Positions 1-64,000 of a DNA stretch of 64,000 nucleotides are shown here, one piece after another (positions within the stretch are counted from its first letter, which is position 1; the number at the start of each line of letters is the position of its first letter). The stretch comes from Subtercola boreus (GTDB lineage: Bacteria; Actinomycetota; Actinomycetes; Actinomycetales; Microbacteriaceae), in NCBI RefSeq assembly GCF_003399635.1, contig NZ_NBXB01000006.1, positions 62,001-126,000 of the forward strand, read 5' to 3'. The position numbers and the translations under genes were made by a program. The notes below the pieces were generated by a model. That model did no database searches. It was not told the origin of the DNA and worked only from the letters and a program-made list of their open reading frames with translations.

Positions 1-855
1 GCCACTTCGCAGGCCCCCGGCGCGGGATGGGCGCCGGGGGAGGTCGTGGGTGGGCCCGGCTTCGGACGGGGCGCGCCCGCACGGAACGGCGGACCGACCT
101 CCGACCTCGCTCTTCGCGCCGACCTCGGCGACCGCGCCCGACGGCGCATCAAGCGGCGGTTGCGGAGGCGCCGCCCACCGACCGTCGCCGACATGACCCG
201 GTTCACCACACGCATCACCCGCACCCTGGCCGACATCGACTACCTCGTGCAGGCGCCGCTCGGCTGGCGCGAAGGCGCGGTCGTCGTCTGGGCCGGCATG
301 CGCGGAGCGGTGACGGTCGCGGCGGCACAGACCCTTCCGCAGGACACCCCGAACCGCTCGCTCCTCGTGCTCATCGCGTTCGTCGTCGCTGCCCTGTCTC
401 TGCTGATCCAGGGCGGAACACTGCCGCTGGTCATCCGGTGGCTGAAGCTCGCACCCGTCGACGCGGAGCTCGCCGCCGACGAACGGGCCCGCCTGTTCAC
501 GCTGCTCAGCGAGACGACGCTGGATGATCATCCGGAGGCCGTGGACAGTACGACCACGACCTCGGGGGATTCGGATGACGTGCCGGACGCAGACGCCGAT
601 GCCAACGCCGACCGTGCCCCCGTCACGGGCGACGGGACGGCAGGCGGCGACGGTGCGGGTGCCAAAGGCGGGGCCCCGCCGCCCGCGCACCGCACCCCGA
701 AGCAGCAGGCGCTGGCCCTCATCGCGGCGAAGCGCACCGTGCTGCTCGATGCCCGCGACGACGGCACCTTCAACGCCGACACCCTCGACGCGGCCCTCTC
801 CGCCCTCGACGCCGAGCAGATAGCCCTCCAGCTCCAGGGCGCTCCCACCGCCTGA
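1..855 (+). CDS. Na+/H+ antiporter, CPA1 family (C-terminal part)
   Basis: The frame is open from the first base of the window, so this is the 3' end of a gene that starts upstream. Such proteins exchange Na+ for H+ at the cytoplasmic membrane. The family signature is the membrane segment encoded near 265-330, containing WAGMRGAV, followed by a second hydrophobic segment near 355-435. Upstream of them (about 1-200) is a Gly/Arg-rich hydrophilic stretch that looks like an enlarged loop. The tail after 450 is cytoplasmic, with an acidic, Gly/Ala-rich linker and a helical end common in actinobacterial members. It converges on metQ across a long hairpin. The family call is good; the unseen N-terminus limits detail. 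Confidence 0.8.
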   Translation, partial: ATSQAPGAGWAPGEVVGGPGFGRGAPARNGGPTSDLALRADLGDRARRRIKRRLRRRRPPTVADMTRFTTRITRTLADIDYLVQAPLGWREGAVVVWAGMRGAVTVAAAQTLPQDTPNRSLLVLIAFVVAALSLLIQGGTLPLVIRWLKLAPVDAELAADERARLFTLLSETTLDDHPEAVDSTTTTSGDSDDVPDADADANADRAPVTGDGTAGGDGAGAKGGAPPPAHRTPKQQALALIAAKRTVLLDARDDGTFNADTLDAALSALDAEQIALQLQGAPTA

Positions 856-884
856 CCCGCCCCCACCGCCTCCAACTCGAATCA

Positions 885-936
885 GGGAGTCGAAATCCGC
901 CCTGAACCAGCGGTTTTCGGGCGGAAATCGACTCCC
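885..936. terminator. Bidirectional hairpin terminator
   Basis: Two 18-nt arms (885-902 and 919-936) are inverted copies with 16 of 18 positions matching, separated by a 16-nt loop. It lies between the converging antiporter and metQ genes, where a terminator is expected. No long T run follows on either strand. The unusually long stem could also be a dispersed intergenic repeat. Confidence 0.6.
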
Positions 937-984
937 CGATCAAGGTGAGGGAGGTGGGAGGAGGGGGCGGGGCGGGCAGGCGGG

Positions 985-1899
985 TCAGGGGGCGGTGAGG
1001 GGGAGGAGGATGCCCGCGACCGACGGGTCCGTGGCGAGGAAGTCCTGCACGGCCGGGTCCTGGAACGCGGCGACGAGCTTCTTGATGTTGTCGGTGTTTG
1101 TGAAGTCCGAGCCGATCGTGAGCTGCCCGGCGAACTCGTCGGGTGCCTGCGGGGCGAAGATCTGCTTCGCGATCGGGATGTTCGCCGCCAGGTAGTACTC
1201 GGTGTAGCCGACGGCCGCGTCGAGGTCGGGCAGCGACCGGGACTGGGCGGCGAAGTCGAGCAGCGTGAACTTCAGGTTCTTCGGGTTGGAGGCGATGTCG
1301 TCCTGGGTGGCCGTGCCCTTGCTCGTGCCCGGCTTCAGGGTGATGAGGCCGGCGCTGTCGAGGATCCACAGCCCTTGCGCCTCGTTGGCCGGGTCGGAGT
1401 ACAGCGAGATCGTTCCGCCGTCGGGAATCTGCGAGACGTCGGTGTACTTGTCGCTCCAGAGCCCGAAGCCCCAGCGGAACACCGGCGTCGCCGCCTCCTC
1501 CTTGAAATCGGGGTTCGACTCGAGCACCTGCCCGAGCCAGAGCTTGTGTTGGTACACGGTTGCAGCGACTTCGCCGTCACTCACCGCACGGTTGATCGTG
1601 TTGCTGTCGCTCAGGCCTTTGAACTGCACGTTGATGCCGTACTTCGGCGCGACGTTCGTGGCGACGAAGTTCACCAGCGCCTGCTCCGAGGCGTTGCCTT
1701 CGGCGGTGGCCACATAGAGGGTTGCGCCGGCAGTGTCGTTGGCCGAGGCGGAGGGGCTGAGCAGGGGGATGGTGATCGCGGCGGCGACGCCGACGACGAC
1801 CACTGCGGCACCGGCGACAATGGGCCAACGGCGGCGTTTCTTGAGCTCGAAACCGAGATCGGAGTCGGGGCCGGAGCTGGTGGAGGGTGTTTCAGACAT
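985..1899 (-). CDS. metQ: MetQ/NlpA-type methionine ABC transporter substrate-binding protein
   Basis: Extracytoplasmic binding protein (304 aa) of a methionine-type ABC importer, assigned by its NlpA/MetQ domain and by metI and metN directly upstream. The N-terminus is odd. Residues 1-27 are polar and basic, and one hydrophobic segment follows at about 28-51. No lipobox cysteine is visible, so the protein is probably held by an uncleaved N-terminal membrane anchor rather than by lipid as in classical MetQ. The mature part has the NlpA pattern, including a YQHKLW stretch and a GYTEYY region. Last gene of the operon, 66 nt after metI. The precise ligand (L-Met, D-Met or a sulfoxide) cannot be read from sequence. 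Confidence 0.87.
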   Translation of the reverse strand: MSETPSTSSGPDSDLGFELKKRRRWPIVAGAAVVVVGVAAAITIPLLSPSASANDTAGATLYVATAEGNASEQALVNFVATNVAPKYGINVQFKGLSDSNTINRAVSDGEVAATVYQHKLWLGQVLESNPDFKEEAATPVFRWGFGLWSDKYTDVSQIPDGGTISLYSDPANEAQGLWILDSAGLITLKPGTSKGTATQDDIASNPKNLKFTLLDFAAQSRSLPDLDAAVGYTEYYLAANIPIAKQIFAPQAPDEFAGQLTIGSDFTNTDNIKKLVAAFQDPAVQDFLATDPSVAGILLPLTAP

Positions 1900-1965
1900 G
1901 GGGGTAGTACCTCTCGTGGATGCTGTGAGAAAAGAAGGAGAAAAAAGGTGGAGCGCGTACCGGGC

Positions 1966-2727
1966 CTACGCCGGTGACGCCGCGTTCGCCGCTTCGATGT
2001 CGGTGCGCGCGATGCGCCGTGCATACCGCCGCCCGCTGGCCGTGGCCGCGTGCGGCGTGGTCATTCGCACCAGCCGGTCGCCGGTGACCTGCACCAGCGC
2101 GACGGTCGCAACGAGGATGATGATCGTCGCCCCCATCACCGTGTTGTCGAACCGCTGGTAGCCGTACGTCACGGCCACGTAGCCGATGCCGCCGGCCCCG
2201 ATCGTGCCGGCGATGGCCGAGTACTCGATCATCGCGATGGTGTTGATCGTGAGCCCGCCGATCAGCGACGGGATCGCCTCGGCGAGCTGCGCGGTGCGGA
2301 TGATCTGCAATCTTGATCCGCCTGAGGCCTTTGCCACGCGCACCAGCGACGGCGGAACGCTCCGCAGCGAGTTCTCGACGATGCGCGTGAAGAACGCGAT
2401 CCCGGCGATCGACATCGGCACGACAGCGGCCGCGATCCCTATGTTCGTGCCGGTGATGAACCGCGTGAATGGCACGATCGACGCCATCAGGATCAGGAAT
2501 GGAAGCGATCGCCCGATGCTGACGATCCAGCTCAGCACCTGGTGGAGCGCCGGGTTCTCGAACAGCCCGCCGGGCGCGAGGTTGTGGATGATCGAACCGA
2601 GCGGGATGCCCACCACCACCACGATCGACATGACGATGCCGACCATGATCAGGGTCTCGCCGAGCGCAGGGAAGACGAGCGCGGGGATGTCCGCGAGCGG
2701 AACCTGGTTGTTCGCGAGCACACTCAT
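1966..2727 (-). CDS. metI: MetI-type methionine ABC transporter permease
   Basis: Integral membrane subunit (253 aa) of the methionine importer. It has about five hydrophobic segments and the MetI pattern: RSLPFLILMASIVPFTR, then the EAA-like coupling loop around VRVAKASGGSRLQIIRTAQL, then a glycine-rich segment (AIAGTIGAGGIGYVA). Its start overlaps the metN stop by 4 nt (ATGA), which implies translational coupling. The C-terminus carries a short basic tail beyond the usual end of the family. Works with MetN below the membrane and MetQ outside. Confidence 0.92.
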   Translation of the reverse strand: MSVLANNQVPLADIPALVFPALGETLIMVGIVMSIVVVVGIPLGSIIHNLAPGGLFENPALHQVLSWIVSIGRSLPFLILMASIVPFTRFITGTNIGIAAAVVPMSIAGIAFFTRIVENSLRSVPPSLVRVAKASGGSRLQIIRTAQLAEAIPSLIGGLTINTIAMIEYSAIAGTIGAGGIGYVAVTYGYQRFDNTVMGATIIILVATVALVQVTGDRLVRMTTPHAATASGRRYARRIARTDIEAANAASPA

Positions 2728-3827
2728 GCGGCGACCTCCGCCGGCTCGCGAACGGTCGCGGACGCCTCCGGGCCGGGAGCAGTGGCAGCATCGCCGATTC
2801 CCGCGGGGGAGGCCGCGGCCGCAGTTGTGTGCGACACGTCGCCGGCGCGATCGCTCTGCCGGGCATCCAGACCCAGCGCCGCAGCCGCAGCCACGACAGC
2901 CGCCGAGTCCGACGCCCGCAGCCCGATCGTCGCGTTGCCGACGACCGAACCGTTGATCGTCTCGATCGACGCCCCCAACAGCGAGACCGGAGTCGACAGG
3001 GCGCTGGAGAGCCGCGTGACCCAGTCGGTCGGCACTGCCGACGACGTGTAGCTGACCACCCAGGCCGCCTCGTCCCGGCCGCCGACCAGCGGCACCCGCA
3101 CCGGGTTCAACGCCAGCCCGAGCGGCGACGACGCGTCGCGCAACAGGTCGACGACCCGCCCCGACTCCACGATGTGCCCGTGGTCGAGCCGCGCGACCGA
3201 GTCGGCGACCTTCAGCACGGTCTCCATCTCGTGCGTGATGAACAGGATCGAGAGCCCGAGGTCGTCGCGCAGCTCTTTCAGCAGCGTCGTGATCGAGGTC
3301 GTCGATTCGGGGTCGAGCCCTGAGGTGGCCTCGTCGGCGAGCAGGATCGACGGCCGGAGCGCGAGGGCCCGCGCAATCCCGACCCGTTGACGCTGTCCGC
3401 CCGAGAGTTCGTGCGGGTAGTGGTTCGCCCGCGACGACAGCCCGACCCGGTCGAGCAGCTCAGCGACGCGCTTCTTCGACTCCCTGGCGGTCACGCCGAG
3501 GTAGCCGAGCGGCAGGGCGACGTTCTGGGCAGCGGTGCGCCGGCTGAACAGCCCGTCGGACTGGAAGATCGTGCCGATCCGGCGGCGGGCGATCCGGAGC
3601 TTCTCCTCCGAGAGGGCGGAGAGGTTCTCGCCGTTCACGACGACCGACCCTGAGGTGGGCCGCTCCAGCAGGTTCACGCACTGCGCGAGGGTCGACTTGC
3701 CGGCCCCGCTCGGCCCGACGACCGCGAAGATCTCGCCCGCAGCCACGCTGAAGTCGAGGTTGTCGAGCACGGTGACCGCCGAGGGTCCCTGCCCGTAGAC
3801 CTTCGTGAGCTTCTCGAGCGCGATCAT
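2724..3827 (-). CDS. metN: MetN methionine ABC transporter ATP-binding protein
   Basis: ATPase (367 aa) that powers the importer. Visible motifs are Walker [10 protein letters not shown] near residue 40, signature LSGGQRQR, and Walker B ILLADEATSGLD. A C-terminal ACT-like NIL domain (about 280-345) is the part that senses methionine in MetN and inhibits transport. The start is placed at the ATG at 3827, which gives the normal MIALEKLTKVYG N-terminus; the frame is open further upstream but only as a shadow of the monooxygenase gene. It begins 4 nt after the monooxygenase stop and overlaps metI by 4 nt. Confidence 0.93.
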   Translation of the reverse strand: MIALEKLTKVYGQGPSAVTVLDNLDFSVAAGEIFAVVGPSGAGKSTLAQCVNLLERPTSGSVVVNGENLSALSEEKLRIARRRIGTIFQSDGLFSRRTAAQNVALPLGYLGVTARESKKRVAELLDRVGLSSRANHYPHELSGGQRQRVGIARALALRPSILLADEATSGLDPESTTSITTLLKELRDDLGLSILFITHEMETVLKVADSVARLDHGHIVESGRVVDLLRDASSPLGLALNPVRVPLVGGRDEAAWVVSYTSSAVPTDWVTRLSSALSTPVSLLGASIETINGSVVGNATIGLRASDSAAVVAAAAALGLDARQSDRAGDVSHTTAAAASPAGIGDAATAPGPEASATVREPAEVAA

Positions 3828-3831
3828 CAGG

Positions 3832-5220
3832 TCACGACCGGGCGCCCGCGGGTTGCCCCACGCGGTACTGCGCACCGAGGTGCTCGGAAGGCAGCCGGTC
3901 GCCCCGGCCGTGCAGCTTGTTGCGGAGCGTTCCCTCGACGTATTCGGTCGGGTACGCGCCCCGCGCCTGCAGCTCCGGGATGATGAACTCGACCACGTCT
4001 TCGAACGTACCGGGAGTGATCGCGTAGGCCAGGTTGAAGCCGTCGACGTCGGTGTCGCGCACCCACTCCTCGAGGTGGTCTGCGACTTCGGATGCCGACC
4101 CCACGATGAACGGACCGAGCCCACCGATCGCCCCGAGCTTCGCGATGTCGCGCACCTTCCACTCGGCTCCGTCGTTGCCGGGTCCCTGGAAGTTCGCCAC
4201 CGCTGACTGGATCGCGTTGCTCTTCACATTGCCGATCGGCTCGTCGAGGTCGTACTGCGAGAGGTCGATGCCCATCCAGCCCGACATGAAGACCAGTGCG
4301 CCGTCTTCGCTGGCGTACTGCAGGTAGTCCTGGTGCTTCGCGTGCGCCTTCTCGCTCGTCTCGTCGGTGATGATCGTCAGCAGCGTATAGATCTTCGCCG
4401 AATGACGGTCGCGCCCGGCGGATTCGAGGGCGTCGCGGATGTTCTTCACCGTCTCACGCAGCAGCTCCTTCGTGGGTGAGGCCACGAAGATCGCTTCGGC
4501 GTTGCCGGCGGCGAACCGGATGCCGCGGGGCGAGGCTCCCGCCTGGTAGATCACGGGCGTGCGCTGGGTCGACGGCTCCGACAGGTGGATACCCGGAACC
4601 GTGTAGTTCTTGCCGTAGTGCCCGATCTCGTGCACCTTCGCCGGGTCGGTGAACACACCCGTCTCCCGGTTGCGGATGACGGCGTCGTCCTCCCACGACC
4701 CCTCCCACAGCTTGTACAGCACCTCGAGGTACTCATCGGCCACGTCGTAGCGGTCGTCGTGTTCGAGCTGGTCGTCGTGCCCCATGTTGCGCGCGGCGCT
4801 CGGCAGGTAGCCCGTGACGACGTTCCAGCCGACCCGGCCCTTCGTCAGGTGGTCGAGCGTCGACATACGGCGCGCAAACGGGTACGGATGCTCGTAGGCC
4901 GTGCCGGCGGTGATGCCGAATCCGAGGTGATCGGTGACTGCAGCCATCGCGCTGACCAGTAGGATCGGATCGTTCACCGGAACCTGCGCCCCGTGCCGGA
5001 TCGCCGCTTCGTTCGAGCCGCCGTACACGTCGTACGTGCCGAGTACGTCGGCGATGAAGATGCCGTCGAACCTGCCGCGCTCCAGTAGCTTCGCGAGCTC
5101 AGTCCAGTAGGAGAGCTCCTTGTAGCGCCACGACTGGTCCTGGGGGTGGCGCCACATGCCCGACGACTGGTGGGCGACACAGTTCATGTCGAAGGCATTG
5201 AAGCGGATCTGCTTGGTCAT
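3832..5220 (-). CDS. LLM flavin-dependent monooxygenase, NtaA/SnaA/DszA/DmoA group
   Basis: Predicted FMNH2-dependent monooxygenase (462 aa) of the bacterial luciferase superfamily, NtaA/DmoA group. The sequence begins in the group style (KQIRFNAFDMNCVAHQ) and contains GRVGWNVVTGY, YQAGASPRG and a C-terminal YPTEY region. Members cleave C-N or C-S bonds in compounds such as nitrilotriacetate, dibenzothiophene sulfone or dimethyl sulfide. Their reduced flavin comes from a separate reductase, and none is adjacent here. The gene leads metN by 4 nt, so it is probably co-transcribed with the methionine importer. A role on an organosulfur substrate is inferred from that linkage only. A purine-rich ribosome site (AGGA) precedes the ATG. 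Confidence 0.85.
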   Translation of the reverse strand: MTKQIRFNAFDMNCVAHQSSGMWRHPQDQSWRYKELSYWTELAKLLERGRFDGIFIADVLGTYDVYGGSNEAAIRHGAQVPVNDPILLVSAMAAVTDHLGFGITAGTAYEHPYPFARRMSTLDHLTKGRVGWNVVTGYLPSAARNMGHDDQLEHDDRYDVADEYLEVLYKLWEGSWEDDAVIRNRETGVFTDPAKVHEIGHYGKNYTVPGIHLSEPSTQRTPVIYQAGASPRGIRFAAGNAEAIFVASPTKELLRETVKNIRDALESAGRDRHSAKIYTLLTIITDETSEKAHAKHQDYLQYASEDGALVFMSGWMGIDLSQYDLDEPIGNVKSNAIQSAVANFQGPGNDGAEWKVRDIAKLGAIGGLGPFIVGSASEVADHLEEWVRDTDVDGFNLAYAITPGTFEDVVEFIIPELQARGAYPTEYVEGTLRNKLHGRGDRLPSEHLGAQYRVGQPAGARS

Positions 5221-5298
5221 AGAGACATCCTGAGTGAAGCCGCGCCGTCGCGCATCCGCCCGCGTTACACGGCGTCACAAACCAGACCCCCGAGCGGG

Positions 5299-5535
5299 CT
5301 ACGCCTCGATGTCGCCCGCAGCGATCGCGTCGGCGTACTTGCGCACATCCGGGCCCGGCTCGTAGTCGATGAACCGATCCTTGAGGCGCTCGTTGAGGGC
5401 GGCGTAGATCTCGTCGGACGGCTTTCCCTGCATGCTGCCGTTCAACTCGACGACGGCGTCGCGGAGCACGTTGTCGGAGTCGGTGAGGACTTTGGCGCGG
5501 GCTTCGTCGTTCCAGCGGATCTCTGATGCGTTCAT
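5299..5535 (-). CDS. Small conserved protein of unknown function
   Basis: A 78-residue acidic, soluble protein that I do not recognise as a named family. It opens MNASEIRWNDEARAKVL, has no cysteine, signal peptide or membrane segment, and is predicted mostly helical with a charged middle (ALNERLKDRFIDYEPGPD). It lies 78 nt upstream of the monooxygenase on the same strand and could be the first gene of that operon. Its start is supported by a TAGCGT hexamer 7 nt upstream, the leaderless arrangement seen across this window. Confidence 0.6.
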   Translation of the reverse strand: MNASEIRWNDEARAKVLTDSDNVLRDAVVELNGSMQGKPSDEIYAALNERLKDRFIDYEPGPDVRKYADAIAAGDIEA

Positions 5536-5542
5536 GTCTCCG

Positions 5543-5548
5543 ACGCTA
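5543..5548 (-). promoter_or_regulatory. -10 element, leaderless promoter of the 78-aa gene
   Basis: TAGCGT on the minus strand, ending 7 nt before the ATG at 5535. Transcription would start at or very near the start codon. Confidence 0.45.
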
Positions 5549-5678
5549 CCCGGCCGCGCCCGCCGAGGAACCCCCCTTGCGCACGGGCAGGCCGAGTGTC
5601 GGCTGGTTCGGGTGGCCCGGATGAGAAGATTCTCACGCCCCGAATCCGCGGCGCCGCACTCGGCTCGTGAGGATGTTC

Positions 5679-6044
5679 TTACCCGGCGAGGCGCCCGGCG
5701 ATCGCCGACAGCTCCCTCAGCTCGCCGCTCGCCACCGCCATGACGAGGTCGTAGGCGTCGTTCTCGGTGAGCGTCAGCGGCGCCCCGTTCACCGCCAGGA
5801 AGACGGCGGTGCAGGCGAAGCCGAGTCGTTTGTTGCCGTCCACCAGCGCGTGGTTGCCCACCAGGGACTGGAGCAGGGCGGCGGCTTTTTCGTACAGACT
5901 CGGATATGCGTCCTCGCCGAGCACCATCGTCTGGGGCCTGGCGAGCGCCGCCTCGAGCAGACCGAAGTCCCGTACGGCCGGGGGTGCGCCGATGGCGGCG
6001 CCGGCTATCAGCACGGCTTCGCCCAGCGTCAGGTACACGGTCAC
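5679..6044 (-). CDS. doc: Doc-type toxin (Fic/Doc family)
   Basis: About 121 residues, the usual Doc size. The Fic/Doc core is present as HALVDGNKRLG, where the canonical HxFx(D/A)GN(K/R) has Leu for Phe. Known Doc proteins phosphorylate EF-Tu and stop translation, and this action is inferred here. A GTG at 6044 gives the family start (VTVYLTLGEA). The frame is open further upstream, but that part overlaps the antitoxin gene and looks like noise. The gene begins 11 nt after the antitoxin stop. The DGNK core is intact, so the protein may be active. Confidence 0.82.
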   Translation of the reverse strand: MTVYLTLGEAVLIAGAAIGAPPAVRDFGLLEAALARPQTMVLGEDAYPSLYEKAAALLQSLVGNHALVDGNKRLGFACTAVFLAVNGAPLTLTENDAYDLVMAVASGELRELSAIAGRLAG

Positions 6045-6055
6045 AGAAGTGAAGG

Positions 6056-6259
6056 TTACTCGCCCAGTCGCTTCAGAGTGGTCTTGTAGCGCGCGAGCGT
6101 GTCTGTCAGGGCTGCGTCCAGTTGGCTGGCACGATCCCGGCCCTCCAGGTAGGAATGGATCGCCTCGACCACCGTCTCCTGCATGGACCGACCGTCGTGT
6201 TCGGCGCGAGCGCGGAGCCGTGCCGCGTCGGAATCCGTGAGCCGCAGTGTCATCGCCAT
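6056..6259 (-). CDS. Ribbon-helix-helix antitoxin
   Basis: A 67-residue antitoxin partner for the Doc toxin just downstream. The N-terminal MTLRLTDSDAARLRARA stretch is a ribbon-helix-helix beta strand and first helix. The second half (about 30-67) is helical and charged and would be the toxin-binding tail. Classical Doc pairs with Phd, so an RHH partner is a variant pairing, although RHH-Doc pairs occur in actinobacteria. A TATCGT hexamer 6 nt upstream supports the first ATG at 6259; a second ATG lies at 6253. Confidence 0.78.
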   Translation of the reverse strand: MAMTLRLTDSDAARLRARAEHDGRSMQETVVEAIHSYLEGRDRASQLDAALTDTLARYKTTLKRLGE

Positions 6260-6265
6260 GGTGAG

Positions 6266-6271
6266 ACGATA
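6266..6271 (-). promoter_or_regulatory. -10 element, leaderless promoter of the antitoxin-toxin pair
   Basis: TATCGT on the minus strand ends 6 nt before the ATG at 6259. It lies in an AT-richer patch that includes GATATC, a likely place for antitoxin autoregulation. Confidence 0.5.
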
Positions 6272-6358
6272 TCACTCTGATACCGCCGCAACAAGATGCT
6301 CTGGCCCGCCGGCGGTGTGCCTCTGCCGGGGGACTGGCGTGCCCCGACGGGCGCGACG

Positions 6359-6364
6359 TACGGT
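6359..6364 (+). promoter_or_regulatory. -10 element, leaderless promoter
   Basis: TACGGT ends 6 nt before the ATG at 6371 and supports that start. Confidence 0.5.
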
Positions 6365-6370
6365 TGATCG

Positions 6371-6817
6371 ATGGATGAACGTGGGGAGCTTCCGGCCGAG
6401 CGCCCGGAGCACGAGTTCTGCGGCGGTGCCGCCCCGGGCAAGGTGGAGGAGCTGACGCGCGCCGAGCATGTCGAGCAGGCGGTGATCGCGTGCGAACGAC
6501 GGCTGCTCGATCCTGCGGTGCGGCTGGACCCGGATGCGGTCGAAGCGCTGCTCGACCGTGAGTTCCGGGAGATCGGGCAGTCGGGGCGGCTCTGGTCGCG
6601 GCCGGAGATGGTGGCGGCGCTCGCGACCCTCGACATGTCCTCGACGCTCGATGCTCACGAGTTCTCGGATCCGCGCGTCGAGACCCTTGCCCCTGAACTG
6701 TACCTGCTCACCTATCTGCTCCGGAGCGGATCCGGCCTCACCCGCCGCTCGTCGATCTGGCGGGAGTCGGACGGCAGCTTCCGCTGCGTGTTCCACCAGG
6801 GAACCCGCCTGGCCTGA
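6371..6817 (+). CDS. DUF4440 / SnoaL-like (NTF2-fold) protein
   Basis: A 148-residue protein whose central part (about 28-145) has the DUF4440 pattern: an initial helix EQAVIACERRLLDPAVRLD, then EALLDREFREIGQSGRLWSR, and a final strand pattern with RRSSIWRESDGSFRCVFHQGT. DUF4440 proteins share the cone-shaped NTF2 fold and bind small ligands; most have no known activity. It is soluble. The gene stands alone between the toxin module and the lipid kinase and converges on the kinase through a strong hairpin. The family call is firm; the function is unknown. Confidence 0.82.
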   Translation: MDERGELPAERPEHEFCGGAAPGKVEELTRAEHVEQAVIACERRLLDPAVRLDPDAVEALLDREFREIGQSGRLWSRPEMVAALATLDMSSTLDAHEFSDPRVETLAPELYLLTYLLRSGSGLTRRSSIWRESDGSFRCVFHQGTRLA

Positions 6818-6830
6818 CGTCGCGCTCCCG

Positions 6831-6905
6831 TTCCCGTTCGGGAGGAGCTCAGCCGATGTGCCGCCCTATTCGGCTGACGTGGGCTGTGTTCCTCCCGAAC
6901 GGGAA
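6831..6905. terminator. Nested double hairpin, bidirectional terminator
   Basis: The outer arms 6831-6846 and 6890-6905 are a perfect 16-bp inverted repeat. Inside it is a second perfect 8-bp stem (6849-6856 with 6870-6877). It separates the converging DUF4440 and lipid kinase genes. The kinase stop codon (6866-6868) falls in the inner loop, so the right arm is also coding sequence. Confidence 0.7.
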
Positions 6906-7981
6906 GATGCAGCCCCCGCCTCGGCAGTGGGCAGGCTTGAGGCCGGCAGCGCCGCGCCGCCCACCGAACCGCGCACGCGCAGCGCGCCCACCTCGATCCA
7001 CGCCGTGGCCGACGTCACCCGGCCGAGGTACTCGCCGTCGATCTCGAAGTCCTGCGCCTCGGTCACGGCGAACGTGATCGCGCTCGCCCGCGCATGGCGC
7101 ACCGACGAGGTCGTGACCGGGGCCGATCCGTCGGCTGCGGCTCGCGCAGCGGGCTTCCGGGGGAGATACGTGGTGTTGGTGCGCCAGAACCAGTGGATCG
7201 CCCGGGCCCATTCGCCGGCCCCGAGGGGGCTCAGCACCACTACGTCGAGCTGGCCGTCGTCGATGAGGGCGCCGGGGATCATCCGGATGCCCGCCGGCAG
7301 CACGCCCGCATTGCCGAGCACGATCGTGTGTGCCGGAGTCTCGGGCAGCGGGGCGCCGTCGAGCGTGTAGCTGAGGTCGAAGCGGCGATTGCGCACGAAG
7401 GAGTCGAGGATGGCGCCGACGTACCCGGTCCAGCCTAGCGTGTCCTTGCCCTTCGGTGAGGTGTTGACCACCATCTGGGCGTCGACGCCCATGCCCGCCA
7501 TAACGGTGAACGCGCGGCTGATCGTCTCGCCTGAGTCGAGCACGGCGTCCACCCGGCCGACGTCCACCGTGCGGACCGTCTCGCTGAACGCTGCCCGCAG
7601 CGCCTTCCGGGCGTTCACGAACGGCAGGCCGATCACGCCGAGCGGCAGGCCGAGGGCCCGGGCGAAGAGGTTGGTCGTGCCGGTCGGCAGGATCCCGAGC
7701 GGAACCTGCTGGTGGGTCAGAGCCTGGGCGACAGCGCTGACCGTGCCGTCGCCGCCCGCGGCGATCACCACGTCGGGGGAGGACTCCAGCAGGCGGAGTG
7801 CGGCGACGTGGCCCGGATCCTCCACCGTGGTGGCGGCCCAGAGCGACAGAGCCCAGCCCTTCTCGGCCTCCATGGCGGCGACCATGGCGCGGAGTCGCTT
7901 CTCGTTGACCTTCGTCGGGTTGTAGACGATCGCAGCCGTCGGCCCAGGCCTTTCGGCAGGCACTCCCCCCGGAGCGGACAC
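6866..7981 (-). CDS. Diacylglycerol kinase-like lipid kinase (YegS/DgkB family)
   Basis: Predicted soluble lipid kinase (about 371 aa) that transfers phosphate from ATP to a diacyl- or alkylacyl-glycerol. The catalytic domain opens TAAIVYNPTKVNEKRL and carries the hallmark GGDGTVSAVAQAL, PTGTTNLFARALGLP and, near the C-terminus, FEIDGEYLG. The start is uncertain: GTG at 7981 is used, TTG at 7993 has a GGTGAG immediately before it, and another in-frame GTG lies 24 nt downstream. It begins 20 nt after the ferritin-like gene, so it is probably in the same operon. Its place at the end of a lipid locus suggests it returns a neutral ether lipid to the phosphatidic-acid pool. Confidence 0.85.
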   Translation of the reverse strand: MSAPGGVPAERPGPTAAIVYNPTKVNEKRLRAMVAAMEAEKGWALSLWAATTVEDPGHVAALRLLESSPDVVIAAGGDGTVSAVAQALTHQQVPLGILPTGTTNLFARALGLPLGVIGLPFVNARKALRAAFSETVRTVDVGRVDAVLDSGETISRAFTVMAGMGVDAQMVVNTSPKGKDTLGWTGYVGAILDSFVRNRRFDLSYTLDGAPLPETPAHTIVLGNAGVLPAGIRMIPGALIDDGQLDVVVLSPLGAGEWARAIHWFWRTNTTYLPRKPAARAAADGSAPVTTSSVRHARASAITFAVTEAQDFEIDGEYLGRVTSATAWIEVGALRVRGSVGGAALPASSLPTAEAGAASSRSGGTQPTSAE

Positions 7982-8001
7982 AGCAGCGCTCAACTCACCG
8001 G

Positions 8002-8799
8002 TCAGACCGCGGCGATGCCGTGGCCGTCGAGCGAGTCGGCCACGATCGTGAGCCCCTTGAGCCCGGGCATCTTGGCGATGTGGGCGTCGATCGCGTTGAT
8101 GGCCTTGCGACCGTCGATGCCACCGAAGATGTGGCCCATCACGTGCTTGACCTCGGTCTGGTCCATGATCGTCGACCCGACGGGGCCCCAGAACTTGCCG
8201 AGGGCGAACCGCGCGAACTTCTGGGCGAGCAGGCTCTTGCCGAGGCGCTCGCGGGCCTGGGTCGCATAGAAGGCCACGTGGCGTGCCTCCTGCATCGCGA
8301 TGCGCTTCAGCAGCTCGGCGAGAACCGGGTGGCCCTCGATCTCGGCCAGTCGCTTGTAGGCGGCAACGGCCGACCACTCGTTGGCGGCGCCCCAGATCAT
8401 GTGCACTGCGATGAAGTCCTTGCCCACCAGGTTCGAGAGCACCGACTGCTTCACGGGATCGATGCGATCCTTCCAGCCGAGCTTTAGGCGCTTCGACTTC
8501 AGTTCGTCGAACTCGAGCTCGATGTCGTGCATGCGGAGCACGTCGGCGAGGGCCTCGCCGTGCCAGAACTCCTCGCGGTTCCACATCGTCATGAACCCGG
8601 TCACGTCTTTGTCGCGGTGCGAGGGGGTGACGAGCATGTCGCGCATGTAGCAGACCGTGTGGTACTCGACATCGGCCATGTACCGGATGACGCGGAGCGT
8701 GTCGTCCGGCAGCGGATTCGTGCGGAACGTCTCGAAGTCAAGGTCTTCCCAGGCGACGTTCTTCGACGTCTTCGTGTAATTGTCGATGTCGAAGGCCAT
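8002..8799 (-). CDS. Ferritin-like diiron protein, possible lipid desaturase or oxygenase
   Basis: A 265-residue all-helical protein with a ferritin-like diiron site. Two EXXH ligand motifs are visible: EFWH within WNREEFWHGEAL (about residue 76) and EARH within MQEARHVAFY (about 170). These, with further Glu residues, are the pattern of carboxylate-bridged diiron enzymes such as acyl-ACP desaturases. No signal peptide or membrane segment is present. It lies between an acyltransferase and a lipid kinase, so oxidation or desaturation of a fatty or ether chain is a reasonable inference; the substrate is unknown. A second, degenerate copy lies at 13523-14338. Confidence 0.72.
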   Translation of the reverse strand: MAFDIDNYTKTSKNVAWEDLDFETFRTNPLPDDTLRVIRYMADVEYHTVCYMRDMLVTPSHRDKDVTGFMTMWNREEFWHGEALADVLRMHDIELEFDELKSKRLKLGWKDRIDPVKQSVLSNLVGKDFIAVHMIWGAANEWSAVAAYKRLAEIEGHPVLAELLKRIAMQEARHVAFYATQARERLGKSLLAQKFARFALGKFWGPVGSTIMDQTEVKHVMGHIFGGIDGRKAINAIDAHIAKMPGLKGLTIVADSLDGHGIAAV

Positions 8800-8856
8800 G
8801 GGCGCTTGAGGCTGTGCACGTTGCCGGGCGGTGCCTCATCCTCCTGTTTCTGAAAG

Positions 8857-8871
8857 TGCCAAGTTCTGGCA
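8857..8871. promoter_or_regulatory. Palindromic operator candidate
   Basis: TGCCA and TGGCA flank a 5-nt spacer in the leader between the candidate promoter at 8908-8937 and the ferritin-like gene. A regulator bound here would block transcription of that gene and the kinase. Confidence 0.3.
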
Positions 8872-8907
8872 GTCGGGTTCTTCCTATTGTGCGGGGTGAA
8901 TCTGAAA

Positions 8908-8937
8908 ATTGTAGCCACGCCAGCTGAACAGCGTCAT
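8908..8937 (-). promoter_or_regulatory. Candidate sigma-A promoter for the ferritin-like gene and lipid kinase
   Basis: On the minus strand TACAAT (8913-8908) is preceded by an ATGACG -35-like hexamer 18 nt upstream. This would give the ferritin-like gene a leader of about 100 nt. It is separate from the upstream acyltransferase gene, which ends at 8949. Confidence 0.4.
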
Positions 8938-8948
8938 TTCTGAAGCTG

Positions 8949-9641
8949 CTACTGCCACACTCGGCGTCTGGTCGCGCCGGTCGGTGTCGCTGTGGCCTTC
9001 CACATCCGCCGCCAGCCGGCCTCTGGCCGTCCCTCGGTTTCCCGGGGCACAGCTCCGTCGGCCGGTGATCTCCTAGCGCCGTACCAGCCTCGAGACTCCT
9101 CGGCCAGCCCGACCTCGATCGCCTGGGCGATGCTCTCGGTCACTGCGGATGATTCGTCGCCGGAGCCCGCTCGGATTGGTCGGGAGAACAGTACGGAGAC
9201 GCGGGGTCGCCCGGGTTCGACCGTGATTCGCCACGGCGGGAGGGCCCGGAAGGTGCCGAGGAGTGCCACCGGCACGAGCGGCACGCCGGTGCGGATGCCG
9301 AGAGCGGCCGCCCCGAGGTCGAGCGGAGCGAGCGATCCATCGTCGGTGCGGGTCTTCTCGGCGAAGAGCAGCACACTGGTACCGCTCTTCAGCAGGGCGG
9401 AGAGCCGGCTCGCCGACCGGAGGCTGAGGGCCTGGTCCACGAGGCCCCGGATGCCGCTCCGCGGTTCGACGGCAACCGAGACCAGTCGCGGCACGACGCT
9501 TCGCAGGGCATTCCGCACCAGCGCCTCGTCGAGCTGGGACGGGTGGTTCGCCACGAAGATGAACGGACCGCCCTGCTCCGTCACGTGTTCGAGACCGTAC
9601 ACGGACGGCGTGACGGCGAGCCGGATCGCGAGCCCGGGCAT
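8949..9641 (-). CDS. PlsC-like glycerolipid acyltransferase
   Basis: A 230-residue acyltransferase of the PlsC (LPLAT) group, which moves an acyl chain to a glycerol-phosphate backbone. The catalytic NHxxxxD block is present as NHPSQLD at about residue 33. The second block, normally FPEGTR, is altered to FAEKTRTDDG, so the phosphate-binding site differs from classical PlsC. The ATG at 9641 overlaps the stop of the LarA-like gene by one base (TGATG), which implies coupling; longer in-frame extensions run through that gene and are rejected. The last 40 residues are basic and Thr/Arg-rich. A candidate for the sn-1 or sn-2 acylation step. Confidence 0.82.
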   Translation of the reverse strand: MPGLAIRLAVTPSVYGLEHVTEQGGPFIFVANHPSQLDEALVRNALRSVVPRLVSVAVEPRSGIRGLVDQALSLRSASRLSALLKSGTSVLLFAEKTRTDDGSLAPLDLGAAALGIRTGVPLVPVALLGTFRALPPWRITVEPGRPRVSVLFSRPIRAGSGDESSAVTESIAQAIEVGLAEESRGWYGARRSPADGAVPRETEGRPEAGWRRMWKATATPTGATRRRVWQ

Positions 9642-11203
9642 CAGCTGACCTCGGAGATGCTCACCGGTGCACCGTGCACGTAGGTGATCGCGGGGGCGAG
9701 CCCGACCGAGTCCGAAGCCATCTCGAGGGCGTCGGCGAGGGTCGAGGCGGATTTGAAGCCGAGGCGCCTGGTCGAGCCGTGGTCGCCGCCCACAAAGATG
9801 ACGTCGCCGAGGTGCGCGATGGCCGGAGCCGCGGAGTACCAGGCGTGGAACGGGTGCAGCGCATGGTTCGACGAGCTGGTCTGGTAGACGTGCCGGTACC
9901 ACGGGTCGGCCGCGAACTTCTCCTCGAACTGCTCCGAGATGACGGCCGGGTCGGTGCTCTGGGTCAGCACCTCGGCGAAGAAGTCGATGTAGGCGGGGTC
10001 GTGCAGCGGGTGGAACCAGGGGGTCAGCGGGTGGTAGAAGATCGCCGTTCCGCCGGCCCGCACCACGGGCTCCGCGGTGGCCCCGCTGAAGATCTGGCCG
10101 AGTCCGAGGGCTGCGGCCGTGACGGGGTTCAGGCTCGACCCGATGGTGCCCGGGTTCGGGATGCCGAACAGCGCGACATCCGCCGGGCGGTCGAACTGGG
10201 CGACCTGCTGCTGGGCGAGGAACGCCTCGGTCAGCGGATGCACGGAGCTGGGCTTTCCCGCGACCACCGAGGTGACCCCGTAGCCGACTCCCGAGACCTG
10301 CGCGAGGCCGATCCGGGCGCGGGCGGGGAGGATGCGCGTGGCGGCCTGGAGCCCGGCGGAGAGGGCGCGGTCGGTGAGGCTCCACTCCCGCTCGCGCTTG
10401 CTGAGGAAGGCGGAGGCCGGGCCGGTGGGCTCCGGGGTGAGGGTGACGTCGACGGTGAAGACGCGCGCCTTGTCGCCGATGGTGTCGACGAGGTCGTCGA
10501 ACGCGTCGGTGTTCGTCGCATCAGAGCTGGCAGCGCTGGCCGCCGTCCCCGCTGCGAACGATCCCCGGGCCCGCGCCGTCTTCGCACCGATCAGCTTGGT
10601 CGCGACGGCCGCAGCGCCCTCGTTGCCGACCGCCGTGGCGAGGCGCACCGAGATGACCAGGTCGCTCGACGCGACCCGCGCGTTGACCTCGATCGGGGTT
10701 CCGCCCGGCAGTTCGCCGACCACCTCGAGGTTCTCGTCTTCGGCGTCGTGGCTCCGCACGTGGTCGGGCGCGAACGAGGCGTACACGCGCTCGCCCAGCA
10801 CGCGCTGCAGGTCGTGCGCGGTGAGGCGGCGCCTGAGCCCTGTCGCCGCGATGAGCTCGACGTCGTCGACGCCGGCTGCCGCCGCCCGTTCCAGAACGAG
10901 TTCGATGACGCGCTGCCGCACATCCGGAGCCGTGCGGCTCGTCACCGGCTGCGAGAGGTCTTCGAACACGATCGTGACGCGGGAACCACGCTTCAGAAGC
11001 GCGCTGAGCGGTTCGCTGTCGACAGGGGTGTCGAGTGCACGGCCGATCGCCTCATCGAGCGAGCGGATGCCCTGCAGCGCCTCGGGTGGGTACAGCACGC
11101 TCGCGTCGATCGGGAGTCGCTCGAGCAGCACCTTCTCGCCCTGGAACACGACGAGCGGAGGAGTCTGCGCATCGACGCTCAGTACGAAGCCTGGTCTACT
11201 CAT
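9641..11203 (-). CDS. LarA-fold (DUF2088) protein lacking the nickel-pincer residues
   Basis: A 520-residue protein that starts with the lactate racemase N-terminal pattern (LERLPIDASVLYPPE, then TIVFEDLSQPV). In known LarA a nickel-pincer nucleotide is held by a Lys and several His. The equivalent of LarA's ATGFHRP motif is ATGLRRR here, and the region that holds His174 and Lys184 has neither. It should therefore not be called a racemase. The C-terminal half keeps the LarA fold pattern (FGIPNPGTIGSSLNPVTAA, VIFVGGDHGSTRRLGF). It overlaps the reductase gene upstream by 8 nt and the acyltransferase downstream by 1 nt, so it is a tight member of the lipid operon. Function unknown. Confidence 0.75.
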   Translation of the reverse strand: MSRPGFVLSVDAQTPPLVVFQGEKVLLERLPIDASVLYPPEALQGIRSLDEAIGRALDTPVDSEPLSALLKRGSRVTIVFEDLSQPVTSRTAPDVRQRVIELVLERAAAAGVDDVELIAATGLRRRLTAHDLQRVLGERVYASFAPDHVRSHDAEDENLEVVGELPGGTPIEVNARVASSDLVISVRLATAVGNEGAAAVATKLIGAKTARARGSFAAGTAASAASSDATNTDAFDDLVDTIGDKARVFTVDVTLTPEPTGPASAFLSKREREWSLTDRALSAGLQAATRILPARARIGLAQVSGVGYGVTSVVAGKPSSVHPLTEAFLAQQQVAQFDRPADVALFGIPNPGTIGSSLNPVTAAALGLGQIFSGATAEPVVRAGGTAIFYHPLTPWFHPLHDPAYIDFFAEVLTQSTDPAVISEQFEEKFAADPWYRHVYQTSSSNHALHPFHAWYSAAPAIAHLGDVIFVGGDHGSTRRLGFKSASTLADALEMASDSVGLAPAITYVHGAPVSISEVS

Positions 11204-13526
11204 GGGTGATTTCTTTCGGGCTCGGGCCGAGGGCCGGGGTGGAGGATGCGCTCTGCACGATGTCGCCGCGCAGCAGCTCGCCGACGGTGTCGAATCGGCT
11301 GTGGTTGTGGTCGCTCCACTGGTGGATGCGCCAGTGTTTCTGGGTCGCGTGCTGGAACAGTGCGGCGTCGGGGTTGACAGCCTGCGGGTTGCCGACGAGT
11401 TCGAGCCAGGCGCGGTCGGCGATGCTGTCGCCGTAGGCGTACGACTTCTTCAGGTCGATCCCCTCACGCTCCCCGTAGAGGCGGAGCCACGCGGCCCGGG
11501 CTTCGTCGACGAGCGGGGGCTTCGAGAGGTGGCCCGTCCAGATGCCGTCCTTCGAGTGCATGTGGCTCGACACGACCTCGTCGAACAGGGTGACGAACGG
11601 CTCGACGAGCACATCGATGGCCCCGGTGACGAGGATCGTGCGGTGCCCGGCCTCGCGATGCTTGCGGATCTGGCGCACGGCCTCCGGGCGGATCCGCTGC
11701 AGCAGCACATCGCCGACGGTGTCGTGGATCAGCTGGCGGAGCGCCTGCTCGTCGACACCCTCGTATCGCCGGTAGAACGTGCGGATGAACTCGCCCCGGT
11801 CGCGGCGGTCGGCGGCAAGGTACTTCGGGAGCGAACCGAACAGGTTCGCGAGCTCCTGCGGCCACTTCGCGCGATCGAGGCTGGCGAGCCGCACCCAGAG
11901 GTACTGCTCGACGATGTTCGAGGCGAGAACGGTGCCCTCGAGGTCGAAGAACGCGGCTGCCTCGGGGTTCTGGGGCAGGGGCTTGTCGACCTGCGCCTTG
12001 GCGCGGGGCCGCGAGCTGAAGGTGCGCATCAGTGTCGTGACGGCCGGGAAGTGCACCTCCTGCAGGTAGTTGTCCCAGTCGATCTCGGTGGCGTCGAAGC
12101 CGAACTTCTGCCGGGCATCCGGCGGCAGCGTGTCGTTCAGCGCCGCCGTGCGGGAGTCGTCGTAGATGATCTCGGCCTGCGTGTAGTTCTGGTAGAGGTC
12201 GCTGTAGGCGCGGAGCAGCTCGAGGTCGGTCTGCCGGGCGGAGGCCTGCCGCATGAAACTGCGGGTGGTCTGGGTGGAGGGCAGGCGGAGCAGCGTGCGC
12301 TGGAGCAGCTTGTTCGCGCGTTCGCCGGTGCGGAGGCTCCGGGCGATCGCCCGGGCGCCGGGAAAGTCCCAGTAGGGGGTGCGGATGTGCCCGCGCTGCT
12401 CGTCGGGAATCGGGTTCGCGCGGAAGTACTTCAGCACGTTCTCGTAGATCTCGCGGAAGGTCAGCGGGTTCCGCCCGCCGGAGGAGAGGTGGAAGTACTT
12501 CGGGTCGGCGGGGGCAGGCGGGTTCGCCGCGACGGCGAGCGTGGCATTCACGACGATGTCGACAGGGATGATGTCGAGGATGCTGTCGGGCAGGCCGGGG
12601 AACTCGGGGACGAGCCCGCGGCCGTAGGCGATGATGAGCGGATCCGCCACCTTGAAGCCGTCGATCCAGCCTGGGAACGGGTGCTTCAGGGCGCTCTCGA
12701 TGATCGCGGGGCGCACGACGGAGAGCCGGTGACCGTTGTCGGCCCACAGCTCCTCGGCGACCCGCTCGCTCATCGACTTCGTGAAGGCGTACACATCCGC
12801 CCAGCCGACGCTCTGCGCGCGGGTGCGGCCGTAGTCGACGAGGCGCTTCGTGACCCATTCGGTGCGACCGATCTCGGCCGCGATGGCGACAGCGTGCGGG
12901 CCGACCTTGCCGTTGTCGAGTTTCGCGTCGGCGATCATCTTGCGAAGCACTTCGGGCCGGCGGGATGAGGCCTCGACCGTGGTGCGTGCGGCCAGCGCGG
13001 CCGCCATCTCGTCACGCCACTGGATGGTGTGCTTCAGGCTGGCCTCAACCACCGTGCCCTTGGTGATGCCGCCGACGTACGCGGTCGACACGTGCACGAC
13101 GTGCGGGTCGCTGCCCGTCGCGAGCAGTGCTTCGTAGAGGCCGACGGCGCCGCCGACGTTGGTCTTGAAAGCCTCGTCAATGGGCGGGTCGAACGACACG
13201 GTCGAGGCGCTGTGGATGAGCACGTCCAGGTCGGCAGGCAGGCCCGCGACCGATCCCATGCTCGATTCGATGACCGAGATGCGCTCGGTCATCGCCCGCT
13301 CGACCTCATCCGCCCCGACGCGCTCGCGCCACTTCGAGAAGACGGGCTTTCGCAGCAGGCTCTTCAGGCGGGCCTGTCCGGTGAGCGACCCCTTCGGCCG
13401 GATCAGCAGGGTCATCCGGGTGGTCGGATAGTCGGCGAGCAGCTTCTCGAGAATCGCCTGGCCCACGAAACCGGTGGCTCCGGTGAGCATGATGTGCTGG
13501 CCCTCGAGGGGGGAGAAGGCGCTCAC
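11196..13526 (-). CDS. Fatty acyl reductase-HAD phosphatase fusion
   Basis: A 776-residue two-domain protein. Residues 1 to about 380 form an extended-SDR fatty acyl-CoA reductase (NAD_binding_4): TGATGFVG at 15-22, HVSTAYVGG near 145-153 and the YAFTK catalytic Tyr-Lys at 246-250, followed by the FAR C-terminal region. Residues about 520-740 are a HAD-IB phosphatase: FFDLEGT at 526-532, VTGAIDVLVEPF, and YGDSIADRAWLE. The first domain would make fatty aldehyde or alcohol from acyl-CoA. The second resembles SerB/CicA-type enzymes that remove a phosphate or act on lysophosphatidate. In HAD motif I, Glu stands where Asp is usual (DLEGT). It overlaps both neighbours by a few bases. Confidence 0.87.
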   Translation of the reverse strand: MSAFSPLEGQHIMLTGATGFVGQAILEKLLADYPTTRMTLLIRPKGSLTGQARLKSLLRKPVFSKWRERVGADEVERAMTERISVIESSMGSVAGLPADLDVLIHSASTVSFDPPIDEAFKTNVGGAVGLYEALLATGSDPHVVHVSTAYVGGITKGTVVEASLKHTIQWRDEMAAALAARTTVEASSRRPEVLRKMIADAKLDNGKVGPHAVAIAAEIGRTEWVTKRLVDYGRTRAQSVGWADVYAFTKSMSERVAEELWADNGHRLSVVRPAIIESALKHPFPGWIDGFKVADPLIIAYGRGLVPEFPGLPDSILDIIPVDIVVNATLAVAANPPAPADPKYFHLSSGGRNPLTFREIYENVLKYFRANPIPDEQRGHIRTPYWDFPGARAIARSLRTGERANKLLQRTLLRLPSTQTTRSFMRQASARQTDLELLRAYSDLYQNYTQAEIIYDDSRTAALNDTLPPDARQKFGFDATEIDWDNYLQEVHFPAVTTLMRTFSSRPRAKAQVDKPLPQNPEAAAFFDLEGTVLASNIVEQYLWVRLASLDRAKWPQELANLFGSLPKYLAADRRDRGEFIRTFYRRYEGVDEQALRQLIHDTVGDVLLQRIRPEAVRQIRKHREAGHRTILVTGAIDVLVEPFVTLFDEVVSSHMHSKDGIWTGHLSKPPLVDEARAAWLRLYGEREGIDLKKSYAYGDSIADRAWLELVGNPQAVNPDAALFQHATQKHWRIHQWSDHNHSRFDTVGELLRGDIVQSASSTPALGPSPKEITHE

Positions 13527-14338
13527 GCGGCTGCCTTCACGCCGTAGCGCCTGGTCGCCCTCATCATGACCTTCAGCCCGCCCAGGCCCGGAAGTGCGTC
13601 GACGCCCTGGTCGACGTCGAAGACTCCAGCGCGCCCCTCGGCGTCACTGAACAGGTACTTCATCATCAATCGGGTCTCCTGGATCGGTTGCTCATGCGTG
13701 CCCGTCGGCACCCACGACCGTCGAAGCGACGACCTGGTGAGCTTCCGAGCCGATACCGATTCTTCCAGTCTTCGCACGGTTTCGCCTTCGAAGAACTGCA
13801 GATGCCGGTCGCGGAGCTTCTGGAAGGCGGCCAGCACCTCGGCCAGGGCGGGGTTCGGGTCGTTCTTCGACAGCTGGGAGTAGGCCACTCTGCTCACCAG
13901 CTCGTCGATGTACCCGCGGGTGACGTGGCCGGCGATGATGTCCTCGCCGATCAGGTTCGAGCGGATCGCCGTGACGATCGGTGAAACCCTGTCGATGGCC
14001 TCGCGGGCGAAGCGCACCACACCCGAGCGGGCGCGGCTCTTCACGGGGATGAAGTCGGGGTGCACCGCGATGATGCGGTCGAACGCATCCGCGATCCAGA
14101 ACTTCTCGAACGCCCAGGTCGCGAGGAACGCCGTGAGCCGGGCGTCCTTGTGGCTCGGAGTCACCAGCACGTCGCGCATGTGGTGCATCGTGAAGTCCTC
14201 GAGGTCGCGAAGGTACGCCAGCGTCTGGAGCGTCTGGTGGGTGAGCGGATGCTCGGCGAACGCCGCCAGTGGCAGGGTCGCCTCGTGGCTGCCCGCCGCG
14301 GTGCGGGTGTATTCGCGGATGTCGAAGTCAGAGGTCAT
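13523..14338 (-). CDS. Degenerate ferritin-like paralogue without diiron ligands
   Basis: A 271-residue homologue of the diiron protein at 8002-8799. Shared blocks include HHMRDVLVTPSHKD, matching CYMRDMLVTPSHRD, and the ending DALPGLGGLKVM, matching KMPGLKGLTIV. The metal ligands are lost: WNREEFWHGE has become WAFEKFWIAD, and QEARH has become LRDRH, so both EXXH motifs are broken. It is likely a structural or regulatory partner rather than an enzyme. The start at 14338 (MTSDFDIREYT) matches the paralogue and has GGAG upstream. It overlaps the reductase by 4 nt and is the first gene of the minus arm. Confidence 0.72.
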   Translation of the reverse strand: MTSDFDIREYTRTAAGSHEATLPLAAFAEHPLTHQTLQTLAYLRDLEDFTMHHMRDVLVTPSHKDARLTAFLATWAFEKFWIADAFDRIIAVHPDFIPVKSRARSGVVRFAREAIDRVSPIVTAIRSNLIGEDIIAGHVTRGYIDELVSRVAYSQLSKNDPNPALAEVLAAFQKLRDRHLQFFEGETVRRLEESVSARKLTRSSLRRSWVPTGTHEQPIQETRLMMKYLFSDAEGRAGVFDVDQGVDALPGLGGLKVMMRATRRYGVKAAA

Positions 14339-14398
14339 GGTGGTCTCCGGTCGGGCGAGGATGTGAGTTTTCGTACAGCAGTGCATCAGTCGTTCGTC

Positions 14399-14419
14399 GC
14401 CATCACGTATCGTGATTGC
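14399..14419. promoter_or_regulatory. Palindromic operator over the leaderless -10 between the two lipid arms
   Basis: Two 9-nt arms (14399-14407 and 14411-14419) are inverted copies with one mismatch around a 3-nt centre; the inner arms ATCACG and CGTGAT are perfect. The TATCGT at 14408-14413 ends 7 nt before the ATG at 14421 and would be the -10 element of the SDR gene. The site lies in the 82-nt gap between divergent lipid genes, a normal place for a TetR- or GntR-type repressor. No such regulator is encoded nearby. Confidence 0.55.
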
Positions 14420-14420
14420 C

Positions 14421-15191
14421 ATGGTTACGGCAATGGTCACGGGTGGCACCTCGGGTATCGGTGCGGCGTTCGCGCGGGCACTGGCAGACCGGGGTGACAA
14501 CCTGGTCATCGTCGCACGCGACGAAACACGGCTCGCCGAGACCGCCGAGTCGCTGCGCACAGAATACGGCATCGAGGTCGAGACGATCTCGGCCGACCTC
14601 GGTGAGCGCACAGACGTGCTGCGGGTGGCCGCTCGCCTCGAAGACACCTCCTCGCCCATCGACATGCTCGTCAATAACGCTGGTTTCGGCGTGCACGCCT
14701 CTCTTCTGGCCGTCGACACCACTCCCCACGAGCGGGCGATCGACGTGATGATCCGCGGGGTGCTGATGCTGGGCGCCGCGGCAGGTCGCACCATGCGCAC
14801 GCGGGGATCGGGAACGATCGTGAACGTGTCGAGCGTGGCCGGATTCGTCACTATGGGGAGCTATTCGGCCGTCAAGGCCTGGGTGGCGTCCTACAGCCAG
14901 GGCCTCGCGGTGGAGCTCAAGGGCTCAGGCGTTCAGGTCACGACGCTCTGCCCCGGGTGGGTGAAGACCGAGTTCCACGCCCGGGCGGGCATCCGGGAGT
15001 CGTCGATCCCCAACTTCCTCTGGGTCGATGTCGACGAGCTGGTGGCGGCGTGCCTGGCGGACGTGGAGAAGGGCAAGGTCATCTCCGTGCCCTCCCGCCG
15101 GTTCCAGTTCCTGATGTTCGTGATCAAGCACGCTCCGCGGAGCGGAATCCGCTGGGCGTCGGGAAAGATCTCGTCCAGCCGCAACGACTGA
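14421..15191 (+). CDS. Short-chain dehydrogenase/reductase, candidate acyl/alkyl-DHAP reductase
   Basis: A 256-residue classical SDR. The cofactor motif TGGTSGIG lies near the N-terminus; NNAGFG, the catalytic Ser in VNVSSVAGF, and the Tyr-Lys pair in YSAVKAW follow. A hydrophobic, basic C-terminal end (RFQFLMFVIKHAP) may touch the membrane. The ATG at 14421 is chosen because a TATCGT hexamer sits 7 nt before it; GTG at 14412 would fall inside that element. It is the first gene of an SDR-acyltransferase-AGPS run. In ether-lipid pathways a ketone reductase must act after alkyl-DHAP synthase, and this SDR is the obvious local candidate. The substrate is inferred from context only. Confidence 0.82.
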   Translation: MVTAMVTGGTSGIGAAFARALADRGDNLVIVARDETRLAETAESLRTEYGIEVETISADLGERTDVLRVAARLEDTSSPIDMLVNNAGFGVHASLLAVDTTPHERAIDVMIRGVLMLGAAAGRTMRTRGSGTIVNVSSVAGFVTMGSYSAVKAWVASYSQGLAVELKGSGVQVTTLCPGWVKTEFHARAGIRESSIPNFLWVDVDELVAACLADVEKGKVISVPSRRFQFLMFVIKHAPRSGIRWASGKISSSRND

Positions 15192-15231
15192 CTGGGTGCC
15201 GCACGCGTTTCGGTTCCACAGTCCGAGTGGG

Positions 15232-15237
15232 TACTCT
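15232..15237 (+). promoter_or_regulatory. -10 element, leaderless promoter of the acyltransferase
   Basis: TACTCT ends 6 nt before an in-frame GTG at 15244 and argues for that start over the GTG at 15196. Confidence 0.45.
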
Positions 15238-15243
15238 GGGTTG

Positions 15244-16008
15244 GTGCAGTTCGGCAACAGATACACCTCTAAGGCCCAAGCGGGCGCCCGCTTCGTCGCC
15301 CAGCGCCTGCTGCTGAAGCCGGTCATCTGGTCGATGGTGCATGTGACCATCACCGATCGTGCTCTCCTCAAAGAGGTCAGGGGCCCGTACATCGTGGTGG
15401 CGAACCACTCCAGCCACCTGGATGCGCCCCTCATCCTCGGATCGATGCCCTCGCGGCTCTCCCGCTACCTCGCGGCTGCTGCTGCGGCTGACTACTTCTT
15501 CGACGTGTGGTGGCGGAAGGGCCTCACCGCGCTGTTCTTCAACGCCTTCCCGGTCGACCGCAGTGCGAACGCCCGGTCGACAGGCTTCACGGGCAAGCTC
15601 CTGAAGGCAGGCGTGCCGCTGCTCGTCTTCCCCGAGGGCACCCGTTCCAAAGACGGCACGATCGCCCCGTTCAAGGGCGGCGCCGCTGCGCTCTGCCTCA
15701 AGGCGGGCATCCCGTGCATCCCGATGGCCCTCGTCGGCGCCACGCAGGCCATGCCGCGCGGCCGAAACTGGCCCGTGCCCGGCCGACCGCCCGTTCGGGT
15801 TCGCTTCGGCCAGCCGCTCATCGCCGCAGAAGGCGAGAACGTCACAGACTTCAACGACCGCATCGAGAAGGTCGTGCGCGAGATGCACGCGGCCGAGTTC
15901 GCGCTGTTCCTCGCCGAGACGGGCGCCAACGTCCACAATCACCCCACTGTCGAATCTGCCGATGCAACCGGCGACTCCGACGAGCACCCCCGTGAAGGAG
16001 CCGCATGA
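15244..16008 (+). CDS. PlsC-like 1-acylglycerol-3-phosphate acyltransferase
   Basis: A 254-residue LPLAT acyltransferase with all usual blocks: NHSSHLD (catalytic His-Asp), FPEGTRSKDGT, and an IPMALVGATQAMP segment near the end of the catalytic domain. It would acylate a lysophospholipid at the membrane. The start is a choice: GTG at 15196 is only 4 nt after the SDR stop, but GTG at 15244 has a TACTCT -10 hexamer exactly 6 nt upstream and leaves an N-terminus of normal length (VQFGNRYTSK). The stop overlaps the AGPS start by 4 nt. Unlike the acyltransferase at 8949-9641 this one keeps the full motif set, so it may do the sn-2 step. Confidence 0.85.
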   Translation: MQFGNRYTSKAQAGARFVAQRLLLKPVIWSMVHVTITDRALLKEVRGPYIVVANHSSHLDAPLILGSMPSRLSRYLAAAAAADYFFDVWWRKGLTALFFNAFPVDRSANARSTGFTGKLLKAGVPLLVFPEGTRSKDGTIAPFKGGAAALCLKAGIPCIPMALVGATQAMPRGRNWPVPGRPPVRVRFGQPLIAAEGENVTDFNDRIEKVVREMHAAEFALFLAETGANVHNHPTVESADATGDSDEHPREGAA

Positions 16009-17672
16009 CCGACGTCAAGCACATGAAATGGTGGGGCTGGGGCGTCGAAGGGGTGGGATTCCACCACGAGGACAAGCCGGGATTCGCTCCGTTCGTCGTC
16101 AACGCCGTCGGCATCGATGTGTGGCGGGAGCCGGTTCCCCCGGTCGCATTCTCCGAACTCGACGTTCCCGCATCCCAGGCGCCCGCAGAGCTGCTCGAGG
16201 CCCTCACGACGATCGTCGGGCCCGAGTTCTCGACCGTCGACGATGAAGAGCGCGTCGTGCACACGTACGGCAAGAGCATCCGGGATCTGATCCGCGTGCG
16301 TGCCAGCTCGTTCGCCCGGGTGCCCGACGTCGTGGTCTATCCGGCCGACGAGAGCGCCGTGCAGCGCATCGTCGACCTCGCTGTGTCGCTCGACGCCGTC
16401 GTCATCCCGTTCGGCGGTGGCAGCAACATCGTCGGTTCGCTCGAGCCGATGCCCACCGAGACGCGCACCGTCATCTCGCTCGACATGGGCCGGCTCTCGC
16501 GCGTGCTCGACATCGACGAGTACTCCGGGCTCGCGGTCATCCAGGCCGGCGTGCTCGGTCCCGACATGGAGGAGCAGCTGCAGGCCCGCGGCTGGACCAT
16601 GGGTCACCAGCCCGACAGCTTCACCTACTCCACCCTCGGTGGCTGGATCGCGACCCGCTCGTCGGGCATGCAGAGTGACAAGTACGGCGACATCGCCGAC
16701 ATCACCAAAGGCCTCCGGGTCGTGCAGCCGGGCAAGCTGCTGGTCGTGCGCCCCATCCCCTCGTCGGCCACCGGCCCGAGCGTGCGGGAGGCCATCCTCG
16801 GCAGCGAGGGTCGTCTCGGCATCATCACCGAGGCCACCGTGCAGGTGCACCGCCTGCCCGAGAGGCGCGAGGTCATCGGCTACCTCTTCCGTGACTGGGA
16901 TTCCGGCCTCGCCGCCATGCACGACATCAACACCAGCGACGCCGCACCCTCCATCACCCGGGTCTCGGATGCCCGTGAGACCGCGTTCTCGTTCTCGACG
17001 TCGAAGGCATCCCACGGCATCAGCGGGCAGGTGCAGAAGGCGCTGTTCGCCTTCCTGCAGAAGCGCGGCTGGAACCTCGACGAGATCTGCCTCTCCTTCA
17101 TCGGTTACGAGGGCTCGGCCGCCAACGTCGCGCACCAGAAGGGCCTGGTCGGCAGCATCGTGAAGAAGCACGGGGCGATCACCCTCGGCAAGGGCCCGGG
17201 CACGCTCTACGACCAGAAGAAATTCGACACGCCCTACCTCCGCGACTTCCTTCTCGACCGCGGCGCGGCGGCGGATGTCTCGGAGACCTCGGCCCCGTGG
17301 TCCCGCCTGAAGCCCCTCTACGACAACGTCTTCGCGGCGGCCAACAAGGCCTATGATTCGCTCGGTGAGAGCGGGTGGATCATGTGCCACCTCTCGCACT
17401 CGATGCACTCCGGTGCCTGCCTCTACTTCACCTTCGCCTTCACCCACGATGGCGTCGACCCGCTCGCGCAGTACGACGTCGTGAAGTCCGCCATCCAGCA
17501 GGCCTTCATCGATTCGGGCGGAACGCTCTCGCACCACCACAGCGTCGGTGTGGAGCACTCCCAGTGGACCGAGCAGGACATCTCGGTGGCCGGCGCCGAC
17601 CTCATCCAGGGCATGTTCACGGCCGTCGACCCGGGCAAGAACCTGAACCCGGGGAAGGTCCTGCGCCGCTAA
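16005..17672 (+). CDS. Alkyldihydroxyacetonephosphate synthase (AGPS)-like FAD enzyme
   Basis: A 555-residue FAD-binding oxidase of the VAO/PCMH fold. It starts with the AGPS hallmark MKWWGWG. It continues with the FAD-binding run PFGGGSNIVGS, the AGPS-specific block PDSFTYSTLGGWIATRSSGM and KYGDIADI, a C-terminal HHHSVG (His510-512), and NPGKVL at the end. Known AGPS swaps the acyl chain of acyl-DHAP for a fatty alcohol and so forms the glycerol ether bond, using FAD without net redox. The Tyr-His elements are in place, so an active synthase is plausible. It is coupled to the acyltransferase by a 4-nt overlap. Some actinobacterial homologues are annotated only as FAD-binding oxidases, but the neighbours here favour the ether-lipid reading. 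Confidence 0.9.
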   Translation: MTDVKHMKWWGWGVEGVGFHHEDKPGFAPFVVNAVGIDVWREPVPPVAFSELDVPASQAPAELLEALTTIVGPEFSTVDDEERVVHTYGKSIRDLIRVRASSFARVPDVVVYPADESAVQRIVDLAVSLDAVVIPFGGGSNIVGSLEPMPTETRTVISLDMGRLSRVLDIDEYSGLAVIQAGVLGPDMEEQLQARGWTMGHQPDSFTYSTLGGWIATRSSGMQSDKYGDIADITKGLRVVQPGKLLVVRPIPSSATGPSVREAILGSEGRLGIITEATVQVHRLPERREVIGYLFRDWDSGLAAMHDINTSDAAPSITRVSDARETAFSFSTSKASHGISGQVQKALFAFLQKRGWNLDEICLSFIGYEGSAANVAHQKGLVGSIVKKHGAITLGKGPGTLYDQKKFDTPYLRDFLLDRGAAADVSETSAPWSRLKPLYDNVFAAANKAYDSLGESGWIMCHLSHSMHSGACLYFTFAFTHDGVDPLAQYDVVKSAIQQAFIDSGGTLSHHHSVGVEHSQWTEQDISVAGADLIQGMFTAVDPGKNLNPGKVLRR

Positions 17673-17752
17673 GAGGCCCGGCGGGGCCCCGTATCGGCGC
17701 CGCCTATTCAAAGCCTGAAGGGGCCCCTTCGCGTTTACGACGGACGCGGGAT

Positions 17753-18514
17753 CTACTCGACGCCGTCGAGGACGGGGTTGTGCGGGTCGCGACCGGCATC
17801 CTGCTTGTCGGCATCGGATCTGGTCGGAGCCTGCTGTTCGTGCAGGTTCTGGCGCTTCAGGATCTCTGCCGTGATAAGGATGGGGCGGTGGTCGGAGAGA
17901 CCCTTCGGCAGGGTCTCGACGAGCTGCACGTCCATGCCCTTGGAGGTGGCGAAGTCGAAGTGGTAGGCGATCGACTTCGAGTAGTAGTAGGTCGGCCCGT
18001 CGCTCAGGGAGAGCGAGAACCCTGCCTTCTCGACCTGCTTGATCAGCCGGCTGCGGAGCAGCGGATAGTTGAAGTCACCGGTCATGACCGTGGGCACGTC
18101 GCCGGTCAGCTCGGTCAGGTGAACGTGCGCCTGGGCGATCTGCTGCCGGCGGAGGAGGTTCGTCGCCGAGAGCGGTGACGCATGGAACGAGGCCAGCTGC
18201 ACATCCTGTCCGGACTGCAGGTCGACGAGCCGCGTGGTGAGCAGGCGTTCGATGCCGGGCAGCAGCACGCGGTCGTGCATCGCCTTCCGCAGCGTGAAGG
18301 CATGCGAGTCGAGCGCGGTGAACCGGTCGGGGCGGTAGTAGATCGCGAGCCCGAGTTCGCTCTTGTAGGTGGCAGCGCTCAACTGCAGCTCACCGATCTG
18401 CTCGGGCATGCGCGTGCCCTCGCCCTCCTGAAGGCACAGGGCATCAACAGGGTGGCGCAGGACCAACTCTTCCAACTCGGCGACGGCTGCATGCCGCCGC
18501 AGGTTGTAGCTCAT
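17753..18514 (-). CDS. Endonuclease/exonuclease/phosphatase (EEP) family protein
   Basis: A 253-residue EEP-fold Mg2+-dependent phosphodiesterase. Typical marks are SYNLRRH (Asn), CLQEGEG (metal-binding Glu), SFHASPLSA, TGDFNYP (Asp and Asn) and SDHRPI (catalytic Asp-His pair). The fold covers nucleases, sphingomyelinases and phosphoinositide phosphatases, so a phospholipid substrate is possible next to the lipid locus but not shown. The start at ATG 18514 removes a poor upstream extension; family members usually begin a few residues before SYNLR, so a GTG at 18559, close behind a TAGACT hexamer, is an alternative. It converges on AGPS. Confidence 0.8.
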   Translation of the reverse strand: MSYNLRRHAAVAELEELVLRHPVDALCLQEGEGTRMPEQIGELQLSAATYKSELGLAIYYRPDRFTALDSHAFTLRKAMHDRVLLPGIERLLTTRLVDLQSGQDVQLASFHASPLSATNLLRRQQIAQAHVHLTELTGDVPTVMTGDFNYPLLRSRLIKQVEKAGFSLSLSDGPTYYYSKSIAYHFDFATSKGMDVQLVETLPKGLSDHRPILITAEILKRQNLHEQQAPTRSDADKQDAGRDPHNPVLDGVE

Positions 18515-18729
18515 GATCTTCAGGACGAACCACCCAACTCTTGCACCCCTGTCTGTCACCAGTAGTCTAACCAGCTTCGCTGAGGGGCTCGTGCGAACTC
18601 TCGCTCGCACACAGCGTGGTATTCGTAGGCGCTCCGCTCCCGGTTTGGTCGTGGGGTTGCGACTTCGAAGACACGTCCTGTAACTTAGCTGATCAATGCT
18701 CACTATCTGATTCACGACCTGAGGACGCC

Positions 18730-20427
18730 ATGCCACAGCCCACCCTTTCCGCCTCGCGGCTTCGTCGCCTGATCGCTCTCGGCGGCGCTGCGGTCGCCGT
18801 CGGCGCGGTCAGCCTGTGCGCCTCCGGGGCAGCCCTCGCGGTGCTTCCCGCCCTCGAGCAGACGGTGATGACCAGCGTCACCCCCGCGTCGCCGCCCGTG
18901 GCCGGCGACCACGCGTCCGGTGAGAGCAGCGTGTCGTCCAATGGCAGGTTCGTCGCGTTCTCGTCGCTCTCCGACGACCTCGTCTCCGTCGGAAACCACG
19001 AGAAGTCACAGGTCTACAAGCGAGACCAGCTGACGGGCGTCACCACGCTCGTGAGTGCGGCGATGGCCGGAACCGACTCTGCCAATGCTGACGCGACCGA
19101 CCCATCGATCTCCGCGGACGGCCGCTTCGTGTCGTTCACGTCCTCGGCCCACAACCTCGCCTTGCCGCTCGACCTCGCCGACGACCACAAGCAGGTATTC
19201 ATCCGCGACACGGTCACCGGCATGACGCGGAAGATCAGCCTGACGCCGCGTCAGCTCTCCGGAGGCAACGGTGACTCGGAGTGGTCGTCGATCTCCGCAG
19301 ATGGGTCGAGAGTGGCGTTCCAGTCGGCGGCGACGAACATTCTGCCGGGCCTGGCGACGACGGACACTCAGGTCTACATCGCCCAGAACGCGACCGACCC
19401 GGCCATCCAGCTGGGGAGTGCCCGACAGGGTGTTGGTATCACGCTTCCCAACGACGATTCGACGCACCCGTCGCTGTCTGGTGACGGGCAGTCGGTGGCC
19501 TTTGTCAGTGCCGCGAGTGACATCACTGCGAAAGCCGGCAATGGTCAGACGCAGATCTACCTGCGCAGTCTGTCCGCTTCGACCACGTCGCTGTTGAGCT
19601 ACACCGCCAGAGATAGAAATGAATTCGGCCTGGGGCCGTCTGACCACCCGTCGGTGTCGTTCGACGGGTCCCGGGTCGCCTACGATTCCAAAGCCCTCGA
19701 TCTTGTGACAGCAGGCGTGAATCGCTCTCGGCAGGTATACCTGAACGATCGCATTACCGAGAAGAACATCCTGGTGACGTTCAACTCAGCCAACACGCTC
19801 AGTGCCGCGGGTGACTCATCCGTGCCTTCGATCTCAGGCAAAGGCGATGTCGTCGCTTTCACCTCGATGTCACAGGACCTCACAACTGTCCCGACCTTTG
19901 CGAAGACGCAGGCGTACATCCGAAGCGTCGACACGTCGACGACGCGGATGGTGAGCGTGCAGCGCGCGAACCCCGCCGCCGGTGGAACGGCTGATTCCAA
20001 CCAGGCAGCCGTATCGGGTGACGGCAACTACGTCGGGTTCACCTCGCTCGCTCCCGGTCTCGCTGAAACCGCGGCTTCTCTCGACACGCAGACCTACCTC
20101 CGGGCGATGGGGGCCGTCGCTCCACCGACCACCACGCCTGCGACCCCGGTGCCCACTCCCACAGTGGCTCCGACCGGGTCGCCTTCCGCCACGGGCGTGC
20201 CCCCCACCGGCGGCAGCGCGGGAGGCGGCGAGCGAGGCGCGGGCGGAAGTCGGGGCGGTTTGGGCTCTGGGGGAACACAGCTCGCGTCGACGGGTATGAG
20301 CCAGGCGCCGATCATCCTGGCGGGCGTGGCTGCTGCGGCGCTTGCACTGGTCGGCGGGTCGATCCTCTTCGGATCACGGGCGGCTCGCCGAAAGAAGCAG
20401 GCAGCGCACCCGGCGGACTCCGAGTAG
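18730..20427 (+). CDS. Cell-wall-anchored TolB-like beta-propeller protein with LASTG sorting signal
   Basis: A 565-residue surface protein. An N-terminal signal peptide (about 1-45, twin Arg then a Gly/Ala/Val core ending SGAALA) leads into about seven repeats of the pattern S(V/I)S.DG.(F/R)VAF.S (for example SISADGRFVSFTS, SLSGDGQSVAFVS, AVSGDGNYVGFTS), one per blade of a TolB/PD40 propeller. A Pro/Thr and then Gly-rich wall-spanning linker follows. The end is a sorting signal: LASTG, hydrophobic helix, then RRKK. LAXTG is the motif of class E sortases. GAGGA lies 5-9 nt before the ATG. A hairpin follows the stop. The function is probably surface binding. Confidence 0.85.
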   Translation: MPQPTLSASRLRRLIALGGAAVAVGAVSLCASGAALAVLPALEQTVMTSVTPASPPVAGDHASGESSVSSNGRFVAFSSLSDDLVSVGNHEKSQVYKRDQLTGVTTLVSAAMAGTDSANADATDPSISADGRFVSFTSSAHNLALPLDLADDHKQVFIRDTVTGMTRKISLTPRQLSGGNGDSEWSSISADGSRVAFQSAATNILPGLATTDTQVYIAQNATDPAIQLGSARQGVGITLPNDDSTHPSLSGDGQSVAFVSAASDITAKAGNGQTQIYLRSLSASTTSLLSYTARDRNEFGLGPSDHPSVSFDGSRVAYDSKALDLVTAGVNRSRQVYLNDRITEKNILVTFNSANTLSAAGDSSVPSISGKGDVVAFTSMSQDLTTVPTFAKTQAYIRSVDTSTTRMVSVQRANPAAGGTADSNQAAVSGDGNYVGFTSLAPGLAETAASLDTQTYLRAMGAVAPPTTTPATPVPTPTVAPTGSPSATGVPPTGGSAGGGERGAGGSRGGLGSGGTQLASTGMSQAPIILAGVAAAALALVGGSILFGSRAARRKKQAAHPADSE

Positions 20428-20433
20428 TTCCGC

Positions 20434-20478
20434 AGGAGGGTGGCGGTAGCGGCTCGGCCACTGCCACCACCCTCCTTT
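20434..20478 (+). terminator. Hairpin terminator
   Basis: Perfect 10-bp arms AGGAGGGTGG (20434-20443) and CCACCCTCCT (20467-20476), followed by TTT, directly after the propeller gene. Confidence 0.7.
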
Positions 20479-20685
20479 CGCCCAAGGCTCTCGCGGCCGT
20501 CGCTCACTCCCCCCGGGCGTCGGCCGCGAGTCATGACCGGAGCCGCGGCCACCACCCCTACCCCCCCTCAGAGGATGGTCGCGGCTCCACCCTCGACGGC
20601 GCCCTGCGCCCGCCGCCCGCGGGCAAACTCCGCCCGGCGCCCGCCGCCCGTAGGCAAGCCCCGCCGGGAGTCACCGGCTCCGGCG

Positions 20686-20691
20686 TACGCT
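20686..20691 (+). promoter_or_regulatory. -10 element, leaderless promoter of the MOSC gene
   Basis: TACGCT ends 6 nt before the GTG at 20698. Confidence 0.45.
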
Positions 20692-20697
20692 GGAAGG

Positions 20698-21285
20698 GTG
20701 CAGCAGGCAGGGAACGGTGGCGACGGGGAGCTGGCCTACTGCTACGAGGTCGAGATCGTGCACCTGCTGGCCTCGCCGCTGCACCGGTATGAGGGGCGGC
20801 CGGGCGACGGGCCGCGGCCCGTACCGACGGGAGCGCCCGATGAGGTGCGGCAGAGCATCCAGCTGCGGGCGCACCTGGGCATTGTCGGCGACCGCCACTT
20901 CGGGCACGCGGCGCACCGCAGCGCCTCTGTGACGGTCATGGCGGTCGAATCGGTCGAACACGTCGAACGGATACTCGGGCTTGCGGAACCGCTCGATCCG
21001 TATGCCACCCGCCGCAACATCCTCCTACGCGGAGTCGACGTCGATCTGCTCAAGAAGGCCCGGTTCCTTCTGGACTCCGGCCAGGGTGCAGTCGAGTTCC
21101 AGGGGCATCGGCCGGCGAATCCGTGCGCGTGGATGGACGTGATGCTGGCCCCGGGAGCACACCAGGCCCTGCGAGGGCGGGGCGGTGTGCGCTGCGAGCC
21201 GCTCAGCAGCGGAACCCTGGCGGTGGGCCGTGCGGTGCTCCGATCATCCATCGCCCTCGAGACCAACGGGGGTGTGCTGTTCTGA
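20698..21285 (+). CDS. MOSC-domain-like protein (YiiM-type)
   Basis: About 195 residues with a MOSC-type core: an N-terminal VEIVHLLASPLHRYEGRPGDGP segment, GIVGDRHFGHAAHRS, TRRNILLRGVDVDLL and NPCAWMDVMLAPGAHQALRGRGGVRC, in the usual order. The conserved Cys of MOSC proteins, which can carry sulfur or bind a molybdenum cofactor, is probably the one in NPCAW. The GTG at 20698 has TACGCT 6 nt before it, and the longer open frame upstream is low-complexity Pro/Arg noise. The gene stands alone. The substrate is unknown; related YiiM proteins detoxify N-hydroxylated compounds. Confidence 0.78.
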   Translation: MQQAGNGGDGELAYCYEVEIVHLLASPLHRYEGRPGDGPRPVPTGAPDEVRQSIQLRAHLGIVGDRHFGHAAHRSASVTVMAVESVEHVERILGLAEPLDPYATRRNILLRGVDVDLLKKARFLLDSGQGAVEFQGHRPANPCAWMDVMLAPGAHQALRGRGGVRCEPLSSGTLAVGRAVLRSSIALETNGGVLF

Positions 21286-21382
21286 CGCCATTGGCAACGG
21301 GTTGACAGGCTCAGACGGGTGGCGGACCGTGGAAGCGAGCGCAAGCAAGAGCACCACCAAGACACTGCACACAGGAGGAACC

Positions 21383-22357
21383 ATGACCCGGTGGGGATAC
21401 ACGCTGATGACCGAGCAGAGTGGCCCGAAGGAACTGGTGAAGTACGCCGTCGACGCCGAGAACGCCGGCTTCGATTTCGAGGTCTCGAGCGATCACTACT
21501 CGCCGTGGCTCGTATCGCAGGGTCACGCGACCTACGCCTGGACCATGCTCGGCGCCGTCGCCCAGGCCACGAACCGGGTCGAACTCGCCACCTATGTCAC
21601 CTGCCCGACCGTGCGATACCACCCCGCGATCGTCGCGCAGAAGGCGGCGACGTTGCAGTTGCTCGCCGACGGCCGCTTCATCCTCGGGTTGGGCGCTGGA
21701 GAGAACCTCAACGAGCATGTCGTCGGCGAGGGTTGGCCGATGGTGGATGCCCGGCAGGACATGCTCGAAGAGGCCGTGCAGATCATCCGGGAACTCCACA
21801 AGGGTGAACTCGTGACCTGGGAGGGGGAGTATTTCCGTGTCGACTCGGCACGCATCTGGGACCTGCCCGACGGCGGGGTGCCGATCGGCCTCGCGATCTC
21901 GGGAGAGAAGTCGATCGCCCGCTTTGCTCCGCTCGGCGACCACTTGATCTCGACGGAGCCCGAGGCTGATCTGATCTCGGGTTGGAATGCGGCGCGCGGC
22001 AGCGACCAGCCCGCCTCCCGTTCGATCGGCCAGGTTCCGATCTGCTGGGGTCCGAACAAGGCCGAGGCGATCACGCTGGCGCACGACCAGTTCCGCTGGT
22101 TCGCTGGCGGCTGGTCGGTGAACGCCGACCTCCCGACGACCGCGGGCTTCGCGGGGGCGAGCCAGTTCGTGCGCGAGGAGGATGTGGCCGAAAGCATCGC
22201 CTGCGGCCCCGACCTCGACGAGCTCGCCGAGAGCGTCAAGCCGTTCCTCGAGGCGGGCTACACCGACATCGCGCTCGTGCAGGTGGGCGACCAGCGGCAG
22301 CAGGAGTTCCTCGACACCGTCGCCGAGCCGCTGCTCGAGAAGCTGCGTGCCCTGTGA
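21383..22357 (+). CDS. LLM F420-dependent oxidoreductase, FGD-like (TIGR03557 type)
   Basis: A 324-residue luciferase-fold enzyme of the group related to F420-dependent glucose-6-phosphate dehydrogenase. Its opening TRWGYTLMTEQSGP, EVSSDHYSPW, YVTCPTVRYHP and LGLGAGENLNEHVVG are characteristic. The cofactor would be deazaflavin F420, which actinobacteria make. The substrate is unknown; most members are described only by family. A strong ribosome site (AGGAGGA) lies 5 nt before the ATG, so the long open frame upstream is not coding. The dienelactone hydrolase follows by 46 nt on the same strand. Confidence 0.88.
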   Translation: MTRWGYTLMTEQSGPKELVKYAVDAENAGFDFEVSSDHYSPWLVSQGHATYAWTMLGAVAQATNRVELATYVTCPTVRYHPAIVAQKAATLQLLADGRFILGLGAGENLNEHVVGEGWPMVDARQDMLEEAVQIIRELHKGELVTWEGEYFRVDSARIWDLPDGGVPIGLAISGEKSIARFAPLGDHLISTEPEADLISGWNAARGSDQPASRSIGQVPICWGPNKAEAITLAHDQFRWFAGGWSVNADLPTTAGFAGASQFVREEDVAESIACGPDLDELAESVKPFLEAGYTDIALVQVGDQRQQEFLDTVAEPLLEKLRAL

Positions 22358-22403
22358 CGTCGCACTCCTCGGGACTCCGGATGGCCGGCGCCAGGCTCAG
22401 CGC

Positions 22404-23156
22404 ATGAGCGAACTGGGCGCACCCACCGTCAGCGACGTCGACCTCACGGGGCAGGCGCTGGTCGGCATGAGCCCGGGCCTTCACGGGGTGCTCGCAGTGC
22501 CGGCGGGCGAGGGCCCCTGGCCGGCCGTCGTCATGGTGCACGAGGCCTTTGGGCTCACCGATGTGATGAAGCGGCAGGTCGAACGGATGGCCGCCTCCGG
22601 TTTCCTCGTCCTGATGCCCGACCTGTTCGTCGACGGCGGCCCGCGCAAGTGCCTCCGCGCGACGTTCGCAGCGATCACGAGCGGGCGCGGCCGGGTGTGG
22701 ATCGATGTCGAGGCCGCCCGCTCGTACCTCGTCGGGCGCGAGGACTGCACCGGGCGCGTCGGCGTGCTCGGCTTCTGCATGGGCGGAGGGTTCGCGCTGG
22801 TGGCCGCTGCTGACCGCGGGTTCGATGTGGCCTCGGTGAACTACGGCAGGCTCCCGCGCGATCTCGACGATGCCCTCACCGGAGCCTGCCCGATCGTCGG
22901 CAGCTACGGCGGACGGGACAACAGCCTCCGGGGTGCCGCGGCGAAGCTCGACGCGGCTCTCGAGGCCCGCGGCATCCCGCATGACGTCAAGGAGTACCCA
23001 TCAGCGGGCCACTCGTTCCTGAACGACGCCCCGACCGGACCTGCGGCGCTCCGCCCGCTGATGAAAGCGATCCTTGGCGCAGGCCCCGAACCCGAGGCGG
23101 CGGCCGACGCCTGGGCGCGCATCGACGACTTCTTCCGGCTGCACCTCGCGGACTGA
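22404..23156 (+). CDS. Dienelactone hydrolase family protein
   Basis: A 250-residue alpha/beta hydrolase of the dienelactone hydrolase family. The catalytic triad can be read as Cys in GFCMGGG, Asp in YGGRDNSL and His in SAGHSFLND. An early EAFGL segment (VHEAFGL) matches the family Glu that activates the Cys. It would hydrolyse a cyclic ester. The ATG at 22404 gives a family-like start; the frame is open far upstream only within the F420 gene. Possibly co-transcribed with the F420 oxidoreductase; the substrate is not known. Confidence 0.88.
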   Translation: MSELGAPTVSDVDLTGQALVGMSPGLHGVLAVPAGEGPWPAVVMVHEAFGLTDVMKRQVERMAASGFLVLMPDLFVDGGPRKCLRATFAAITSGRGRVWIDVEAARSYLVGREDCTGRVGVLGFCMGGGFALVAAADRGFDVASVNYGRLPRDLDDALTGACPIVGSYGGRDNSLRGAAAKLDAALEARGIPHDVKEYPSAGHSFLNDAPTGPAALRPLMKAILGAGPEPEAAADAWARIDDFFRLHLAD

Positions 23157-23238
23157 GCGCGCCCGCTGGCGACGCTGGATCAGGCACAGCCGTCCAACAC
23201 ATCGAGATACGGGCCGACCCGCCGCCCTGCCTGAATTG

Positions 23239-23273
23239 CGCACGCGGGGCGGGGCGGGGGCGGGGCGCGTGCG
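23239..23273. terminator. GC-rich hairpin between convergent genes
   Basis: Arms CGCACGCG (23239-23246) and CGCGTGCG (23266-23273) enclose a run of G tracts. It separates the converging dienelactone hydrolase and ferredoxin-reductase genes. Confidence 0.45.
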
Positions 23274-23286
23274 GGGCGGGCGGGTG

Positions 23287-24066
23287 CTACGCCCCGCCGA
23301 ACCGCTCGGTCAGGATGTGCGCCGCCGGATGCCCGAACTCGACCAGCCACCCCGAGATACCCTCGACGAAGCTGTTCGGCCCGCAGAGGTACGTGGTGGG
23401 CGCGGACGCCACGGGCACGGTGAGCATCGCAAGTTCGTCGCGCATCAGGCGCCCGATCGAACGGTCCGCACCTGAAGGTGCCTCCCGGGTGAACGCGTAG
23501 TCGACCGTGAGTGACCCGTTCGACGAGTCGACGAGCCGTCGGAGCTCCTCGGTGTAGAACGCGAACTGCGGCCCGCGCACCGAGTACAGAAGGCGCATGG
23601 GCGAGGGATGCCCGGCCGCGGCATGCGTGCGCAGCATCGACATCAGCGGCACGATCCCCGACCCGCCGGCGATCAGTTGTACGGGTTCCGTCTGCGAGGC
23701 CTTCCAGACGAAATATCCGCCGACCGGCCCCCGGATCTCGAGGTGGTCTCCGATCTCGAGCCCGCGCACGAGGTAGGGCGAGACCTCGCCGTCGTCGAGC
23801 TCCTCCACCGAGAACTCCACGTTCACCCCCGACTCAGCGAGACCGGAGGGCGCGGCATCCACCTCGCCCGAGGCGATCGAGTACTCCCGCGACGCGCTGT
23901 ACCCGTCGGGCGCCGTCACCCGGATGTCGACGTGCTGCCCGGCGAGGTGCCCCGGCCAGCCGGGAACGTCGAACACCAGGGTTCGCGCCGTCGCGGTCTC
24001 GTCGTGCGCCGCCACCAGCCGGGCGGCCTGCCACTCAGGAATAGCGTTCCTCTTTCCACGGGTCAC
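23287..24066 (-). CDS. Ferredoxin-NADP reductase-type FAD oxidoreductase
   Basis: A 259-residue FNR-family protein. The FAD-binding motif is REYSIAS (RxYS), the phosphate loop and NAD(P)-binding part contain IAGGSGIVPLMSML, and the C-terminus carries YLCGPNSFVE. No 2Fe-2S domain is fused. Its start overlaps the sulfite-oxidase-like gene by 32 nt, so the two are translated together and probably form an electron-transfer pair, the reductase passing electrons to or from the molybdenum subunit. A start further downstream is possible because of the long overlap. Confidence 0.85.
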   Translation of the reverse strand: MTRGKRNAIPEWQAARLVAAHDETATARTLVFDVPGWPGHLAGQHVDIRVTAPDGYSASREYSIASGEVDAAPSGLAESGVNVEFSVEELDDGEVSPYLVRGLEIGDHLEIRGPVGGYFVWKASQTEPVQLIAGGSGIVPLMSMLRTHAAAGHPSPMRLLYSVRGPQFAFYTEELRRLVDSSNGSLTVDYAFTREAPSGADRSIGRLMRDELAMLTVPVASAPTTYLCGPNSFVEGISGWLVEFGHPAAHILTERFGGA

Positions 24067-24628
24067 CGATGTCGTGGTATCCGTACTGCTCCCAGAACCC
24101 CAGCTCGTGGTGGCTCATCAGGGTGATGCTGTTGACCCACTTCGCGCTCTTCCAGAGGTAGAGGTGCGGGATCAGCAGCCGCGCCGGCCCGCCGTGCTCG
24201 GCTGCGAGATCGGAGCCGTCGAACTGGAAAGCGATCCACGCCTTGCCGCCGAGCAGGTCTGACGTGCGCACGTTCGTCGTGTATCCGCCGTAGCAGGAGG
24301 CCATCGCGAACTCAGGCGCGGTGTCGACGCCCTCCAGCAGGTGATCGAGCGAGACACCCCGCCAGCCCATACCGAACTGCGACCAGCGCGTCACGCAGTG
24401 CAGATCGACCGTGAAGTCGTCGACGGGGTTGCCCATCAGCGTCTCCCAGTTCCACGCCTTGAGCGTTCCGCCCGCATCGCGCACCGAGAACGCCCAGTCG
24501 TCCTTCGCGATCGTCGGCGTGGGGCCCGCGGAGAGAACCGGGAAGTTCGTGACCTCGTACTGCCCCGGAGGCAGGAGCGGGTTCGCATCACGCCGCCTGC
24601 CGACAAAGCCTGGAGAGAAAATGCCCAT
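24035..24628 (-). CDS. Molybdopterin-dependent oxidoreductase, sulfite oxidase/YedY-like
   Basis: A 197-residue protein with the sulfite-oxidase molybdopterin fold. The Mo-ligating cysteine is in DLHCVTRWS at about residue 77; YGGYTTNVRTSDLLGGKAW and GGPARLLIPHLYLWKSAKWV are family blocks. It has no twin-Arg signal and no dimerisation domain, so it is shorter than true sulfite oxidase and likely cytoplasmic. It is coupled to the FNR-type reductase. The substrate is unknown (YedY reduces methionine sulfoxide). A ribosome site AAGGAAGAGG precedes the ATG. Confidence 0.87.
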   Translation of the reverse strand: MGIFSPGFVGRRRDANPLLPPGQYEVTNFPVLSAGPTPTIAKDDWAFSVRDAGGTLKAWNWETLMGNPVDDFTVDLHCVTRWSQFGMGWRGVSLDHLLEGVDTAPEFAMASCYGGYTTNVRTSDLLGGKAWIAFQFDGSDLAAEHGGPARLLIPHLYLWKSAKWVNSITLMSHHELGFWEQYGYHDIGDPWKEERYS

Positions 24629-24712
24629 GACCTCTTCCTTTCGCCCAATGATCTTAAACTCAATCTAGCGAACGGGACGCCCGCGCTGTTCGATCCGGGG
24701 GAGGAAGCTCGC

Positions 24713-25819
24713 ATGACGCTCTTCGACTTCGACACGCCGGGCGACGGATTCGAGCCGCCTGCGCCGCGCAGCCGGGCCTCCGTGCTGATCCGCCGCATCG
24801 CCCTGATCGTCGTGATAGCGGTGATCATCGGGGTGCCGGTCGGGGCCGTGGCGTGGAGTTTCGTGCACCAGCGCATCGAAGACCAGGTCGAGGTCTGGCA
24901 GTACCGCCCGAGCCCGGCGATCAGCGAGATGGCTGCCGAATCCGGAATGAGCGACGAGGGCCGGTTCTACTTCTTCGCCAGCGCGCCGACGGTCGAGAAC
25001 GCTGCCGATTTCCAGAGCGTCTGCGGTTCGTCGAGCGACGACTTCGTGCTGCTCGGGTGCTACACCGGTTCGAACATCCATGTCTTCGATGTGGCGGATG
25101 CCCGGCTGAGCGGCATCCGGGGCGTGACCGCCGCGCACGAGATGCTGCACGCGGTCTATGCGCGGCTGAGCGACTCCGACCGCAACGATCTCGACGTGCT
25201 GCTCGAACAGCAGTACGAGGCGCACAAAGACGACCCCGACCTCGCCGCCCGCATGCTGAGCTATGCCACAACGGAGCCAGGGCAGCGCGACAACGAGCTG
25301 CACTCCATCTTCGGTACGGAGGTCGCCAGTCTCAGCCCTGCCCTCGAGGCCCACTATGCGAAGTACTTCACCGATCGCAGCAAGGTCGTTGCGCTGAACG
25401 CCTCGTTCGAGGCGGTGTTCAACCAGATTCACGACCAGGAGAGCGCACTCGCCGCGCAGGTCAGCGCTGCCGGTGACGCCATCGACCGCGAGAGCGCCCA
25501 GTACTCCGCCGACAGCGACACCCTCAGCAACGATGTGGCCGACTTCAACCGCCGGGCCTCGGCGGGCGACATCGTGAGCCGGGCCGAGTTCGACGGGCAG
25601 CGCACGGCGCTCGAGGGGCGCCAGGCCGACCTCGCGACCCGTTACACGGGGATCCAGAGCGACATCACCGCGTACAATGCTCTGCGCGACCAGCTCGAGG
25701 CGCTCAACTCTCAGGCCCAGGAGCTTGGGCGGAGCCTCGACAGCACCCTGCAGGTTCCGCCGGCCCCGACGCCGGCTCCGACGCCGGCTCCGACGCCGGC
25801 CCCAGTCGCGGGCGGGTAG
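24713..25819 (+). CDS. Membrane-anchored protein with HExxH motif and Pro-rich tail
   Basis: A 368-residue protein. Residues 1-25 are cytoplasmic, about 25-50 form one membrane helix, and the rest is extracellular. A zinc-protease-like motif AHEMLHAVYARL lies near residue 142; it fits HExxH, but no clear third ligand is obvious. A long coiled-coil stretch (about 225-345) follows, and the end is a PAPT repeat (three 12-bp units). AGGAAG lies 8 nt before the ATG at 24713, so the open frame upstream is not coding. Actinobacterial homologues are annotated as hypothetical. It may act on the cell envelope, which is a guess. Confidence 0.72.
   Translation: MTLFDFDTPGDGFEPPAPRSRASVLIRRIALIVVIAVIIGVPVGAVAWSFVHQRIEDQVEVWQYRPSPAISEMAAESGMSDEGRFYFFASAPTVENAADFQSVCGSSSDDFVLLGCYTGSNIHVFDVADARLSGIRGVTAAHEMLHAVYARLSDSDRNDLDVLLEQQYEAHKDDPDLAARMLSYATTEPGQRDNELHSIFGTEVASLSPALEAHYAKYFTDRSKVVALNASFEAVFNQIHDQESALAAQVSAAGDAIDRESAQYSADSDTLSNDVADFNRRASAGDIVSRAEFDGQRTALEGRQADLATRYTGIQSDITAYNALRDQLEALNSQAQELGRSLDSTLQVPPAPTPAPTPAPTPAPVAGG
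25766..25801 (+). repeat. 12-bp tandem repeat encoding a Pro/Ala/Thr tail
   Basis: Three copies of CCGACGCCGGCT, the last with one change, give a PAPT repeat at the C-terminus of the HExxH protein. Copy number may vary between strains. Confidence 0.8.
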
Positions 25820-25846
25820 GCGACGAGCCGCGGGTGGGTAGGCGCG

Positions 25847-25875
25847 CGGTTGCGGCTGATCCCGGGCCGCAACCG
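25847..25875. terminator. Hairpin between convergent genes
   Basis: Perfect 9-bp arms CGGTTGCGG (25847-25855) and CCGCAACCG (25867-25875) lie between the converging HExxH protein and photolyase genes. Confidence 0.55.
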
Positions 25876-25885
25876 GATGCCGGGC

Positions 25886-27289
25886 TCAGCTGCCCCGAAT
25901 CGTCTCGTACGCGGCAAGCGCGCGCTTCCGCGAGTCGCCGAGGTCGACGATCGGTTCCGGATACCCGGGCGTTCCCGCCTCGGGCACATACTGGTTGATG
26001 TACTCCCCGTTCGCATCGAACTTCTTCGCCTGCAGCTCCGGGTTGAACACGCGGAAGTAGGGCGCGGCATCCACTCCCGATCCTGCAACCCACTGCCAGT
26101 TCATCGTGTTGCTGGCCGGGTCGGCATCGACCAAGGTGTCCCAGAACCAGGCCTCGCCGAGTCGCCAGTCGAGCAGCAGGTTCTTGACGAGGAACGAGGC
26201 GGTGACCATTCGGATGCGGTTGTGCATCACGCCGGTCTGCCAGAGCTCCCGCATGCCGGCGTCGACGATCGGGATGCCCGTCTGCCCCTGCTGCCAGCGG
26301 CCGAGCACCTCGGGGTCGGGGTCGTTCCACGGGAACGCGTTGAAGGCCGGGCGCATGTTCTCGGTGCCGAGCTTCGGCCAGTGGTAGAGCAGGTGGTAGC
26401 CGAATTCGCGCCAGCCGACCTCGCGGAGAAAGGATGCCGCACCTTCGGCAGACGACGCATCCCGCACCCCGTGCCAGACCTGGAACGGGCTCATCTCGCC
26501 ATGCCGGAGTCGCGGTGACATGCGCGAGGTCGCGTCCTGGGAGGGAAAGTCGCGCTCGCGCTGGTAGTCGCCGAGCCCCTCCTTTTCGAAGGCGCGGAGT
26601 TCGGCGTGCGCGGCCTTCTCGCCCGGCGTCCAGGTGTCGCGGAGCCCGGCCGCCCAGTCGGGCTTCGTCGGCAGGAAGCCCCAGTCGCCGAGTTTCTCGC
26701 TCGACACGGCCTTCGCTCCGGCCGCACCGGTGACGTGGCCGGCCGACGGCGCGGGCAGTGGATGCCGCGGGGTGGGCGCGCCGAGGCACGCCCGCCAGAA
26801 CGGGGTGAACACCTTGTAGGGCTGGCCCTGACCCGTGCGGAGCGTCCACGGTTCGAAGAGCAGGTTCGCCTGAAAGCTCCGCGCCTCGACGCCCGCCTCC
26901 TTCAGACTGGACTTGATAGACGCGTCGAGTTCCCGCTCGGCGAGGCCGTAACGGCGGTTCCAGTACACCGCGCCTGCCTTCGTCTCGCGCTGCAGGTCGG
27001 CGATGACGTCGGCAGCGGGGCCGGAGCGAAGGGTGAGGCTGAGGCCCCGGGCATCCAGTTCCTCGGCGAGAGCGGTGAGCGAATGGTGCAGCCACCACTT
27101 CGCGGCCCCGCCGTTCGGCCTGATGCCGGGCGAGTCGTCGCTGAAGACGCTCGCGTCGGAATAGTCGGTCTCCTCGTCGAACACGTAGACGCAGACGATC
27201 GGTTCACCACGTTCGGCGGCGGCGTGCAGGGCGGGATGATCGCCCACCCGCAGGTCGTCGCGGAACCAGACGATGCTGGGGGAGGCCAT
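25886..27289 (-). CDS. phrB: Deoxyribodipyrimidine photolyase
   Basis: A 467-residue photolyase, which uses blue light and FADH- to split pyrimidine dimers in DNA. It begins in the family way (SIVWFRDDLRVGDHPAL) with the antenna-cofactor domain and continues with the FAD domain: GQTGIPIVDAGMREL, GVMHNRIRMVTASFLVK, the dimer-binding PASNTMNWQW and YFRVFNP. The length matches class I CPD photolyases. The ATG at 27289 overlaps the MarR stop by one base, so it is coupled to the regulator gene. Blue-light cryptochromes share the fold, but the complete motif set favours repair. Confidence 0.92.
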   Translation of the reverse strand: MASPSIVWFRDDLRVGDHPALHAAAERGEPIVCVYVFDEETDYSDASVFSDDSPGIRPNGGAAKWWLHHSLTALAEELDARGLSLTLRSGPAADVIADLQRETKAGAVYWNRRYGLAERELDASIKSSLKEAGVEARSFQANLLFEPWTLRTGQGQPYKVFTPFWRACLGAPTPRHPLPAPSAGHVTGAAGAKAVSSEKLGDWGFLPTKPDWAAGLRDTWTPGEKAAHAELRAFEKEGLGDYQRERDFPSQDATSRMSPRLRHGEMSPFQVWHGVRDASSAEGAASFLREVGWREFGYHLLYHWPKLGTENMRPAFNAFPWNDPDPEVLGRWQQGQTGIPIVDAGMRELWQTGVMHNRIRMVTASFLVKNLLLDWRLGEAWFWDTLVDADPASNTMNWQWVAGSGVDAAPYFRVFNPELQAKKFDANGEYINQYVPEAGTPGYPEPIVDLGDSRKRALAAYETIRGS

Positions 27290-27780
27290 CAGGCGTCGGG
27301 GGTCTCGACGATGCAGTCGTCGTCCACGCCGCTCACGCCGATGCGGAGCTTGTCGCAGAGCGCCGCCAGCTGGGCGAGTTCGTCGTCGGTGAGCGCCTTG
27401 GTCATCTGGCCGGTGATGGAGCGGCCGTGGGTGCGCGCGGCATCCCGATAAACGTCGAAGCCCGTCTCGGTCAGCGCGACGATCGTGCCGCGCCCGTCGG
27501 TGGGGTCGACGGATTTGGCGACCAGCCCCCGCAGGGCGAGCCGGTCGACCAGCCGCGAGACGCTCGGCTGGGTGAGGAGCGTGCGGGAGTTCAGGTCGCG
27601 GATGCGCATCCGCCGGTTCGGCTGGAACGACAGCGTGTACAGCACGTCGTACTCGGTGAGCGAGACCCCTTTGAAGGGAAAATCTTCTGCGAGAGTGCGC
27701 ATTACCTGCACCTGGGCGCGGAAGAGGGACTCCCACGAGGCGATCGGCGACACCTTTGTCACAAGGGTTCTGTCAGTCAT
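27289..27780 (-). CDS. MarR-family transcriptional regulator
   Basis: A 163-residue winged-helix repressor. The DNA-reading part is TLLTQPSVSRLVDRLALRGLVAKSVDPTDGRGTIVALTETG, with the typical DxRG wing. Start at ATG 27780: TACCCT ends 6 nt before it, and the longer frame upstream is not coding. It lies one base from the photolyase gene, so it may control that gene as well as itself. A palindrome sits on its own -10 element. Some MarR proteins sense phenolics or oxidants; the ligand here is unknown. Confidence 0.88.
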   Translation of the reverse strand: MTDRTLVTKVSPIASWESLFRAQVQVMRTLAEDFPFKGVSLTEYDVLYTLSFQPNRRMRIRDLNSRTLLTQPSVSRLVDRLALRGLVAKSVDPTDGRGTIVALTETGFDVYRDAARTHGRSITGQMTKALTDDELAQLAALCDKLRIGVSGVDDDCIVETPDA

Positions 27781-27781
27781 G

Positions 27782-27794
27782 ACTACAGGGTAGT
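27782..27794. promoter_or_regulatory. MarR autoregulation palindrome over the -10 element
   Basis: ACTAC and GTAGT flank a 3-nt centre and cover the leaderless -10 (TACCCT on the minus strand, 27792-27787), 6 nt before the MarR ATG. Confidence 0.5.
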
Positions 27795-27845
27795 TCGTCG
27801 AAAGCACCTGATCGGGTGGGTTGCCACCAGGGCGGTTAAACGGAC

Positions 27846-27879
27846 AAGAGCCGGTCGTAGAGGCTAACGACCGGCTCTT
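27846..27879. terminator. Perfect 12-bp hairpin
   Basis: AAGAGCCGGTCG (27846-27857) and CGACCGGCTCTT (27868-27879) with a 10-nt loop. It lies upstream of the MarR promoter and downstream of the epimerase gene on the minus strand, so it probably ends that transcript. Confidence 0.65.
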
Positions 27880-27936
27880 TCCCTTGCACCAAGAGTGTCC
27901 TGCAATCACATTCCGCGCTTCGCTGCCACAGCAAAC

Positions 27937-27984
27937 AACTAACGCTCCTGAACTATATAACGGTTGCGTAACGGAGCGCTAGTT
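27937..27984. repeat. Imperfect inverted repeat in an AT-rich patch
   Basis: Twelve-base arms (27937-27948 and 27973-27984) match at 11 of 12 positions around a 24-nt spacer that contains TATATAA. The patch stands out in base composition. It has no gene and may be a regulatory or structural site. Confidence 0.4.
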
Positions 27985-28068
27985 ACCCATTCGTTATTTT
28001 CCCCAGAGTTTGCCGAGAGGGTCGGTGAGGGCTTCTTCATCGAAGTGCGGCGGACAGCGTGCGCGGAA

Positions 28069-28884
28069 TCAGAGGAGCCCAAGGTGTGCGGCCTGGTAGA
28101 TGGTGGCGATGGTGGGCTGGAATCCGAGGCTGCGCGCGAGTGAGATGTCCATCTGGCCCTTCCACGGATGCGCCAGCGGCTCGGCAGACCCTCCATAGGG
28201 CTGCCCGACGATCTGGGCCATCTCGTAGACGCTGAGAGGCGACTCGTCGGCAATGTTCACGGTGAGACCGTCCATAGCGCCGGTGAGAGCGAGCGCGAAT
28301 GCGGTGGCGATGTCGGCATGGTGCACAGCGCTGAGTTTCTGTGCGGGGTGCCATCCCATGTTCGCCGCCTGCTCGGGCAGTGCCTCGAGGTGGCCATCAC
28401 CGTCGCCGTAGATGAAGGGCAGTCGGAGGATTGCGTGGGTCAACCCGCTCTCGCGGAGGAGTTCTTCGGCCGCGATCTTGCTCGCCGGGTAGGCGAGGGT
28501 TGGCGAGACGGGGTCACCTTCCGCTCCAGGGTGAGAGCTGTCGGCGTCATAGACGTTCGAGGTGCTGGCCAGGAGGAAGCGGGCGTCCGGAGCAGTCTCG
28601 CGGACGGCCGCGATGAGGTTGCGGGTGCCCTCCAGGTTCACCTTCCAGATCTGGTCATCCTCACGGGTGCGGAACAGGGCCGCCAGATGGATGACTGCCG
28701 TTACACCCGCAACGGTGGCAGGCAGTGTTTCAGACCTGAGGATGTCGCCCTCGACGCGTGCCACGCCTTGCGGCACGTCTTTGCCGGGGCGGACGAGGGC
28801 GCGGCACGGAATGCCGGCTTCGGTGAGACGGGCGAGGAGGCGAGGGCCGACGAGGCCGGTTGCTCCGGTGAGGAGGATTGTCAT
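28069..28884 (-). CDS. NAD-dependent epimerase/dehydratase, extended SDR
   Basis: A 271-residue extended-SDR protein. TGATGLVG near residue 6 binds NAD(P), HLAALF and ASTSNVYD follow, and the catalytic YPASK is at about residue 132. It lacks a large specificity domain and ends at LGLL, so it belongs to the short epimerase/NmrA-like group; the substrate is unknown. Its ATG overlaps the MarR stop (28881-28884, ATGA), so it is coupled to the regulator at 28881-29345 and probably under its control. Confidence 0.85.
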   Translation of the reverse strand: MTILLTGATGLVGPRLLARLTEAGIPCRALVRPGKDVPQGVARVEGDILRSETLPATVAGVTAVIHLAALFRTREDDQIWKVNLEGTRNLIAAVRETAPDARFLLASTSNVYDADSSHPGAEGDPVSPTLAYPASKIAAEELLRESGLTHAILRLPFIYGDGDGHLEALPEQAANMGWHPAQKLSAVHHADIATAFALALTGAMDGLTVNIADESPLSVYEMAQIVGQPYGGSAEPLAHPWKGQMDISLARSLGFQPTIATIYQAAHLGLL

Positions 28885-29345
28885 GATTGCGTGATGCCTT
28901 TCCTGTAGTCGAGGAGTCGCTGGGTGGCGTTCTGGAGCAGCCGGTTCATGGTCGCGATGTCCGCCGGGTCCTCTCCGGCGAAGGCGATGTCACCGATCAG
29001 TTCCGCCGGATCGGGCAGCGTCAGCCAGAGGTCGAGGCCAGACGGTGTCAGCGAGAGCAACTTCTGCCGCTGGTCTTCAGGATCAGGCGACTGCTGGACG
29101 AGGCCCTTTCGCACGAGGGCGGAGATGACCCCGCTCACCGTCGCCCTCTCGACTCCCAACTCGAGCGTCAGGTCGCGCTGCCCTAGATGCTCGACAAGAC
29201 TCAGTCGGTAGAGGACGTACCACTGGGTGTTGCCCAGATCGAAGGGGCGCAGCACCGCTTCCATGAGCGCACCGCTGGCGAAGAAGTACTTCTTCGCCCA
29301 ACCACCGGGCATCTCCAGTTCGAATTGCTTTTTTCTGTTAGGCAC
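28881..29345 (-). CDS. MarR-family transcriptional regulator with strong operator
   Basis: A 154-residue MarR protein: LGNTQWYVLYRLSLVEHLGQRDLTLELGVERATVSGVISALVRKGLV is the winged-helix core, and DPEDQRQKLLSLTPSG is the wing. The GTG start at 29345 (VPNRKKQFEL) is favoured because a CATACT -10-like hexamer ends 6 nt upstream; an ATG at 29312 is the alternative. A perfect 13-bp inverted repeat covers the start and promoter, which suggests tight self-repression. It forms a two-gene operon with the epimerase. Confidence 0.85.
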   Translation of the reverse strand: MPNRKKQFELEMPGGWAKKYFFASGALMEAVLRPFDLGNTQWYVLYRLSLVEHLGQRDLTLELGVERATVSGVISALVRKGLVQQSPDPEDQRQKLLSLTPSGLDLWLTLPDPAELIGDIAFAGEDPADIATMNRLLQNATQRLLDYRKGITQS

Positions 29346-29372
29346 CAGACAAGTATGTATGGTGCCTAACAG
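29335..29372. promoter_or_regulatory. Perfect 13-bp inverted repeat: MarR operator over promoter and start
   Basis: CTGTTAGGCACCA (29335-29347) and TGGTGCCTAACAG (29360-29372) with a 12-nt spacer. On the minus strand the spacer holds the CATACT -10-like hexamer, and the proximal arm covers the GTG start of the MarR gene. A dimer bound here would block RNA polymerase. Confidence 0.7.
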
Positions 29373-29418
29373 AACGTCAACGAAAAGGTGACCTGCAAAC
29401 CGGCGTTCTTCTGCTCGG

Positions 29419-30765
29419 TCATGCCCGCGAGGCTGAGCCCGAGGCGCCATTCTGGAAAGCGGCGCGATCGAAGAGGGAATTCACGTCGACGGTGGCCGGA
29501 TGGCGCTCCAGTGCTACCGCGAGATGCTGGAAGTAGGGCAGTGTGGCCCAGTCCCGGTGACTGCCGATGACGAAGATCCGGCGACGGGCGCGGCTGACAG
29601 CGACGTTGAACAGGTTCGGAGTTCCGGCCGCCCAATTGCGAGCACCGGATGTGTGCCCACCGAGCACGAGGATCACGATGTCCGCTTCCTTTCCCTGCGC
29701 TGTATGAATCGTTCCGGCTTGTTTGGAGGCGTCCATTCCGAAACGGATGGCGCTACTTCGGAGTGCACGCGCGACGTCGCTGAACGGAGATATGACCAGA
29801 ATTTCGGACATCGGATGACCGGCACGTCTGAGAAACCCGAGCACGTCGTCGAGAAGTGCGATCTGTTCAAGCGAGTTGTGACCGTTCCAGCTGATTCCTG
29901 CGACATCGAACCAGGCAGAAGGCGGCGCTTCAGAGTCGCCGACCATGAACGCATCCGTTCGTTCCCCACCGTGAACCATCATCCCGCCATAGACGGAGTC
30001 GTTGACGACGTCGAACATCGGATTGTCGCATCGGCGATGAACGCGAAGCGGGGCACCGACGGTTATCTCGTCCATGCCGGGAACCTGGATGCGGGCGACG
30101 TAGCGCGCGTTGCGGTCGGCAAGCACCTGAGCGGGATTCGACGCCGGCAACCATCGATCAGATGTACCCGTCATCCGCAGCAGTGTGCGCTGGTGAACGA
30201 TCGGCAGGCTCACGACAGGCTGAAGTTGAAGCGGGTCACCGACGAGAACACTGTTCGAGGTTCTCCAGATCCCACACAGTGCGTGCTGCGGGGCCGCCTG
30301 TCCGGCTTCATCGATGAGGAGCCAGCCGAGCCGTTCTGATTGCAGCGACCCGAACACCCTGGGCAGGGAGGCGAAGGTCGTTGTGACTGTCGGCACGACC
30401 AGGAAGAGCGACTCCCACGCAGCGCGGACGGCCCGGGCATCCGTTGACCGGGGGGCCGCGTTCATCAGAACGTCATAGGCCGCGAACAGGTTGCTGCGGA
30501 GGATTCTGCGCTGGTCATGGATGAAGGATCTGTGAAGATCCAGCGCCGCCAGGAACAGCAACGAGCGGGCGTCGTTGAAGTCTTCGTCCAGCCACGGCGA
30601 CGTCTTCTCCTTGTCCGTGTTCTCGGAGGAGAACCACTCCTCGGTGGGGACCCGGTCGGGATGGCCGTAGTCACGCATGGCTGAATCGGCGGCGGCCAGT
30701 CGTTGCTCGAAGGCGGCCAGCTGATTCTGCAGACGGTCCCGATCCGAACGGATCTCGCGAACCAC
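29419..30765 (-). CDS. DNA2/NAM7-type helicase, C-terminal half after an in-frame stop
   Basis: A 448-residue open frame that encodes the second half of an SF1 helicase. It has Walker B LLIDEAGQAAP (DEAG), a VGDPLQLQPV motif III, the QGKEADIVIL motif V region and VAVSRARRR motif VI, so the C-terminal RecA domain is complete. It is in the same frame as the N-terminal half at 30802-32673, and only the TGA at 30802-30804 separates them. A coiled-coil runs across the break. GTG at 30765 could restart translation, but the product would lack Walker A. Either a broken gene or a sequencing error. Confidence 0.65.
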   Translation of the reverse strand: MVREIRSDRDRLQNQLAAFEQRLAAADSAMRDYGHPDRVPTEEWFSSENTDKEKTSPWLDEDFNDARSLLFLAALDLHRSFIHDQRRILRSNLFAAYDVLMNAAPRSTDARAVRAAWESLFLVVPTVTTTFASLPRVFGSLQSERLGWLLIDEAGQAAPQHALCGIWRTSNSVLVGDPLQLQPVVSLPIVHQRTLLRMTGTSDRWLPASNPAQVLADRNARYVARIQVPGMDEITVGAPLRVHRRCDNPMFDVVNDSVYGGMMVHGGERTDAFMVGDSEAPPSAWFDVAGISWNGHNSLEQIALLDDVLGFLRRAGHPMSEILVISPFSDVARALRSSAIRFGMDASKQAGTIHTAQGKEADIVILVLGGHTSGARNWAAGTPNLFNVAVSRARRRIFVIGSHRDWATLPYFQHLAVALERHPATVDVNSLFDRAAFQNGASGSASRA

Positions 30766-30801
30766 CCCGTCCGACGATCTGCTCTCGGCGGCGGCGGCCT
30801 C

Positions 30802-32673
30802 TCAAGCGCCGCTCATGGCCATGAGCTTCGCCGTCAGCTCCTCCTGCGCGGCTCTCCATGTCTTCACCGACCGGCCGAGGGTGAAGACTACCTCCAGCGC
30901 GTTCGGCTTCGCCGCGGAATGTGCTGCGACGTCGGTCCTGGCTTTCTGCTCGTCGACGGCTGTCGCACTGACTGTCAACCTGCAGAGAGCAGCACTGTTC
31001 TCTGCAGCAGACAGCTGGCGTTCGAGCCTGTCCAGCTGTGACCGGTCAGCGGCGATTGAGGCGACAAGACCGGGGCGCTCCCGATGCGCCAGGTGCAACC
31101 CCTGCCGCTCGACTCTCAGCCGATCCACGCGGTCTCTGGCCACGAAGAATGCCACCCGGGCCGTACCCCACGGCATGACGTCCTGCCGAGGTGACGCTCC
31201 GAGATAGTCACTGAGACCGATCGTCTTCTCCGCGCCCTTCCCGGCTTGCCGTGCACCGAACATCAGTGTGTTGGCGAAAGCGGAACGATTCGATGCGCTA
31301 CCGAGACGGCCGGATACCAATCCCCACGCCGTGTTCTCGGCGTCTCCGGAACCTCCGGTTTCTGTGCCTCCGTGGGGCTCGCGTCCGCTCCGTAACAACG
31401 CCGTCGCAATGTCAGTGAAGTAGTCGCTGACATCCCGGTAGCCCTCAAAGACAGCCTTCTCGCCAGGAATCTCGAGACTGATGTTGTCAACGGCACCGTT
31501 GTTCGACGAAGCGATGATGATCTCGGCACCTCGAACCGAATGCCTGAGTTGGCGGACCGAACGCCTTTTGTCGGTCTTGGAGATCCAGCTGTACTCCGTC
31601 TTCGTGAAGGCATCCGAAGGCCGGGCGAACTCGGCGAGTGCCTGGGCGCGACGAGTGACAAGGGCGGCCACGATGTCACGGAGCATCGTCGTCTTGCCGG
31701 TATCGGGCGGGCCGTTCACCGCGAAGAGGCCATCGGAGGAGTCTGCCACGTCGGCGATGATGCGGTTCACGGCGAACTGTTGAGACACAGACAACGCCTG
31801 GGTCGGATCGGCCGGCCACCGCCCGTCCGGAATCAGATCGGGTGCGACCGAGTCGTAGACCACTCCCGGATTCTCGCCGACATCGATGCGTTCTCGCGCT
31901 GGTCCCGATCCGAGGTATCGGCGAACGGACTCGGGACCCAGCCCGCGCTTGGAGAGTTCATGGAGATCGCGCGAGAAGAAACTGTTCAAGAAATCGCTCG
32001 ACTGCTCCGGATCCGGCTGTTCGTCCCGAAGTGGTATCTGTCGGCTACTGATCCAGAGCCCCAGCCCCTCGCCACCCAGGGTGAGTTTGCCCTCGACCCC
32101 CGCGAGATGGACTGCGGCCGTCACGAGATCCCACAGATCTTCCTTATCCAGGAGATGAGTCGACGTGCTCACGGTGGTGTCGCCACCCGTCCGGATCCGA
32201 TTGCGAACGACGACCTCGCGAAAGCGTTCCTTCCACTGTTCCTCGTCGGCGGTGAAGTCCGAGAACACATCCCCCAGCTGACCGGCCCTGAGATAGCGTC
32301 CCGTCGCCCACACGCACTGCGAACAGACGAAGCTGTTCTCCACAAGCGAGCCGTTCTGCCTGACCGTCAGCGACATGACAGCGCTCTGTCCGCTCCGGGC
32401 ATTCGGATTGTCGTCCACTTCGGACGGCAGAACCCTCCACGCTGTCTCCACGTCGAAAACCCCGATATAGACCGTATGTTCCCACACCCTGTGAGGAGGG
32501 CAGTCTCGCCATCCTGCTTCCTGCAGCCACGGGAGAACTGCGTCACGTGAACGGTAGTCGCCGACGAACGGTACGTCATCCCGGGATCTGGAAAGCTTCG
32601 GAACCGGCTGTGGGGTGAACGCTTCCACAGCGAGCCAGAACGGAATCGGATCCTCTTGTACTTGAACACGCAT
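30802..32673 (-). CDS. DNA2/NAM7-type helicase, N-terminal half ending at a TGA
   Basis: A 623-residue open frame. The first 300 residues are a domain I do not recognise (it includes FVCSQCVWATGRYL). The ATPase part holds Walker A as GPPDTGKTT, where the usual third Gly (GPPGTGKT) is Asp, then ASSNNGAVDNIS (motif Ia) and a long helical insertion. The frame ends at TGA 30802-30804, but the same frame continues with EAAAAESRSS and then the C-terminal helicase half. The ATG at 32673 has TAGGGT 6 nt upstream. The full protein would be about 1,084 aa. Role in nucleic-acid metabolism or defence unknown. Confidence 0.68.
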   Translation of the reverse strand: MRVQVQEDPIPFWLAVEAFTPQPVPKLSRSRDDVPFVGDYRSRDAVLPWLQEAGWRDCPPHRVWEHTVYIGVFDVETAWRVLPSEVDDNPNARSGQSAVMSLTVRQNGSLVENSFVCSQCVWATGRYLRAGQLGDVFSDFTADEEQWKERFREVVVRNRIRTGGDTTVSTSTHLLDKEDLWDLVTAAVHLAGVEGKLTLGGEGLGLWISSRQIPLRDEQPDPEQSSDFLNSFFSRDLHELSKRGLGPESVRRYLGSGPARERIDVGENPGVVYDSVAPDLIPDGRWPADPTQALSVSQQFAVNRIIADVADSSDGLFAVNGPPDTGKTTMLRDIVAALVTRRAQALAEFARPSDAFTKTEYSWISKTDKRRSVRQLRHSVRGAEIIIASSNNGAVDNISLEIPGEKAVFEGYRDVSDYFTDIATALLRSGREPHGGTETGGSGDAENTAWGLVSGRLGSASNRSAFANTLMFGARQAGKGAEKTIGLSDYLGASPRQDVMPWGTARVAFFVARDRVDRLRVERQGLHLAHRERPGLVASIAADRSQLDRLERQLSAAENSAALCRLTVSATAVDEQKARTDVAAHSAAKPNALEVVFTLGRSVKTWRAAQEELTAKLMAMSGA

Positions 32674-32679
32674 TGCTCG

Positions 32680-32685
32680 ACCCTA
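32680..32685 (-). promoter_or_regulatory. -10 element, leaderless promoter of the helicase
   Basis: TAGGGT on the minus strand ends 6 nt before the ATG at 32673. Confidence 0.5.
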
Positions 32686-32755
32686 GCGAGTAGCTGGTTG
32701 TGAAGGAATTCTCAGCAAATCGTGCGGTGAGCGCCCTGGCGGGCGGAAACGGCGA

Positions 32756-33979
32756 TCACGCCGCGTCGAGGTACCCGTTCGGGTTCAGCACGTACTTCGT
32801 GGCGGCACCGGCGTCGAATTCGGCGTAGCCCCGGGGAGCATCCTCGAGGGTGATCGCCTGCGCATTCACGTTCTTCGCGATGTGCACCCTGTCGTGCAGG
32901 ATCGCCTGCATCAGGCCGTGGTTGTACTTCATCACAGGGCACTGGCCCGTGGTGAACGAGAGCGACTTCGCCCAGCCGGTACCGAGGCTCAGGCTGAGCG
33001 AGCCCTTCTTGGCGGCCTCGTCGATTCCGCCCGGGTCGCCGGTCACGTAGAGCCCGGGGATGCCCAGGGCACCACCCGCCGCCGTGATGTCCATGAGCGA
33101 GTTGAGCACCGTTGCGGGCGCCTCCGCCGCATCGGCACCGTGTCCCTGGCCTCGGGCCTCGAAGCCGACGGCGTCGATGCCGCAGTCGACCTCCGGGATG
33201 CCGAGGATCTGCTCGATCTGGTCGACGATGTCACCCTGGCTGAGGTCGATCGTCTCGCAGCCGAAGCTCCTCGCCTGCTCCAGGCGCCCGTCGTTCATGT
33301 CGCCCACGATCACGGCGGCGGCGCCGAGCAGCAGGGCGGATGTCGCGGCCGCCAGTCCGACGGGCCCGGCGCCTGCGACGTAGACGGTCGAGCCGACGCC
33401 CACGCCCGCGGTCACCGCGCCGTGGAAGCCCGTCGGGAAGATGTCGGACAGCATCGTCAGGTCGAGGATCTTCTCGAGTGCCTGGTCGCGATCCGGGAAC
33501 TTCAGCAGGTTCCAGTCGGCGTAGGGCACCAGCACGAATTCGGCCTGTCCGCCGACCCAGCCGCCCATGTCGACGTAGCCGTAGGCGCTGCCCGGGCGGT
33601 CGGGGTTGACGTTCAGGCAGATGCCGGTCTTCCGCTCCTTGCAGTTGCGGCAGCGCCCACAGGCGATGTTGAACGGCACAGAGACGAGGTCGCCGACCTT
33701 GATGAACTCGACGCCGGGGCCGACCTCCACCACTTCACCCGTGATCTCGTGGCCGAGCACGAGGTTGACGGGGGCGGTCGTTCTGCCCCGCACCATGTGC
33801 TGGTCGGATCCACAGATGTTGGTTGCGACGGTGCGGATGATCGCACCGTGGGACACCTTCCGGCCGATGTTCGCTGGGTTCACGCCCGGACCGTCCTTCA
33901 GCTCGAACGTGGGGTAGTCGATGTCGATGACTTCGACCACTCCCGGTGCCTTGTAGGCGACTGCTCTGTTGTCTGCCAC
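32756..33979 (-). CDS. fdhA: Glutathione-independent formaldehyde dehydrogenase (zinc-dependent)
   Basis: A 407-residue medium-chain dehydrogenase of the FdhA type that oxidises formaldehyde with tightly held NAD+ and no glutathione. Catalytic-zinc residues are in NICGSDQHM and GHEITGEV, structural-zinc cysteines are in CGRCRNCKERKTGIC, and the Rossmann loop is VAGAGPVGLAAA. The long inserted loop with DAVGFEARGQGHG is typical of FdhA and distinguishes it from ordinary alcohol dehydrogenases. The GTG at 33979 has AGGAGGATC just upstream. The gene appears monocistronic and may protect against formaldehyde from C1 metabolism. Confidence 0.92.
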   Translation of the reverse strand: MADNRAVAYKAPGVVEVIDIDYPTFELKDGPGVNPANIGRKVSHGAIIRTVATNICGSDQHMVRGRTTAPVNLVLGHEITGEVVEVGPGVEFIKVGDLVSVPFNIACGRCRNCKERKTGICLNVNPDRPGSAYGYVDMGGWVGGQAEFVLVPYADWNLLKFPDRDQALEKILDLTMLSDIFPTGFHGAVTAGVGVGSTVYVAGAGPVGLAAATSALLLGAAAVIVGDMNDGRLEQARSFGCETIDLSQGDIVDQIEQILGIPEVDCGIDAVGFEARGQGHGADAAEAPATVLNSLMDITAAGGALGIPGLYVTGDPGGIDEAAKKGSLSLSLGTGWAKSLSFTTGQCPVMKYNHGLMQAILHDRVHIAKNVNAQAITLEDAPRGYAEFDAGAATKYVLNPNGYLDAA

Positions 33980-34102
33980 GATGATCCTCCTTGATCACAC
34001 GGTCCGGTTGGGGCCGGTCTGGCCAGCCTATGCGGGCACGACCCGAGGAGGAGAGGATCATCCGACTCTTGACAGGTTCGCCGTAGCGGCGGCGACGACA
34101 GG

Positions 34103-34846
34103 CTAGATCAGGTCGGGGGAGGGGGTGCTGGTCTGGCGCACCGAGACGTCGGCGTGACGGTCGAAGCGGTAGCCGACGCCGCGCACGGTGCGCACGATGT
34201 CCTCGTAGTCGCCGAGCTTCGCGCGGAGGCGCCGCACGTGCACGTCGATGGTGCGCTCGTTGGGGATGTCGTCGAGGTCTTCGTGGCCAGCGCCCCAGAG
34301 AGACGAGATGAGTTCGGCCCGCTCGATGGTGCGGCCCTCGCGGAGCACCAGGTACTGCAGCAGCTCGAACTCCTTGTAGGTCAGGTTCGCGGCTTCGTTG
34401 TCGAGCAGCACGCGCTTGCGGGAGAGGTCCACGACCACTCCGTCACGGGCGCGATCGGACGGATCGGCTTCGGGCTCGGTGCTCTGTCGGTGCTTGGCGA
34501 GTGCGGCCGGATCCTGCAAGGCGAGGCGCACGACCTCGACGTCACGACCGCCGGATCCGCGCGGCGCCAGGGCAACGGCGGCGTAGGTCTCGGAGCTCGG
34601 GGCGAGCTGGGCGACGAGCGCCTTGATCTGCGAGACGATCGAGCCGAGCGAGGTGCCGTCGGCTTCGGCCTTCTCCTCGTCGATGCCCACGTAGACGACG
34701 AAGCCGCGGGCCTCGGTGCCGACAGGTACCGCACGGATGTGGGAGACCGCGGGAGCGGCCGACAGCGGCGCCGGGTGGATGGCCGGGGTCTCGGCAGGGG
34801 CGACGTAGGCGGTGGTGCGGGGGCTGGTCAGGTGTGCAATGGACAC
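34103..34846 (-). CDS. Winged-helix DNA-binding protein (OmpR/PhoB-type C-terminal domain)
   Basis: A 247-residue regulator. The last 110 residues are an OmpR/PhoB winged helix (YKEFELLQYLVLREGRTIERAEL, then IDVHVRRLRAKLGDY and VRGVGYRF). The N-terminal half (about 1-125) is not a receiver domain: no phosphorylatable Asp pattern is seen, and it contains an Ala/Pro-rich run and GFVVYVGIDEEKAEADGTSLGSIV. It may be a different sensor module, as in related proteins of this family in actinobacteria. GTG at 34846 has AAGGAA about 8 nt upstream; the longer open frame is not coding. The target genes are unknown. Confidence 0.78.
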   Translation of the reverse strand: MSIAHLTSPRTTAYVAPAETPAIHPAPLSAAPAVSHIRAVPVGTEARGFVVYVGIDEEKAEADGTSLGSIVSQIKALVAQLAPSSETYAAVALAPRGSGGRDVEVVRLALQDPAALAKHRQSTEPEADPSDRARDGVVVDLSRKRVLLDNEAANLTYKEFELLQYLVLREGRTIERAELISSLWGAGHEDLDDIPNERTIDVHVRRLRAKLGDYEDIVRTVRGVGYRFDRHADVSVRQTSTPSPDLI

Positions 34847-35217
34847 GAGGGTGTTCCTTCGGATGATGATGCTGCGCACCGTCGGCCGCGAGGGGCCTGG
34901 AGAGCGGTGCTGTGAGTCGAGTCGGCGGGAGCCGGAGAACGGATGGCGGGGGAGCGGGCATCCGGGAGCCGTATGACGAATCAGACCTGCAGAGTGCGGG
35001 TGTGGCAAGCGTCAGGGCCCGGCGAGGGATGTTCTCGTCAGCGACACATTCGACAACGCATGACCGCGCCGCCGGGCATCATCATGCCGGCGTTCCTCAG
35101 AGCCTCGAAGGAGGTTGGGGCGGTCGCGTTGTCATACATAGAAATGAGTAAAGCCGATTATCGGCGTCCGTGTCAATTCTTTTGCGTGGATCCGGCCGGG
35201 AGCGGCAGGATGAGTTG
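34847..35217. other. Gene-free stretch between the winged-helix gene and upp
   Basis: About 370 nt with no convincing coding frame and no tRNA. The upp-proximal end is AT-richer than its surroundings and holds a candidate promoter and palindrome for the winged-helix gene (35147-35176). If used, that promoter would give a leader of about 300 nt, which may carry a regulatory structure. I see no riboswitch I can name. Confidence 0.5.
35147..35176 (-). promoter_or_regulatory. Candidate promoter with palindrome for the winged-helix regulator
   Basis: Minus-strand TTGACA (35176-35171) and TTTACT (35152-35147) are 18 nt apart. Between them is a 13-bp palindrome, GCCGAT-T-ATCGGC (35153-35165), in the right place for an operator. 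Confidence 0.45.
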
Positions 35218-35850
35218 CTACACCAAGCCGTAGAGCCGGTCGCCCGCGTCGCCCAGCCCGGGCACGATGTAGCCGTTCTCGTTCAGCCGTTCATCCAGTG
35301 CGCCGAGCACCAGCGTGACGTCGCGGCCCTCCGTGCGCTTCTCGAGCATCTCCACGCCCTCGGGAGCAGCGAGCAGGCAGATGGCCGTGACGTCGACGGC
35401 ACCCCGGTCGAAGAGGAAGTCGATGGCCGCGCTCAGTGACCCGCCCGTGGCGAGCATCGGGTCGAGCACGAAGCACTGTCGATCGCTGAGGTCGTCGGGC
35501 AGCCGCTCGGCGTACGTCGTGGGCTGCAGGGTCTCTTCGTTCCGCACCATGCCGAGAAAGCCGACCTCGGCTGTGGGCACGAGTTTCACCATGCCTTCGA
35601 GCATCCCGAGCCCCGCGCGGAGGATCGGCACGACCAGGGGCCGCGGCTCGCTGAGGGCAACGCCGGTGGTGGTCGTCACGGGGGTCTCGATGGTGACCTC
35701 GTTGATGCGCACGTTCCGCGTCGCCTCATAGGCCAGCAGCGTGACGAGCTCTTCGGTGAGGGCCCGGAACGTCGCCGACGGGGTGGTCTTGTCGCGCAGC
35801 ACCGTCAGTTTGTGCGTGATGAGCGGGTGGTCGGCAACGTGTACTCGCAT
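35218..35850 (-). CDS. upp: Uracil phosphoribosyltransferase
   Basis: A 210-residue enzyme of pyrimidine salvage: uracil plus PRPP gives UMP and pyrophosphate. The PRPP-binding loop [13 protein letters not shown] is at about residue 132, the uracil-binding end is [15 protein letters not shown], and the early [17 protein letters not shown] is the family start. Normal length. The ATG at 35850 has TAGATT 6 nt before it. Divergent from tadA with a 64-nt gap. Confidence 0.96.
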
Positions 35851-35856
35851 AGGCTC

Positions 35857-35862
35857 AATCTA
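35857..35862 (-). promoter_or_regulatory. -10 element, leaderless promoter of upp
   Basis: TAGATT on the minus strand ends 6 nt before the ATG at 35850. Confidence 0.5.
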
Positions 35863-35914
35863 CACAGGGGTGCTGCTGCCACGGCACCTTCCCGGAACGG
35901 CTGGAGGAGCGCAA

Positions 35915-36397
35915 GTGCCCACGTCGCTCCCGCCTGCGTCGCCGGAACACGACGGGTGGATGATCGAAGCCCTCGCTGAGGCCCGGCAGGCGTTGCTCAC
36001 GGCCGATGTGCCGGTCGGCGCAGTCGTCGTCGGCGCGAACGGTGAGGTTCTGGCCCGCGGGCACAACGAGCGTGAGCTGCTGAGAGACCCGACAGCCCAC
36101 GCCGAGATCATCGCACTGCGGCGGGCGGCCGCGCTTCTCGGAGACTGGCAGCTTGCGGGCAGCACACTCGTCGTGACGCTCGAGCCCTGCGTGATGTGCG
36201 CCGGAGCCATCCTGGCCGCCCGCGTCGCGCGCGTGGTCTTCGGCGCGTGGGACGACAAAGCGGGGGCTGCCGGGTCCGTCTACGACGTGCTGCGCGATCG
36301 TCGGCTGAATCACCGGGTCGAGGTGCTCGCCGGTGTTCGCGCCGATGAGAGCAGCGAACTGCTCAGCGGCTTTTTCCGCGGGTATTCTCAGGGATAG
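35915..36397 (+). CDS. tadA: tRNA-specific adenosine deaminase
   Basis: A 160-residue zinc deaminase that converts A34 of tRNA-Arg(ACG) to inosine. The metal and proton-shuttle residues are in TAHAEIIAL (His, Glu) and EPCVMCAGAIL (two Cys). The size fits TadA rather than guanine or cytosine deaminases. GTG at 35915 has GGAGGAG about 7 nt upstream; a longer open frame reaches into the upp promoter and is rejected. An essential gene in most bacteria. Confidence 0.93.
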   Translation: MPTSLPPASPEHDGWMIEALAEARQALLTADVPVGAVVVGANGEVLARGHNERELLRDPTAHAEIIALRRAAALLGDWQLAGSTLVVTLEPCVMCAGAILAARVARVVFGAWDDKAGAAGSVYDVLRDRRLNHRVEVLAGVRADESSELLSGFFRGYSQG

Positions 36398-36510
36398 GGA
36401 CTGCCCAGCACAACTCCCCCGAAGGGGTTCCAGCGTTTGCGAGCTTTTTCCCCCGTTTGGTCGCACAATAGGACTTCCTAGCACTCTTCTCGCGTTTCCT
36501 GCGCGAGTTC

Positions 36511-38025
36511 GTGGCCGATCCGAAACCGGCCGCAGACGGTGAGTTTTTCGTGGACTCGTCCCTCGATGTTCAAGGCGTGACCGGGGGGTCGGCTGCCAGC
36601 GGAGCTGAGCGCGACCCCCTCTCTGTCGAGCCTGCAGTATCCGGTACCCGCGGTGCGCGGCTCTGGTTCGGCCGGCATGCGGTGTCGCTCGGCTGGTTCG
36701 TTCCGCTGATCGTCCTCGGTACCGCTGTGCATGCTGCGGCGCTGACCTCCCGCGCCGCCCCGGGTGAGCTTCCCGGGGCGGTCGCGGCGGTCGTCTTCGG
36801 AACGCTGGCCGCCCTGCTTCTCTGGATGCTCGCGCGCCGCCTGCATCTCACTCAGCCGGCTGCCGCCCTCGCGGTCTTCGTCTTCCTTCTGTCACCGCTG
36901 GCACTCACCGCGCACACAACGGCGTCCCTGCCGAACGCTGTTGCGCCAGTGCTGCTGGCGGGGGTCATCGTCGTCATCGATCCACGGAGATCCACGAGGC
37001 TCCGGATGATCGTGGGTGCCATCGTCGCCGCGATCCTGGCTGTCGTGCTGCTCCTCGAGCTGGCCGCGTCGGGTGCGCCCGCAACGTCGTCGGTGATCGG
37101 GAGGTGGTGGGCCCTCGATCCTGCGATCCTGATTCTCGGAACAGGCTGCTCGGTCGCGGCTCTCGCGGTGGCACGCCTGAGACCGTTCGGTCTGGTCTCG
37201 CTCGGGCTGGTCCTTCTTGCCCTCCGTCCCGGAGCGGACATGCTTGTTCCGGCTGCTGCCCTGTGGCTGCCGCTCGCGGCACTCCTTGTCGCCGGCACCG
37301 TGCAGGCAGCGGCCCAGGCCGCCTGGGAGGCCGGTTTCACGGCTGTCTGGCTGGAGATCGTGGCCGGTATCTTCCTGGTCGCCGTGGTGGGCGTGTTCAT
37401 TTTCGCCGCTCCCGCCCTGGCGCCGGGGTATCGCACGCTGCTGGAGGGTTCGCCGGGTGGGCAGCCTGGGCAACCCGGGGCAGTCCCAACGTTCGCGCAA
37501 TCCGGTGTAGTTGGGGATGCCGCGGCCGGTGCGACGCCCCCTGCATCGGCCGGTGCGGAGGTTCCGGGGACGGACGATCCGACGGGCCCCGCGGCAGAAG
37601 CAGAAAGCGGCCGGGCCCTCGCCGGGGCGCAGACCGCGGCCCGGGCATCCATCGGCCTGCAACTGAGCACAAACCCGCAGCTGCAGCTCTCCGCCGAGGC
37701 GACTGCCGAACTGGTCGCAGGCGATGTCGATGTGCGTTCCGTGCTCACGCTCGCGCAGCTGCTTGCCTCCACGCCCGTTGCGGTCTCCGATTTTCCGGCG
37801 GTCGCCGGCGAGGTCGGTGCCCCCCGTCGGCAGATCCTCATCTCCTCGCTCGGCGGCCGAGCGTCGACGGGCAGCAGCGCAGTACTCAACGACGTATCGG
37901 CATATTTCGAGAACCTCGCGCCGCCTCTCGGGGGGGCGAATGTGGTGAGCACGGACGACGGAGTGCTCGTGATCTTCCCGTTCGGCGAACCTGCCGACCT
38001 TTTGCCCGCCGGCCAGGGACCCTGA
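36511..38025 (+). CDS. Polytopic membrane protein of unknown function
   Basis: A 504-residue protein. Residues 1-55 are cytoplasmic and polar. About ten hydrophobic segments lie between 58 and 310. The rest is an extracellular, Gly/Pro/Ala-rich linker (about 310-380) followed by a soluble domain (380-500) that I do not recognise. The overall shape resembles glycosyltransferase-type or mannosyltransferase-type membrane proteins, but no catalytic Asp motif is evident. The GTG start at 36511 is uncertain. The downstream DUF4397 and sortase genes suggest a shared role in cell-envelope surface assembly. Confidence 0.6.
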   Translation: MADPKPAADGEFFVDSSLDVQGVTGGSAASGAERDPLSVEPAVSGTRGARLWFGRHAVSLGWFVPLIVLGTAVHAAALTSRAAPGELPGAVAAVVFGTLAALLLWMLARRLHLTQPAAALAVFVFLLSPLALTAHTTASLPNAVAPVLLAGVIVVIDPRRSTRLRMIVGAIVAAILAVVLLLELAASGAPATSSVIGRWWALDPAILILGTGCSVAALAVARLRPFGLVSLGLVLLALRPGADMLVPAAALWLPLAALLVAGTVQAAAQAAWEAGFTAVWLEIVAGIFLVAVVGVFIFAAPALAPGYRTLLEGSPGGQPGQPGAVPTFAQSGVVGDAAAGATPPASAGAEVPGTDDPTGPAAEAESGRALAGAQTAARASIGLQLSTNPQLQLSAEATAELVAGDVDVRSVLTLAQLLASTPVAVSDFPAVAGEVGAPRRQILISSLGGRASTGSSAVLNDVSAYFENLAPPLGGANVVSTDDGVLVIFPFGEPADLLPAGQGP

Positions 38026-38134
38026 TCGGAGACCTCCGCTCCCGGAGCCCACACTCCACGCTCCACGCTTCTTCCTGCGCCTGTCTCCACCGCCCGGCGG
38101 CCCCCACAGCACTCCACATCGAAAGGACCATCCC

Positions 38135-39238
38135 ATGGCATCGCACTCCCGCACAGGCTCGTCGCTCACAGGGAGGCTCCCTGCGGCTGTGGCGGCGGCC
38201 AGCATCGCTCTGGCCGTCTCCCTGCTCGGGTTCGGCGGGGCCACAGCTTCCGCCGCGACGACCACCTCCATCGCTCTGGCTCCGGCCGCCGGGGCTCCCA
38301 CCGCCGCAGTGACGACCGGTTGGTTGCGGCTTGCGCATCTCTCACCCGACACGTCGGCGGTCGACATCCGGCTCTCTGCTCTCGCCGGTGGCACGGTCAC
38401 ACAGTCGCTCTCCAACATCGGCTACGGAGCTGTGTCGGCCTACATGGCACTGTCCCCCGGCACCTACGTCGTCGCGATGGTTCCGACCGGAGGCGACTTC
38501 ACCCAGCCGATCATCCAGACCTCCGTGACAGTGGTCGCCGGTCAGCCGCTGACCGTCGCGGCCTTCGGAAAGAATGCAGACCTCAGGGCTGCCGCCTACC
38601 GTGACGACCTGACCACCCCGCCGGCGGGGCAGTCGCGGGTCCGGGTGGTTCAGGCCTCGACGATCGTGCCGACCGTGAGCGTCGCCACATCGACCGGACG
38701 CTCGATCGCAACCGACGTCGCCCAGGGTGTCGCCACCGACTACGCGAGCGTTCCGGGCGGGCCCTGGAAGCTCGACCTCACCGCCGGTGCGGTGCAGTCG
38801 ACGGCCGATGTCGACCTGGCGCAGGGATCCATCTCCACACTCTTCGTTCTCGACAATGCCTCAGGGGGGCTGGCGCTCAAGCCGGTGCTGGACTCCTCGA
38901 GCGCCGGAGACCTCCCCGTGGGCGGCGTGCAGACGGGTGCAGGCGGCACTGCCCTGGTGCACGCGAGTGCCGCCGAGGACAGCAACCGGCGCATCATCGA
39001 CATCGGAACGGGGGCGGTCTCCGTGCTGGCTGCCGCGATCGTGATCTTCGGACACCGTCGGCGGACTCGGTTGGCGCAGAGCAGCAGTGATTCTCCGCAC
39101 CAACCGCAGTTTCGCCGCCTGCCCGAGAGCTACCAGAAGCACGACAGGCAGTGGTACGACAACCTCGCCCATGAGCGGCAGGAGCGGGAGCGGGAGGTTC
39201 GCGGGGACGCAGCTGCCGGGCCCTCGGAGAGGCGCTGA
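38135..39238 (+). CDS. Exported DUF4397 protein with a C-terminal membrane anchor
   Basis: A 367-residue secreted protein. Residues 1-42 are a signal peptide (basic start, LAVSLLGFGGATASA). A DUF4397 unit follows: WLRLAHLSPDTSAVDIRLS starts it, and a second, weaker half starts at RVRVVQAS. One membrane helix lies near 285-305 and is followed by a charged cytoplasmic tail of about 60 residues rich in Arg, Glu and Gln. There is no LPXTG-type motif, so it is held by its helix. AAAGGA precedes the ATG. The sortase gene starts 5 nt after the stop. Confidence 0.82.
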   Translation: MASHSRTGSSLTGRLPAAVAAASIALAVSLLGFGGATASAATTTSIALAPAAGAPTAAVTTGWLRLAHLSPDTSAVDIRLSALAGGTVTQSLSNIGYGAVSAYMALSPGTYVVAMVPTGGDFTQPIIQTSVTVVAGQPLTVAAFGKNADLRAAAYRDDLTTPPAGQSRVRVVQASTIVPTVSVATSTGRSIATDVAQGVATDYASVPGGPWKLDLTAGAVQSTADVDLAQGSISTLFVLDNASGGLALKPVLDSSSAGDLPVGGVQTGAGGTALVHASAAEDSNRRIIDIGTGAVSVLAAAIVIFGHRRRTRLAQSSSDSPHQPQFRRLPESYQKHDRQWYDNLAHERQEREREVRGDAAAGPSERR

Positions 39239-39243
39239 CGGGA

Positions 39244-39972
39244 ATGCGCTTCACGATCGGTTCGGCAGTGGTTCGCGGCGTCGCGGCGCTGATGCTCGCC
39301 GGCGTGTTGTGGGGCGTCACCGGATGCTCGACCGCAGTATCGCCCGGGGCGCTGCCGGGCGGGGAATCCGGAACCGGCGACCCTGGTCGGGCCGCACCGG
39401 GAACCGCCGCACCGGGAACCACGTCGCCGGGCGGAACGGCAGACCGCGGCGGCACCGGCAGCTTCCAGGATCCCGACCTCGGCACCGCACCCGGGTCAGC
39501 GGTGGTCGACGGGTCTGCGAAGCCCGTCCGGGTGCAGATCGCCTCGATAGGCGTCGATTCGGCTCTGGAATCGCTGAAGAAGGATGGCAGCGGCTCCCTG
39601 CTACCGCCGGTGGACTTCGCCTCAGCGGGCTGGTACAGCGGGGGAGTGGCGCCCGGCGCTGTCGGCCCTGCCGTGATCGCGGGCCACATCGATTCGTCGG
39701 TCGGCCCCGCCGTGTTCTACCGGTTGTCGTCCCTCGCTGCGGGGGATCCCGTGGGAGTCACTCTCGCCGACGGTCGCGTGGCGACCTTCACCGTCGACCG
39801 CGTGATCCAGATCGCAAAGGCCGACTTCCCGACGGCAGAGGTCTACGGGGCAGTACCGACCGCGCAGCTGCGACTGATCACCTGCGGCGGCGTGTTCGAC
39901 GACGACTGGGGGCACTACCTCGACAATGTCGTGGTGTTCGCCTCGGAGACGGCGATCAGCCCTCAGCCCTGA
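39244..39972 (+). CDS. Class F-type sortase
   Basis: A 242-residue sortase, a cysteine transpeptidase that links surface proteins to the cell wall. An N-terminal signal or anchor (VTGCS, possible lipobox) and a Gly/Thr/Pro-rich linker (about 30-80) lead to the catalytic domain. His is in IAGHIDSS and Cys in LITCGGVF; the domain ends DNVVVFA. In class F the nucleophilic Cys is followed by GG, as here. Likely co-transcribed with the DUF4397 gene. Two proteins with LAXTG signals lie elsewhere in the window (18730-20427, 43952-47395); whether this sortase serves them is unproven, as that motif is usually linked to class E. Confidence 0.88.
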   Translation: MRFTIGSAVVRGVAALMLAGVLWGVTGCSTAVSPGALPGGESGTGDPGRAAPGTAAPGTTSPGGTADRGGTGSFQDPDLGTAPGSAVVDGSAKPVRVQIASIGVDSALESLKKDGSGSLLPPVDFASAGWYSGGVAPGAVGPAVIAGHIDSSVGPAVFYRLSSLAAGDPVGVTLADGRVATFTVDRVIQIAKADFPTAEVYGAVPTAQLRLITCGGVFDDDWGHYLDNVVVFASETAISPQP

Positions 39973-40016
39973 TCGGTCCGGAATACTGATCGGCCCGCGA
40001 TCCGGCCGCGTGGCGC

Positions 40017-40979
40017 TCAGTCCGAGGCCCGGATGACGATCGCCTCTGTGGGCGTCGCCGGGTCGACGGGTGCGATGTACACGTCGGGTTCGATGTAGAT
40101 GACCCGCGCGATCGGCACGGCGGTTCGGATGCGCGCTTCGACCGAGTTGATCGCGCTCGCGACATCCTCGAGCCGTGCGCTGGCCGGCATGGCGACCTTG
40201 GCCGCCACCAGGAGTTCTTCCGGCCCGAGGTAGAGGGTCTTCATGTGGATGACGCGCTCCACGTCGTCGCCCGCCTCGATGGCGTCGAGGATGGCGCGGG
40301 TGTCGACCTCGCCGGCGCCCTCGCCGACCAGCAGGCTCTTGGTCTCCATGCCGAGTACGAGTGCGACGAGGATCAGCAGCACCCCGATCCCGACCGTGCC
40401 GATGCCGTCGAAGACCCCGTTGCCGGTGATGATGGCGAGCAGCACACCGACGAAGGCGAGCGCGAGGCCCACCAGCGCAGCGAAGTCCTCGAGCAGCACG
40501 ACCGGCAGTTCGGGAGCCTTTGCGCGGCGCACGAACTGCACCCAGCTCTGCGTGCCGCGGGTGTGGTTGCTCTCCTTCATCGCGGTGCGGAGCGAGAAGC
40601 CTTCGAGAACCATCGCGGCGACCAGCACCGCGATCGGCAGCCACGGTGTCTCGATCGGGTGCGGGCTCCCGATCTTCTCGATCCCCTCGTAGAGCGAGAA
40701 GACCCCGCCCACGGAGAACAGGATGATCGACACGACGAAGGCGTAGACGTAACGCTCACGGCCGTACCCGAACGGGTGCTCGCTGTCAGCCGCCTTCTTG
40801 GCCTTCCGCCCGCCGAGCAGCAGCAGCAGCTGGTTGCCGGAGTCGGCGAGGGAGTGCACACTCTCGGCGAGCATCGACGACGACCCCGAGAAGACGAAGG
40901 CGATGAACTTGATGACCGCGATGCCGATGTTCGCCCCGAGTGCTGCGAAGATCGCCCTGGTGCCGCCGCCTGTGCTCAC
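40017..40979 (-). CDS. Cation diffusion facilitator (CDF) metal transporter
   Basis: A 320-residue CDF exporter. Six membrane helices are expected, and the metal-site patterns are ESVHSLADSGNQ in helix 2 (His/Asp) and LLEDFAALVGLALA in helix 5 (Asp). The cytoplasmic C-terminal domain (about 230-320) is of the ferredoxin-like type. The hydrophilic loop between helices 4 and 5 (KESNHTRGTQSWVQF) is typical of the ZnT9-like/FieF-related branch. It probably expels Zn2+, Fe2+ or Mn2+ in exchange for H+. GTG at 40979 has GAGGGAA upstream. Monocistronic. Confidence 0.85.
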   Translation of the reverse strand: MSTGGGTRAIFAALGANIGIAVIKFIAFVFSGSSSMLAESVHSLADSGNQLLLLLGGRKAKKAADSEHPFGYGRERYVYAFVVSIILFSVGGVFSLYEGIEKIGSPHPIETPWLPIAVLVAAMVLEGFSLRTAMKESNHTRGTQSWVQFVRRAKAPELPVVLLEDFAALVGLALAFVGVLLAIITGNGVFDGIGTVGIGVLLILVALVLGMETKSLLVGEGAGEVDTRAILDAIEAGDDVERVIHMKTLYLGPEELLVAAKVAMPASARLEDVASAINSVEARIRTAVPIARVIYIEPDVYIAPVDPATPTEAIVIRASD

Positions 40980-41079
40980 GTGATGTTCCCTCGTTCGATC
41001 GAGCCCTGGGGGCCAAGTTTAGATCCGACAGGCTCCACAGGTCTGCGGGCAGCCGGTAAGCCGGTCGGCGCGGCAGCGG

Positions 41080-41751
41080 TCAGCGCGGCAGCCGGGCGAA
41101 CGCGTCGATGTCGGACGCGGTGCCGGAGACGACGATGAAGTCCTCGGCCCCCACTTCCGTGCTCGCGCCGGCGTAGACGAACGGAGCGCCGTGCGACTTC
41201 ACGCCCACCACCGTGATGCCGAACAGACGACGGAGCCCGAGCCCCTGCAGCGGCCCGCCGCGAGCCACCTCCGGTGGGCGGAGCTTCGCGAGCGAGAGTT
41301 CGTCGTCGAACTCGATGAAGTCGAGCACCTGGCCCGACACGAGATGGGCGATCCGGTCGCCTGACTCCGCCTCGGGGTAGATCACGTGATTCGCACCGAT
41401 GCGCTCCAGGATCGTGCCGTGCGACTTCGACATCGCCTTCGCCCAGATCTGTGAGATGCCGAGATCGACGAGGTTCGCGGTGATGAGCACGCTGCCCTCG
41501 ACGGATGATCCGACCGCCATGATCGCCACGTCGAAGTCCTGCCCGCCGATCTGCCGCAGGGCATCCAGATCCGTCGCATCGGCTTGCACGACATGCGTGA
41601 CGCGCGTCGCCCACTTCTGCACGAGCATAGCGTCGGTGTCGATGACGAGCACCTCACGCCCCAGCTGCTCGAGCTTGTCGGCGGCGGCAGCGCCGAACCT
41701 GCCGAGCCCGATGACCAGCACCGGAGCGCCGCTCGACCTGTCTCTAGCCAA
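41080..41751 (-). CDS. ktrA: Potassium uptake regulator, TrkA/KtrA family
   Basis: A 223-residue RCK protein that gates a TrkH/KtrB channel. The N-terminal Rossmann fold starts VIGLGRFGAAAADKLEQLG with VIDTD at the end of the second strand; this part binds ATP/ADP or NAD(H). The C-terminal TrkA_C domain covers about 140-223. It overlaps the channel gene by 8 nt (start 41751, channel stop 41744), so the two subunits are translated together. The size matches KtrA rather than the double-length TrkA of enterobacteria. Confidence 0.92.
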   Translation of the reverse strand: MARDRSSGAPVLVIGLGRFGAAAADKLEQLGREVLVIDTDAMLVQKWATRVTHVVQADATDLDALRQIGGQDFDVAIMAVGSSVEGSVLITANLVDLGISQIWAKAMSKSHGTILERIGANHVIYPEAESGDRIAHLVSGQVLDFIEFDDELSLAKLRPPEVARGGPLQGLGLRRLFGITVVGVKSHGAPFVYAGASTEVGAEDFIVVSGTASDIDAFARLPR

Positions 41752-43192
41752 CGATCGGCCTCTCCTCGGGGTTCTGGAACAACTGGCGCCTCTGCCTGAG
41801 CGCCAGGGCGGCGGCGAACGTCACTGTACCAATGCGTCCCATGAACATCGTGGCCGCCATGACGTAGACGCCGGCATCCGGCAGCGACGCGGTGAGCCCG
41901 GTCGAGAGACCCGACGTTCCGAAAGCGGAGATCACGTCGAACAGCACGTCATCGAGGGAGGCTTTCGAGATCTGCAGGATGACGATGGCCGAGACCGCGA
42001 TGGTGCTCGCGCCCCAGAGCACCACGCTGACCGCGAGTCGGAGGATGTCGACGGGGATGCGGCGACGGAACGCCTGCACCTGGTCGTTGCCGCGTGCCTC
42101 GGCGAAGGCGGCGAGGAAGAGGATCGCGAGCGTGGTCACCTTGATGCCGCCGGCCGTCGACGCTGAGCCGCCGCCGATGAACATGAGCATGTCGGCCACG
42201 AGCTTGCTGGAGCCGTTCAGTTGGTCGATGGGAATTGTCGAGAAGCCACCCGACCGGGTCATCGTCGACAGGAACAGCGACTGGAAGCCCTTGTCGAACC
42301 CGTTCAGCGGGCCGAACGTGGCCGGGTTCGAGAACTCGAGGGCGAAGAAGAGCAGACAGCCGGCCCCGAGCAGGATGACCGAAGTGACGAGGGTCAATTT
42401 GACGTGTAGCGACCACTGGTTGCGCCCGGGTGTGCGGAGGGCCCGCGAGAAGGCGTAGATCACCGGGAAGCCGATGCTGCCGAGAAAGACACCGATCATC
42501 AGCACGGTCAGGAAGTAGTAGTCAGTCGCGTACGGCGCGAGCCCGTCGGCGTTGGGGGTGAAGCCCGTGTTCGTGAAGGCCATCGCCGAGTAATAGAGGC
42601 TCTGCAGCGCGGCCGTTCCGACGGGGATGCCGTCGATGAGCATCCGCGGGAAGAGGAGCAGGGCGAGGCCGCCTTCGATGACCAGCGCGCTGACCGCGAC
42701 CGTGGCGAGCAGCCCGCCCACTTCGCCGAGCCGTACGGCCTGGCTCGCGCCCGCAACGCCCGAGTGGGTGCGGGACGGGTCCGCCTCGCCGGCTGCGAGG
42801 ATGCGCGAGCGGAGGCCGAGGCGCCGGGAGACGACGAGGCCGAGGATCGACGCCAGCGTCAACACCCCGACGGCGCCGATCTGCACGCCGACGTAGATGA
42901 CCACCTCGCCGAAGAACGACCAGTGGGTGGCCATGTCGACGGTGGAGAGACCGGTGACGCAGATCACGGTGACGGCGGTGAAGAGCGAGTCCGCCAGATT
43001 CGTCGACGTGCCGGTCGCGCTCGAGATCGGCAACGAGAAGAGGAACGTGAACAGCACGATCAGGAGCACGAAGACGAGCACCGCGAAGCGCGAGGGTGAC
43101 CGGCCCGAGAAGTCCTCGATGGCGTCCCGGAACTGCCTCGAACCCGACCGCACACCGTAGCGGGGCGCTCTGACGGGTGCGCCCTGGTCCAT
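41744..43192 (-). CDS. ktrB: Potassium channel subunit, TrkH/KtrB family
   Basis: A 482-residue K+ channel subunit. The four pore loops of the M1-P-M2 repeats can be read: VTGLSTVD, TNTGFTPNA, TRSGGFSTIP and GTSGLSTG. Each has the selectivity Gly. The N-terminal 30 residues are cytoplasmic. The ATG at 43192 removes an upstream extension that is noise. Works with KtrA just downstream and is Na+- or H+-coupled or gated in relatives. The gene diverges from the ArsR-type regulator. Confidence 0.92.
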   Translation of the reverse strand: MDQGAPVRAPRYGVRSGSRQFRDAIEDFSGRSPSRFAVLVFVLLIVLFTFLFSLPISSATGTSTNLADSLFTAVTVICVTGLSTVDMATHWSFFGEVVIYVGVQIGAVGVLTLASILGLVVSRRLGLRSRILAAGEADPSRTHSGVAGASQAVRLGEVGGLLATVAVSALVIEGGLALLLFPRMLIDGIPVGTAALQSLYYSAMAFTNTGFTPNADGLAPYATDYYFLTVLMIGVFLGSIGFPVIYAFSRALRTPGRNQWSLHVKLTLVTSVILLGAGCLLFFALEFSNPATFGPLNGFDKGFQSLFLSTMTRSGGFSTIPIDQLNGSSKLVADMLMFIGGGSASTAGGIKVTTLAILFLAAFAEARGNDQVQAFRRRIPVDILRLAVSVVLWGASTIAVSAIVILQISKASLDDVLFDVISAFGTSGLSTGLTASLPDAGVYVMAATMFMGRIGTVTFAAALALRQRRQLFQNPEERPIVG

Positions 43193-43243
43193 GCCCCCCA
43201 GCTTGGCACCCGCGCACGGCGGACACAACGCGGCGCGGCGCAC

Positions 43244-43249
43244 TACCCT
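43244..43249 (+). promoter_or_regulatory. -10 element, leaderless promoter of the ArsR-type gene
   Basis: TACCCT ends 6 nt before the ATG at 43256. Confidence 0.5.
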
Positions 43250-43255
43250 GTAGCC

Positions 43256-43753
43256 ATGGCCGACATCTTCTCTGTGATAGCTGACCCCACGCGCCGCCAC
43301 GTGCTCTCGCTGCTGTTGCAGAGATACGTCGCTGCTGACCGCGACGACGAGGGCGCCGAACCGTTCGGCGCGATCGGCGTCTCCGAGCTGGTCTCCCAGT
43401 TGGAACTGAGCCAGCCGACGGTCTCCAAGCACCTGAAGGTGCTGCGGGATGCCGGGCTCGTGAGCGTTCGTGAGGTCGGGCAGCATCGCTACTACGCGCT
43501 CGAGGCGTCGCCACTCGAAGAGGTCGAGGACTGGCTGATCCCGTTTCTGAGTGCCGACTTCGACGAGGTCGAGCAGGAGGACGGCTTCCGCATCGAGGGG
43601 GACCTCGCCGATCTCGTCGAGCAGGGCAAGTCCCAGGCGTCAATCGTGGGGGAGCGGGTCGGCCACTCCGTCGCCTCGGCGACCGGTCGTGCCCGCTCGA
43701 TCTTCGAAGAAGTCACTCGGAGATTTCCGAACATTACAAGAAGTAGCGATTAG
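43256..43753 (+). CDS. ArsR-type winged-helix regulator
   Basis: A 165-residue regulator. Residues 1-100 are an ArsR/HTH_20 domain: IADPTRRHVLSLLLQ, then LELSQPTVSKHLKVLRDAGLVSVREVGQHRYYALE. No metal-binding Cys is visible, so it is not a classical metal sensor. The C-terminal 60 residues are helical and acidic. It lies next to but divergent from the K+ channel operon and upstream of the subtilase gene; its target is not shown. The start is supported by the -10 element. Confidence 0.85.
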   Translation: MADIFSVIADPTRRHVLSLLLQRYVAADRDDEGAEPFGAIGVSELVSQLELSQPTVSKHLKVLRDAGLVSVREVGQHRYYALEASPLEEVEDWLIPFLSADFDEVEQEDGFRIEGDLADLVEQGKSQASIVGERVGHSVASATGRARSIFEEVTRRFPNITRSSD

Positions 43754-43951
43754 TCGCGGGAATCTCTCATCCGCGCCACATACACGCTGAGAAAGTGCTG
43801 TGAGCGCAAGGATTCTGTGCCTGCTCACATCGTTAACACAACTGAAACATAGCTCCCCCCACTAGGGGGCCAGAAACTGCCTAGGGTGGTCGAACGAGTA
43901 CGGGCCTGGCCTGTGCCCAGACACTGTTCGTTCACAGATTGAGGTTCCTAC

Positions 43952-46900
43952 GTGAGTAGTTCCCGGCGACGTTCTTCAGCGCCCCAGATCCGTCCATTCT
44001 CCCGAAGAGGCGGTGTGGTCGCTGCGGTGGCCGCCATCGCGCTCGCTGTCGCCGGTGCTGCCGGCAGTGCTGCAGCGTTCAGCCCTGCGGCGGCGCCGGC
44101 GCCGTCGGCCGCCGCGGCCCAGACCGACAAGGCTGTCGGACTGGTTCCGCTGCCGGGTGGAATCACCAAGCCCTCGACCGACTTCACTGCGGGGCGTTAC
44201 ATCGTCACGCTGACGAACCCTGCGGCTTCGACGTACGAAGGGGGCATCGACGGGTTCGCCGCCACAAAGCCCTCGACCGATGACCAGATGAACGCCCGTT
44301 CGGCGCCCGTCACCAGTTACACAGACTTCCTCGCCGGTCGCCAGAAGGATGTCGCGGCCTCTGCGGGCGTCGACATCGACTACTCGTACACGCTCGCTGT
44401 CAACGCGTTCGCCGCGGACCTGACACCGGAGCAGGCGTCGGCCCTGACCTCTGACAAGGGCGTCGCCCAGGTCACGCCGGATGACCTCAAGCACATCACT
44501 GCGGCTGAACCGTCCACCACGTACCTCGGTCTCGACGGTGCGAACGGTGTGTGGGCCCAGAACGGCGGCGTCGCCGACGCGGGCAAGGGCATCGTCATCG
44601 GTGACCTCGACACGGGCATCGCTCCCGAGAACCCGTCGTTCGCTGGGGCCCCGCTCGGCACCACACCGGGCGATGAGCCCTACCTGACCGACGTTGTCGA
44701 TCCACTCCACAAAGACACGGACATCCGTTTCGACAAGGCGGACGGGAACCCGTTCTACGGCGCCTGCGTCAGTGGTGTGGAGTTCACCGCCGCCGACTGC
44801 TCCACCAAGATCGTCGGCGCACGCTACTACCTCGACGGTTTCGGTGCGAAGAACATTGGTACGACAGCCACCGGCGAGTACGCCTCGCCGCGGGACGGCG
44901 ACGGCCATGGCTCGCACACCGCCAGCACCGCCGGCGGCAACAACGCTGTCGACGCAACGATCGCGGGCAACAGCTTCGGCAACATCAGCGGTGTCGCTCC
45001 GGCGGCGAAGATCGCGGTCTACAAGGTCTGCTGGTCGGGTCCCGATCCGGTCAGCCAGGACGACGATGGCTGCAAGACTTCGGACATGCTCGCGGCGATC
45101 GACCAGGCCGTGCTCGACGGCGTCGATGTGCTGAACTTCTCCATCGGCGGTGGCTCCGCCCAGACGACAGTCTCTCTCACCGACCAGGCGTTCCTCGGAG
45201 CGGCCTCGGCCGGCATCTTCGTGGCCGCCTCCGCTGGAAACTCGGGCCCTGGCGCCTCGACGCTCGACAACGCTTCGCCGTGGTATACGACAGTCGCAGC
45301 ATCCACCATCCCCAGCTACGAGGCAACCGCCACCCTCGGTGACGGCAGCACGTACGCCGGTGGATCGATCACTGTGCAGCCGGGTGACGAGGCGCCCGTC
45401 GAGGGCGACCTCGTGCGCGCCGACCTGGTGAAGGTCGATACCGCTGGCGCCGACGACGCACTGCTGTGCGCACCGAAGTCGCTCGACCCAGCCAAGGTCA
45501 CGGGCAAGATCGTGTTCTGTGAGCGCGGTGTCTACGACCGCACGGCCAAGTCGGCCGAGGTGAAGCGCGCCGGTGGTATCGGCATGCTGCTGGTGAACAG
45601 GACCGGCTCGTCGATCGACCTCGACGAGCACTCCGTGCCCACCGTGCACCTCGACGCTCCGTCGTGGGATGCGACCTACGCCTACGCGGCGAAGGCCGGT
45701 GCAACGGTCACGTTCACCAAGGGGAACACCGCAGGCGCCTCGCCCGCCGTTCCCGTGCTCGCCGGGTTCTCCAGCCACGGGCCCGTGGTCGCCGATGGCA
45801 GCGACATCCTGAAGCCGGACATCACGGCCCCGGGTGTGGCGATCCTCGCCGCGGCAGCGAACGCCGAAGGCGCGGACCCGACGTGGGAGTTCCTCTCCGG
45901 AACCTCGATGGCGGCCCCGCACATCGCCGGTCTCGCGGCCCTCTACCTGGGTGTGCATCCGAAGGCCTCCGTCTCGGAGATCAAGTCCGCGATGATGACC
46001 ACCGCGACCGACACTGTGTCGTCTGACGGAAAGCCCATCGAAGACGTCTTCGGCCAGGGTGCCGGTGAGGTGACCCCGACGAAGTACTTCAACCCGGGTC
46101 TGCTCTACCTCAACGGTGTCAGTGACTGGTACTCGTACCTCGAGGGCATCAGCTACGACGTCGGACGCACCCCGCAGCCGATCGATGCGAGCGACCTGAA
46201 CCTGGCTTCGATCGCGATCGGTTCCCTCACCGGAACGCAGACGGTCACCCGCACGGTGACGTCGACCGAGGCGGGGACCTTCACGGCCCAGGCGGTCGAC
46301 GTTCCCGGCATCGACACCGTCGTGACCCCGTCGACGCTCGACTTCTCTGCCGCGGGCGAGTCGAAGAGCTACACGGTGACGTTCACACGAACGGATGCCC
46401 CGCTGAACGAGTACACGACCGGGTACCTCACCTGGGCGAACGGCGACCAGACGGTCCGCAGCCCCATCGCGCTGCAGCCCGTTCCGATTGCTGCTCCGCT
46501 CGAGGTGGCCGGAACCGGCGCCACGGGTTCGGTTGACGTCTCTGTGACGCCCGGCTCGGATGGCGCCATCCCGCTTGCGGTCGAAGGCCTGGCCAAGGCG
46601 GACTTCCTCGTCGCTGGCAACCAGGACCCGAAGATCCCTCTCGATGGACACTCGGCCGTCACTCCGCTGGGCGCTGACGCGACATTCGCCGTCGATATCC
46701 CGAAGGGTCTCAGTGCGGCCCGATTCGACCTGAAGTCGATCACGACAGCTCAGGATGGTGGTGACCTCGACCTCTTCGTCGACCATCTCGATGCCAAGGG
46801 AAAGGTCATCGCCGAGTACTCGTCGGCGACGGGTTCTGCCGATGAGCGTGTCACCATCGCGGCGCCGGAAGCAGGCAAGTATCTTGTGCGGGCGAATGTG

Positions 46901-47395
46901 TACGCCATCCCTGACGGACAGAATGCAGCGATGGACCTCAACGCGTACTACGTCACGCCGGACAGCGGGGACGGAGCCTTCACGGCGCCGGCCACCGTCG
47001 AGGGAGCCCAGGGTACGCCGGTCAGCTACACCGCATCGTGGTCGGGCCTCGACTACTCCTCGAGGTACCTCGGGCTGGTCTCCTACGGCGACACAGGAGT
47101 GTCGACTTTCGTCGATGTGACCACCGAGGCAGCGCCGGCGCCGACTCCGACGCCCACCCCCACCGCGACGGCGGGACCGGTTCCGACCGGTGACCCGGGA
47201 ACGCCCACGGCGACCCCGGTTCCGGGCAACGGGTCGGGTGCCGGGTCGGGCAACGGAAGTGGGGGACTGGCCAACACCGGTCTCAGCACCATCGTGCCGA
47301 TCGGTCTGGCAGGCATCCTGCTGCTGGCCGGTATCGCAGCCCTCGTCGTACGCCGCCAGCGCCGCGTCGGCCAGGCGAAAAGCAGCGACGAGTAA
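43952..47395 (+). CDS. Large cell-wall-anchored subtilisin-like serine protease (S8)
   Basis: A 1,147-residue surface protease. After a signal peptide (about 1-45) comes an Inhibitor_I9 propeptide (about 68-178). The S8 domain has Asp220 (GDLDTG), His319 (GHGSH) and Ser652 (GTSMAAPH), with ASAGNSGPG near 430 as oxyanion segment. A PA-type insert lies between (about 470-590). Fn3-like and PPC-like domains follow (about 740-1,060). A PT-rich linker leads to the sorting signal: LANTG, hydrophobic helix, RRQRR. All catalytic residues are present. GTG start with GAGG upstream. It would be fixed to the wall by a sortase. Confidence 0.93.
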   Translation: MSSSRRRSSAPQIRPFSRRGGVVAAVAAIALAVAGAAGSAAAFSPAAAPAPSAAAAQTDKAVGLVPLPGGITKPSTDFTAGRYIVTLTNPAASTYEGGIDGFAATKPSTDDQMNARSAPVTSYTDFLAGRQKDVAASAGVDIDYSYTLAVNAFAADLTPEQASALTSDKGVAQVTPDDLKHITAAEPSTTYLGLDGANGVWAQNGGVADAGKGIVIGDLDTGIAPENPSFAGAPLGTTPGDEPYLTDVVDPLHKDTDIRFDKADGNPFYGACVSGVEFTAADCSTKIVGARYYLDGFGAKNIGTTATGEYASPRDGDGHGSHTASTAGGNNAVDATIAGNSFGNISGVAPAAKIAVYKVCWSGPDPVSQDDDGCKTSDMLAAIDQAVLDGVDVLNFSIGGGSAQTTVSLTDQAFLGAASAGIFVAASAGNSGPGASTLDNASPWYTTVAASTIPSYEATATLGDGSTYAGGSITVQPGDEAPVEGDLVRADLVKVDTAGADDALLCAPKSLDPAKVTGKIVFCERGVYDRTAKSAEVKRAGGIGMLLVNRTGSSIDLDEHSVPTVHLDAPSWDATYAYAAKAGATVTFTKGNTAGASPAVPVLAGFSSHGPVVADGSDILKPDITAPGVAILAAAANAEGADPTWEFLSGTSMAAPHIAGLAALYLGVHPKASVSEIKSAMMTTATDTVSSDGKPIEDVFGQGAGEVTPTKYFNPGLLYLNGVSDWYSYLEGISYDVGRTPQPIDASDLNLASIAIGSLTGTQTVTRTVTSTEAGTFTAQAVDVPGIDTVVTPSTLDFSAAGESKSYTVTFTRTDAPLNEYTTGYLTWANGDQTVRSPIALQPVPIAAPLEVAGTGATGSVDVSVTPGSDGAIPLAVEGLAKADFLVAGNQDPKIPLDGHSAVTPLGADATFAVDIPKGLSAARFDLKSITTAQDGGDLDLFVDHLDAKGKVIAEYSSATGSADERVTIAAPEAGKYLVRANVYAIPDGQNAAMDLNAYYVTPDSGDGAFTAPATVEGAQGTPVSYTASWSGLDYSSRYLGLVSYGDTGVSTFVDVTTEAAPAPTPTPTPTATAGPVPTGDPGTPTATPVPGNGSGAGSGNGSGGLANTGLSTIVPIGLAGILLLAGIAALVVRRQRRVGQAKSSDE

Positions 47396-47411
47396 CCGTC
47401 ACTGAGTACTG

Positions 47412-47453
47412 AGGGTCGGGTCTCGCATTGGAGGGTGCGGGGCCCGGCCCTTG
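47412..47453 (+). terminator. Hairpin terminator after the subtilase gene
   Basis: Arms 47412-47427 and 47436-47451 pair over 16 positions, three of them GU wobbles, with an 8-nt loop. It starts 16 nt after the stop codon. Confidence 0.65.
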
Positions 47454-47536
47454 TTCGGTGGACAGTAGTTCACACCAGCCCCTAGAGTTCACTCAGGCAA
47501 CATCCATCCGTGTCCTGTCAAGAGAGAAGCGTGCTC

Positions 47537-47758
47537 ATGCCGAACGATCTGGCTGACGTACGTTTCCTGACCGTCGCAGAAGTGGCCGACATGATGCGGG
47601 TGTCGAAGATGACCGTCTACCGGCTGGTGCACTCGGGAGAGCTGCCGGCCATCCGGTTCGGGCGCTCGTTCCGGGTGCCGGAGACGGCGGTTGCCGAGGT
47701 GCTCGCGCGGCCCGCTTCCTCCCTGCCCCCGGCCGCGGAGAACCAGCAGGCGCGGTAG
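47537..47758 (+). CDS. BldC/excisionase-type small DNA-binding protein
   Basis: A 73-residue helix-turn-helix protein of the MerR-like BldC/excisionase group: FLTVAEVADMMRVSKMTVYRLVHSGELPAIRFGRSFRVPE. In Streptomyces BldC controls the onset of development; in non-developing actinobacteria the homologue is conserved with an unclear role. ATG 47537 has AGAGAAG about 8 nt upstream; GTG at 47510 would add nine residues. It sits just before bS22, an arrangement I believe is common in actinobacteria. Confidence 0.88.
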   Translation: MPNDLADVRFLTVAEVADMMRVSKMTVYRLVHSGELPAIRFGRSFRVPETAVAEVLARPASSLPPAAENQQAR

Positions 47759-47853
47759 TGCGCTAGACTGCTGCGAGGCAATTTTTCCTTCTCGGTTGCG
47801 CGCGGCAGCATGTTCTCGCCGGTGTGGCCACTCCCCAATCTTGTGAGGTACAT

Positions 47854-47952
47854 GTGGGCTCCGTAATTAAGAAGCGTCGTAAGCGCATGGCGAAGAAGAA
47901 GCACCGCAAGCTGCTTCGTAAGACGCGCCACCAGCGACGCAACAAGAAGTAG
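47854..47952 (+). CDS. Small ribosomal protein bS22 (AURKAIP1/COX24-type)
   Basis: A 32-residue, extremely basic protein, GTG start: GSVIKKRRKRMAKKKHRKLLRKTRHQRRNKK by parts (GSVIKKRRKRMAKKKH, then RKLLRKTRHQRRNKK). This is the AURKAIP1/COX24 signature found as an extra 30S protein in mycobacteria and other actinobacteria. It was found by reading the sequence and is below usual gene-size limits. A GTGAGGT site lies 5-8 nt upstream. It sits about 95 nt after the BldC-like gene. Confidence 0.9.
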   Translation: MGSVIKKRRKRMAKKKHRKLLRKTRHQRRNKK

Positions 47953-47990
47953 CTCCTACTTCAGCCAATCAGCGTCAGAACCGTCTCCTC

Positions 47991-48743
47991 TCAGGATGAT
48001 CCGGTCTGGCGCTTTTTGTGTCGGTGCGCGCCGGGTGCGGGGTTGCTGCGCTGCCGGCGCTGCCTCGTCAGGGCTATCACCGGCCAGCCCCGGGTGGATG
48101 CCTCAGACCGCAGTCGGTCGTCGGGGTTGACGGCCACCGGATGCCCGACCATCCCGAGCAGCGGCAGGTCGTTCGCGGAGTCGGAGTACGCCCAACAGTC
48201 TCTGAGATCGACACCATTCTGCGCAGCGAGGCCTCGCGCAGCCTGCGCCTTGGCGGCGCCGTGCAGCATCTCCCCGTCGAGCCGGCCCGTGAAGATTCCG
48301 GCGACCGACTCGAAGCGCGTGCCGAGAGCTCCGGTGAGGCCGAGCCTCTGGGCGATGACCTGCGCGACGATCTCGCCGGTGGCCGAGACCAGCCAGACCT
48401 GGTCGCCCTGCTCGAGGTGCGCGTGCGCTTTCGCGACGACGTCGGGCCAGAGCCGGGCGGAGATCTGGCGGTCGTAGACGTCTTGACCGAGCCGCAGCAG
48501 CTCGTCTTCGGTGTGCCCGGACAGCATCTGCAGGGTGCGGGTCTTGATGCTCTCGGTGTGGCGCATGTTCTCGCCGACCGAGATGAAGCGTGCCTGTTGC
48601 CAGGCGAAGGTCGCGACATCCCGCACGTTGAGCAGGCGCAGGCGCCAGGCGCCGAACCCGACGAAGTACACAGTGGCACCCCGCACGAGGGTGTTGTCGA
48701 TGTCGAAGAACGCGATGGCGGGGCGTCTGTCGGCGGTGGGCAT
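47991..48743 (-). CDS. HAD-IB family phosphatase (SerB/CicA-like)
   Basis: A 250-residue HAD hydrolase. FFDIDNTLVRGAT is motif I (DxDxT), VSATGE is motif II, and YSDSANDLPLL is motif III/IV. Members act on phosphoserine, on lysophosphatidate or on similar phosphomonoesters; the substrate is not certain. ATG 48743 is supported by TACCAT 6 nt upstream. The tail is basic (KKRQTGSS). Divergent from the glutaredoxin gene. Confidence 0.85.
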   Translation of the reverse strand: MPTADRRPAIAFFDIDNTLVRGATVYFVGFGAWRLRLLNVRDVATFAWQQARFISVGENMRHTESIKTRTLQMLSGHTEDELLRLGQDVYDRQISARLWPDVVAKAHAHLEQGDQVWLVSATGEIVAQVIAQRLGLTGALGTRFESVAGIFTGRLDGEMLHGAAKAQAARGLAAQNGVDLRDCWAYSDSANDLPLLGMVGHPVAVNPDDRLRSEASTRGWPVIALTRQRRQRSNPAPGAHRHKKRQTGSS

Positions 48744-48749
48744 GGCGCC

Positions 48750-48755
48750 ATGGTA
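48750..48755 (-). promoter_or_regulatory. -10 element, leaderless promoter of the HAD gene
   Basis: TACCAT on the minus strand ends 6 nt before the ATG at 48743. Confidence 0.45.
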
Positions 48756-48806
48756 GCGAGTCCGGGTTACAGGCGGTCGCCCGGGGTGCGCCGTGATCTG
48801 CCGCGC

Positions 48807-48812
48807 TAGAGT
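48807..48812 (+). promoter_or_regulatory. -10 element, leaderless promoter of the glutaredoxin gene
   Basis: TAGAGT ends 6 nt before the GTG at 48819. Confidence 0.5.
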
Positions 48813-48818
48813 GAAATC

Positions 48819-49088
48819 GTGGCCCGAACCGAACTCACCCTCGTCTCGAAGCCGGGTTGCCATCTCTGCGACGAGGCGCGCACCGTCGTCGAGTCCGTGG
48901 TCGCCGACCTCGCCGGGCGCGAACCTTCGGTTATCGTCGATGTCCGTGAAGTGTCGATCTTCGATGACCAGGCGCTCTACGACGAACACATCGAAGACAT
49001 TCCCGTCGTGCTGATCGACGGCAGGGTCCACACCTTCTGGCGCGTCGACCCGGCGCGTCTCACCGCAGCACTCCTGGGAGCCTCATGA
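48819..49088 (+). CDS. Glutaredoxin-family protein
   Basis: An 89-residue thioredoxin-fold protein. The redox motif is CHLC within SKPGCHLCDEAR, and the cis-Pro is in IEDIPVVLIDG. It belongs to the DUF836/Glrx-like group rather than classical Grx. The GTG is supported by a TAGAGT hexamer 6 nt upstream. Its end overlaps the Dabb gene by 4 nt. A small dithiol exchange or redox-relay role is expected. Confidence 0.87.
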   Translation: MARTELTLVSKPGCHLCDEARTVVESVVADLAGREPSVIVDVREVSIFDDQALYDEHIEDIPVVLIDGRVHTFWRVDPARLTAALLGAS

Positions 49089-49384
49089 TCCGTCACGTCG
49101 TCACGTTCACCCTCGCCGACCCCTCGCCCGAGAAGCGTGCGGAACAGGCGTTGTTCGTCGCCAGCCAGCTGCGCTCGCTGGTGGGGGTCGTTCACGAGAT
49201 CATCGCGCTCGACGTGGTGACCGACGTGAACGCGACGCCGGGCAACGCCCACGTCGCCCTGATCTCGGACTACGAAGACCAGGCGGCGCTCGACCGGTAC
49301 CAGGTGCACCCCGACCACGTACGGGTGTCGTCGTCGATCAAGCCGTTCTTCGCGGCGCGGGCCGCCATCGACTTCGAGGTCTGA
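49085..49384 (+). CDS. Dabb (stress-responsive A/B barrel) protein
   Basis: A 99-residue protein of the Dabb family: it starts IRHVVTFTLADPSPEKR with a later HVALISDYEDQAALDRYQVHPDHV run and the common His near the start. Members form dimeric ferredoxin-like barrels; activity is known only for a few. Coupled to the glutaredoxin gene by an ATGA overlap. Function unknown. Confidence 0.85.
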   Translation: MIRHVVTFTLADPSPEKRAEQALFVASQLRSLVGVVHEIIALDVVTDVNATPGNAHVALISDYEDQAALDRYQVHPDHVRVSSSIKPFFAARAAIDFEV

Positions 49385-49512
49385 AAGCAGCAGCTCCCTC
49401 CGTGGCCTGAGCAGCCCGCTTCCCCGCCGCGACTGACCTCTCGTCCACAGGCGCCTCGGACGAGCGTTTCTCCACAGTTCGGGGCCGCGCCCGATCCCAG
49501 CGGGCACAGCTC

Positions 49513-49518
49513 TACCGT
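49513..49518 (+). promoter_or_regulatory. -10 element, leaderless promoter of the RadC-like gene
   Basis: TACCGT ends 6 nt before the ATG at 49525. Confidence 0.5.
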
Positions 49519-49524
49519 TGCGGC

Positions 49525-50298
49525 ATGACAACGCCTCGTGAATCGCTCTGGACGGTTGCTCCAGAAGACCGGCCACGCGAAAGACTCGCCCGGCTGGGCC
49601 CGGGTGGTCTGAGCGATGCCGAGCTCGTCGCGCTCGTTCTGGGTTCCGGGATGCCCGGGGTGAACGTTCTCGACAGTGCCGGGTCGCTCCTCCGACAGAC
49701 CGGCGGTGTCACGGAACTGATGGGCATGACCGTCGGCGAACTGCGGTCGCTGATGGGCGTCGGCGTGGCCACCGCGGGACGGATCGTCGCCGTGGCCGAG
49801 CTCTGGCGCCGCGCGAACGATCCGCCGCCGGGTGACGTGCTCGAGACGCCCCAGCATGTGGTGCGCGCGGTGCGGGTGTTCCTCGCGGCGCAGCCCGCGG
49901 AGCCGGTCCACGTCGACACCGCGCCTGCGCTCCTGGTTGTGGTGGCTGACAGTGAACTCCGGCTCCGACGGGTGGTGCCGCTCGTCGGTGCGCTGGCGGT
50001 CCAGCCGCGGCGGGGGGCGTCGGCGTCCTTGCCCGCGCCTCCACCTCCACGTGTGCCGGCCTCCGCTCCCGCATCTGCACCCATGACCATGCACGCGCTC
50101 GTCGCCGCGACCCTCCATGAGGTGCTCTACCGCGGGGGTTCGGCGTTCGCGTTGGCTTTTGTTCCCGGCGATCATCCGGAGCGCACCGACGAGCTCCGCG
50201 CCATCCGTGACGTGCTGAAGCTGGCGTCGACGACCGTGGGCCTGCGTTATCTGTCGACGGTCGTCGTCACCGAAGACGATTGGGCGCCCCTCGCATGA
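49525..50298 (+). CDS. RadC-like protein with a degenerate JAMM domain
   Basis: A 257-residue protein. The N-terminal 100 residues match RadC (UPF0758): RPRERLARLGPGGLSDAELVALVLGSGMPG and the helix-hairpin-helix GVGVATAGRIVAVAELWRR. The C-terminal half should be an MPN/JAMM metalloprotease-like domain with HxHPSGxxxPSxxD, but FVPGDHPERTDELRAI stands at that place, so the zinc site is lost. A Pro/Ala-rich insertion is present in the middle. It may be a non-catalytic paralogue. The start is backed by a TACCGT element. Confidence 0.72.
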   Translation: MTTPRESLWTVAPEDRPRERLARLGPGGLSDAELVALVLGSGMPGVNVLDSAGSLLRQTGGVTELMGMTVGELRSLMGVGVATAGRIVAVAELWRRANDPPPGDVLETPQHVVRAVRVFLAAQPAEPVHVDTAPALLVVVADSELRLRRVVPLVGALAVQPRRGASASLPAPPPPRVPASAPASAPMTMHALVAATLHEVLYRGGSAFALAFVPGDHPERTDELRAIRDVLKLASTTVGLRYLSTVVVTEDDWAPLA

Positions 50299-50337
50299 CC
50301 CCGGCCTCGGCCCCGGCCCCCACTTCGTCCCCGGCCG

Positions 50338-50389
50338 AAGGGACGCACAGCGCTCTTCGGGCCAGGTCTTGGAGCGCTTTGCGTCCCTT
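50338..50389. terminator. Bidirectional hairpin terminator, 18-bp arms
   Basis: Arms 50338-50355 and 50372-50389 are inverted copies with 17 of 18 matches and a 16-nt loop, between the converging RadC-like and aspS genes. Confidence 0.7.
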
Positions 50390-50429
50390 GAGGGTGCCTG
50401 GAGTCTCGGGTGTGGAGGGCGCGAGGCGG

Positions 50430-51764
50430 CTAGGGGGTGAGGCGGGTCGGGCCGCGGAAGAGGTAGGTGACCTCGCGGAGGTTGCCCTGGTCGAGCATCA
50501 GCATCAGCACGCGGGCGAGGCCCATGCCGAAACCGCCGTGCGGCGGAACGCCGTGGCGGAAGAAGTCGAGGTAGTAGTCGAGTTCCCGCGGATCGAGCCC
50601 CTTCTGGGTCGCCTGTGCCTCGAGGATCTCGACGCGGTGTTCGCGCTGCGCTCCGGTGGTGATCTCCGTGCCGCGGAAGATGAGGTCGTAGCTCTTCGTG
50701 AGGGCCGGGTCCTCCTCGCTGTGCATGTGGTAGAACGGCCGGATACTCGTCGGGTATTCGGTGAGGAAGACGAACTGGTGCCCGAAGGTCTCCTCGACGT
50801 GGGCGGCGATCTGGCGCTCGCCCTCGGGGTCGAGGTCGTCGTCTGCACGGTCGATGACGTGACCGCGTTCGGCGACGATCTGCTTCGCCTCGAGCAGCGG
50901 GATGCGCGGGAACGGGATGCTCGGCACGACGATGTCGATACCGAAGAGCTCCGAGATCTCGGCCCCGTGCTTCGCGGCGACGGCGCTGAATCCAGCGACG
51001 AGCAGTTCTTCCTGCATCGCCATGACGTCTTCGTGACTGTCTATCCAGCTGATCTCCGCGTCGACACCGGTGTACTCGGTGGCGTGCCGCGAGGTGAACG
51101 ACGGGTCTGCGCGAAAGACCGGGCCGATATCGAAGATCTTGCCGAACCCGGCCGACTGGGCCATCTGCTTGAAGAACTGCGGGCTCTGGGCCAAGTAGGC
51201 GGTCGTGTCGAAGTAGTCGAGCTTGAACAGTTCGGCGTTCGACTCCGAGGGGCTCGCCATCAACTTGGGGGTGTGGATCTCGACGTAGTCGCGGTCGATC
51301 CAGTAGGTGCGGAACGCATGTTCCAGCGTCGTCTGGATGCGGAAGATGAGAGCGTTCCGAGGCACGCGCAGGTCGAGGAAGCGCCAGTCCATCCGCTTGT
51401 CGATCCCGCTGTCGGCGGCGATGGGCGTGGCGGGGTCGGCCAGAGAGGAGACCGTGAGCGAAGCCAGCTTCACCTCGAGGCCGCCGAGCTTGACCCGCTC
51501 GTCGTGCTTCAGCTCACCCGTCGCCGTGACGAACGAGCCCTGGGTGAGAGCCGAGATCGTCGTGGCCGGTTCGTCGGCGATCACGATGCCGTCGGCATCC
51601 GACGTACGGGGGTTCACCAGTTGCACGGCGCCGGACTCGTCACGGAGAACGACGAACTGCACCTTCTTCTGGTCGCGGACGGTCTCGACCCAGCCGGAGA
51701 CCGTGACGGTTCCGTCGGCGAGGGCGGGCAGGTCTTTGATGAGAACGCGTTCAGTCACGGGCAC
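50430..51764 (-). CDS. aspS: Aspartyl-tRNA synthetase (short archaeal/non-discriminating type)
   Basis: A 444-residue class II synthetase that charges tRNA-Asp. An N-terminal OB-fold anticodon domain (about 15-105) precedes the catalytic core with motif 2 FDIGPVFRADPS and motif 3 FGMGLARVLM. There is no bacterial GAD insertion, so it is of the archaeal AspRS type, which is often non-discriminating and also charges tRNA-Asn for amidation by GatCAB. GTG at 51764 is used; GTG at 51758 has a TAGGAT hexamer 8 nt upstream and is a good alternative. Followed by a hairpin. Confidence 0.92.
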   Translation of the reverse strand: MPVTERVLIKDLPALADGTVTVSGWVETVRDQKKVQFVVLRDESGAVQLVNPRTSDADGIVIADEPATTISALTQGSFVTATGELKHDERVKLGGLEVKLASLTVSSLADPATPIAADSGIDKRMDWRFLDLRVPRNALIFRIQTTLEHAFRTYWIDRDYVEIHTPKLMASPSESNAELFKLDYFDTTAYLAQSPQFFKQMAQSAGFGKIFDIGPVFRADPSFTSRHATEYTGVDAEISWIDSHEDVMAMQEELLVAGFSAVAAKHGAEISELFGIDIVVPSIPFPRIPLLEAKQIVAERGHVIDRADDDLDPEGERQIAAHVEETFGHQFVFLTEYPTSIRPFYHMHSEEDPALTKSYDLIFRGTEITTGAQREHRVEILEAQATQKGLDPRELDYYLDFFRHGVPPHGGFGMGLARVLMLMLDQGNLREVTYLFRGPTRLTP

Positions 51765-51792
51765 TCATCCTATGCCGTCCGCCCGGACGGAC

Positions 51793-51924
51793 TCAGGGGA
51801 GACGGCGGAAATACGCGCGGGTTGCGACGTGGCCGTAGCCGTCGGTAGCGGTCTGGATGATGGCCGCGACGATGCCGACGAGGGCGAGGAGTGCGAAAAC
51901 GGAGAGAACGATGATGAGTGCCAT
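51793..51924 (-). CDS. Small single-pass membrane protein (43 aa)
   Basis: ATG at 51924 opens a 43-residue frame: ALIIVLSVFALLALVGIVAA is one membrane helix and a polar tail QTATDGYGHVATRAYFRRLP follows. AGAAAGG lies 8 nt before the ATG, so the frame looks translated. It ends 29 nt before aspS on the same strand and may be co-transcribed. I do not recognise a family. Found by reading the sequence, since it is too short for normal gene callers. Confidence 0.6.
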   Translation of the reverse strand: MALIIVLSVFALLALVGIVAAIIQTATDGYGHVATRAYFRRLP

Positions 51925-52062
51925 GAGTGAACCTTTCTGGACTCAATACTTCCCTCGACAACTGTTCAGCACAATCTCATTCATCTTGAGTTTTCATGAA
52001 GCAGGGCTACATGGTCGGAGACGCATTCAGGTGGCGGGCAGCTTGGTAAGTTCTACGCTCCG

Positions 52063-52068
52063 TAGACT
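52063..52068 (+). promoter_or_regulatory. -10 element, leaderless promoter of the histidine phosphatase
   Basis: TAGACT ends 7 nt before the GTG at 52076, choosing that start. Confidence 0.45.
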
Positions 52069-52075
52069 TGTCGCT

Positions 52076-52720
52076 GTGGTAGCCAGCCAACTTCATCTCG
52101 TGCGTCACGGCGAGGTCTTCAACCCCGAGCACGTGCTCTATGGGCGCCTGCCCGGATTCGGTCTCTCCGAGCTCGGAGTACGCATCGCCCAGTCGGCCGC
52201 AGACGAGCTCGTCGAGCGGGGTCGACCCGTCTCGGCGCTCTTCGCATCGCCGCTCCAGCGCGCCCAGGAGTCGGCCGCTCCCCTCGAACGCGCCTTCGGG
52301 CTCGCCATCCAGACCGAGGAGCGCATCATCGAACCGACGAACAGGTTCGAGGGAATGAGCCCTGCGATGCGCAACCGCGCCCTCCGCAATCCGAAGAACT
52401 GGCACTGGGTGCGCAATCCCTTCCAGCCCAGCTGGGGGGAGCCCTACGTGAGCATCACCACGCGGATGATCGCTGCCATGAACGACGCCTACGACTCGGT
52501 CGAGGGCGGCGACGTCATCATGGTGAGCCACCAGCTCCCGATCTGGTCGACGCATCTCCAGGTCACGGGGCAGCGTCTCTGGCACGACCCCCGCAAACGC
52601 CGGTGCAACCTCTCGAGCATCACCTCCTTCGAACGTCGGGGTGCCCGGTTCGTCGAGGTCGGCTACGAAGACCCGGCCGGGTCGCTTCTGGCCGCTGCTG
52701 TCGACGACGGGGCGGTCTGA
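52076..52720 (+). CDS. Histidine phosphatase family protein
   Basis: A 214-residue phosphoglycerate-mutase-like phosphatase. The phospho-accepting His is in HLVRHGEV; SPLQRAQESA and VSHQLP (second His) are the other blocks. A PNPKNWHW-type loop is specific to this actinobacterial branch. GTG 52076 is chosen from the TAGACT element; a longer open frame reaches upstream but covers a promoter. The thioredoxin-like gene starts 3 nt after the stop, so the gene likely opens the cytochrome c maturation operon. The substrate is unknown. Confidence 0.85.
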   Translation: MVASQLHLVRHGEVFNPEHVLYGRLPGFGLSELGVRIAQSAADELVERGRPVSALFASPLQRAQESAAPLERAFGLAIQTEERIIEPTNRFEGMSPAMRNRALRNPKNWHWVRNPFQPSWGEPYVSITTRMIAAMNDAYDSVEGGDVIMVSHQLPIWSTHLQVTGQRLWHDPRKRRCNLSSITSFERRGARFVEVGYEDPAGSLLAAAVDDGAV

Positions 52721-52723
52721 GCT

Positions 52724-53344
52724 GTGGCACTCTTCGGCATCGACATTCGCGCCAGGAAGCGCGCTGCCCTCGCGGTGGCAGCTGCGGCGATCGCGCTCGG
52801 CGTGCTCGCCGGATGCTCGAGCGACCCTTTCGCGGCCCAGTACCGAAGCGGTGACAGCAAGCAGTACATCGCCGGAGACGGCACCGTCACCGAGATCCCC
52901 CTCGCCGACCGCGCCGCCCCCGTCTCGTTCACGGGCACCACGGAGACCGGCGCGTCGGTCGATTCGTCGCAGTACCTCGGGCAGGTGCTGGTGTTGAACT
53001 TCTGGTACGCCGGCTGCGCGCCGTGCCGCGCCGAGGCGCCCGCACTCGAGACCCTCAACACGAAGTACACTGACAACGGGGCTTCGTTCCTCGGCGTGAA
53101 CGTGCGCGACCAGGCCGCGACCGCCGTCGCCTTCGGCACCTCCTTCGGCGTGACCTACCCGTCGGTGATCGACACCGACGGTGCCGTGCAGCTCGCGATG
53201 AGCGGTGTCGTGGCACCGAACGCCGTGCCCACCACCCTCGTCATCGACAAGCAGGGCCGGGTGGCCGCACGGATCCTGGGGCAGGCGACGGCCCCGAGCA
53301 TCCTCGACACGCTGATCTCAAGCGCCATCGCCGAAACGAGCTGA
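52724..53344 (+). CDS. resA: TlpA/ResA-type thioredoxin lipoprotein
   Basis: A 206-residue extracytoplasmic thiol-disulfide protein. The lipobox LAGC is at about residue 25. The thioredoxin domain has WYAGCAPCRAEAP (CAPC) and the cis-Pro loop in AVPTTLVID. In System II it keeps the haem-binding cysteines of apocytochrome c reduced. It starts 3 nt after the phosphatase gene and 3 nt before ccdA, so it is in the same operon. GTG start. Confidence 0.9.
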   Translation: MALFGIDIRARKRAALAVAAAAIALGVLAGCSSDPFAAQYRSGDSKQYIAGDGTVTEIPLADRAAPVSFTGTTETGASVDSSQYLGQVLVLNFWYAGCAPCRAEAPALETLNTKYTDNGASFLGVNVRDQAATAVAFGTSFGVTYPSVIDTDGAVQLAMSGVVAPNAVPTTLVIDKQGRVAARILGQATAPSILDTLISSAIAETS

Positions 53345-53347
53345 GGC

Positions 53348-54091
53348 GTGGTCAACCCCTTCGCCGACGCCGTGCTGAACGGCCAGCTGATCGTCGCCAT
53401 ACCGATTGCGATGCTCGCCGGTCTCGTCTCGTTCGCGTCGCCGTGCGTACTGCCGCTCGTGCCGGGCTACCTCGCCTATGTGGGCGGGCTGAGCGAGCCG
53501 GGTGCCCGTAGCAACCGCCGCCGGGTGCTGCTCGGCATCAGCCTGTTCGTGCTCGGGTTCTCGCTCGTGTTCGTGGCGGCGTCGACCCTCTTCGGTGCAC
53601 TCGGGGTCTGGCTCCTGGTCTGGGGCGAGGTCATCACCCGGGTGCTCGGCGTGGTGGTCATCCTGCTGGGGCTGGTCTTCATCGGGCAGTTCAGCTTCTT
53701 CCAGCGCACCTTCAAGACCACCTGGCGCCCCGCGACGGGCCTGGCCGGCGCTCCCATCCTCGGTATCGTCTTCGGCCTCGGTTGGACGCCCTGCATCGGC
53801 CCGACCCTCGGCGCGATCCAGGCGCTGAGCCTCACCGGCGGATCCGCCTGGAACGGTGCCATTCTCGGTCTCTTCTACTGCTTCGGCCTCGGCGTGCCCT
53901 TCCTGCTCGTGGCTCTCGGGCTCAACTGGGTCACCCAGACGATCAGCTTTCTCAAGCGGCACATCCGTGTCATCAACATCCTTGGGGGAGTCGGCCTCGT
54001 GGTCATCGGAATCCTCATGGTCAGCGGTTTCTGGACTGCCTGGACCTACCAACTGCAGGCGGTGATCACCGGTTTTGTCCCGGCCATCTGA
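53348..54091 (+). CDS. ccdA: CcdA-type thiol-disulfide transmembrane transporter
   Basis: A 247-residue membrane protein of the DsbD/CcdA family with about six helices. It passes electrons across the membrane to the ResA-like protein through two membrane cysteines, one in FASPCVLPLVPGY and one in GWTPCIGPTLG; both are present. GTG start 3 nt after the previous stop. It belongs to the System II cytochrome c cluster. Confidence 0.93.
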   Translation: MVNPFADAVLNGQLIVAIPIAMLAGLVSFASPCVLPLVPGYLAYVGGLSEPGARSNRRRVLLGISLFVLGFSLVFVAASTLFGALGVWLLVWGEVITRVLGVVVILLGLVFIGQFSFFQRTFKTTWRPATGLAGAPILGIVFGLGWTPCIGPTLGAIQALSLTGGSAWNGAILGLFYCFGLGVPFLLVALGLNWVTQTISFLKRHIRVINILGGVGLVVIGILMVSGFWTAWTYQLQAVITGFVPAI

Positions 54092-55778
54092 CCATTACGA
54101 CTCACCCGATCCGGCCTTCGCCGAGCGCTCCGCCGGCGGCCCCGTCACCGACGGCTCCGGCGGGCCCGACGGAACCGCCGGTGGCGACATCCTGCAGCCG
54201 AAGCTCGGTGTCGTGGGCTGGCTCCGCTGGTTCTGGCGGCAGCTCACGAGCATGCGCACAGCGCTGTTCCTCCTGCTCCTTCTCGCGCTCGCGGCGGTGC
54301 CCGGTTCGCTCGTTCCGCAGCGGGCCGCCGACCCGAACGGCGTCACGCAGTACTTCGTCGACAACCCCGACCTTGCGCCCGTGCTCGACAAGGTGCAGGC
54401 CTTCGACGTGTACACGTCAGTGTGGTTCTCGAGCATCTACCTTCTGTTGTTCATCTCGCTCGTGGGCTGTGTCATCCCGCGGGCGAAACACCACTTCGAT
54501 GCCCTGCGGGCGAAGCCGCCGCGCACGCCCGCGAGGCTCTCCCGTCTGGCGGGGTTCCAGCAGCGCGAGGCAGGGCCGGGCACGAACGGTGCCGAGGCGA
54601 TCGAGGCTGCGCGGGCGATGCTCCGCCGGTCGGGGTACCGCACCGTGGTCTTCAGCGCACCGGGCCGGAACGGCGGCGAGGTCACGTCGGTGTCGGCCGA
54701 GCGCGGCTACGCGCGGGAGACGGGCAACCTCGTCTTCCATGCCGCGCTGGTGGGCATCCTGATCACCGTCGGTGTCGGCGGCGGGTTCGGATTCAGCGGC
54801 CAGCGGGTGCTGGTAGAGAAGGGTCAGACGTTCGTGAACACGCTCAGCGCCTTCGACTCCTTCAACCCCGGTAGATTCTTCACTGAGAGTTCTCTCACCC
54901 CCTACACGATGAAGCTCGACCAGTTCTCTGCCACCTACGAGACCAAGGCCGACGGCGCGTTCGGCCAGCCGCTCGACTACAACGCACAGGTCACGACCCA
55001 GGAGCAGGGCGGCGCCGAGCAGCAGTCCGACATCAAGGTGAACTCGCCGCTTCGTATCGGGGGCACAGACGTCTATCTCCTCGGCAACGGGTACGCTCCG
55101 ACGATCACGGTGAAGGATCCGACCGGGAAGGTCGTGTTCACCGATTCGATCCCCTTCCTGCCGCAGGACGCGAGCCTCACGAGTGTCGGTGTGGTGAAGG
55201 TTCCGGATGGCCTCACCGAGCAGCTCGGCATGATCGGGTTCTTCTACCCGACCCAGGCCGTCTCGACCACCGGCGCCTTCTACTCGACGTATCCCGACGA
55301 CGACTATCCCGTGCTGACGCTAAACGTCTATCAGGGCGACCTCGGACTGAACGGAGGAACGCCCACGTCGGTCTACTCCCTCGACACTGACACCCTCACG
55401 CAGCTGACCGGCGGGTCGACGGGCATGAAGTCGATCGAGCTCAAGCCCGGCGACAGCCAGGCCCTGCCGAACGGCCTCGGAACCGTCAGCTTCGACACGG
55501 TCTCCCGGTTCGCCTCCCTCGACATCCACCACGACCCCACCCAGGGGTACGTGCTGCTGTTCGCCACGCTCGCCCTGCTCGGTCTGCTCGTCTCGCTCTT
55601 CATCCCGAGGCGGCGCGTGTGGGTCAAGGCGACGGAGCGGGACGACGGCACCGTCACTCTCGAATACGCCGGCCTGGCCCGGGGTGAAGACCCTCGGCTC
55701 GTGCCAGCCGTCGCCGAGATCGCAGACCGCCACACCAAATTGATCGGCAGCCAACCGCCGCCGGAATCTAACGCTTAG
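54075..55778 (+). CDS. resB: Cytochrome c biogenesis protein ResB
   Basis: A 567-residue ResB protein, half of the ResBC haem transporter/ligase of System II. N-terminal helices (about 55-80 and 115-140), a large extracytoplasmic domain, and a last helix (about 490-515) fit the family. The start is a TTG at 54075, which overlaps ccdA by 17 nt; a GTG near 54210 is possible but would cut the conserved N-terminus. The Ser/Gly-rich lead sequence is typical of actinobacterial members. Confidence 0.9.
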   Translation: MSRPSDHYDSPDPAFAERSAGGPVTDGSGGPDGTAGGDILQPKLGVVGWLRWFWRQLTSMRTALFLLLLLALAAVPGSLVPQRAADPNGVTQYFVDNPDLAPVLDKVQAFDVYTSVWFSSIYLLLFISLVGCVIPRAKHHFDALRAKPPRTPARLSRLAGFQQREAGPGTNGAEAIEAARAMLRRSGYRTVVFSAPGRNGGEVTSVSAERGYARETGNLVFHAALVGILITVGVGGGFGFSGQRVLVEKGQTFVNTLSAFDSFNPGRFFTESSLTPYTMKLDQFSATYETKADGAFGQPLDYNAQVTTQEQGGAEQQSDIKVNSPLRIGGTDVYLLGNGYAPTITVKDPTGKVVFTDSIPFLPQDASLTSVGVVKVPDGLTEQLGMIGFFYPTQAVSTTGAFYSTYPDDDYPVLTLNVYQGDLGLNGGTPTSVYSLDTDTLTQLTGGSTGMKSIELKPGDSQALPNGLGTVSFDTVSRFASLDIHHDPTQGYVLLFATLALLGLLVSLFIPRRRVWVKATERDDGTVTLEYAGLARGEDPRLVPAVAEIADRHTKLIGSQPPPESNA

Positions 55779-55787
55779 GCTATCCAC

Positions 55788-56876
55788 GTGACCCAAACCA
55801 TCGATGAGTACTCGGTCTTCTTCCTGTATGCCGCCATGGCGGTGTACGCGATGGCCTTCATCGCATTCGCGCTCGATCTGGCCCGTCGTTCCGCCCAAGT
55901 GGGCGCCGGCAACAGGGTCGGTGTCGACGGCTCGGTGACCACCGCCGACGAACGTGTACTCGAGAAGGTCGGTGCGGGCGCGCCTGTTGCTGTGAGCGGA
56001 TCGGCGGTCGGGGGTGGGTCCGCAGTCGTCGGTGCGGCTCCCGCACGCCGGGGCCTGTTCTCGCGCGGCGGCGGTTCGGCATCCATCGACGGTGGTTCCG
56101 GTGTCGGTACGACGAAGCGCTCCCTCAGCCTGCGGCTCGGTGTGGCGTTCACGCTGATCGGGTTCCTGCTCGAAGCGACCGCCGACGTGCTCCGCGGCAT
56201 CGCGGCCGCCCGGGTTCCGTGGGCGAACATGTATGAGTTCTCGATGACCGGGACCGTGCTGATCGTCGGCGTCTTCCTGGTGGTCATCACCCGAGTCGAC
56301 CTCCGGTTCCTCGGCACCTTCATCACGGGTCTCGTTCTCATCCTGCTGGGCATCTCGACGGTGAACTACTACGTCGGCGTCTCCCCTCTGCCGCCGGCGC
56401 TCCAGTCGGCCTGGCTCGTCATCCACGTCTTCGTGGCCAGCCTCGGCACGGCGTTCTTCGCGCTCGGGTTCGCTCTGTCGGCCATCCAGCTGGTGCAGTA
56501 CCGCCGCGAGTCGATCGTGGCGGGCGCCACATTCTGGCGCCTGAAGTTCATGTCATCCCTGCCCGACTCGAACCGCCTCGAGAACCTCGCCTACCGGGTG
56601 AACATCGTCGGATTCGTCTTCTGGACCTTCACCCTGATCGCGGGCGCCGTCTGGGCCGAACGCGCCTGGGGCCGATACTGGGGCTGGGACACCAAAGAGG
56701 TCTGGACCTTCATCATCTGGGTGATCTACGCCGGCTACATCCACGCGCGGGCGACCCGCGGCTGGCGTGGATCCCGTTCCGCGGTGCTGGCGATCATCGG
56801 CTTCGCCGCGGTGCTGTTCAACTTCGGCATCGTGAACGTCTTCTTCCACGGCCTGCACTCGTACTCGGGCCTGTAG
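55788..56876 (+). CDS. ccsB: Cytochrome c biogenesis protein CcsB/CcsA (ResC)
   Basis: A 362-residue polytopic membrane protein that, with ResB, exports haem and joins it to apocytochrome c. The haem-handling WWD motif is read as WGRYWGWDTKEVW, and histidines flank it (VIHVFVASLG, and HARATRGWRG). An extra Gly/Ser/Ala-rich cytoplasmic loop of about 75 residues lies after the first helix. GTG 55788 starts 9 nt after resB. It closes the operon. Confidence 0.93.
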   Translation: MTQTIDEYSVFFLYAAMAVYAMAFIAFALDLARRSAQVGAGNRVGVDGSVTTADERVLEKVGAGAPVAVSGSAVGGGSAVVGAAPARRGLFSRGGGSASIDGGSGVGTTKRSLSLRLGVAFTLIGFLLEATADVLRGIAAARVPWANMYEFSMTGTVLIVGVFLVVITRVDLRFLGTFITGLVLILLGISTVNYYVGVSPLPPALQSAWLVIHVFVASLGTAFFALGFALSAIQLVQYRRESIVAGATFWRLKFMSSLPDSNRLENLAYRVNIVGFVFWTFTLIAGAVWAERAWGRYWGWDTKEVWTFIIWVIYAGYIHARATRGWRGSRSAVLAIIGFAAVLFNFGIVNVFFHGLHSYSGL

Positions 56877-56938
56877 GCCGCCCGCCTACGCAGGGCTGGC
56901 TTCCAGATGCGAATGTGGCCCGAATTGTGGCGCAAAAT

Positions 56939-56946
56939 GTGTACAC
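56939..56946. promoter_or_regulatory. Palindrome at the antitoxin -35 position
   Basis: GTGTACAC is an 8-bp perfect palindrome placed where the -35 element of the TATACT promoter would be. A likely operator for autoregulation by the Phd-type antitoxin. Confidence 0.4.
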
Positions 56947-56961
56947 GTTCGAGATTCTCGG

Positions 56962-56967
56962 TATACT
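56962..56967 (+). promoter_or_regulatory. -10 element, leaderless promoter of the Phd-type antitoxin
   Basis: TATACT ends 6 nt before the ATG at 56974. Confidence 0.55.
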
Positions 56968-56973
56968 CTTGTC

Positions 56974-57267
56974 ATGTCTCTCGCGGCTTCTTCCCCCATC
57001 CTCCCGAGTCGTGAAGCGCGCACGGAGTTGCCCAAGGCGCTGAAGAGATTTCGCGCCGAGGGGTCGGCCTCGGAGCCTCTGATCTTCGGCTCACATCGTA
57101 AGGCCGAGGCCGTCGTCATACCCTTCGAGTTGTACACAGCCCTCCTGCCGGCGATCGAGGAGCTCGAGATCGCCGACTTGGTGCGTGAGCGGTCGTCCGC
57201 CGGCTCGTCTGTCCCGCTGAGTGATCTGGCCGATCAGCTCGGCCTCGACGCTGCCGACTACCGGTAG
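56974..57267 (+). CDS. Phd/YefM-type antitoxin
   Basis: A 97-residue antitoxin. The N-terminal part (REARTELPKALKRFRAEG and then EPLIFGSHRKAEAVVIPFELYTAL) is the Phd/YefM DNA-binding fold. The tail (about 60-97) would wrap the toxin. Its stop overlaps the toxin start by one base (TAGTG). With the toxin it forms a self-regulated type II module. Confidence 0.85.
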   Translation: MSLAASSPILPSREARTELPKALKRFRAEGSASEPLIFGSHRKAEAVVIPFELYTALLPAIEELEIADLVRERSSAGSSVPLSDLADQLGLDAADYR

Positions 57268-57623
57268 TGGCTGAACGACGGCTTGCGCTCACCAGCTTGC
57301 CGGGATTCGCCGACGATGTTCATGCCCTGCCGGATCTCCGAACACGCAAGATGGCTCTCGACATGCTGGTCTTCGTTCGCGACGGCAGAGTGAAGGGTGT
57401 GCCTTTGGGGCAGCACTCCCGGATCGGAGACCTGAGCGACTGCTACAAGCTGTACTTCGATCCAGACGGCAGTCAGAAGCCTCGCTACCGGCTTGTCTAC
57501 CGGTTCACTCCGAACGAAATCGAGGCTGTCGCCCTCGAGGCAGTCGCAGTCGGAGAGCGACGGAACCTGGGTGCGCATCTCCAGGCCGCCAGGAGGCTTG
57601 ACCGGGTACCCGAGAGTCCGTGA
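57267..57623 (+). CDS. RelE/ParE-type toxin
   Basis: A 118-residue toxin of the RelE/ParE superfamily: VKGVPLGQHSRIGDLSDCYKLYFDP, YRLVYRFTPNEIEAVALEAVAVGERR are core strands. RelE types cleave mRNA on the ribosome, while ParE types act on gyrase; the motifs seen do not separate these. GTG at 57267, coupled to the antitoxin. Confidence 0.82.
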   Translation: MAERRLALTSLPGFADDVHALPDLRTRKMALDMLVFVRDGRVKGVPLGQHSRIGDLSDCYKLYFDPDGSQKPRYRLVYRFTPNEIEAVALEAVAVGERRNLGAHLQAARRLDRVPESP

Positions 57624-57668
57624 CGGGCCTTCGGGTTTGCGCGTCTCGTGCACGCCGCGGCGGGTAGC

Positions 57669-58412
57669 TCAGCGCTGGCCGCGGGCCAGTTTGAGGTAAC
57701 GGTAGACGGTGGGCTCCGACACGTGCAGCTCGACGGCGGCGTGCGAGACGGCACCCTTCATGAGGAAGATGCCGACGGAGTCGAGCTCTCGAACGGCCTG
57801 GACCTTCTCGTCGGGTGTCATCCGTGATCCGTCGACGCCCAGCCGGGAGACTGTTCGGGCCACATTGTCGCGGGTGAGCTCGTCGACGCTGAGGCTGAGG
57901 CGCTCGGCGACCTCGGTGCCGGCCGATGAGCCGGCCGATGAGGCGGCGTGCGCCGCATCCGGAGCCTGGCCTGACGACTTCAGGAGGCCGGTGGTGCGGG
58001 TGATCGACTCGAGCAGCTGCCGCGCCTCGTGGAGGGGTCCGTCGTCGACGTTGAGGCAGAGCATCCCGATCACCTGGCCCGCGTCATCGCGGACAAAGAA
58101 GGTCGAGGAGCGGAAGTAGCCTCCGGTCTGCGATTGCGCCAGGTAGTTCGTGAGGTAGTCGCGCTCGAGGTAGTCGTGGTTCTGCAGGATCTTCAGCACG
58201 AGGTCGGTGGCCGGCCCGCCGACGCTCCGGCCGCTCATCTCGCCGTTCTCGACGGCGATGATCGATCGCGAGAGGTCGCTGATGTCGTGCAGCACGATCT
58301 CTGTTCGAGCGCCCAGCAGCGAGGCGAGGAACGGGAGGAGGGCGAGGTACGGCTCGAACTCGGCCCTGATTTGCCGTTCTGGTCCGGCGGGTGCGGAAAC
58401 GGTCATGGGCAC
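57669..58412 (-). CDS. YheO/DauR-type transcriptional regulator
   Basis: A 247-residue regulator. The N-terminal PAS-like YheO domain runs from about 20 to 130 (PFLASLLGARTEIVLHDI, then GYFRSSTFFVRDDAGQVIGMLCLN). The C-terminal HTH_22 domain (about 175-242) ends with SEPTVYRYLKLARGQR. DauR of Pseudomonas, from this family, represses D-arginine catabolism. The gene is divergent from the amino-acid ABC transporter operon, so that operon is its probable target. GCAGGA lies about 8 nt before the ATG. Confidence 0.87.
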   Translation of the reverse strand: MPMTVSAPAGPERQIRAEFEPYLALLPFLASLLGARTEIVLHDISDLSRSIIAVENGEMSGRSVGGPATDLVLKILQNHDYLERDYLTNYLAQSQTGGYFRSSTFFVRDDAGQVIGMLCLNVDDGPLHEARQLLESITRTTGLLKSSGQAPDAAHAASSAGSSAGTEVAERLSLSVDELTRDNVARTVSRLGVDGSRMTPDEKVQAVRELDSVGIFLMKGAVSHAAVELHVSEPTVYRYLKLARGQR

Positions 58413-58469
58413 ATCCTGCCCGACGTCCGAGGGTGGATTGTTTCGTTCCGGTAAAAAGTCATCATCAGC

Positions 58470-58487
58470 ATAATAAATAACTATTAT
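58470..58487. promoter_or_regulatory. AT-rich inverted repeat, operator candidate
   Basis: ATAATA and TATTAT flank a 6-nt spacer in the AT-rich intergenic region between the YheO-type regulator and its divergent operon. TAATGT at 58504-58509 is a possible -10 for the operon, with the repeat just upstream of it. Confidence 0.45.
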
Positions 58488-58576
58488 CGTGCGAAAAGTG
58501 GACTAATGTAAGGCCCGGAGCGCCAGAGCGTGCTCCTCAGCCTCTTTGCCGAAGACGACCAAAAGGACGAACCTCC

Positions 58577-59548
58577 ATGCGAACCACCCGCAGAACAGCG
58601 CTGGCGACCACGCTCGCCGCAGCCTCCCTGGCCATCCTGCTCTCCGCCTGCGGCGGACCCTCCGCACCCCAGCCCGGTGCCGCCGGCGCCTCGGATGCGT
58701 CCGCCGGTGGTGGCTCGAGCACCATTCCCGACACCTCCGCGCTGCTCTCGGCCGTCAGCGAGGACGCGACACTCGCCGCCATGGTGCCCGAGGCGATCGC
58801 GTCGACGAAGGAGCTGAAGGTGGGCTCGAACGTGCAGTCGGCGCCGAACAACTTTTTCGCAGCGGACGGATCCACGGTCATCGGCTCCGACCACGACATC
58901 ATCACCGCGATCGGCACCAAACTCGGCCTCGCGGCAACGTACTCGAACCTCGACTTCGGCGCCCTCATCACGAGTCTCCAGTCCGGGCGGGTCGACACGA
59001 CCATCGCAGCAATGAACGACACCGCCACGCGCCAGCAGTCGATCGACTTCGTCGACTACCTCACCAGCGGCATCACGCTCATGGTGCAGAAGGGCAACCC
59101 GGCCGGCATCACCGGGCCTGACACGCTCTGCGGCAAGAACATCGCCGTCGTCACCGGAACCAGCCAGCAGACCTTCGCCGAGGACACGAGCACGAAGTGC
59201 GTCGCAGACGGCAAGACCGCCCTGAACATCTCGGTGACCGACAGCGACAGCCAGAACCAGACGCAGCTGCGCACCGGCCGCATCGACGCCATCGTGAACG
59301 ACCTGCCGAGCGCCGTGTACATCTCGAAGACCACCCAGGACGGCAACGCATTCGAGGTCGTGCCCGGTGACGTCATCGACGGCGCCCCGTACGGCATCGG
59401 TGTGAACAAGGACAACCCCGGCCTCCGCGATGCGATCGCCAAGGCTCTCGACCAGCTGATCGAAGACGGCACCTACGGCAAGATCCTGGATGCCTGGGGC
59501 ATCTCCTCCGGCAAGGTGACCAGCGCGGTCGTCAACGGCGGCAAGTGA
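58577..59548 (+). CDS. Amino-acid ABC transporter substrate-binding lipoprotein
   Basis: A 323-residue periplasmic-binding-protein type 2 (SBP_bac_3) lipoprotein. The lipobox is LLSAC at about residue 22. The binding domain has IGSDHDIITAIGTKLG, FGALITSLQSGRVDTTIAAM and DRLRD-like elements typical of polar amino acid binders. GGACGAACC precedes the ATG. The first gene of an operon divergent from the YheO-type regulator. A D-amino acid or related ligand is inferred from the regulator. Confidence 0.9.
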   Translation: MRTTRRTALATTLAAASLAILLSACGGPSAPQPGAAGASDASAGGGSSTIPDTSALLSAVSEDATLAAMVPEAIASTKELKVGSNVQSAPNNFFAADGSTVIGSDHDIITAIGTKLGLAATYSNLDFGALITSLQSGRVDTTIAAMNDTATRQQSIDFVDYLTSGITLMVQKGNPAGITGPDTLCGKNIAVVTGTSQQTFAEDTSTKCVADGKTALNISVTDSDSQNQTQLRTGRIDAIVNDLPSAVYISKTTQDGNAFEVVPGDVIDGAPYGIGVNKDNPGLRDAIAKALDQLIEDGTYGKILDAWGISSGKVTSAVVNGGK

Positions 59549-60495
59549 TGTCGACCCCCTCTGCGCGAGAGTATGTGCGGGATTCCGTGCGGGAACTCCT
59601 GCCCCAGGTGCGCCTTCGCCACTGGGGCAGGTGGGTGATCGCGGCGGTCATCCTCGTCATCCTCGGCGCACTCGCCTACGGGGCGTCGCAGGGCGACATC
59701 TCCTGGCGCGACATCCCGTACTACGTCATCTCGCCGATCATCCTGCAGGGACTGGTCAACACGATCATCCTGGCCGTCGCGGCCCAGGTGTCGGCTGTGA
59801 TCCTCGGAGTGATCATCGCCCTGATGCGCATCTCCGAGAACCCGGTGGCGAAGTGGTTCGCGGCCGCCTACACGTGGCTGTTCCGCGGGCTGCCGGTGCT
59901 GTTGCAGATCCTGCTCTGGTACAACCTCGCACTCATCTTCCCCCGGCTGCAGCTGGGCATCCCGTTCACGGACGTGGTGTTCGTCGACCTCTCCACGAAC
60001 GCGGTCATGACCACCTTCGTGGCTGCGTTCCTCGGCCTCATGCTGAACGAGAGCGCCTACATGGCCGAGATCGTGCGGGCCGGGCTGAACAGCGTCGACC
60101 GCGGCCAGATCGAGGCCGCCCAGTCGATCGGCGAGACGCCCTTGCAGCGGATGTGGCGGATCGTTCTCCCGCAGGCGATGAGAGTGATCATCCCGCCGAC
60201 CGGCAACGACTTCATCAACATGCTGAAGGGCACAGCGATGGCCTCGGTCATCGGCTACGTCGAGCTGATCAGGGCGGCGAACAACATCGCCTCGTTCAAC
60301 CTGCAGGTCATGGAGACGCTGATCGCGGCGGCTTTCTGGTACATGGTGATCGTCAGTGTGGCGAGTGTCGGGCAGTCCTATCTCGAGCGCTCGTTCGACC
60401 GCAGCGACCGTGCCCGGGGTGGGCCCACGCGCCGCGCCAGGCGACGTCTCGCCCGTGATCTCGTGACACCACCGCTCGTGAGGAGCCACCCATGA
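59548..60495 (+). CDS. Amino-acid ABC transporter permease
   Basis: A 315-residue membrane subunit of the polar amino acid (HisMQ/GlnP) type. It has several helices and the EAA coupling loop [22 protein letters not shown]. The ATG overlaps the binding-protein stop (TGATG), choosing 59548; a GTG one codon earlier is also open. The C-terminal tail is Arg-rich. One permease gene only, so it likely forms a homodimer. Confidence 0.9.
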
Positions 60496-61280
60496 CGAAC
60501 ATCCAGGCTGCGCCGCAGCGTCCCCTGCTCGACGCGGTGCGTGTCAGCAAGCACTACGGCTCGAACGAGGTGCTGAAGGAGGTCTCGCTGCAGGTCGCCG
60601 CGGGGGAGGTCGTCTGCATCATCGGTCCCTCGGGCGCCGGCAAGTCGACCTTCCTCCGGTGCATCAACCGCCTCGAAGTGCCCGACGCGGGCGAGGTCTG
60701 GGTCGACGGGCAGGCGATGGGCTTCGAGGAGCGCGACGGGAAGCTGCACGAGCTGACCGAGCGGAAGCTCTCGAAGCAGCGGGCCTCGACCGGCATGGTC
60801 TTCCAGCACTTCAACCTGTTCCCGCACCTCACCGTGCTCGGCAACGTCATGGAGGGGCCGGTGCGCGTGCAGAAACGTGCGTCCAAGGTCGTGGAGACCG
60901 AGGCGCGCGCGGTGCTCGAGCGGGTCGGGCTCGGCGACAAGATCGACAGCTACCCGAGCCAGCTCTCCGGCGGCCAGCGCCAGCGCGTCGCCATCGCGCG
61001 GGCGGTGGCGATGAAGCCGCTGTTCCTGCTGTTCGACGAGCCGACGAGCGCGCTCGACCCCGAACTGGTGGGCGAAGTGCTCACCGTGATGGCGGGGCTC
61101 GCTGCCGACGGTATGACGATGCTGGTGGTGACCCACGAGATGGGGTTCGCCCGCGAGGTCGCCGACCGGGTCGTCTTCATGGCCGACGGCGGGATCGTCG
61201 AACAGGGAACGGTCGACGAGGTTCTGGTGAACCCGCGGGAGGCGCGCACGAAGCGGTTCCTCGAGCGGGTGCTGGCGTGA
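60492..61280 (+). CDS. Amino-acid ABC transporter ATP-binding protein
   Basis: A 262-residue ATPase of the GlnQ/HisP type: Walker [10 protein letters not shown], signature LSGGQRQR, Walker [12 protein letters not shown]. Overlaps the permease stop by 4 nt and the aminotransferase start by 4 nt. Powers the importer encoded just upstream. Confidence 0.94.
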
Positions 61281-62458
61281 GCGGCGCGGCCGCCGGTGCC
61301 TCCGGGGACGCTGGGGCCGTTGGCGCCCCCGCCGCCTCCGCGTTCGACGCCTATCTCAGCAGCTTCGGCGAGGAGCCGGGTTACCTCAACTTCGCGAGCT
61401 ACGGCCCGCCGTCGCACGCCGTCGCCGAGACGACCGCCGGGTTGCTCGCAACGGCCATCACCGGCGCTCCGGGTGCGAGCGAGCGGATGCACGGTGAAGA
61501 CCTCCGCGCCCGCGGCGCCTTCGCGCGCCTCAGCGGGTTCGGTGTCGATGCCGTCTCGCTGGTTCCGCACACCTCGCTGGGCCTCTTCCAGGTCGCCTTC
61601 GGAATCACCGGCGGCACCGTGCTGGTCGGCCGTTCGGAGTTCCCGGCGAACCTGTACCCGTGGCTCCGCGCGAACCAGGTCGGGCTCTCGGATGCCCAGC
61701 TGATCGGCGCGGTCGGAGAACCTGTCACCCCCGACGTCGTCGCCCGCGCCCTCACCCCGGAGGTGACGGCGGTCACGGTGAGCGCCGTCGACTTCCGCAC
61801 CGGATTCCGCGCCGACCTCGCTGGCATCCGCGACGTGATCGGGCGGGACCGGCTGCTGGTCGTGGATGGGATCCAGGGCTTCGGGGTGATCGAGCAGCCG
61901 TGGGCGCTCGCCGACGCGCTCGTGGTCGGCGGCCAGAAGTGGTTGCGGGCCGGCTGGGGCGCCGGAGCGCTCGCGTTCTCCGACGCGGGGCTCGACCGCA
62001 TCCGCCCGGTGCTCGGCGGCTGGACCGGGGTCGAGCATCCATCGCATTACGACGGCACCGAGCATCCACTGCGAGGTGACGCGCTCGCCTTCGGCATCTC
62101 CAATCTGTCGCCGTTCGCGACCGGCTCGTTCGCCACAGCACTCGAGCTGGTCGAGTCGGCCACCGTCACGTCGATCGAGGCGCGCATCGCCGATACCGTC
62201 GATCTGCTCATCGCGGCGCTGGCCGAGGTGGGTATCGTTCCCGCGTCGCCTCGTGATCGTGAACTCCGCGCGGGCATCGTCGCGGTTCCACTCGGCGGTG
62301 CTGGTGGGCGTGCCGCCGCCGCCGCGCACGCTGCCCTCGCCGCCCACGGCGTCACCACCACGCTGCACGGTACCGATCGGATCCGGATCGCTGTGCACGC
62401 CACCACCGACCCGGCCGTCTTCACGACGGTCGCCAAGACTCTGGGAGAGTTCGTATGA
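61277..62458 (+). CDS. Class V aminotransferase
   Basis: A 393-residue PLP enzyme of the class V group (isopenicillin-N-epimerase/cysteine-desulfurase-like). The PLP-binding Lys is in [13 protein letters not shown], and an Asp-X-Gln is in [12 protein letters not shown] at 61277 overlaps the ATPase stop by 4 nt and removes a false extension. The substrate is unknown. A RidA protein follows, and RidA removes reactive enamines released by PLP enzymes, so a beta-elimination or racemisation step on an amino acid is plausible. Confidence 0.87.
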
Positions 62459-62889
62459 CCCCGACGACCAGGCCGGCGCTGCCCATCCCGCAGCTCACCG
62501 CCATCACCACCAGCCGTGCTCCTGCCGCGGTCGGTCCCTATTCGCAGGCTGTGCGGGTGGGCGATCTGCTGTTCGTCTCCGGGCAGCTGCCCCTCGACCC
62601 TGCCACCGGCACCTTTGTGGAGGGCGGCATCGGCGCCCTCACCACGCAGTCACTGCGAAACGCCGAAGCGATCCTGCTCGAGGCCGGAACGACGCTCTCG
62701 AACGTCGTGAAGACGACGGTGCTCGTCGCCGACCTGGCCGACTTCGCTGAAGTGAACGCGGCCTACGCCGCCGTGTTCACCGGCCCGGTGCTGCCCGCTC
62801 GCGCGGCCTACCAGGTTGCGGCGCTGCCGATGGGGGCACGCGTCGAGGTCGAACTGGTGGCGGCCTGCCCGCCCCCCGCCGCCGCCTGA
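62455..62889 (+). CDS. RidA family enamine/imine deaminase
   Basis: A 144-residue RidA/YjgF protein, which hydrolyses enamines and imines such as 2-aminoacrylate. It has GPYSQAVRVGDLLFVSGQLP, the signature LLEAGTTLSNVVKTTVLVADL, and the carboxylate-binding Arg in PARAAYQV. Its ATG overlaps the aminotransferase stop by 4 nt. It probably protects the cell from the aminotransferase's side products. Last gene of the operon. Confidence 0.92.
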   Translation: MTPTTRPALPIPQLTAITTSRAPAAVGPYSQAVRVGDLLFVSGQLPLDPATGTFVEGGIGALTTQSLRNAEAILLEAGTTLSNVVKTTVLVADLADFAEVNAAYAAVFTGPVLPARAAYQVAALPMGARVEVELVAACPPPAAA

Positions 62890-62897
62890 GCGGTCGA

Positions 62898-62945
62898 CCG
62901 GCAACCCGGTAGTCCGGCAACCCGGCGATCCGGTAGCCCGGCGAT
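62898..62945. repeat. Six-unit 8-bp CCGGnnnn tandem array
   Basis: Six successive octamers start CCGG (CCGGCAAC, CCGGTAGT, CCGGCAAC, CCGGCGAT, CCGGTAGC, CCGGCGAT). CGGTCGAC stands on each side. It lies between converging ridA and menC and does not look coding. Confidence 0.6.
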
Positions 62946-62957
62946 CGGTCGACTCGG

Positions 62958-63995
62958 CTACTCCGTGGGAGCGGCGTGCCGACCCGTCGACTCCGACCAC
63001 CCCTGCAGCACCCCGTAGACGCGCTCCAGACGCTCCCGCCACCACAGGTCGCGGTCGGCGGCAGCGAGGCTCTGCTGCACCAGCGCCTCATCGAGTTCTG
63101 GCCGCACCACGGGGATCGAGCCGTCGACGGGCACGAGAGGCTCGGCCGTGACGTCGGCGACCAACAGGGCCGCCGTGGCCAGCCCGCAGTCGTATTCCAG
63201 TTCGGGAATACAAGCCGCGAGGTGCGCTCCCATGGCGATTCCGATGGAGGTGTCGAGAGCCGAGGAAACGACCACCGGCAGGCCTGCACGCTGCACGATG
63301 TCGAGGGCCGAGCGGATGCCTCCCAGGGGTTGTGCCTTGATGACCAGCAGATCGGCGGCACCCCGGCGGGCGACGTCGAGAGGGTCATCGGCCTGACGGA
63401 CGCTCTCGTCGGCGGCGACGGGGATGCCCATGTACTTCACCCGCTGGCGGATCTCCCACAGATCGTCCACGCTCGCACACGGCTGCTCGACGTATTCGAG
63501 GTCGAACTCGGCCAGCGCGTGGATGGCATGCTCGGCCTCGTCGACGTTCCAGCCGCCGTTGGCGTCGAGGCGGATGCGGCCGTCTGCTCCGAGGCGGTTC
63601 CGGGCTTCGCGCACCCGGGCGATGTCATCGTCGAGCGTCTGCCCGTGCTCCGCCACCTTGATCTTGATCGTTCGGCAGCCGGGGTAACGGTCGAGGACGC
63701 CGCTGACGTCCTGCACCCCTATCGCGGGAAGAGTCGCATTGACCGGAATGCGGTCGCGGATGAGCGGCGGCGGCGCCACCCACCCGAAGTCGATCGCCGC
63801 TGCGAGCCAGGCGGCGGCCTCCTCGTCGCCGTACTCGACGAAGGGGGAGAACTCGGAGGCGCCCTCCGGCCCCCGCAGGATCAGGGCCTCGCGGGCATCC
63901 ACGCCCCGAAATGTCGTGTGGAGCGGCAGCGAGACGACGCTCGCGAGTTCGAGCAGTTCTGCCAGCGTCGGCAGGGGGCGGAGCGTTGCAGTCAT
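62958..63995 (-). CDS. menC: o-Succinylbenzoate synthase
   Basis: A 345-residue enolase-superfamily enzyme of menaquinone synthesis. Barrel residues are read as KIKVAE (Lys), LDANGGW (Asp), VEQPC (Glu), AADES (Asp) and VIKAQPLGG (Lys). It dehydrates SHCHC to o-succinylbenzoate. The first metal-binding residues and catalytic Lys pair are intact. It converges on the RidA operon. The ATG at 63995 is near the window edge, so the upstream context is not visible. Confidence 0.93.
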   Translation of the reverse strand: MTATLRPLPTLAELLELASVVSLPLHTTFRGVDAREALILRGPEGASEFSPFVEYGDEEAAAWLAAAIDFGWVAPPPLIRDRIPVNATLPAIGVQDVSGVLDRYPGCRTIKIKVAEHGQTLDDDIARVREARNRLGADGRIRLDANGGWNVDEAEHAIHALAEFDLEYVEQPCASVDDLWEIRQRVKYMGIPVAADESVRQADDPLDVARRGAADLLVIKAQPLGGIRSALDIVQRAGLPVVVSSALDTSIGIAMGAHLAACIPELEYDCGLATAALLVADVTAEPLVPVDGSIPVVRPELDEALVQQSLAAADRDLWWRERLERVYGVLQGWSESTGRHAAPTE

Positions 63996-64000
63996 GCCCC

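Follow-up and report, generated by a model that had tools for sequence, protein, structure and literature searches.

What genes might underlie the dimethyl acetals, a plasmalogen signature, of aerobic Subtercola? Reports of these compounds in the genus go back to Mannisto et al. 2000 (as cited by PMC5945732 and PMC7472656), and the compounds are published for the type strains of S. vilae, S. frigoramans, S. boreus and S. lobariae, at about 21–29% in the four species (PMC5945732). In S. vilae DB165 they comprise i-16:0, a-15:0 and a-17:0 dimethyl acetals, which the other three species have as well (PMC5945732, Table 2); the polar lipids named for S. vilae in the abstract of that paper are PG and DPG, with PE unnamed and some lipids unidentified. 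Beyond this genus, dimethyl acetals are reported for Kineococcus rubinsiae (PMC7472656), and a partly available source gives 15:0 anteiso aldehyde/DMA and C14:0 2OH for Frigoribacterium. Myxobacteria, to go by the accessible sections of PMC9131029, stand apart from other aerobic bacteria because they have plasmalogens, and beyond them only Leptospira among bacteria has true CarF homologues; the human vinyl-ether enzyme was identified only in 2019–2020 (PMC9131029 and PMC7149458, in excerpt). Our literature searches found nothing relevant on Microbacteriaceae and plasmalogen, and ferritin-like proteins and plasmalogen had no joint mention among the matches listed. We analysed one window, a stretch of 64,000 nucleotides from S. 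boreus, in which an earlier note had proposed a locus for alkyl-ether, perhaps plasmalogen-like, lipids.

Family-profile searches of the window (Pfam and NCBIfam) recovered every gene type that the earlier note had named at this locus. The genes form two arms that diverge from a gap of about 82 bp (14339..14420), presumed from its sequence to hold a shared promoter, a function that is inferred. A six-gene core can be read across this gap, with diiron protein A (DIA), a fatty acyl-CoA reductase fused to a HAD-IB domain (FAR-HAD) and a diiron-like protein B (DIB) pointing leftward, and a short-chain dehydrogenase (SDR), a PlsC-type acyltransferase (PlsC1) and an alkyl-DHAP synthase (AGPS) pointing rightward. 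The genes had been described as overlapping or nearly touching, and we indeed found overlaps of 1 to 8 bp in the sequence: 4 bp between DIB and FAR-HAD, 8 bp between FAR-HAD and a LarA-fold gene, 1 bp between the latter and a second PlsC gene (PlsC2), and 4 bp between PlsC1 and AGPS.

The proposal of ether lipids would have fallen if the putative AGPS (16005..17672, plus strand; 555 aa; FAD_binding_4 and FAD-oxidase_C domains) had grouped with non-lipid FAD oxidases. Among solved structures, however, it matches the Dictyostelium alkyl-DHAP synthase (E = 2.3e-114, 386 bits) and the peroxisomal enzyme (E = 7.4e-85, 289 bits), far above the best other oxidase (E = 3.5e-18, 69 bits). The HHH, YF and RD residues are kept in all 34 aligned rows, and we take the C-terminal HHH, the active-site Tyr and the Arg-Asp pair to have their familiar roles in these enzymes. 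HHH is also present in nine of nine AGPS-like proteins of 31–49% identity, and is missing in three same-genome paralogues, the alignable ones of five found. By similarity and motifs, then, the FAD enzyme of the window is an alkyl-DHAP synthase, its enzymatic activity being inferred. It can be argued that FAR and PlsC domains are common to other lipid pathways, so that the locus might make wax esters or similar products and no ether lipids, with the FAD enzyme a non-lipid oxidase; given the AGPS similarity, an HHH motif that the alignable same-genome paralogues lack, and the dimethyl acetals reported in the genus, we regard this as very improbable.

The remaining early steps are also accounted for by family. 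FAR-HAD (11196..13526, minus strand; 776 aa) has NAD_binding_4 (E = 6e-45) and HAD-IB (E = 2e-33) domains in Pfam, and a Sterile domain that at 34.4 bits is just short of the cut-off of 35.4; its closest solved relative is the fatty acyl-CoA reductase 7eoz (E = 2.6e-45). With NAD_binding_4 and Sterile domains and YxxxK it passes the test for a fatty acyl-CoA reductase, and the Y and K of YxxxK and the D, E, G and T of DLEGT are kept in 34 of 34 rows. The SDR (14421..15191, plus strand; adh_short, E = 5e-42), a candidate alkyl-DHAP reductase, conserves the YxxxK Tyr and Lys in all 34 rows, and PlsC1 (15241..16008, plus strand, start uncertain; PF01553, E = 1.5e-21), a candidate DHAP acyltransferase, conserves the HxxxxD His and Asp in all 33 (the short PlsC of locus L068 being excluded). 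In the pathway that we propose, FAR-HAD would make fatty alcohol by reducing branched fatty acyl thioesters, PlsC1 would acylate dihydroxyacetone phosphate, AGPS would form alkyl-DHAP by exchanging the acyl chain of acyl-DHAP for the fatty alcohol, and the SDR would convert this to alkyl-glycerol-3-phosphate, which would enter ordinary phospholipid or glycolipid synthesis. These substrates are all inferred, without assays.

To judge from the sequences, the gene set parallels the animal ether-lipid pathway, with an unstudied iron-protein pair in place of the known final enzyme. PexRAP, the reductase of the mammalian pathway, is likewise an SDR. The mammalian peroxisomal pathway (FAR1, GNPAT, AGPS, PexRAP, then PEDS1/TMEM189) has, by family, the same four early activities (PMC9131029, in part), whereas Subtercola has a divergent operon pair, no PEDS1/CarF match and a soluble-looking ferritin-like pair. 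With the Myxococcus xanthus genes MXAN_1676-1674, elb and CarF the locus has in common an AGPS, a FAR with acyltransferase, an NAD-dependent reductase, an aerobic setting and branched chains; in Myxococcus, according to the same partly available source, the multidomain ElbD matters most and CarF desaturates, whereas Subtercola has a FAR-HAD fusion, a separate PlsC and a separate SDR, and no CarF match.

What, then, could form the vinyl ether? DIA (8002..8799, minus strand; 265 aa) has only weak Pfam and NCBIfam matches, to Rubrerythrin (E = 4.6e-4, at 21.0 bits short of the cut-off of 22.8) and to AcsF (E = 8e-4, with a score far under the cut-off), and with no desaturase family among these matches it is not an acyl-ACP desaturase by sequence. 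A sequence search of the PDB gave no significant match, the best being a designed bundle (E = 0.011) and the DesA2 chain reaching only E = 0.37. The residues E45, E77xxH80, E141 and E171xxH174, a complete 4-Glu/2-His ligand set, are invariant in 40 of 40 rows, and this E, ExxH, E, ExxH pattern on a predicted helical bundle fits the ferritin-like diiron carboxylate oxidases. The predicted model (pLDDT 90) has no Foldseek match at E ≤ 0.001; its top matches are stearoyl-ACP desaturase, with R2-like oxidase close behind. DIA thus shares predicted fold and ligand set with the soluble acyl-ACP desaturases and R2-like ligand-binding oxidases, but it is shorter than the plant desaturases and is accompanied by a ligand-less homologue.

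This homologue, DIB (13523..14338, minus strand; 271 aa; 31% identity to DIA), fails the diiron ligand test: in the window its six ligand positions are occupied by E-K-I-E-R-H, and the second is K or R in 39 of 40 rows. Its model (pLDDT 86) is nearest to R2-like oxidases, and its weak matches include 6d9f, a structure titled with aldehyde deformylating oxidase activity. The gene had been called a dead copy, which holds as far as the lost metal ligands go; a decaying pseudogene it is not, because it is intact and conserved, and has its own set of invariant residues. We propose that DIA, together with DIB, would carry out an O2-dependent C1'-C2' desaturation of the alkyl chain, and that the resulting vinyl ether would be what is seen as dimethyl acetals in Subtercola; both the partnership of A and B and the desaturation step are inferred.

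No match to CarF (PF10520) was found in 36 Microbacteriaceae genomes (33 with AGPS and 3 with only the diiron pair), 11 Subtercola genomes or 6 other carriers, in a search that does match in 12 of 296 genomes of the phylum. In six CarF-bearing actinobacterial loci, the only window protein for which matches were found was the SDR (30–45%). The domain DUF2229, which we assume to mark PlsA, was likewise found in none of the 36 Microbacteriaceae and 11 Subtercola genomes, against 4 of 14 control genomes. The clostridial PlsA/PlsR route shares the vinyl-ether end product, but is reductive, O2-independent and starts from diacyl lipids (PMC9702350, in part). Although this route is reported, in the available part of the same paper, from several orders of Actinobacteria, the DUF2229 counts already disfavour it, and we find it hardly credible that it makes the dimethyl acetals of Subtercola with our locus unrelated. 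The absence of CarF and of the PlsA marker strengthens the inference of a diiron vinyl-ether enzyme, and DIA, with its intact ligands and its desaturase- and R2-like predicted fold, is the best candidate for it; its catalysis is inferred.

The module recurs well beyond the window. The exact core order is present in 30 of 33 AGPS-bearing Microbacteriaceae loci (matches reduced to non-overlapping ones), bearing out the expectation of a conserved order, and it recurs in 28 genera of the family, which we take to be more than chance. Of 80 titled DIA loci, 59 hold all six genes as a group, 55 of them in core order; these 80 are the loci listed of 334 and overlap the 33 family loci, and matches below 37% identity and 100 bits were dropped except for the diiron pair queries. 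Outside the family, the listed loci with all six together include Phytoactinopolyspora (Jiangellaceae), Ruania (Ruaniaceae) and a Streptomyces plasmid record. Neither Kineococcus nor Frigoribacterium is named among the 80 listed. The module is present in the genome of S. vilae DB165, in one S. lobariae and two S. boreus genomes (strains other than those measured, or unverified), and in all four Agreia loci returned, a genus with low dimethyl acetals (PMC5945732).

The earlier note had grouped ten genes, a unit that we reject: in most genera the LarA-like gene, PlsC2 and the kinase are not beside the core, and are lineage extras. The LarA-fold gene (9641..11203, minus strand; Lar_N, E = 5e-28; NCBIfam LarAH14/15/16, 492 bits, under the cut-off of 740) and PlsC2 (8949..9641, minus strand; PF01553, E = 2e-10) lie inside the core, among Microbacteriaceae loci, only in Subtercola and Labedella, and a LarA-like gene adjoins FAR in other families too. 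The DAGK/YegS-type lipid kinase (6866..7981, minus strand, start uncertain; DAGK_cat, E = 2e-19; YegS_C, E = 1e-10) adjoins DIA in Subtercola and Labedella too, though not found in locus L077, with kinase-like matches of 35–41% elsewhere in some other loci (this query carried one extra leading codon). The EEP-family phosphodiesterase gene (17753..18514, minus strand; PF03372, E = 3e-8) is convergent with the AGPS arm and was judged to be outside the core; its matches are confined to Subtercola loci, but the query was mis-framed, and its absence elsewhere is therefore weak evidence.

Across 398 Microbacteriaceae genomes, 114 have both AGPS and DIA, 2 have AGPS without DIA, 10 have DIA without AGPS and 272 have neither, so DIA is found in 114 of the 116 with an AGPS orthologue. 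FAR-HAD is found in 117, namely all 116 with AGPS and G107, which has DIA and whose contig ends where AGPS is missing. In Jiangella DIA is unlinked and no second match for DIB was found, yet all 8 genomes tested carry both AGPS and FAR. Other departures are G101 (85% complete), with AGPS and FAR and no DIA, G142 and G431, with an AGPS-like protein (31–37%) and no FAR, and the distant DIA carrier G585 (35% identity), in which neither AGPS nor FAR-HAD was found. Eight of 30 re-searched DIA carriers, from three Microbacteriaceae genera, have both diiron genes and no AGPS or FAR-HAD at E ≤ 1e-30. The pair therefore has some use outside this ether pathway, which weakens the vinyl-ether inference; the DIA of these eight groups among module-bearing rows, and thus loss of the rest is likely. 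One could accordingly suppose that the module makes only saturated alkyl ethers, that an unlinked enzyme such as a non-CarF membrane desaturase forms the vinyl ether, and that the diiron pair does another job, the more so as our genome-wide searches covered two vinyl-ether enzyme markers only. We consider this unlikely, though it deserves to be kept in mind, since DIA accompanies AGPS so faithfully, within the core operon and even when unlinked, and is the sole O2-type metalloenzyme recognised in the core.

The pair might also act on the free chain, by aldehyde deformylation to alkanes, 2-hydroxylation or in-chain desaturation. Cyanobacteria offer a precedent, in which an acyl reductase and a deformylating oxygenase yield alkanes. 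The diiron pair adjoins an acyl reductase here, three genomes (G487, G556 and G550) hold DIA and FAR with AGPS missing, and 6d9f is among the DIB matches. However, the Subtercola chains listed are almost all saturated, with a-15:1 a trace or undetected, and the 14:0 2-OH listed at 10.3% for S. lobariae (PMC5945732, Table 2) may be a misreading by MIDI, which mistakes a-15:0 dimethyl acetal for this acid (PMC7472656). As the top structural matches of DIA are acyl-ACP desaturases and the linkage to AGPS would stay unexplained, action on the free chain seems to us distinctly doubtful.

Thus, the locus is probably an aerobic ether-lipid (plasmalogen) module in which diiron A and B make the vinyl ether with O2. 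Behind this reading stand gene identities and motifs assigned from sequence, and the conserved order, the co-occurrence and the lack of a CarF or PlsA-marker match observed here. The original suggestion of alkyl-ether, perhaps plasmalogen-like, lipids is largely supported by the AGPS clade, the gene order and the dimethyl acetals of the genus, the window strain itself being unmeasured. There is about an even chance that the locus represents a third vinyl-ether route, neither CarF/PEDS1 nor PlsA/PlsR, which would join a soluble desaturase-like diiron protein and its ligand-less homologue to a complete eukaryote-style DHAP pathway. DIA is a testable new enzyme candidate for vinyl-ether formation, and the module predicts ether lipids for about 30 of the 85 Microbacteriaceae genera sampled, as well as for Phytoactinopolyspora, Jiangella and Ruania. 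For Subtercola itself, the module is a candidate genetic basis for the dimethyl acetals of these aerobic bacteria, and may explain them.

Gene calling in the window combined open reading frames with codon composition, and identities were taken from Pfam and NCBIfam. The minus arm encodes, in reading order, a diiron-like protein (diiron B), a fusion of a fatty acyl-CoA reductase with a HAD-IB domain (FAR-HAD), a LarA-fold protein, PlsC2, diiron A and a lipid kinase, and the plus arm encodes an SDR, PlsC1 and an alkyl-DHAP synthase (AGPS). A gap of about 82 bp separates them and several genes of the locus overlap by 1–8 bp, which confirms the two divergent arms of overlapping genes described in the earlier note. 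Diiron A of the window is 100% identical to that of its closest titled relative, Subtercola boreus P27444, Subtercola being a genus of the Microbacteriaceae. Two luciferase-like monooxygenase genes flank the region (3832–5220 and 21185–22357), one of them adjoining an ABC transporter gene.

We consider the identification of AGPS from its sequence to be firm. The best match among PDB chains is an alkyl-DHAP synthase that we take to be from Dictyostelium (E 2.3e-114), and a peroxisomal alkyl-DHAP synthase follows at 7.4e-85, as against 3.5e-18 for the next oxidase; when set against other FAD oxidases, the protein thus groups with the alkyl-DHAP synthases, as had been proposed. The HHH, Tyr-Phe and Arg-Asp residues are preserved in the alignment to alkyl-DHAP synthase and present in all 34 aligned AGPS rows. 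HHH is also found in nine AGPS-like proteins from other genomes (31–49% identity), and is absent from the three alignable members of five weaker AGPS paralogues in the window's own genome. As a separate observation, the HAD domain fused to FAR (11196–13526) carries DLEGT, of which D, E, G and T are present in 34/34 rows. DxDG is the usual motif there, and with DLEGT in its place the phosphatase chemistry of this domain may be altered.

We fetched 40 loci of at most 20 kb from 398 sampled Microbacteriaceae genomes, hand-picked so as to cover many genera as well as atypical cases, and then searched them with the window's proteins. AGPS is present in 33 of these, and in 30 of the 33, spread over 28 genera, diiron A, FAR, diiron B, SDR, PlsC and AGPS stand in this order, the first three pointing one way from the gap and the last three the other, with Lar and PlsC2 interposed in three of the ordered loci. 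The six-gene core is conserved, and the gene-order conservation sought in the family is borne out to that extent. In the other AGPS-bearing loci the diiron pair is set apart (L059, L074) or missing (L070), and seven of the 40 loci have the pair without other core genes. A second set, the 80 titled loci retained out of 334 relatives, has all six genes in 59, of which 55 are in the standard order and four (L150, L173, L182, L185) rearranged; since the two sets have many genomes in common, they cannot be counted as independent. Among the carriers are Subtercola, Labedella, Herbiconiux, Salinibacterium, Agreia, Glaciihabitans, Amnibacterium, Ruania and Phytoactinopolyspora, and a Streptomyces sp. 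NBC_01450 plasmid record also has all six genes. The remaining 21 titled loci include seven from Jiangella and nine in which the diiron pair is alone, cut by a contig end or otherwise set apart.

Two further features of these loci were noted. One member of genus g79 (genome G194, locus L071) has the whole module and a diiron A placed in another part of the tree than those of the other fetched members, which have only the diiron pair; this suggests acquisition of the module by transfer. The LarA-like protein (9641–11203; NCBIfam LarAH14/15/16, below cut-off) adjoins FAR-HAD in several actinobacterial families (L107, L216, L217, L233, L234, L235), some of these genomes being without AGPS.

Of the 398 genomes, 116 have an AGPS orthologue (63–100% identity at E below 1e-100; the next tier starts at 2.6e-93, with 35–37%), which in four cases is split or partial. 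Diiron A, at the same E threshold, occurs in 124 and together with AGPS in 114 (Fisher p 7e-85, uncorrected for shared ancestry); the two AGPS genomes lacking it at this threshold are 77% and 85% complete. FAR-HAD is found in 117, namely all 116 AGPS genomes and G107, whose contig ends within the locus. In Jiangella (Jiangellaceae), diiron A lies apart from the other core genes, and AGPS and FAR are present in 8/8 genomes tested.

No CarF/PEDS1 protein (PF10520) was detected in 36 genomes of the family (33 of them AGPS-bearing, the other three having the diiron pair alone), 11 of the genus Subtercola or six other carriers. The PF10520 search gave no match on 14 built-in controls and matched 12 of 296 Actinomycetota genomes, two of which also matched in the Subtercola and other-carrier search; the phylum matches indicate that the search works. 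DUF2229, taken as a PlsA marker, was likewise absent from the 36 family and 11 genus genomes, and matched 4/14 controls. PMC9131029 describes CarF as the aerobic desaturase and myxobacteria as exceptional aerobes in that they contain plasmalogens, and gives bacterial CarF from myxobacteria and Leptospira only. The actinobacterial CarF/PEDS1-family proteins seen here (L237–L248, including genomes G703, G799, G896, G858, G749 and G935) reach a PF10520 E of 7e-58, and 11 of the 12 positive Actinomycetota genomes belong to one family (f56). In six stretches of 12–20 kb around such genes, no window protein except the SDR found a match.

Diiron A is likely the remaining O2 enzyme of the core, a function that is inferred. 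Its six ligands are intact in 40/40 rows (the window and 39 loci), and its model (pLDDT 90) lies nearest to stearoyl-ACP desaturases, then R2-like oxidases, with a best structural match of E 1.1e-3 and a TM to the query of about 0.5–0.6. The diiron B model (pLDDT 86) is nearest to R2-like oxidases (best E 0.03). Its second ligand is K or R in 39/40 rows, the third I in 31/40 and the fifth K or R in 34/40, and it has many invariant residues of its own. We infer, by analogy with yeast ribonucleotide reductase and its inactive small subunit, that A and B would assemble into a heteromer with B in a structural role.

We re-searched 31 genomes, 30 carrying diiron A plus G101, which has AGPS and no diiron A. 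AGPS or AGPS-like matches (E <= 1e-30) occur in 18 and FAR in 20. Nine lack both, namely G585 and eight Microbacteriaceae genomes that keep the two diiron genes, and FAR occurs without AGPS in G487, G556 and G550, where, as in G408 and G419, it adjoins a LarA-like gene. In the diiron A tree, pair-only rows lie among module-bearing Microbacteriaceae rows and two module rows fall inside the pair-only clade, a nesting from which we infer that pair-only genomes probably lost the rest of the core. Agromyces, Naasia lichenicola and Leifsonia flava are among the carriers of the pair alone. Retention of the pair after such loss means that it may have another substrate. Because of the pair-only and the FAR-without-AGPS genomes, we rate a desaturase role for diiron A at even or slightly better.

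Dimethyl acetals are on record for the genus, which is aerobic according to PMC7472656. Table 2 of PMC5945732 lists them for four species, and we sum them, traces omitted, to about 22% of peak area for S. vilae DB165, 27% for S. frigoramans, 29% for S. boreus and 21% for S. lobariae; for the last three the paper cites Mannisto 2000 and Si 2017. The same source reports low levels in Agreia and none in Frondihabitans. The genome of the measured strain DB165 has the module (L119), as does that of S. lobariae CGMCC 1.12976 (L122), whose sameness with the measured strain is unconfirmed; our two S. boreus genomes are from strains other than the one measured.

In summary, the core very probably serves ether-lipid synthesis. 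The pathway is of a known kind, and its last, desaturation step appears new: we found no paper that connects either a ferritin-like protein or genes of Microbacteriaceae with plasmalogens, in a search that left out most subscription journals and for one query covered the best 12 of 862. Kineococcus rubinsiae has an anteiso-15:0 dimethyl acetal whose peak the MIDI system had called C14:0 2OH (PMC7472656), and a Frigoribacterium strain has both C14:0 2-OH and anteiso-15:0 dimethyl acetal in its profile (PMC12823222). If C14:0 2-OH is a misread acetal in such bacteria, plasmalogen producers could be under-reported.
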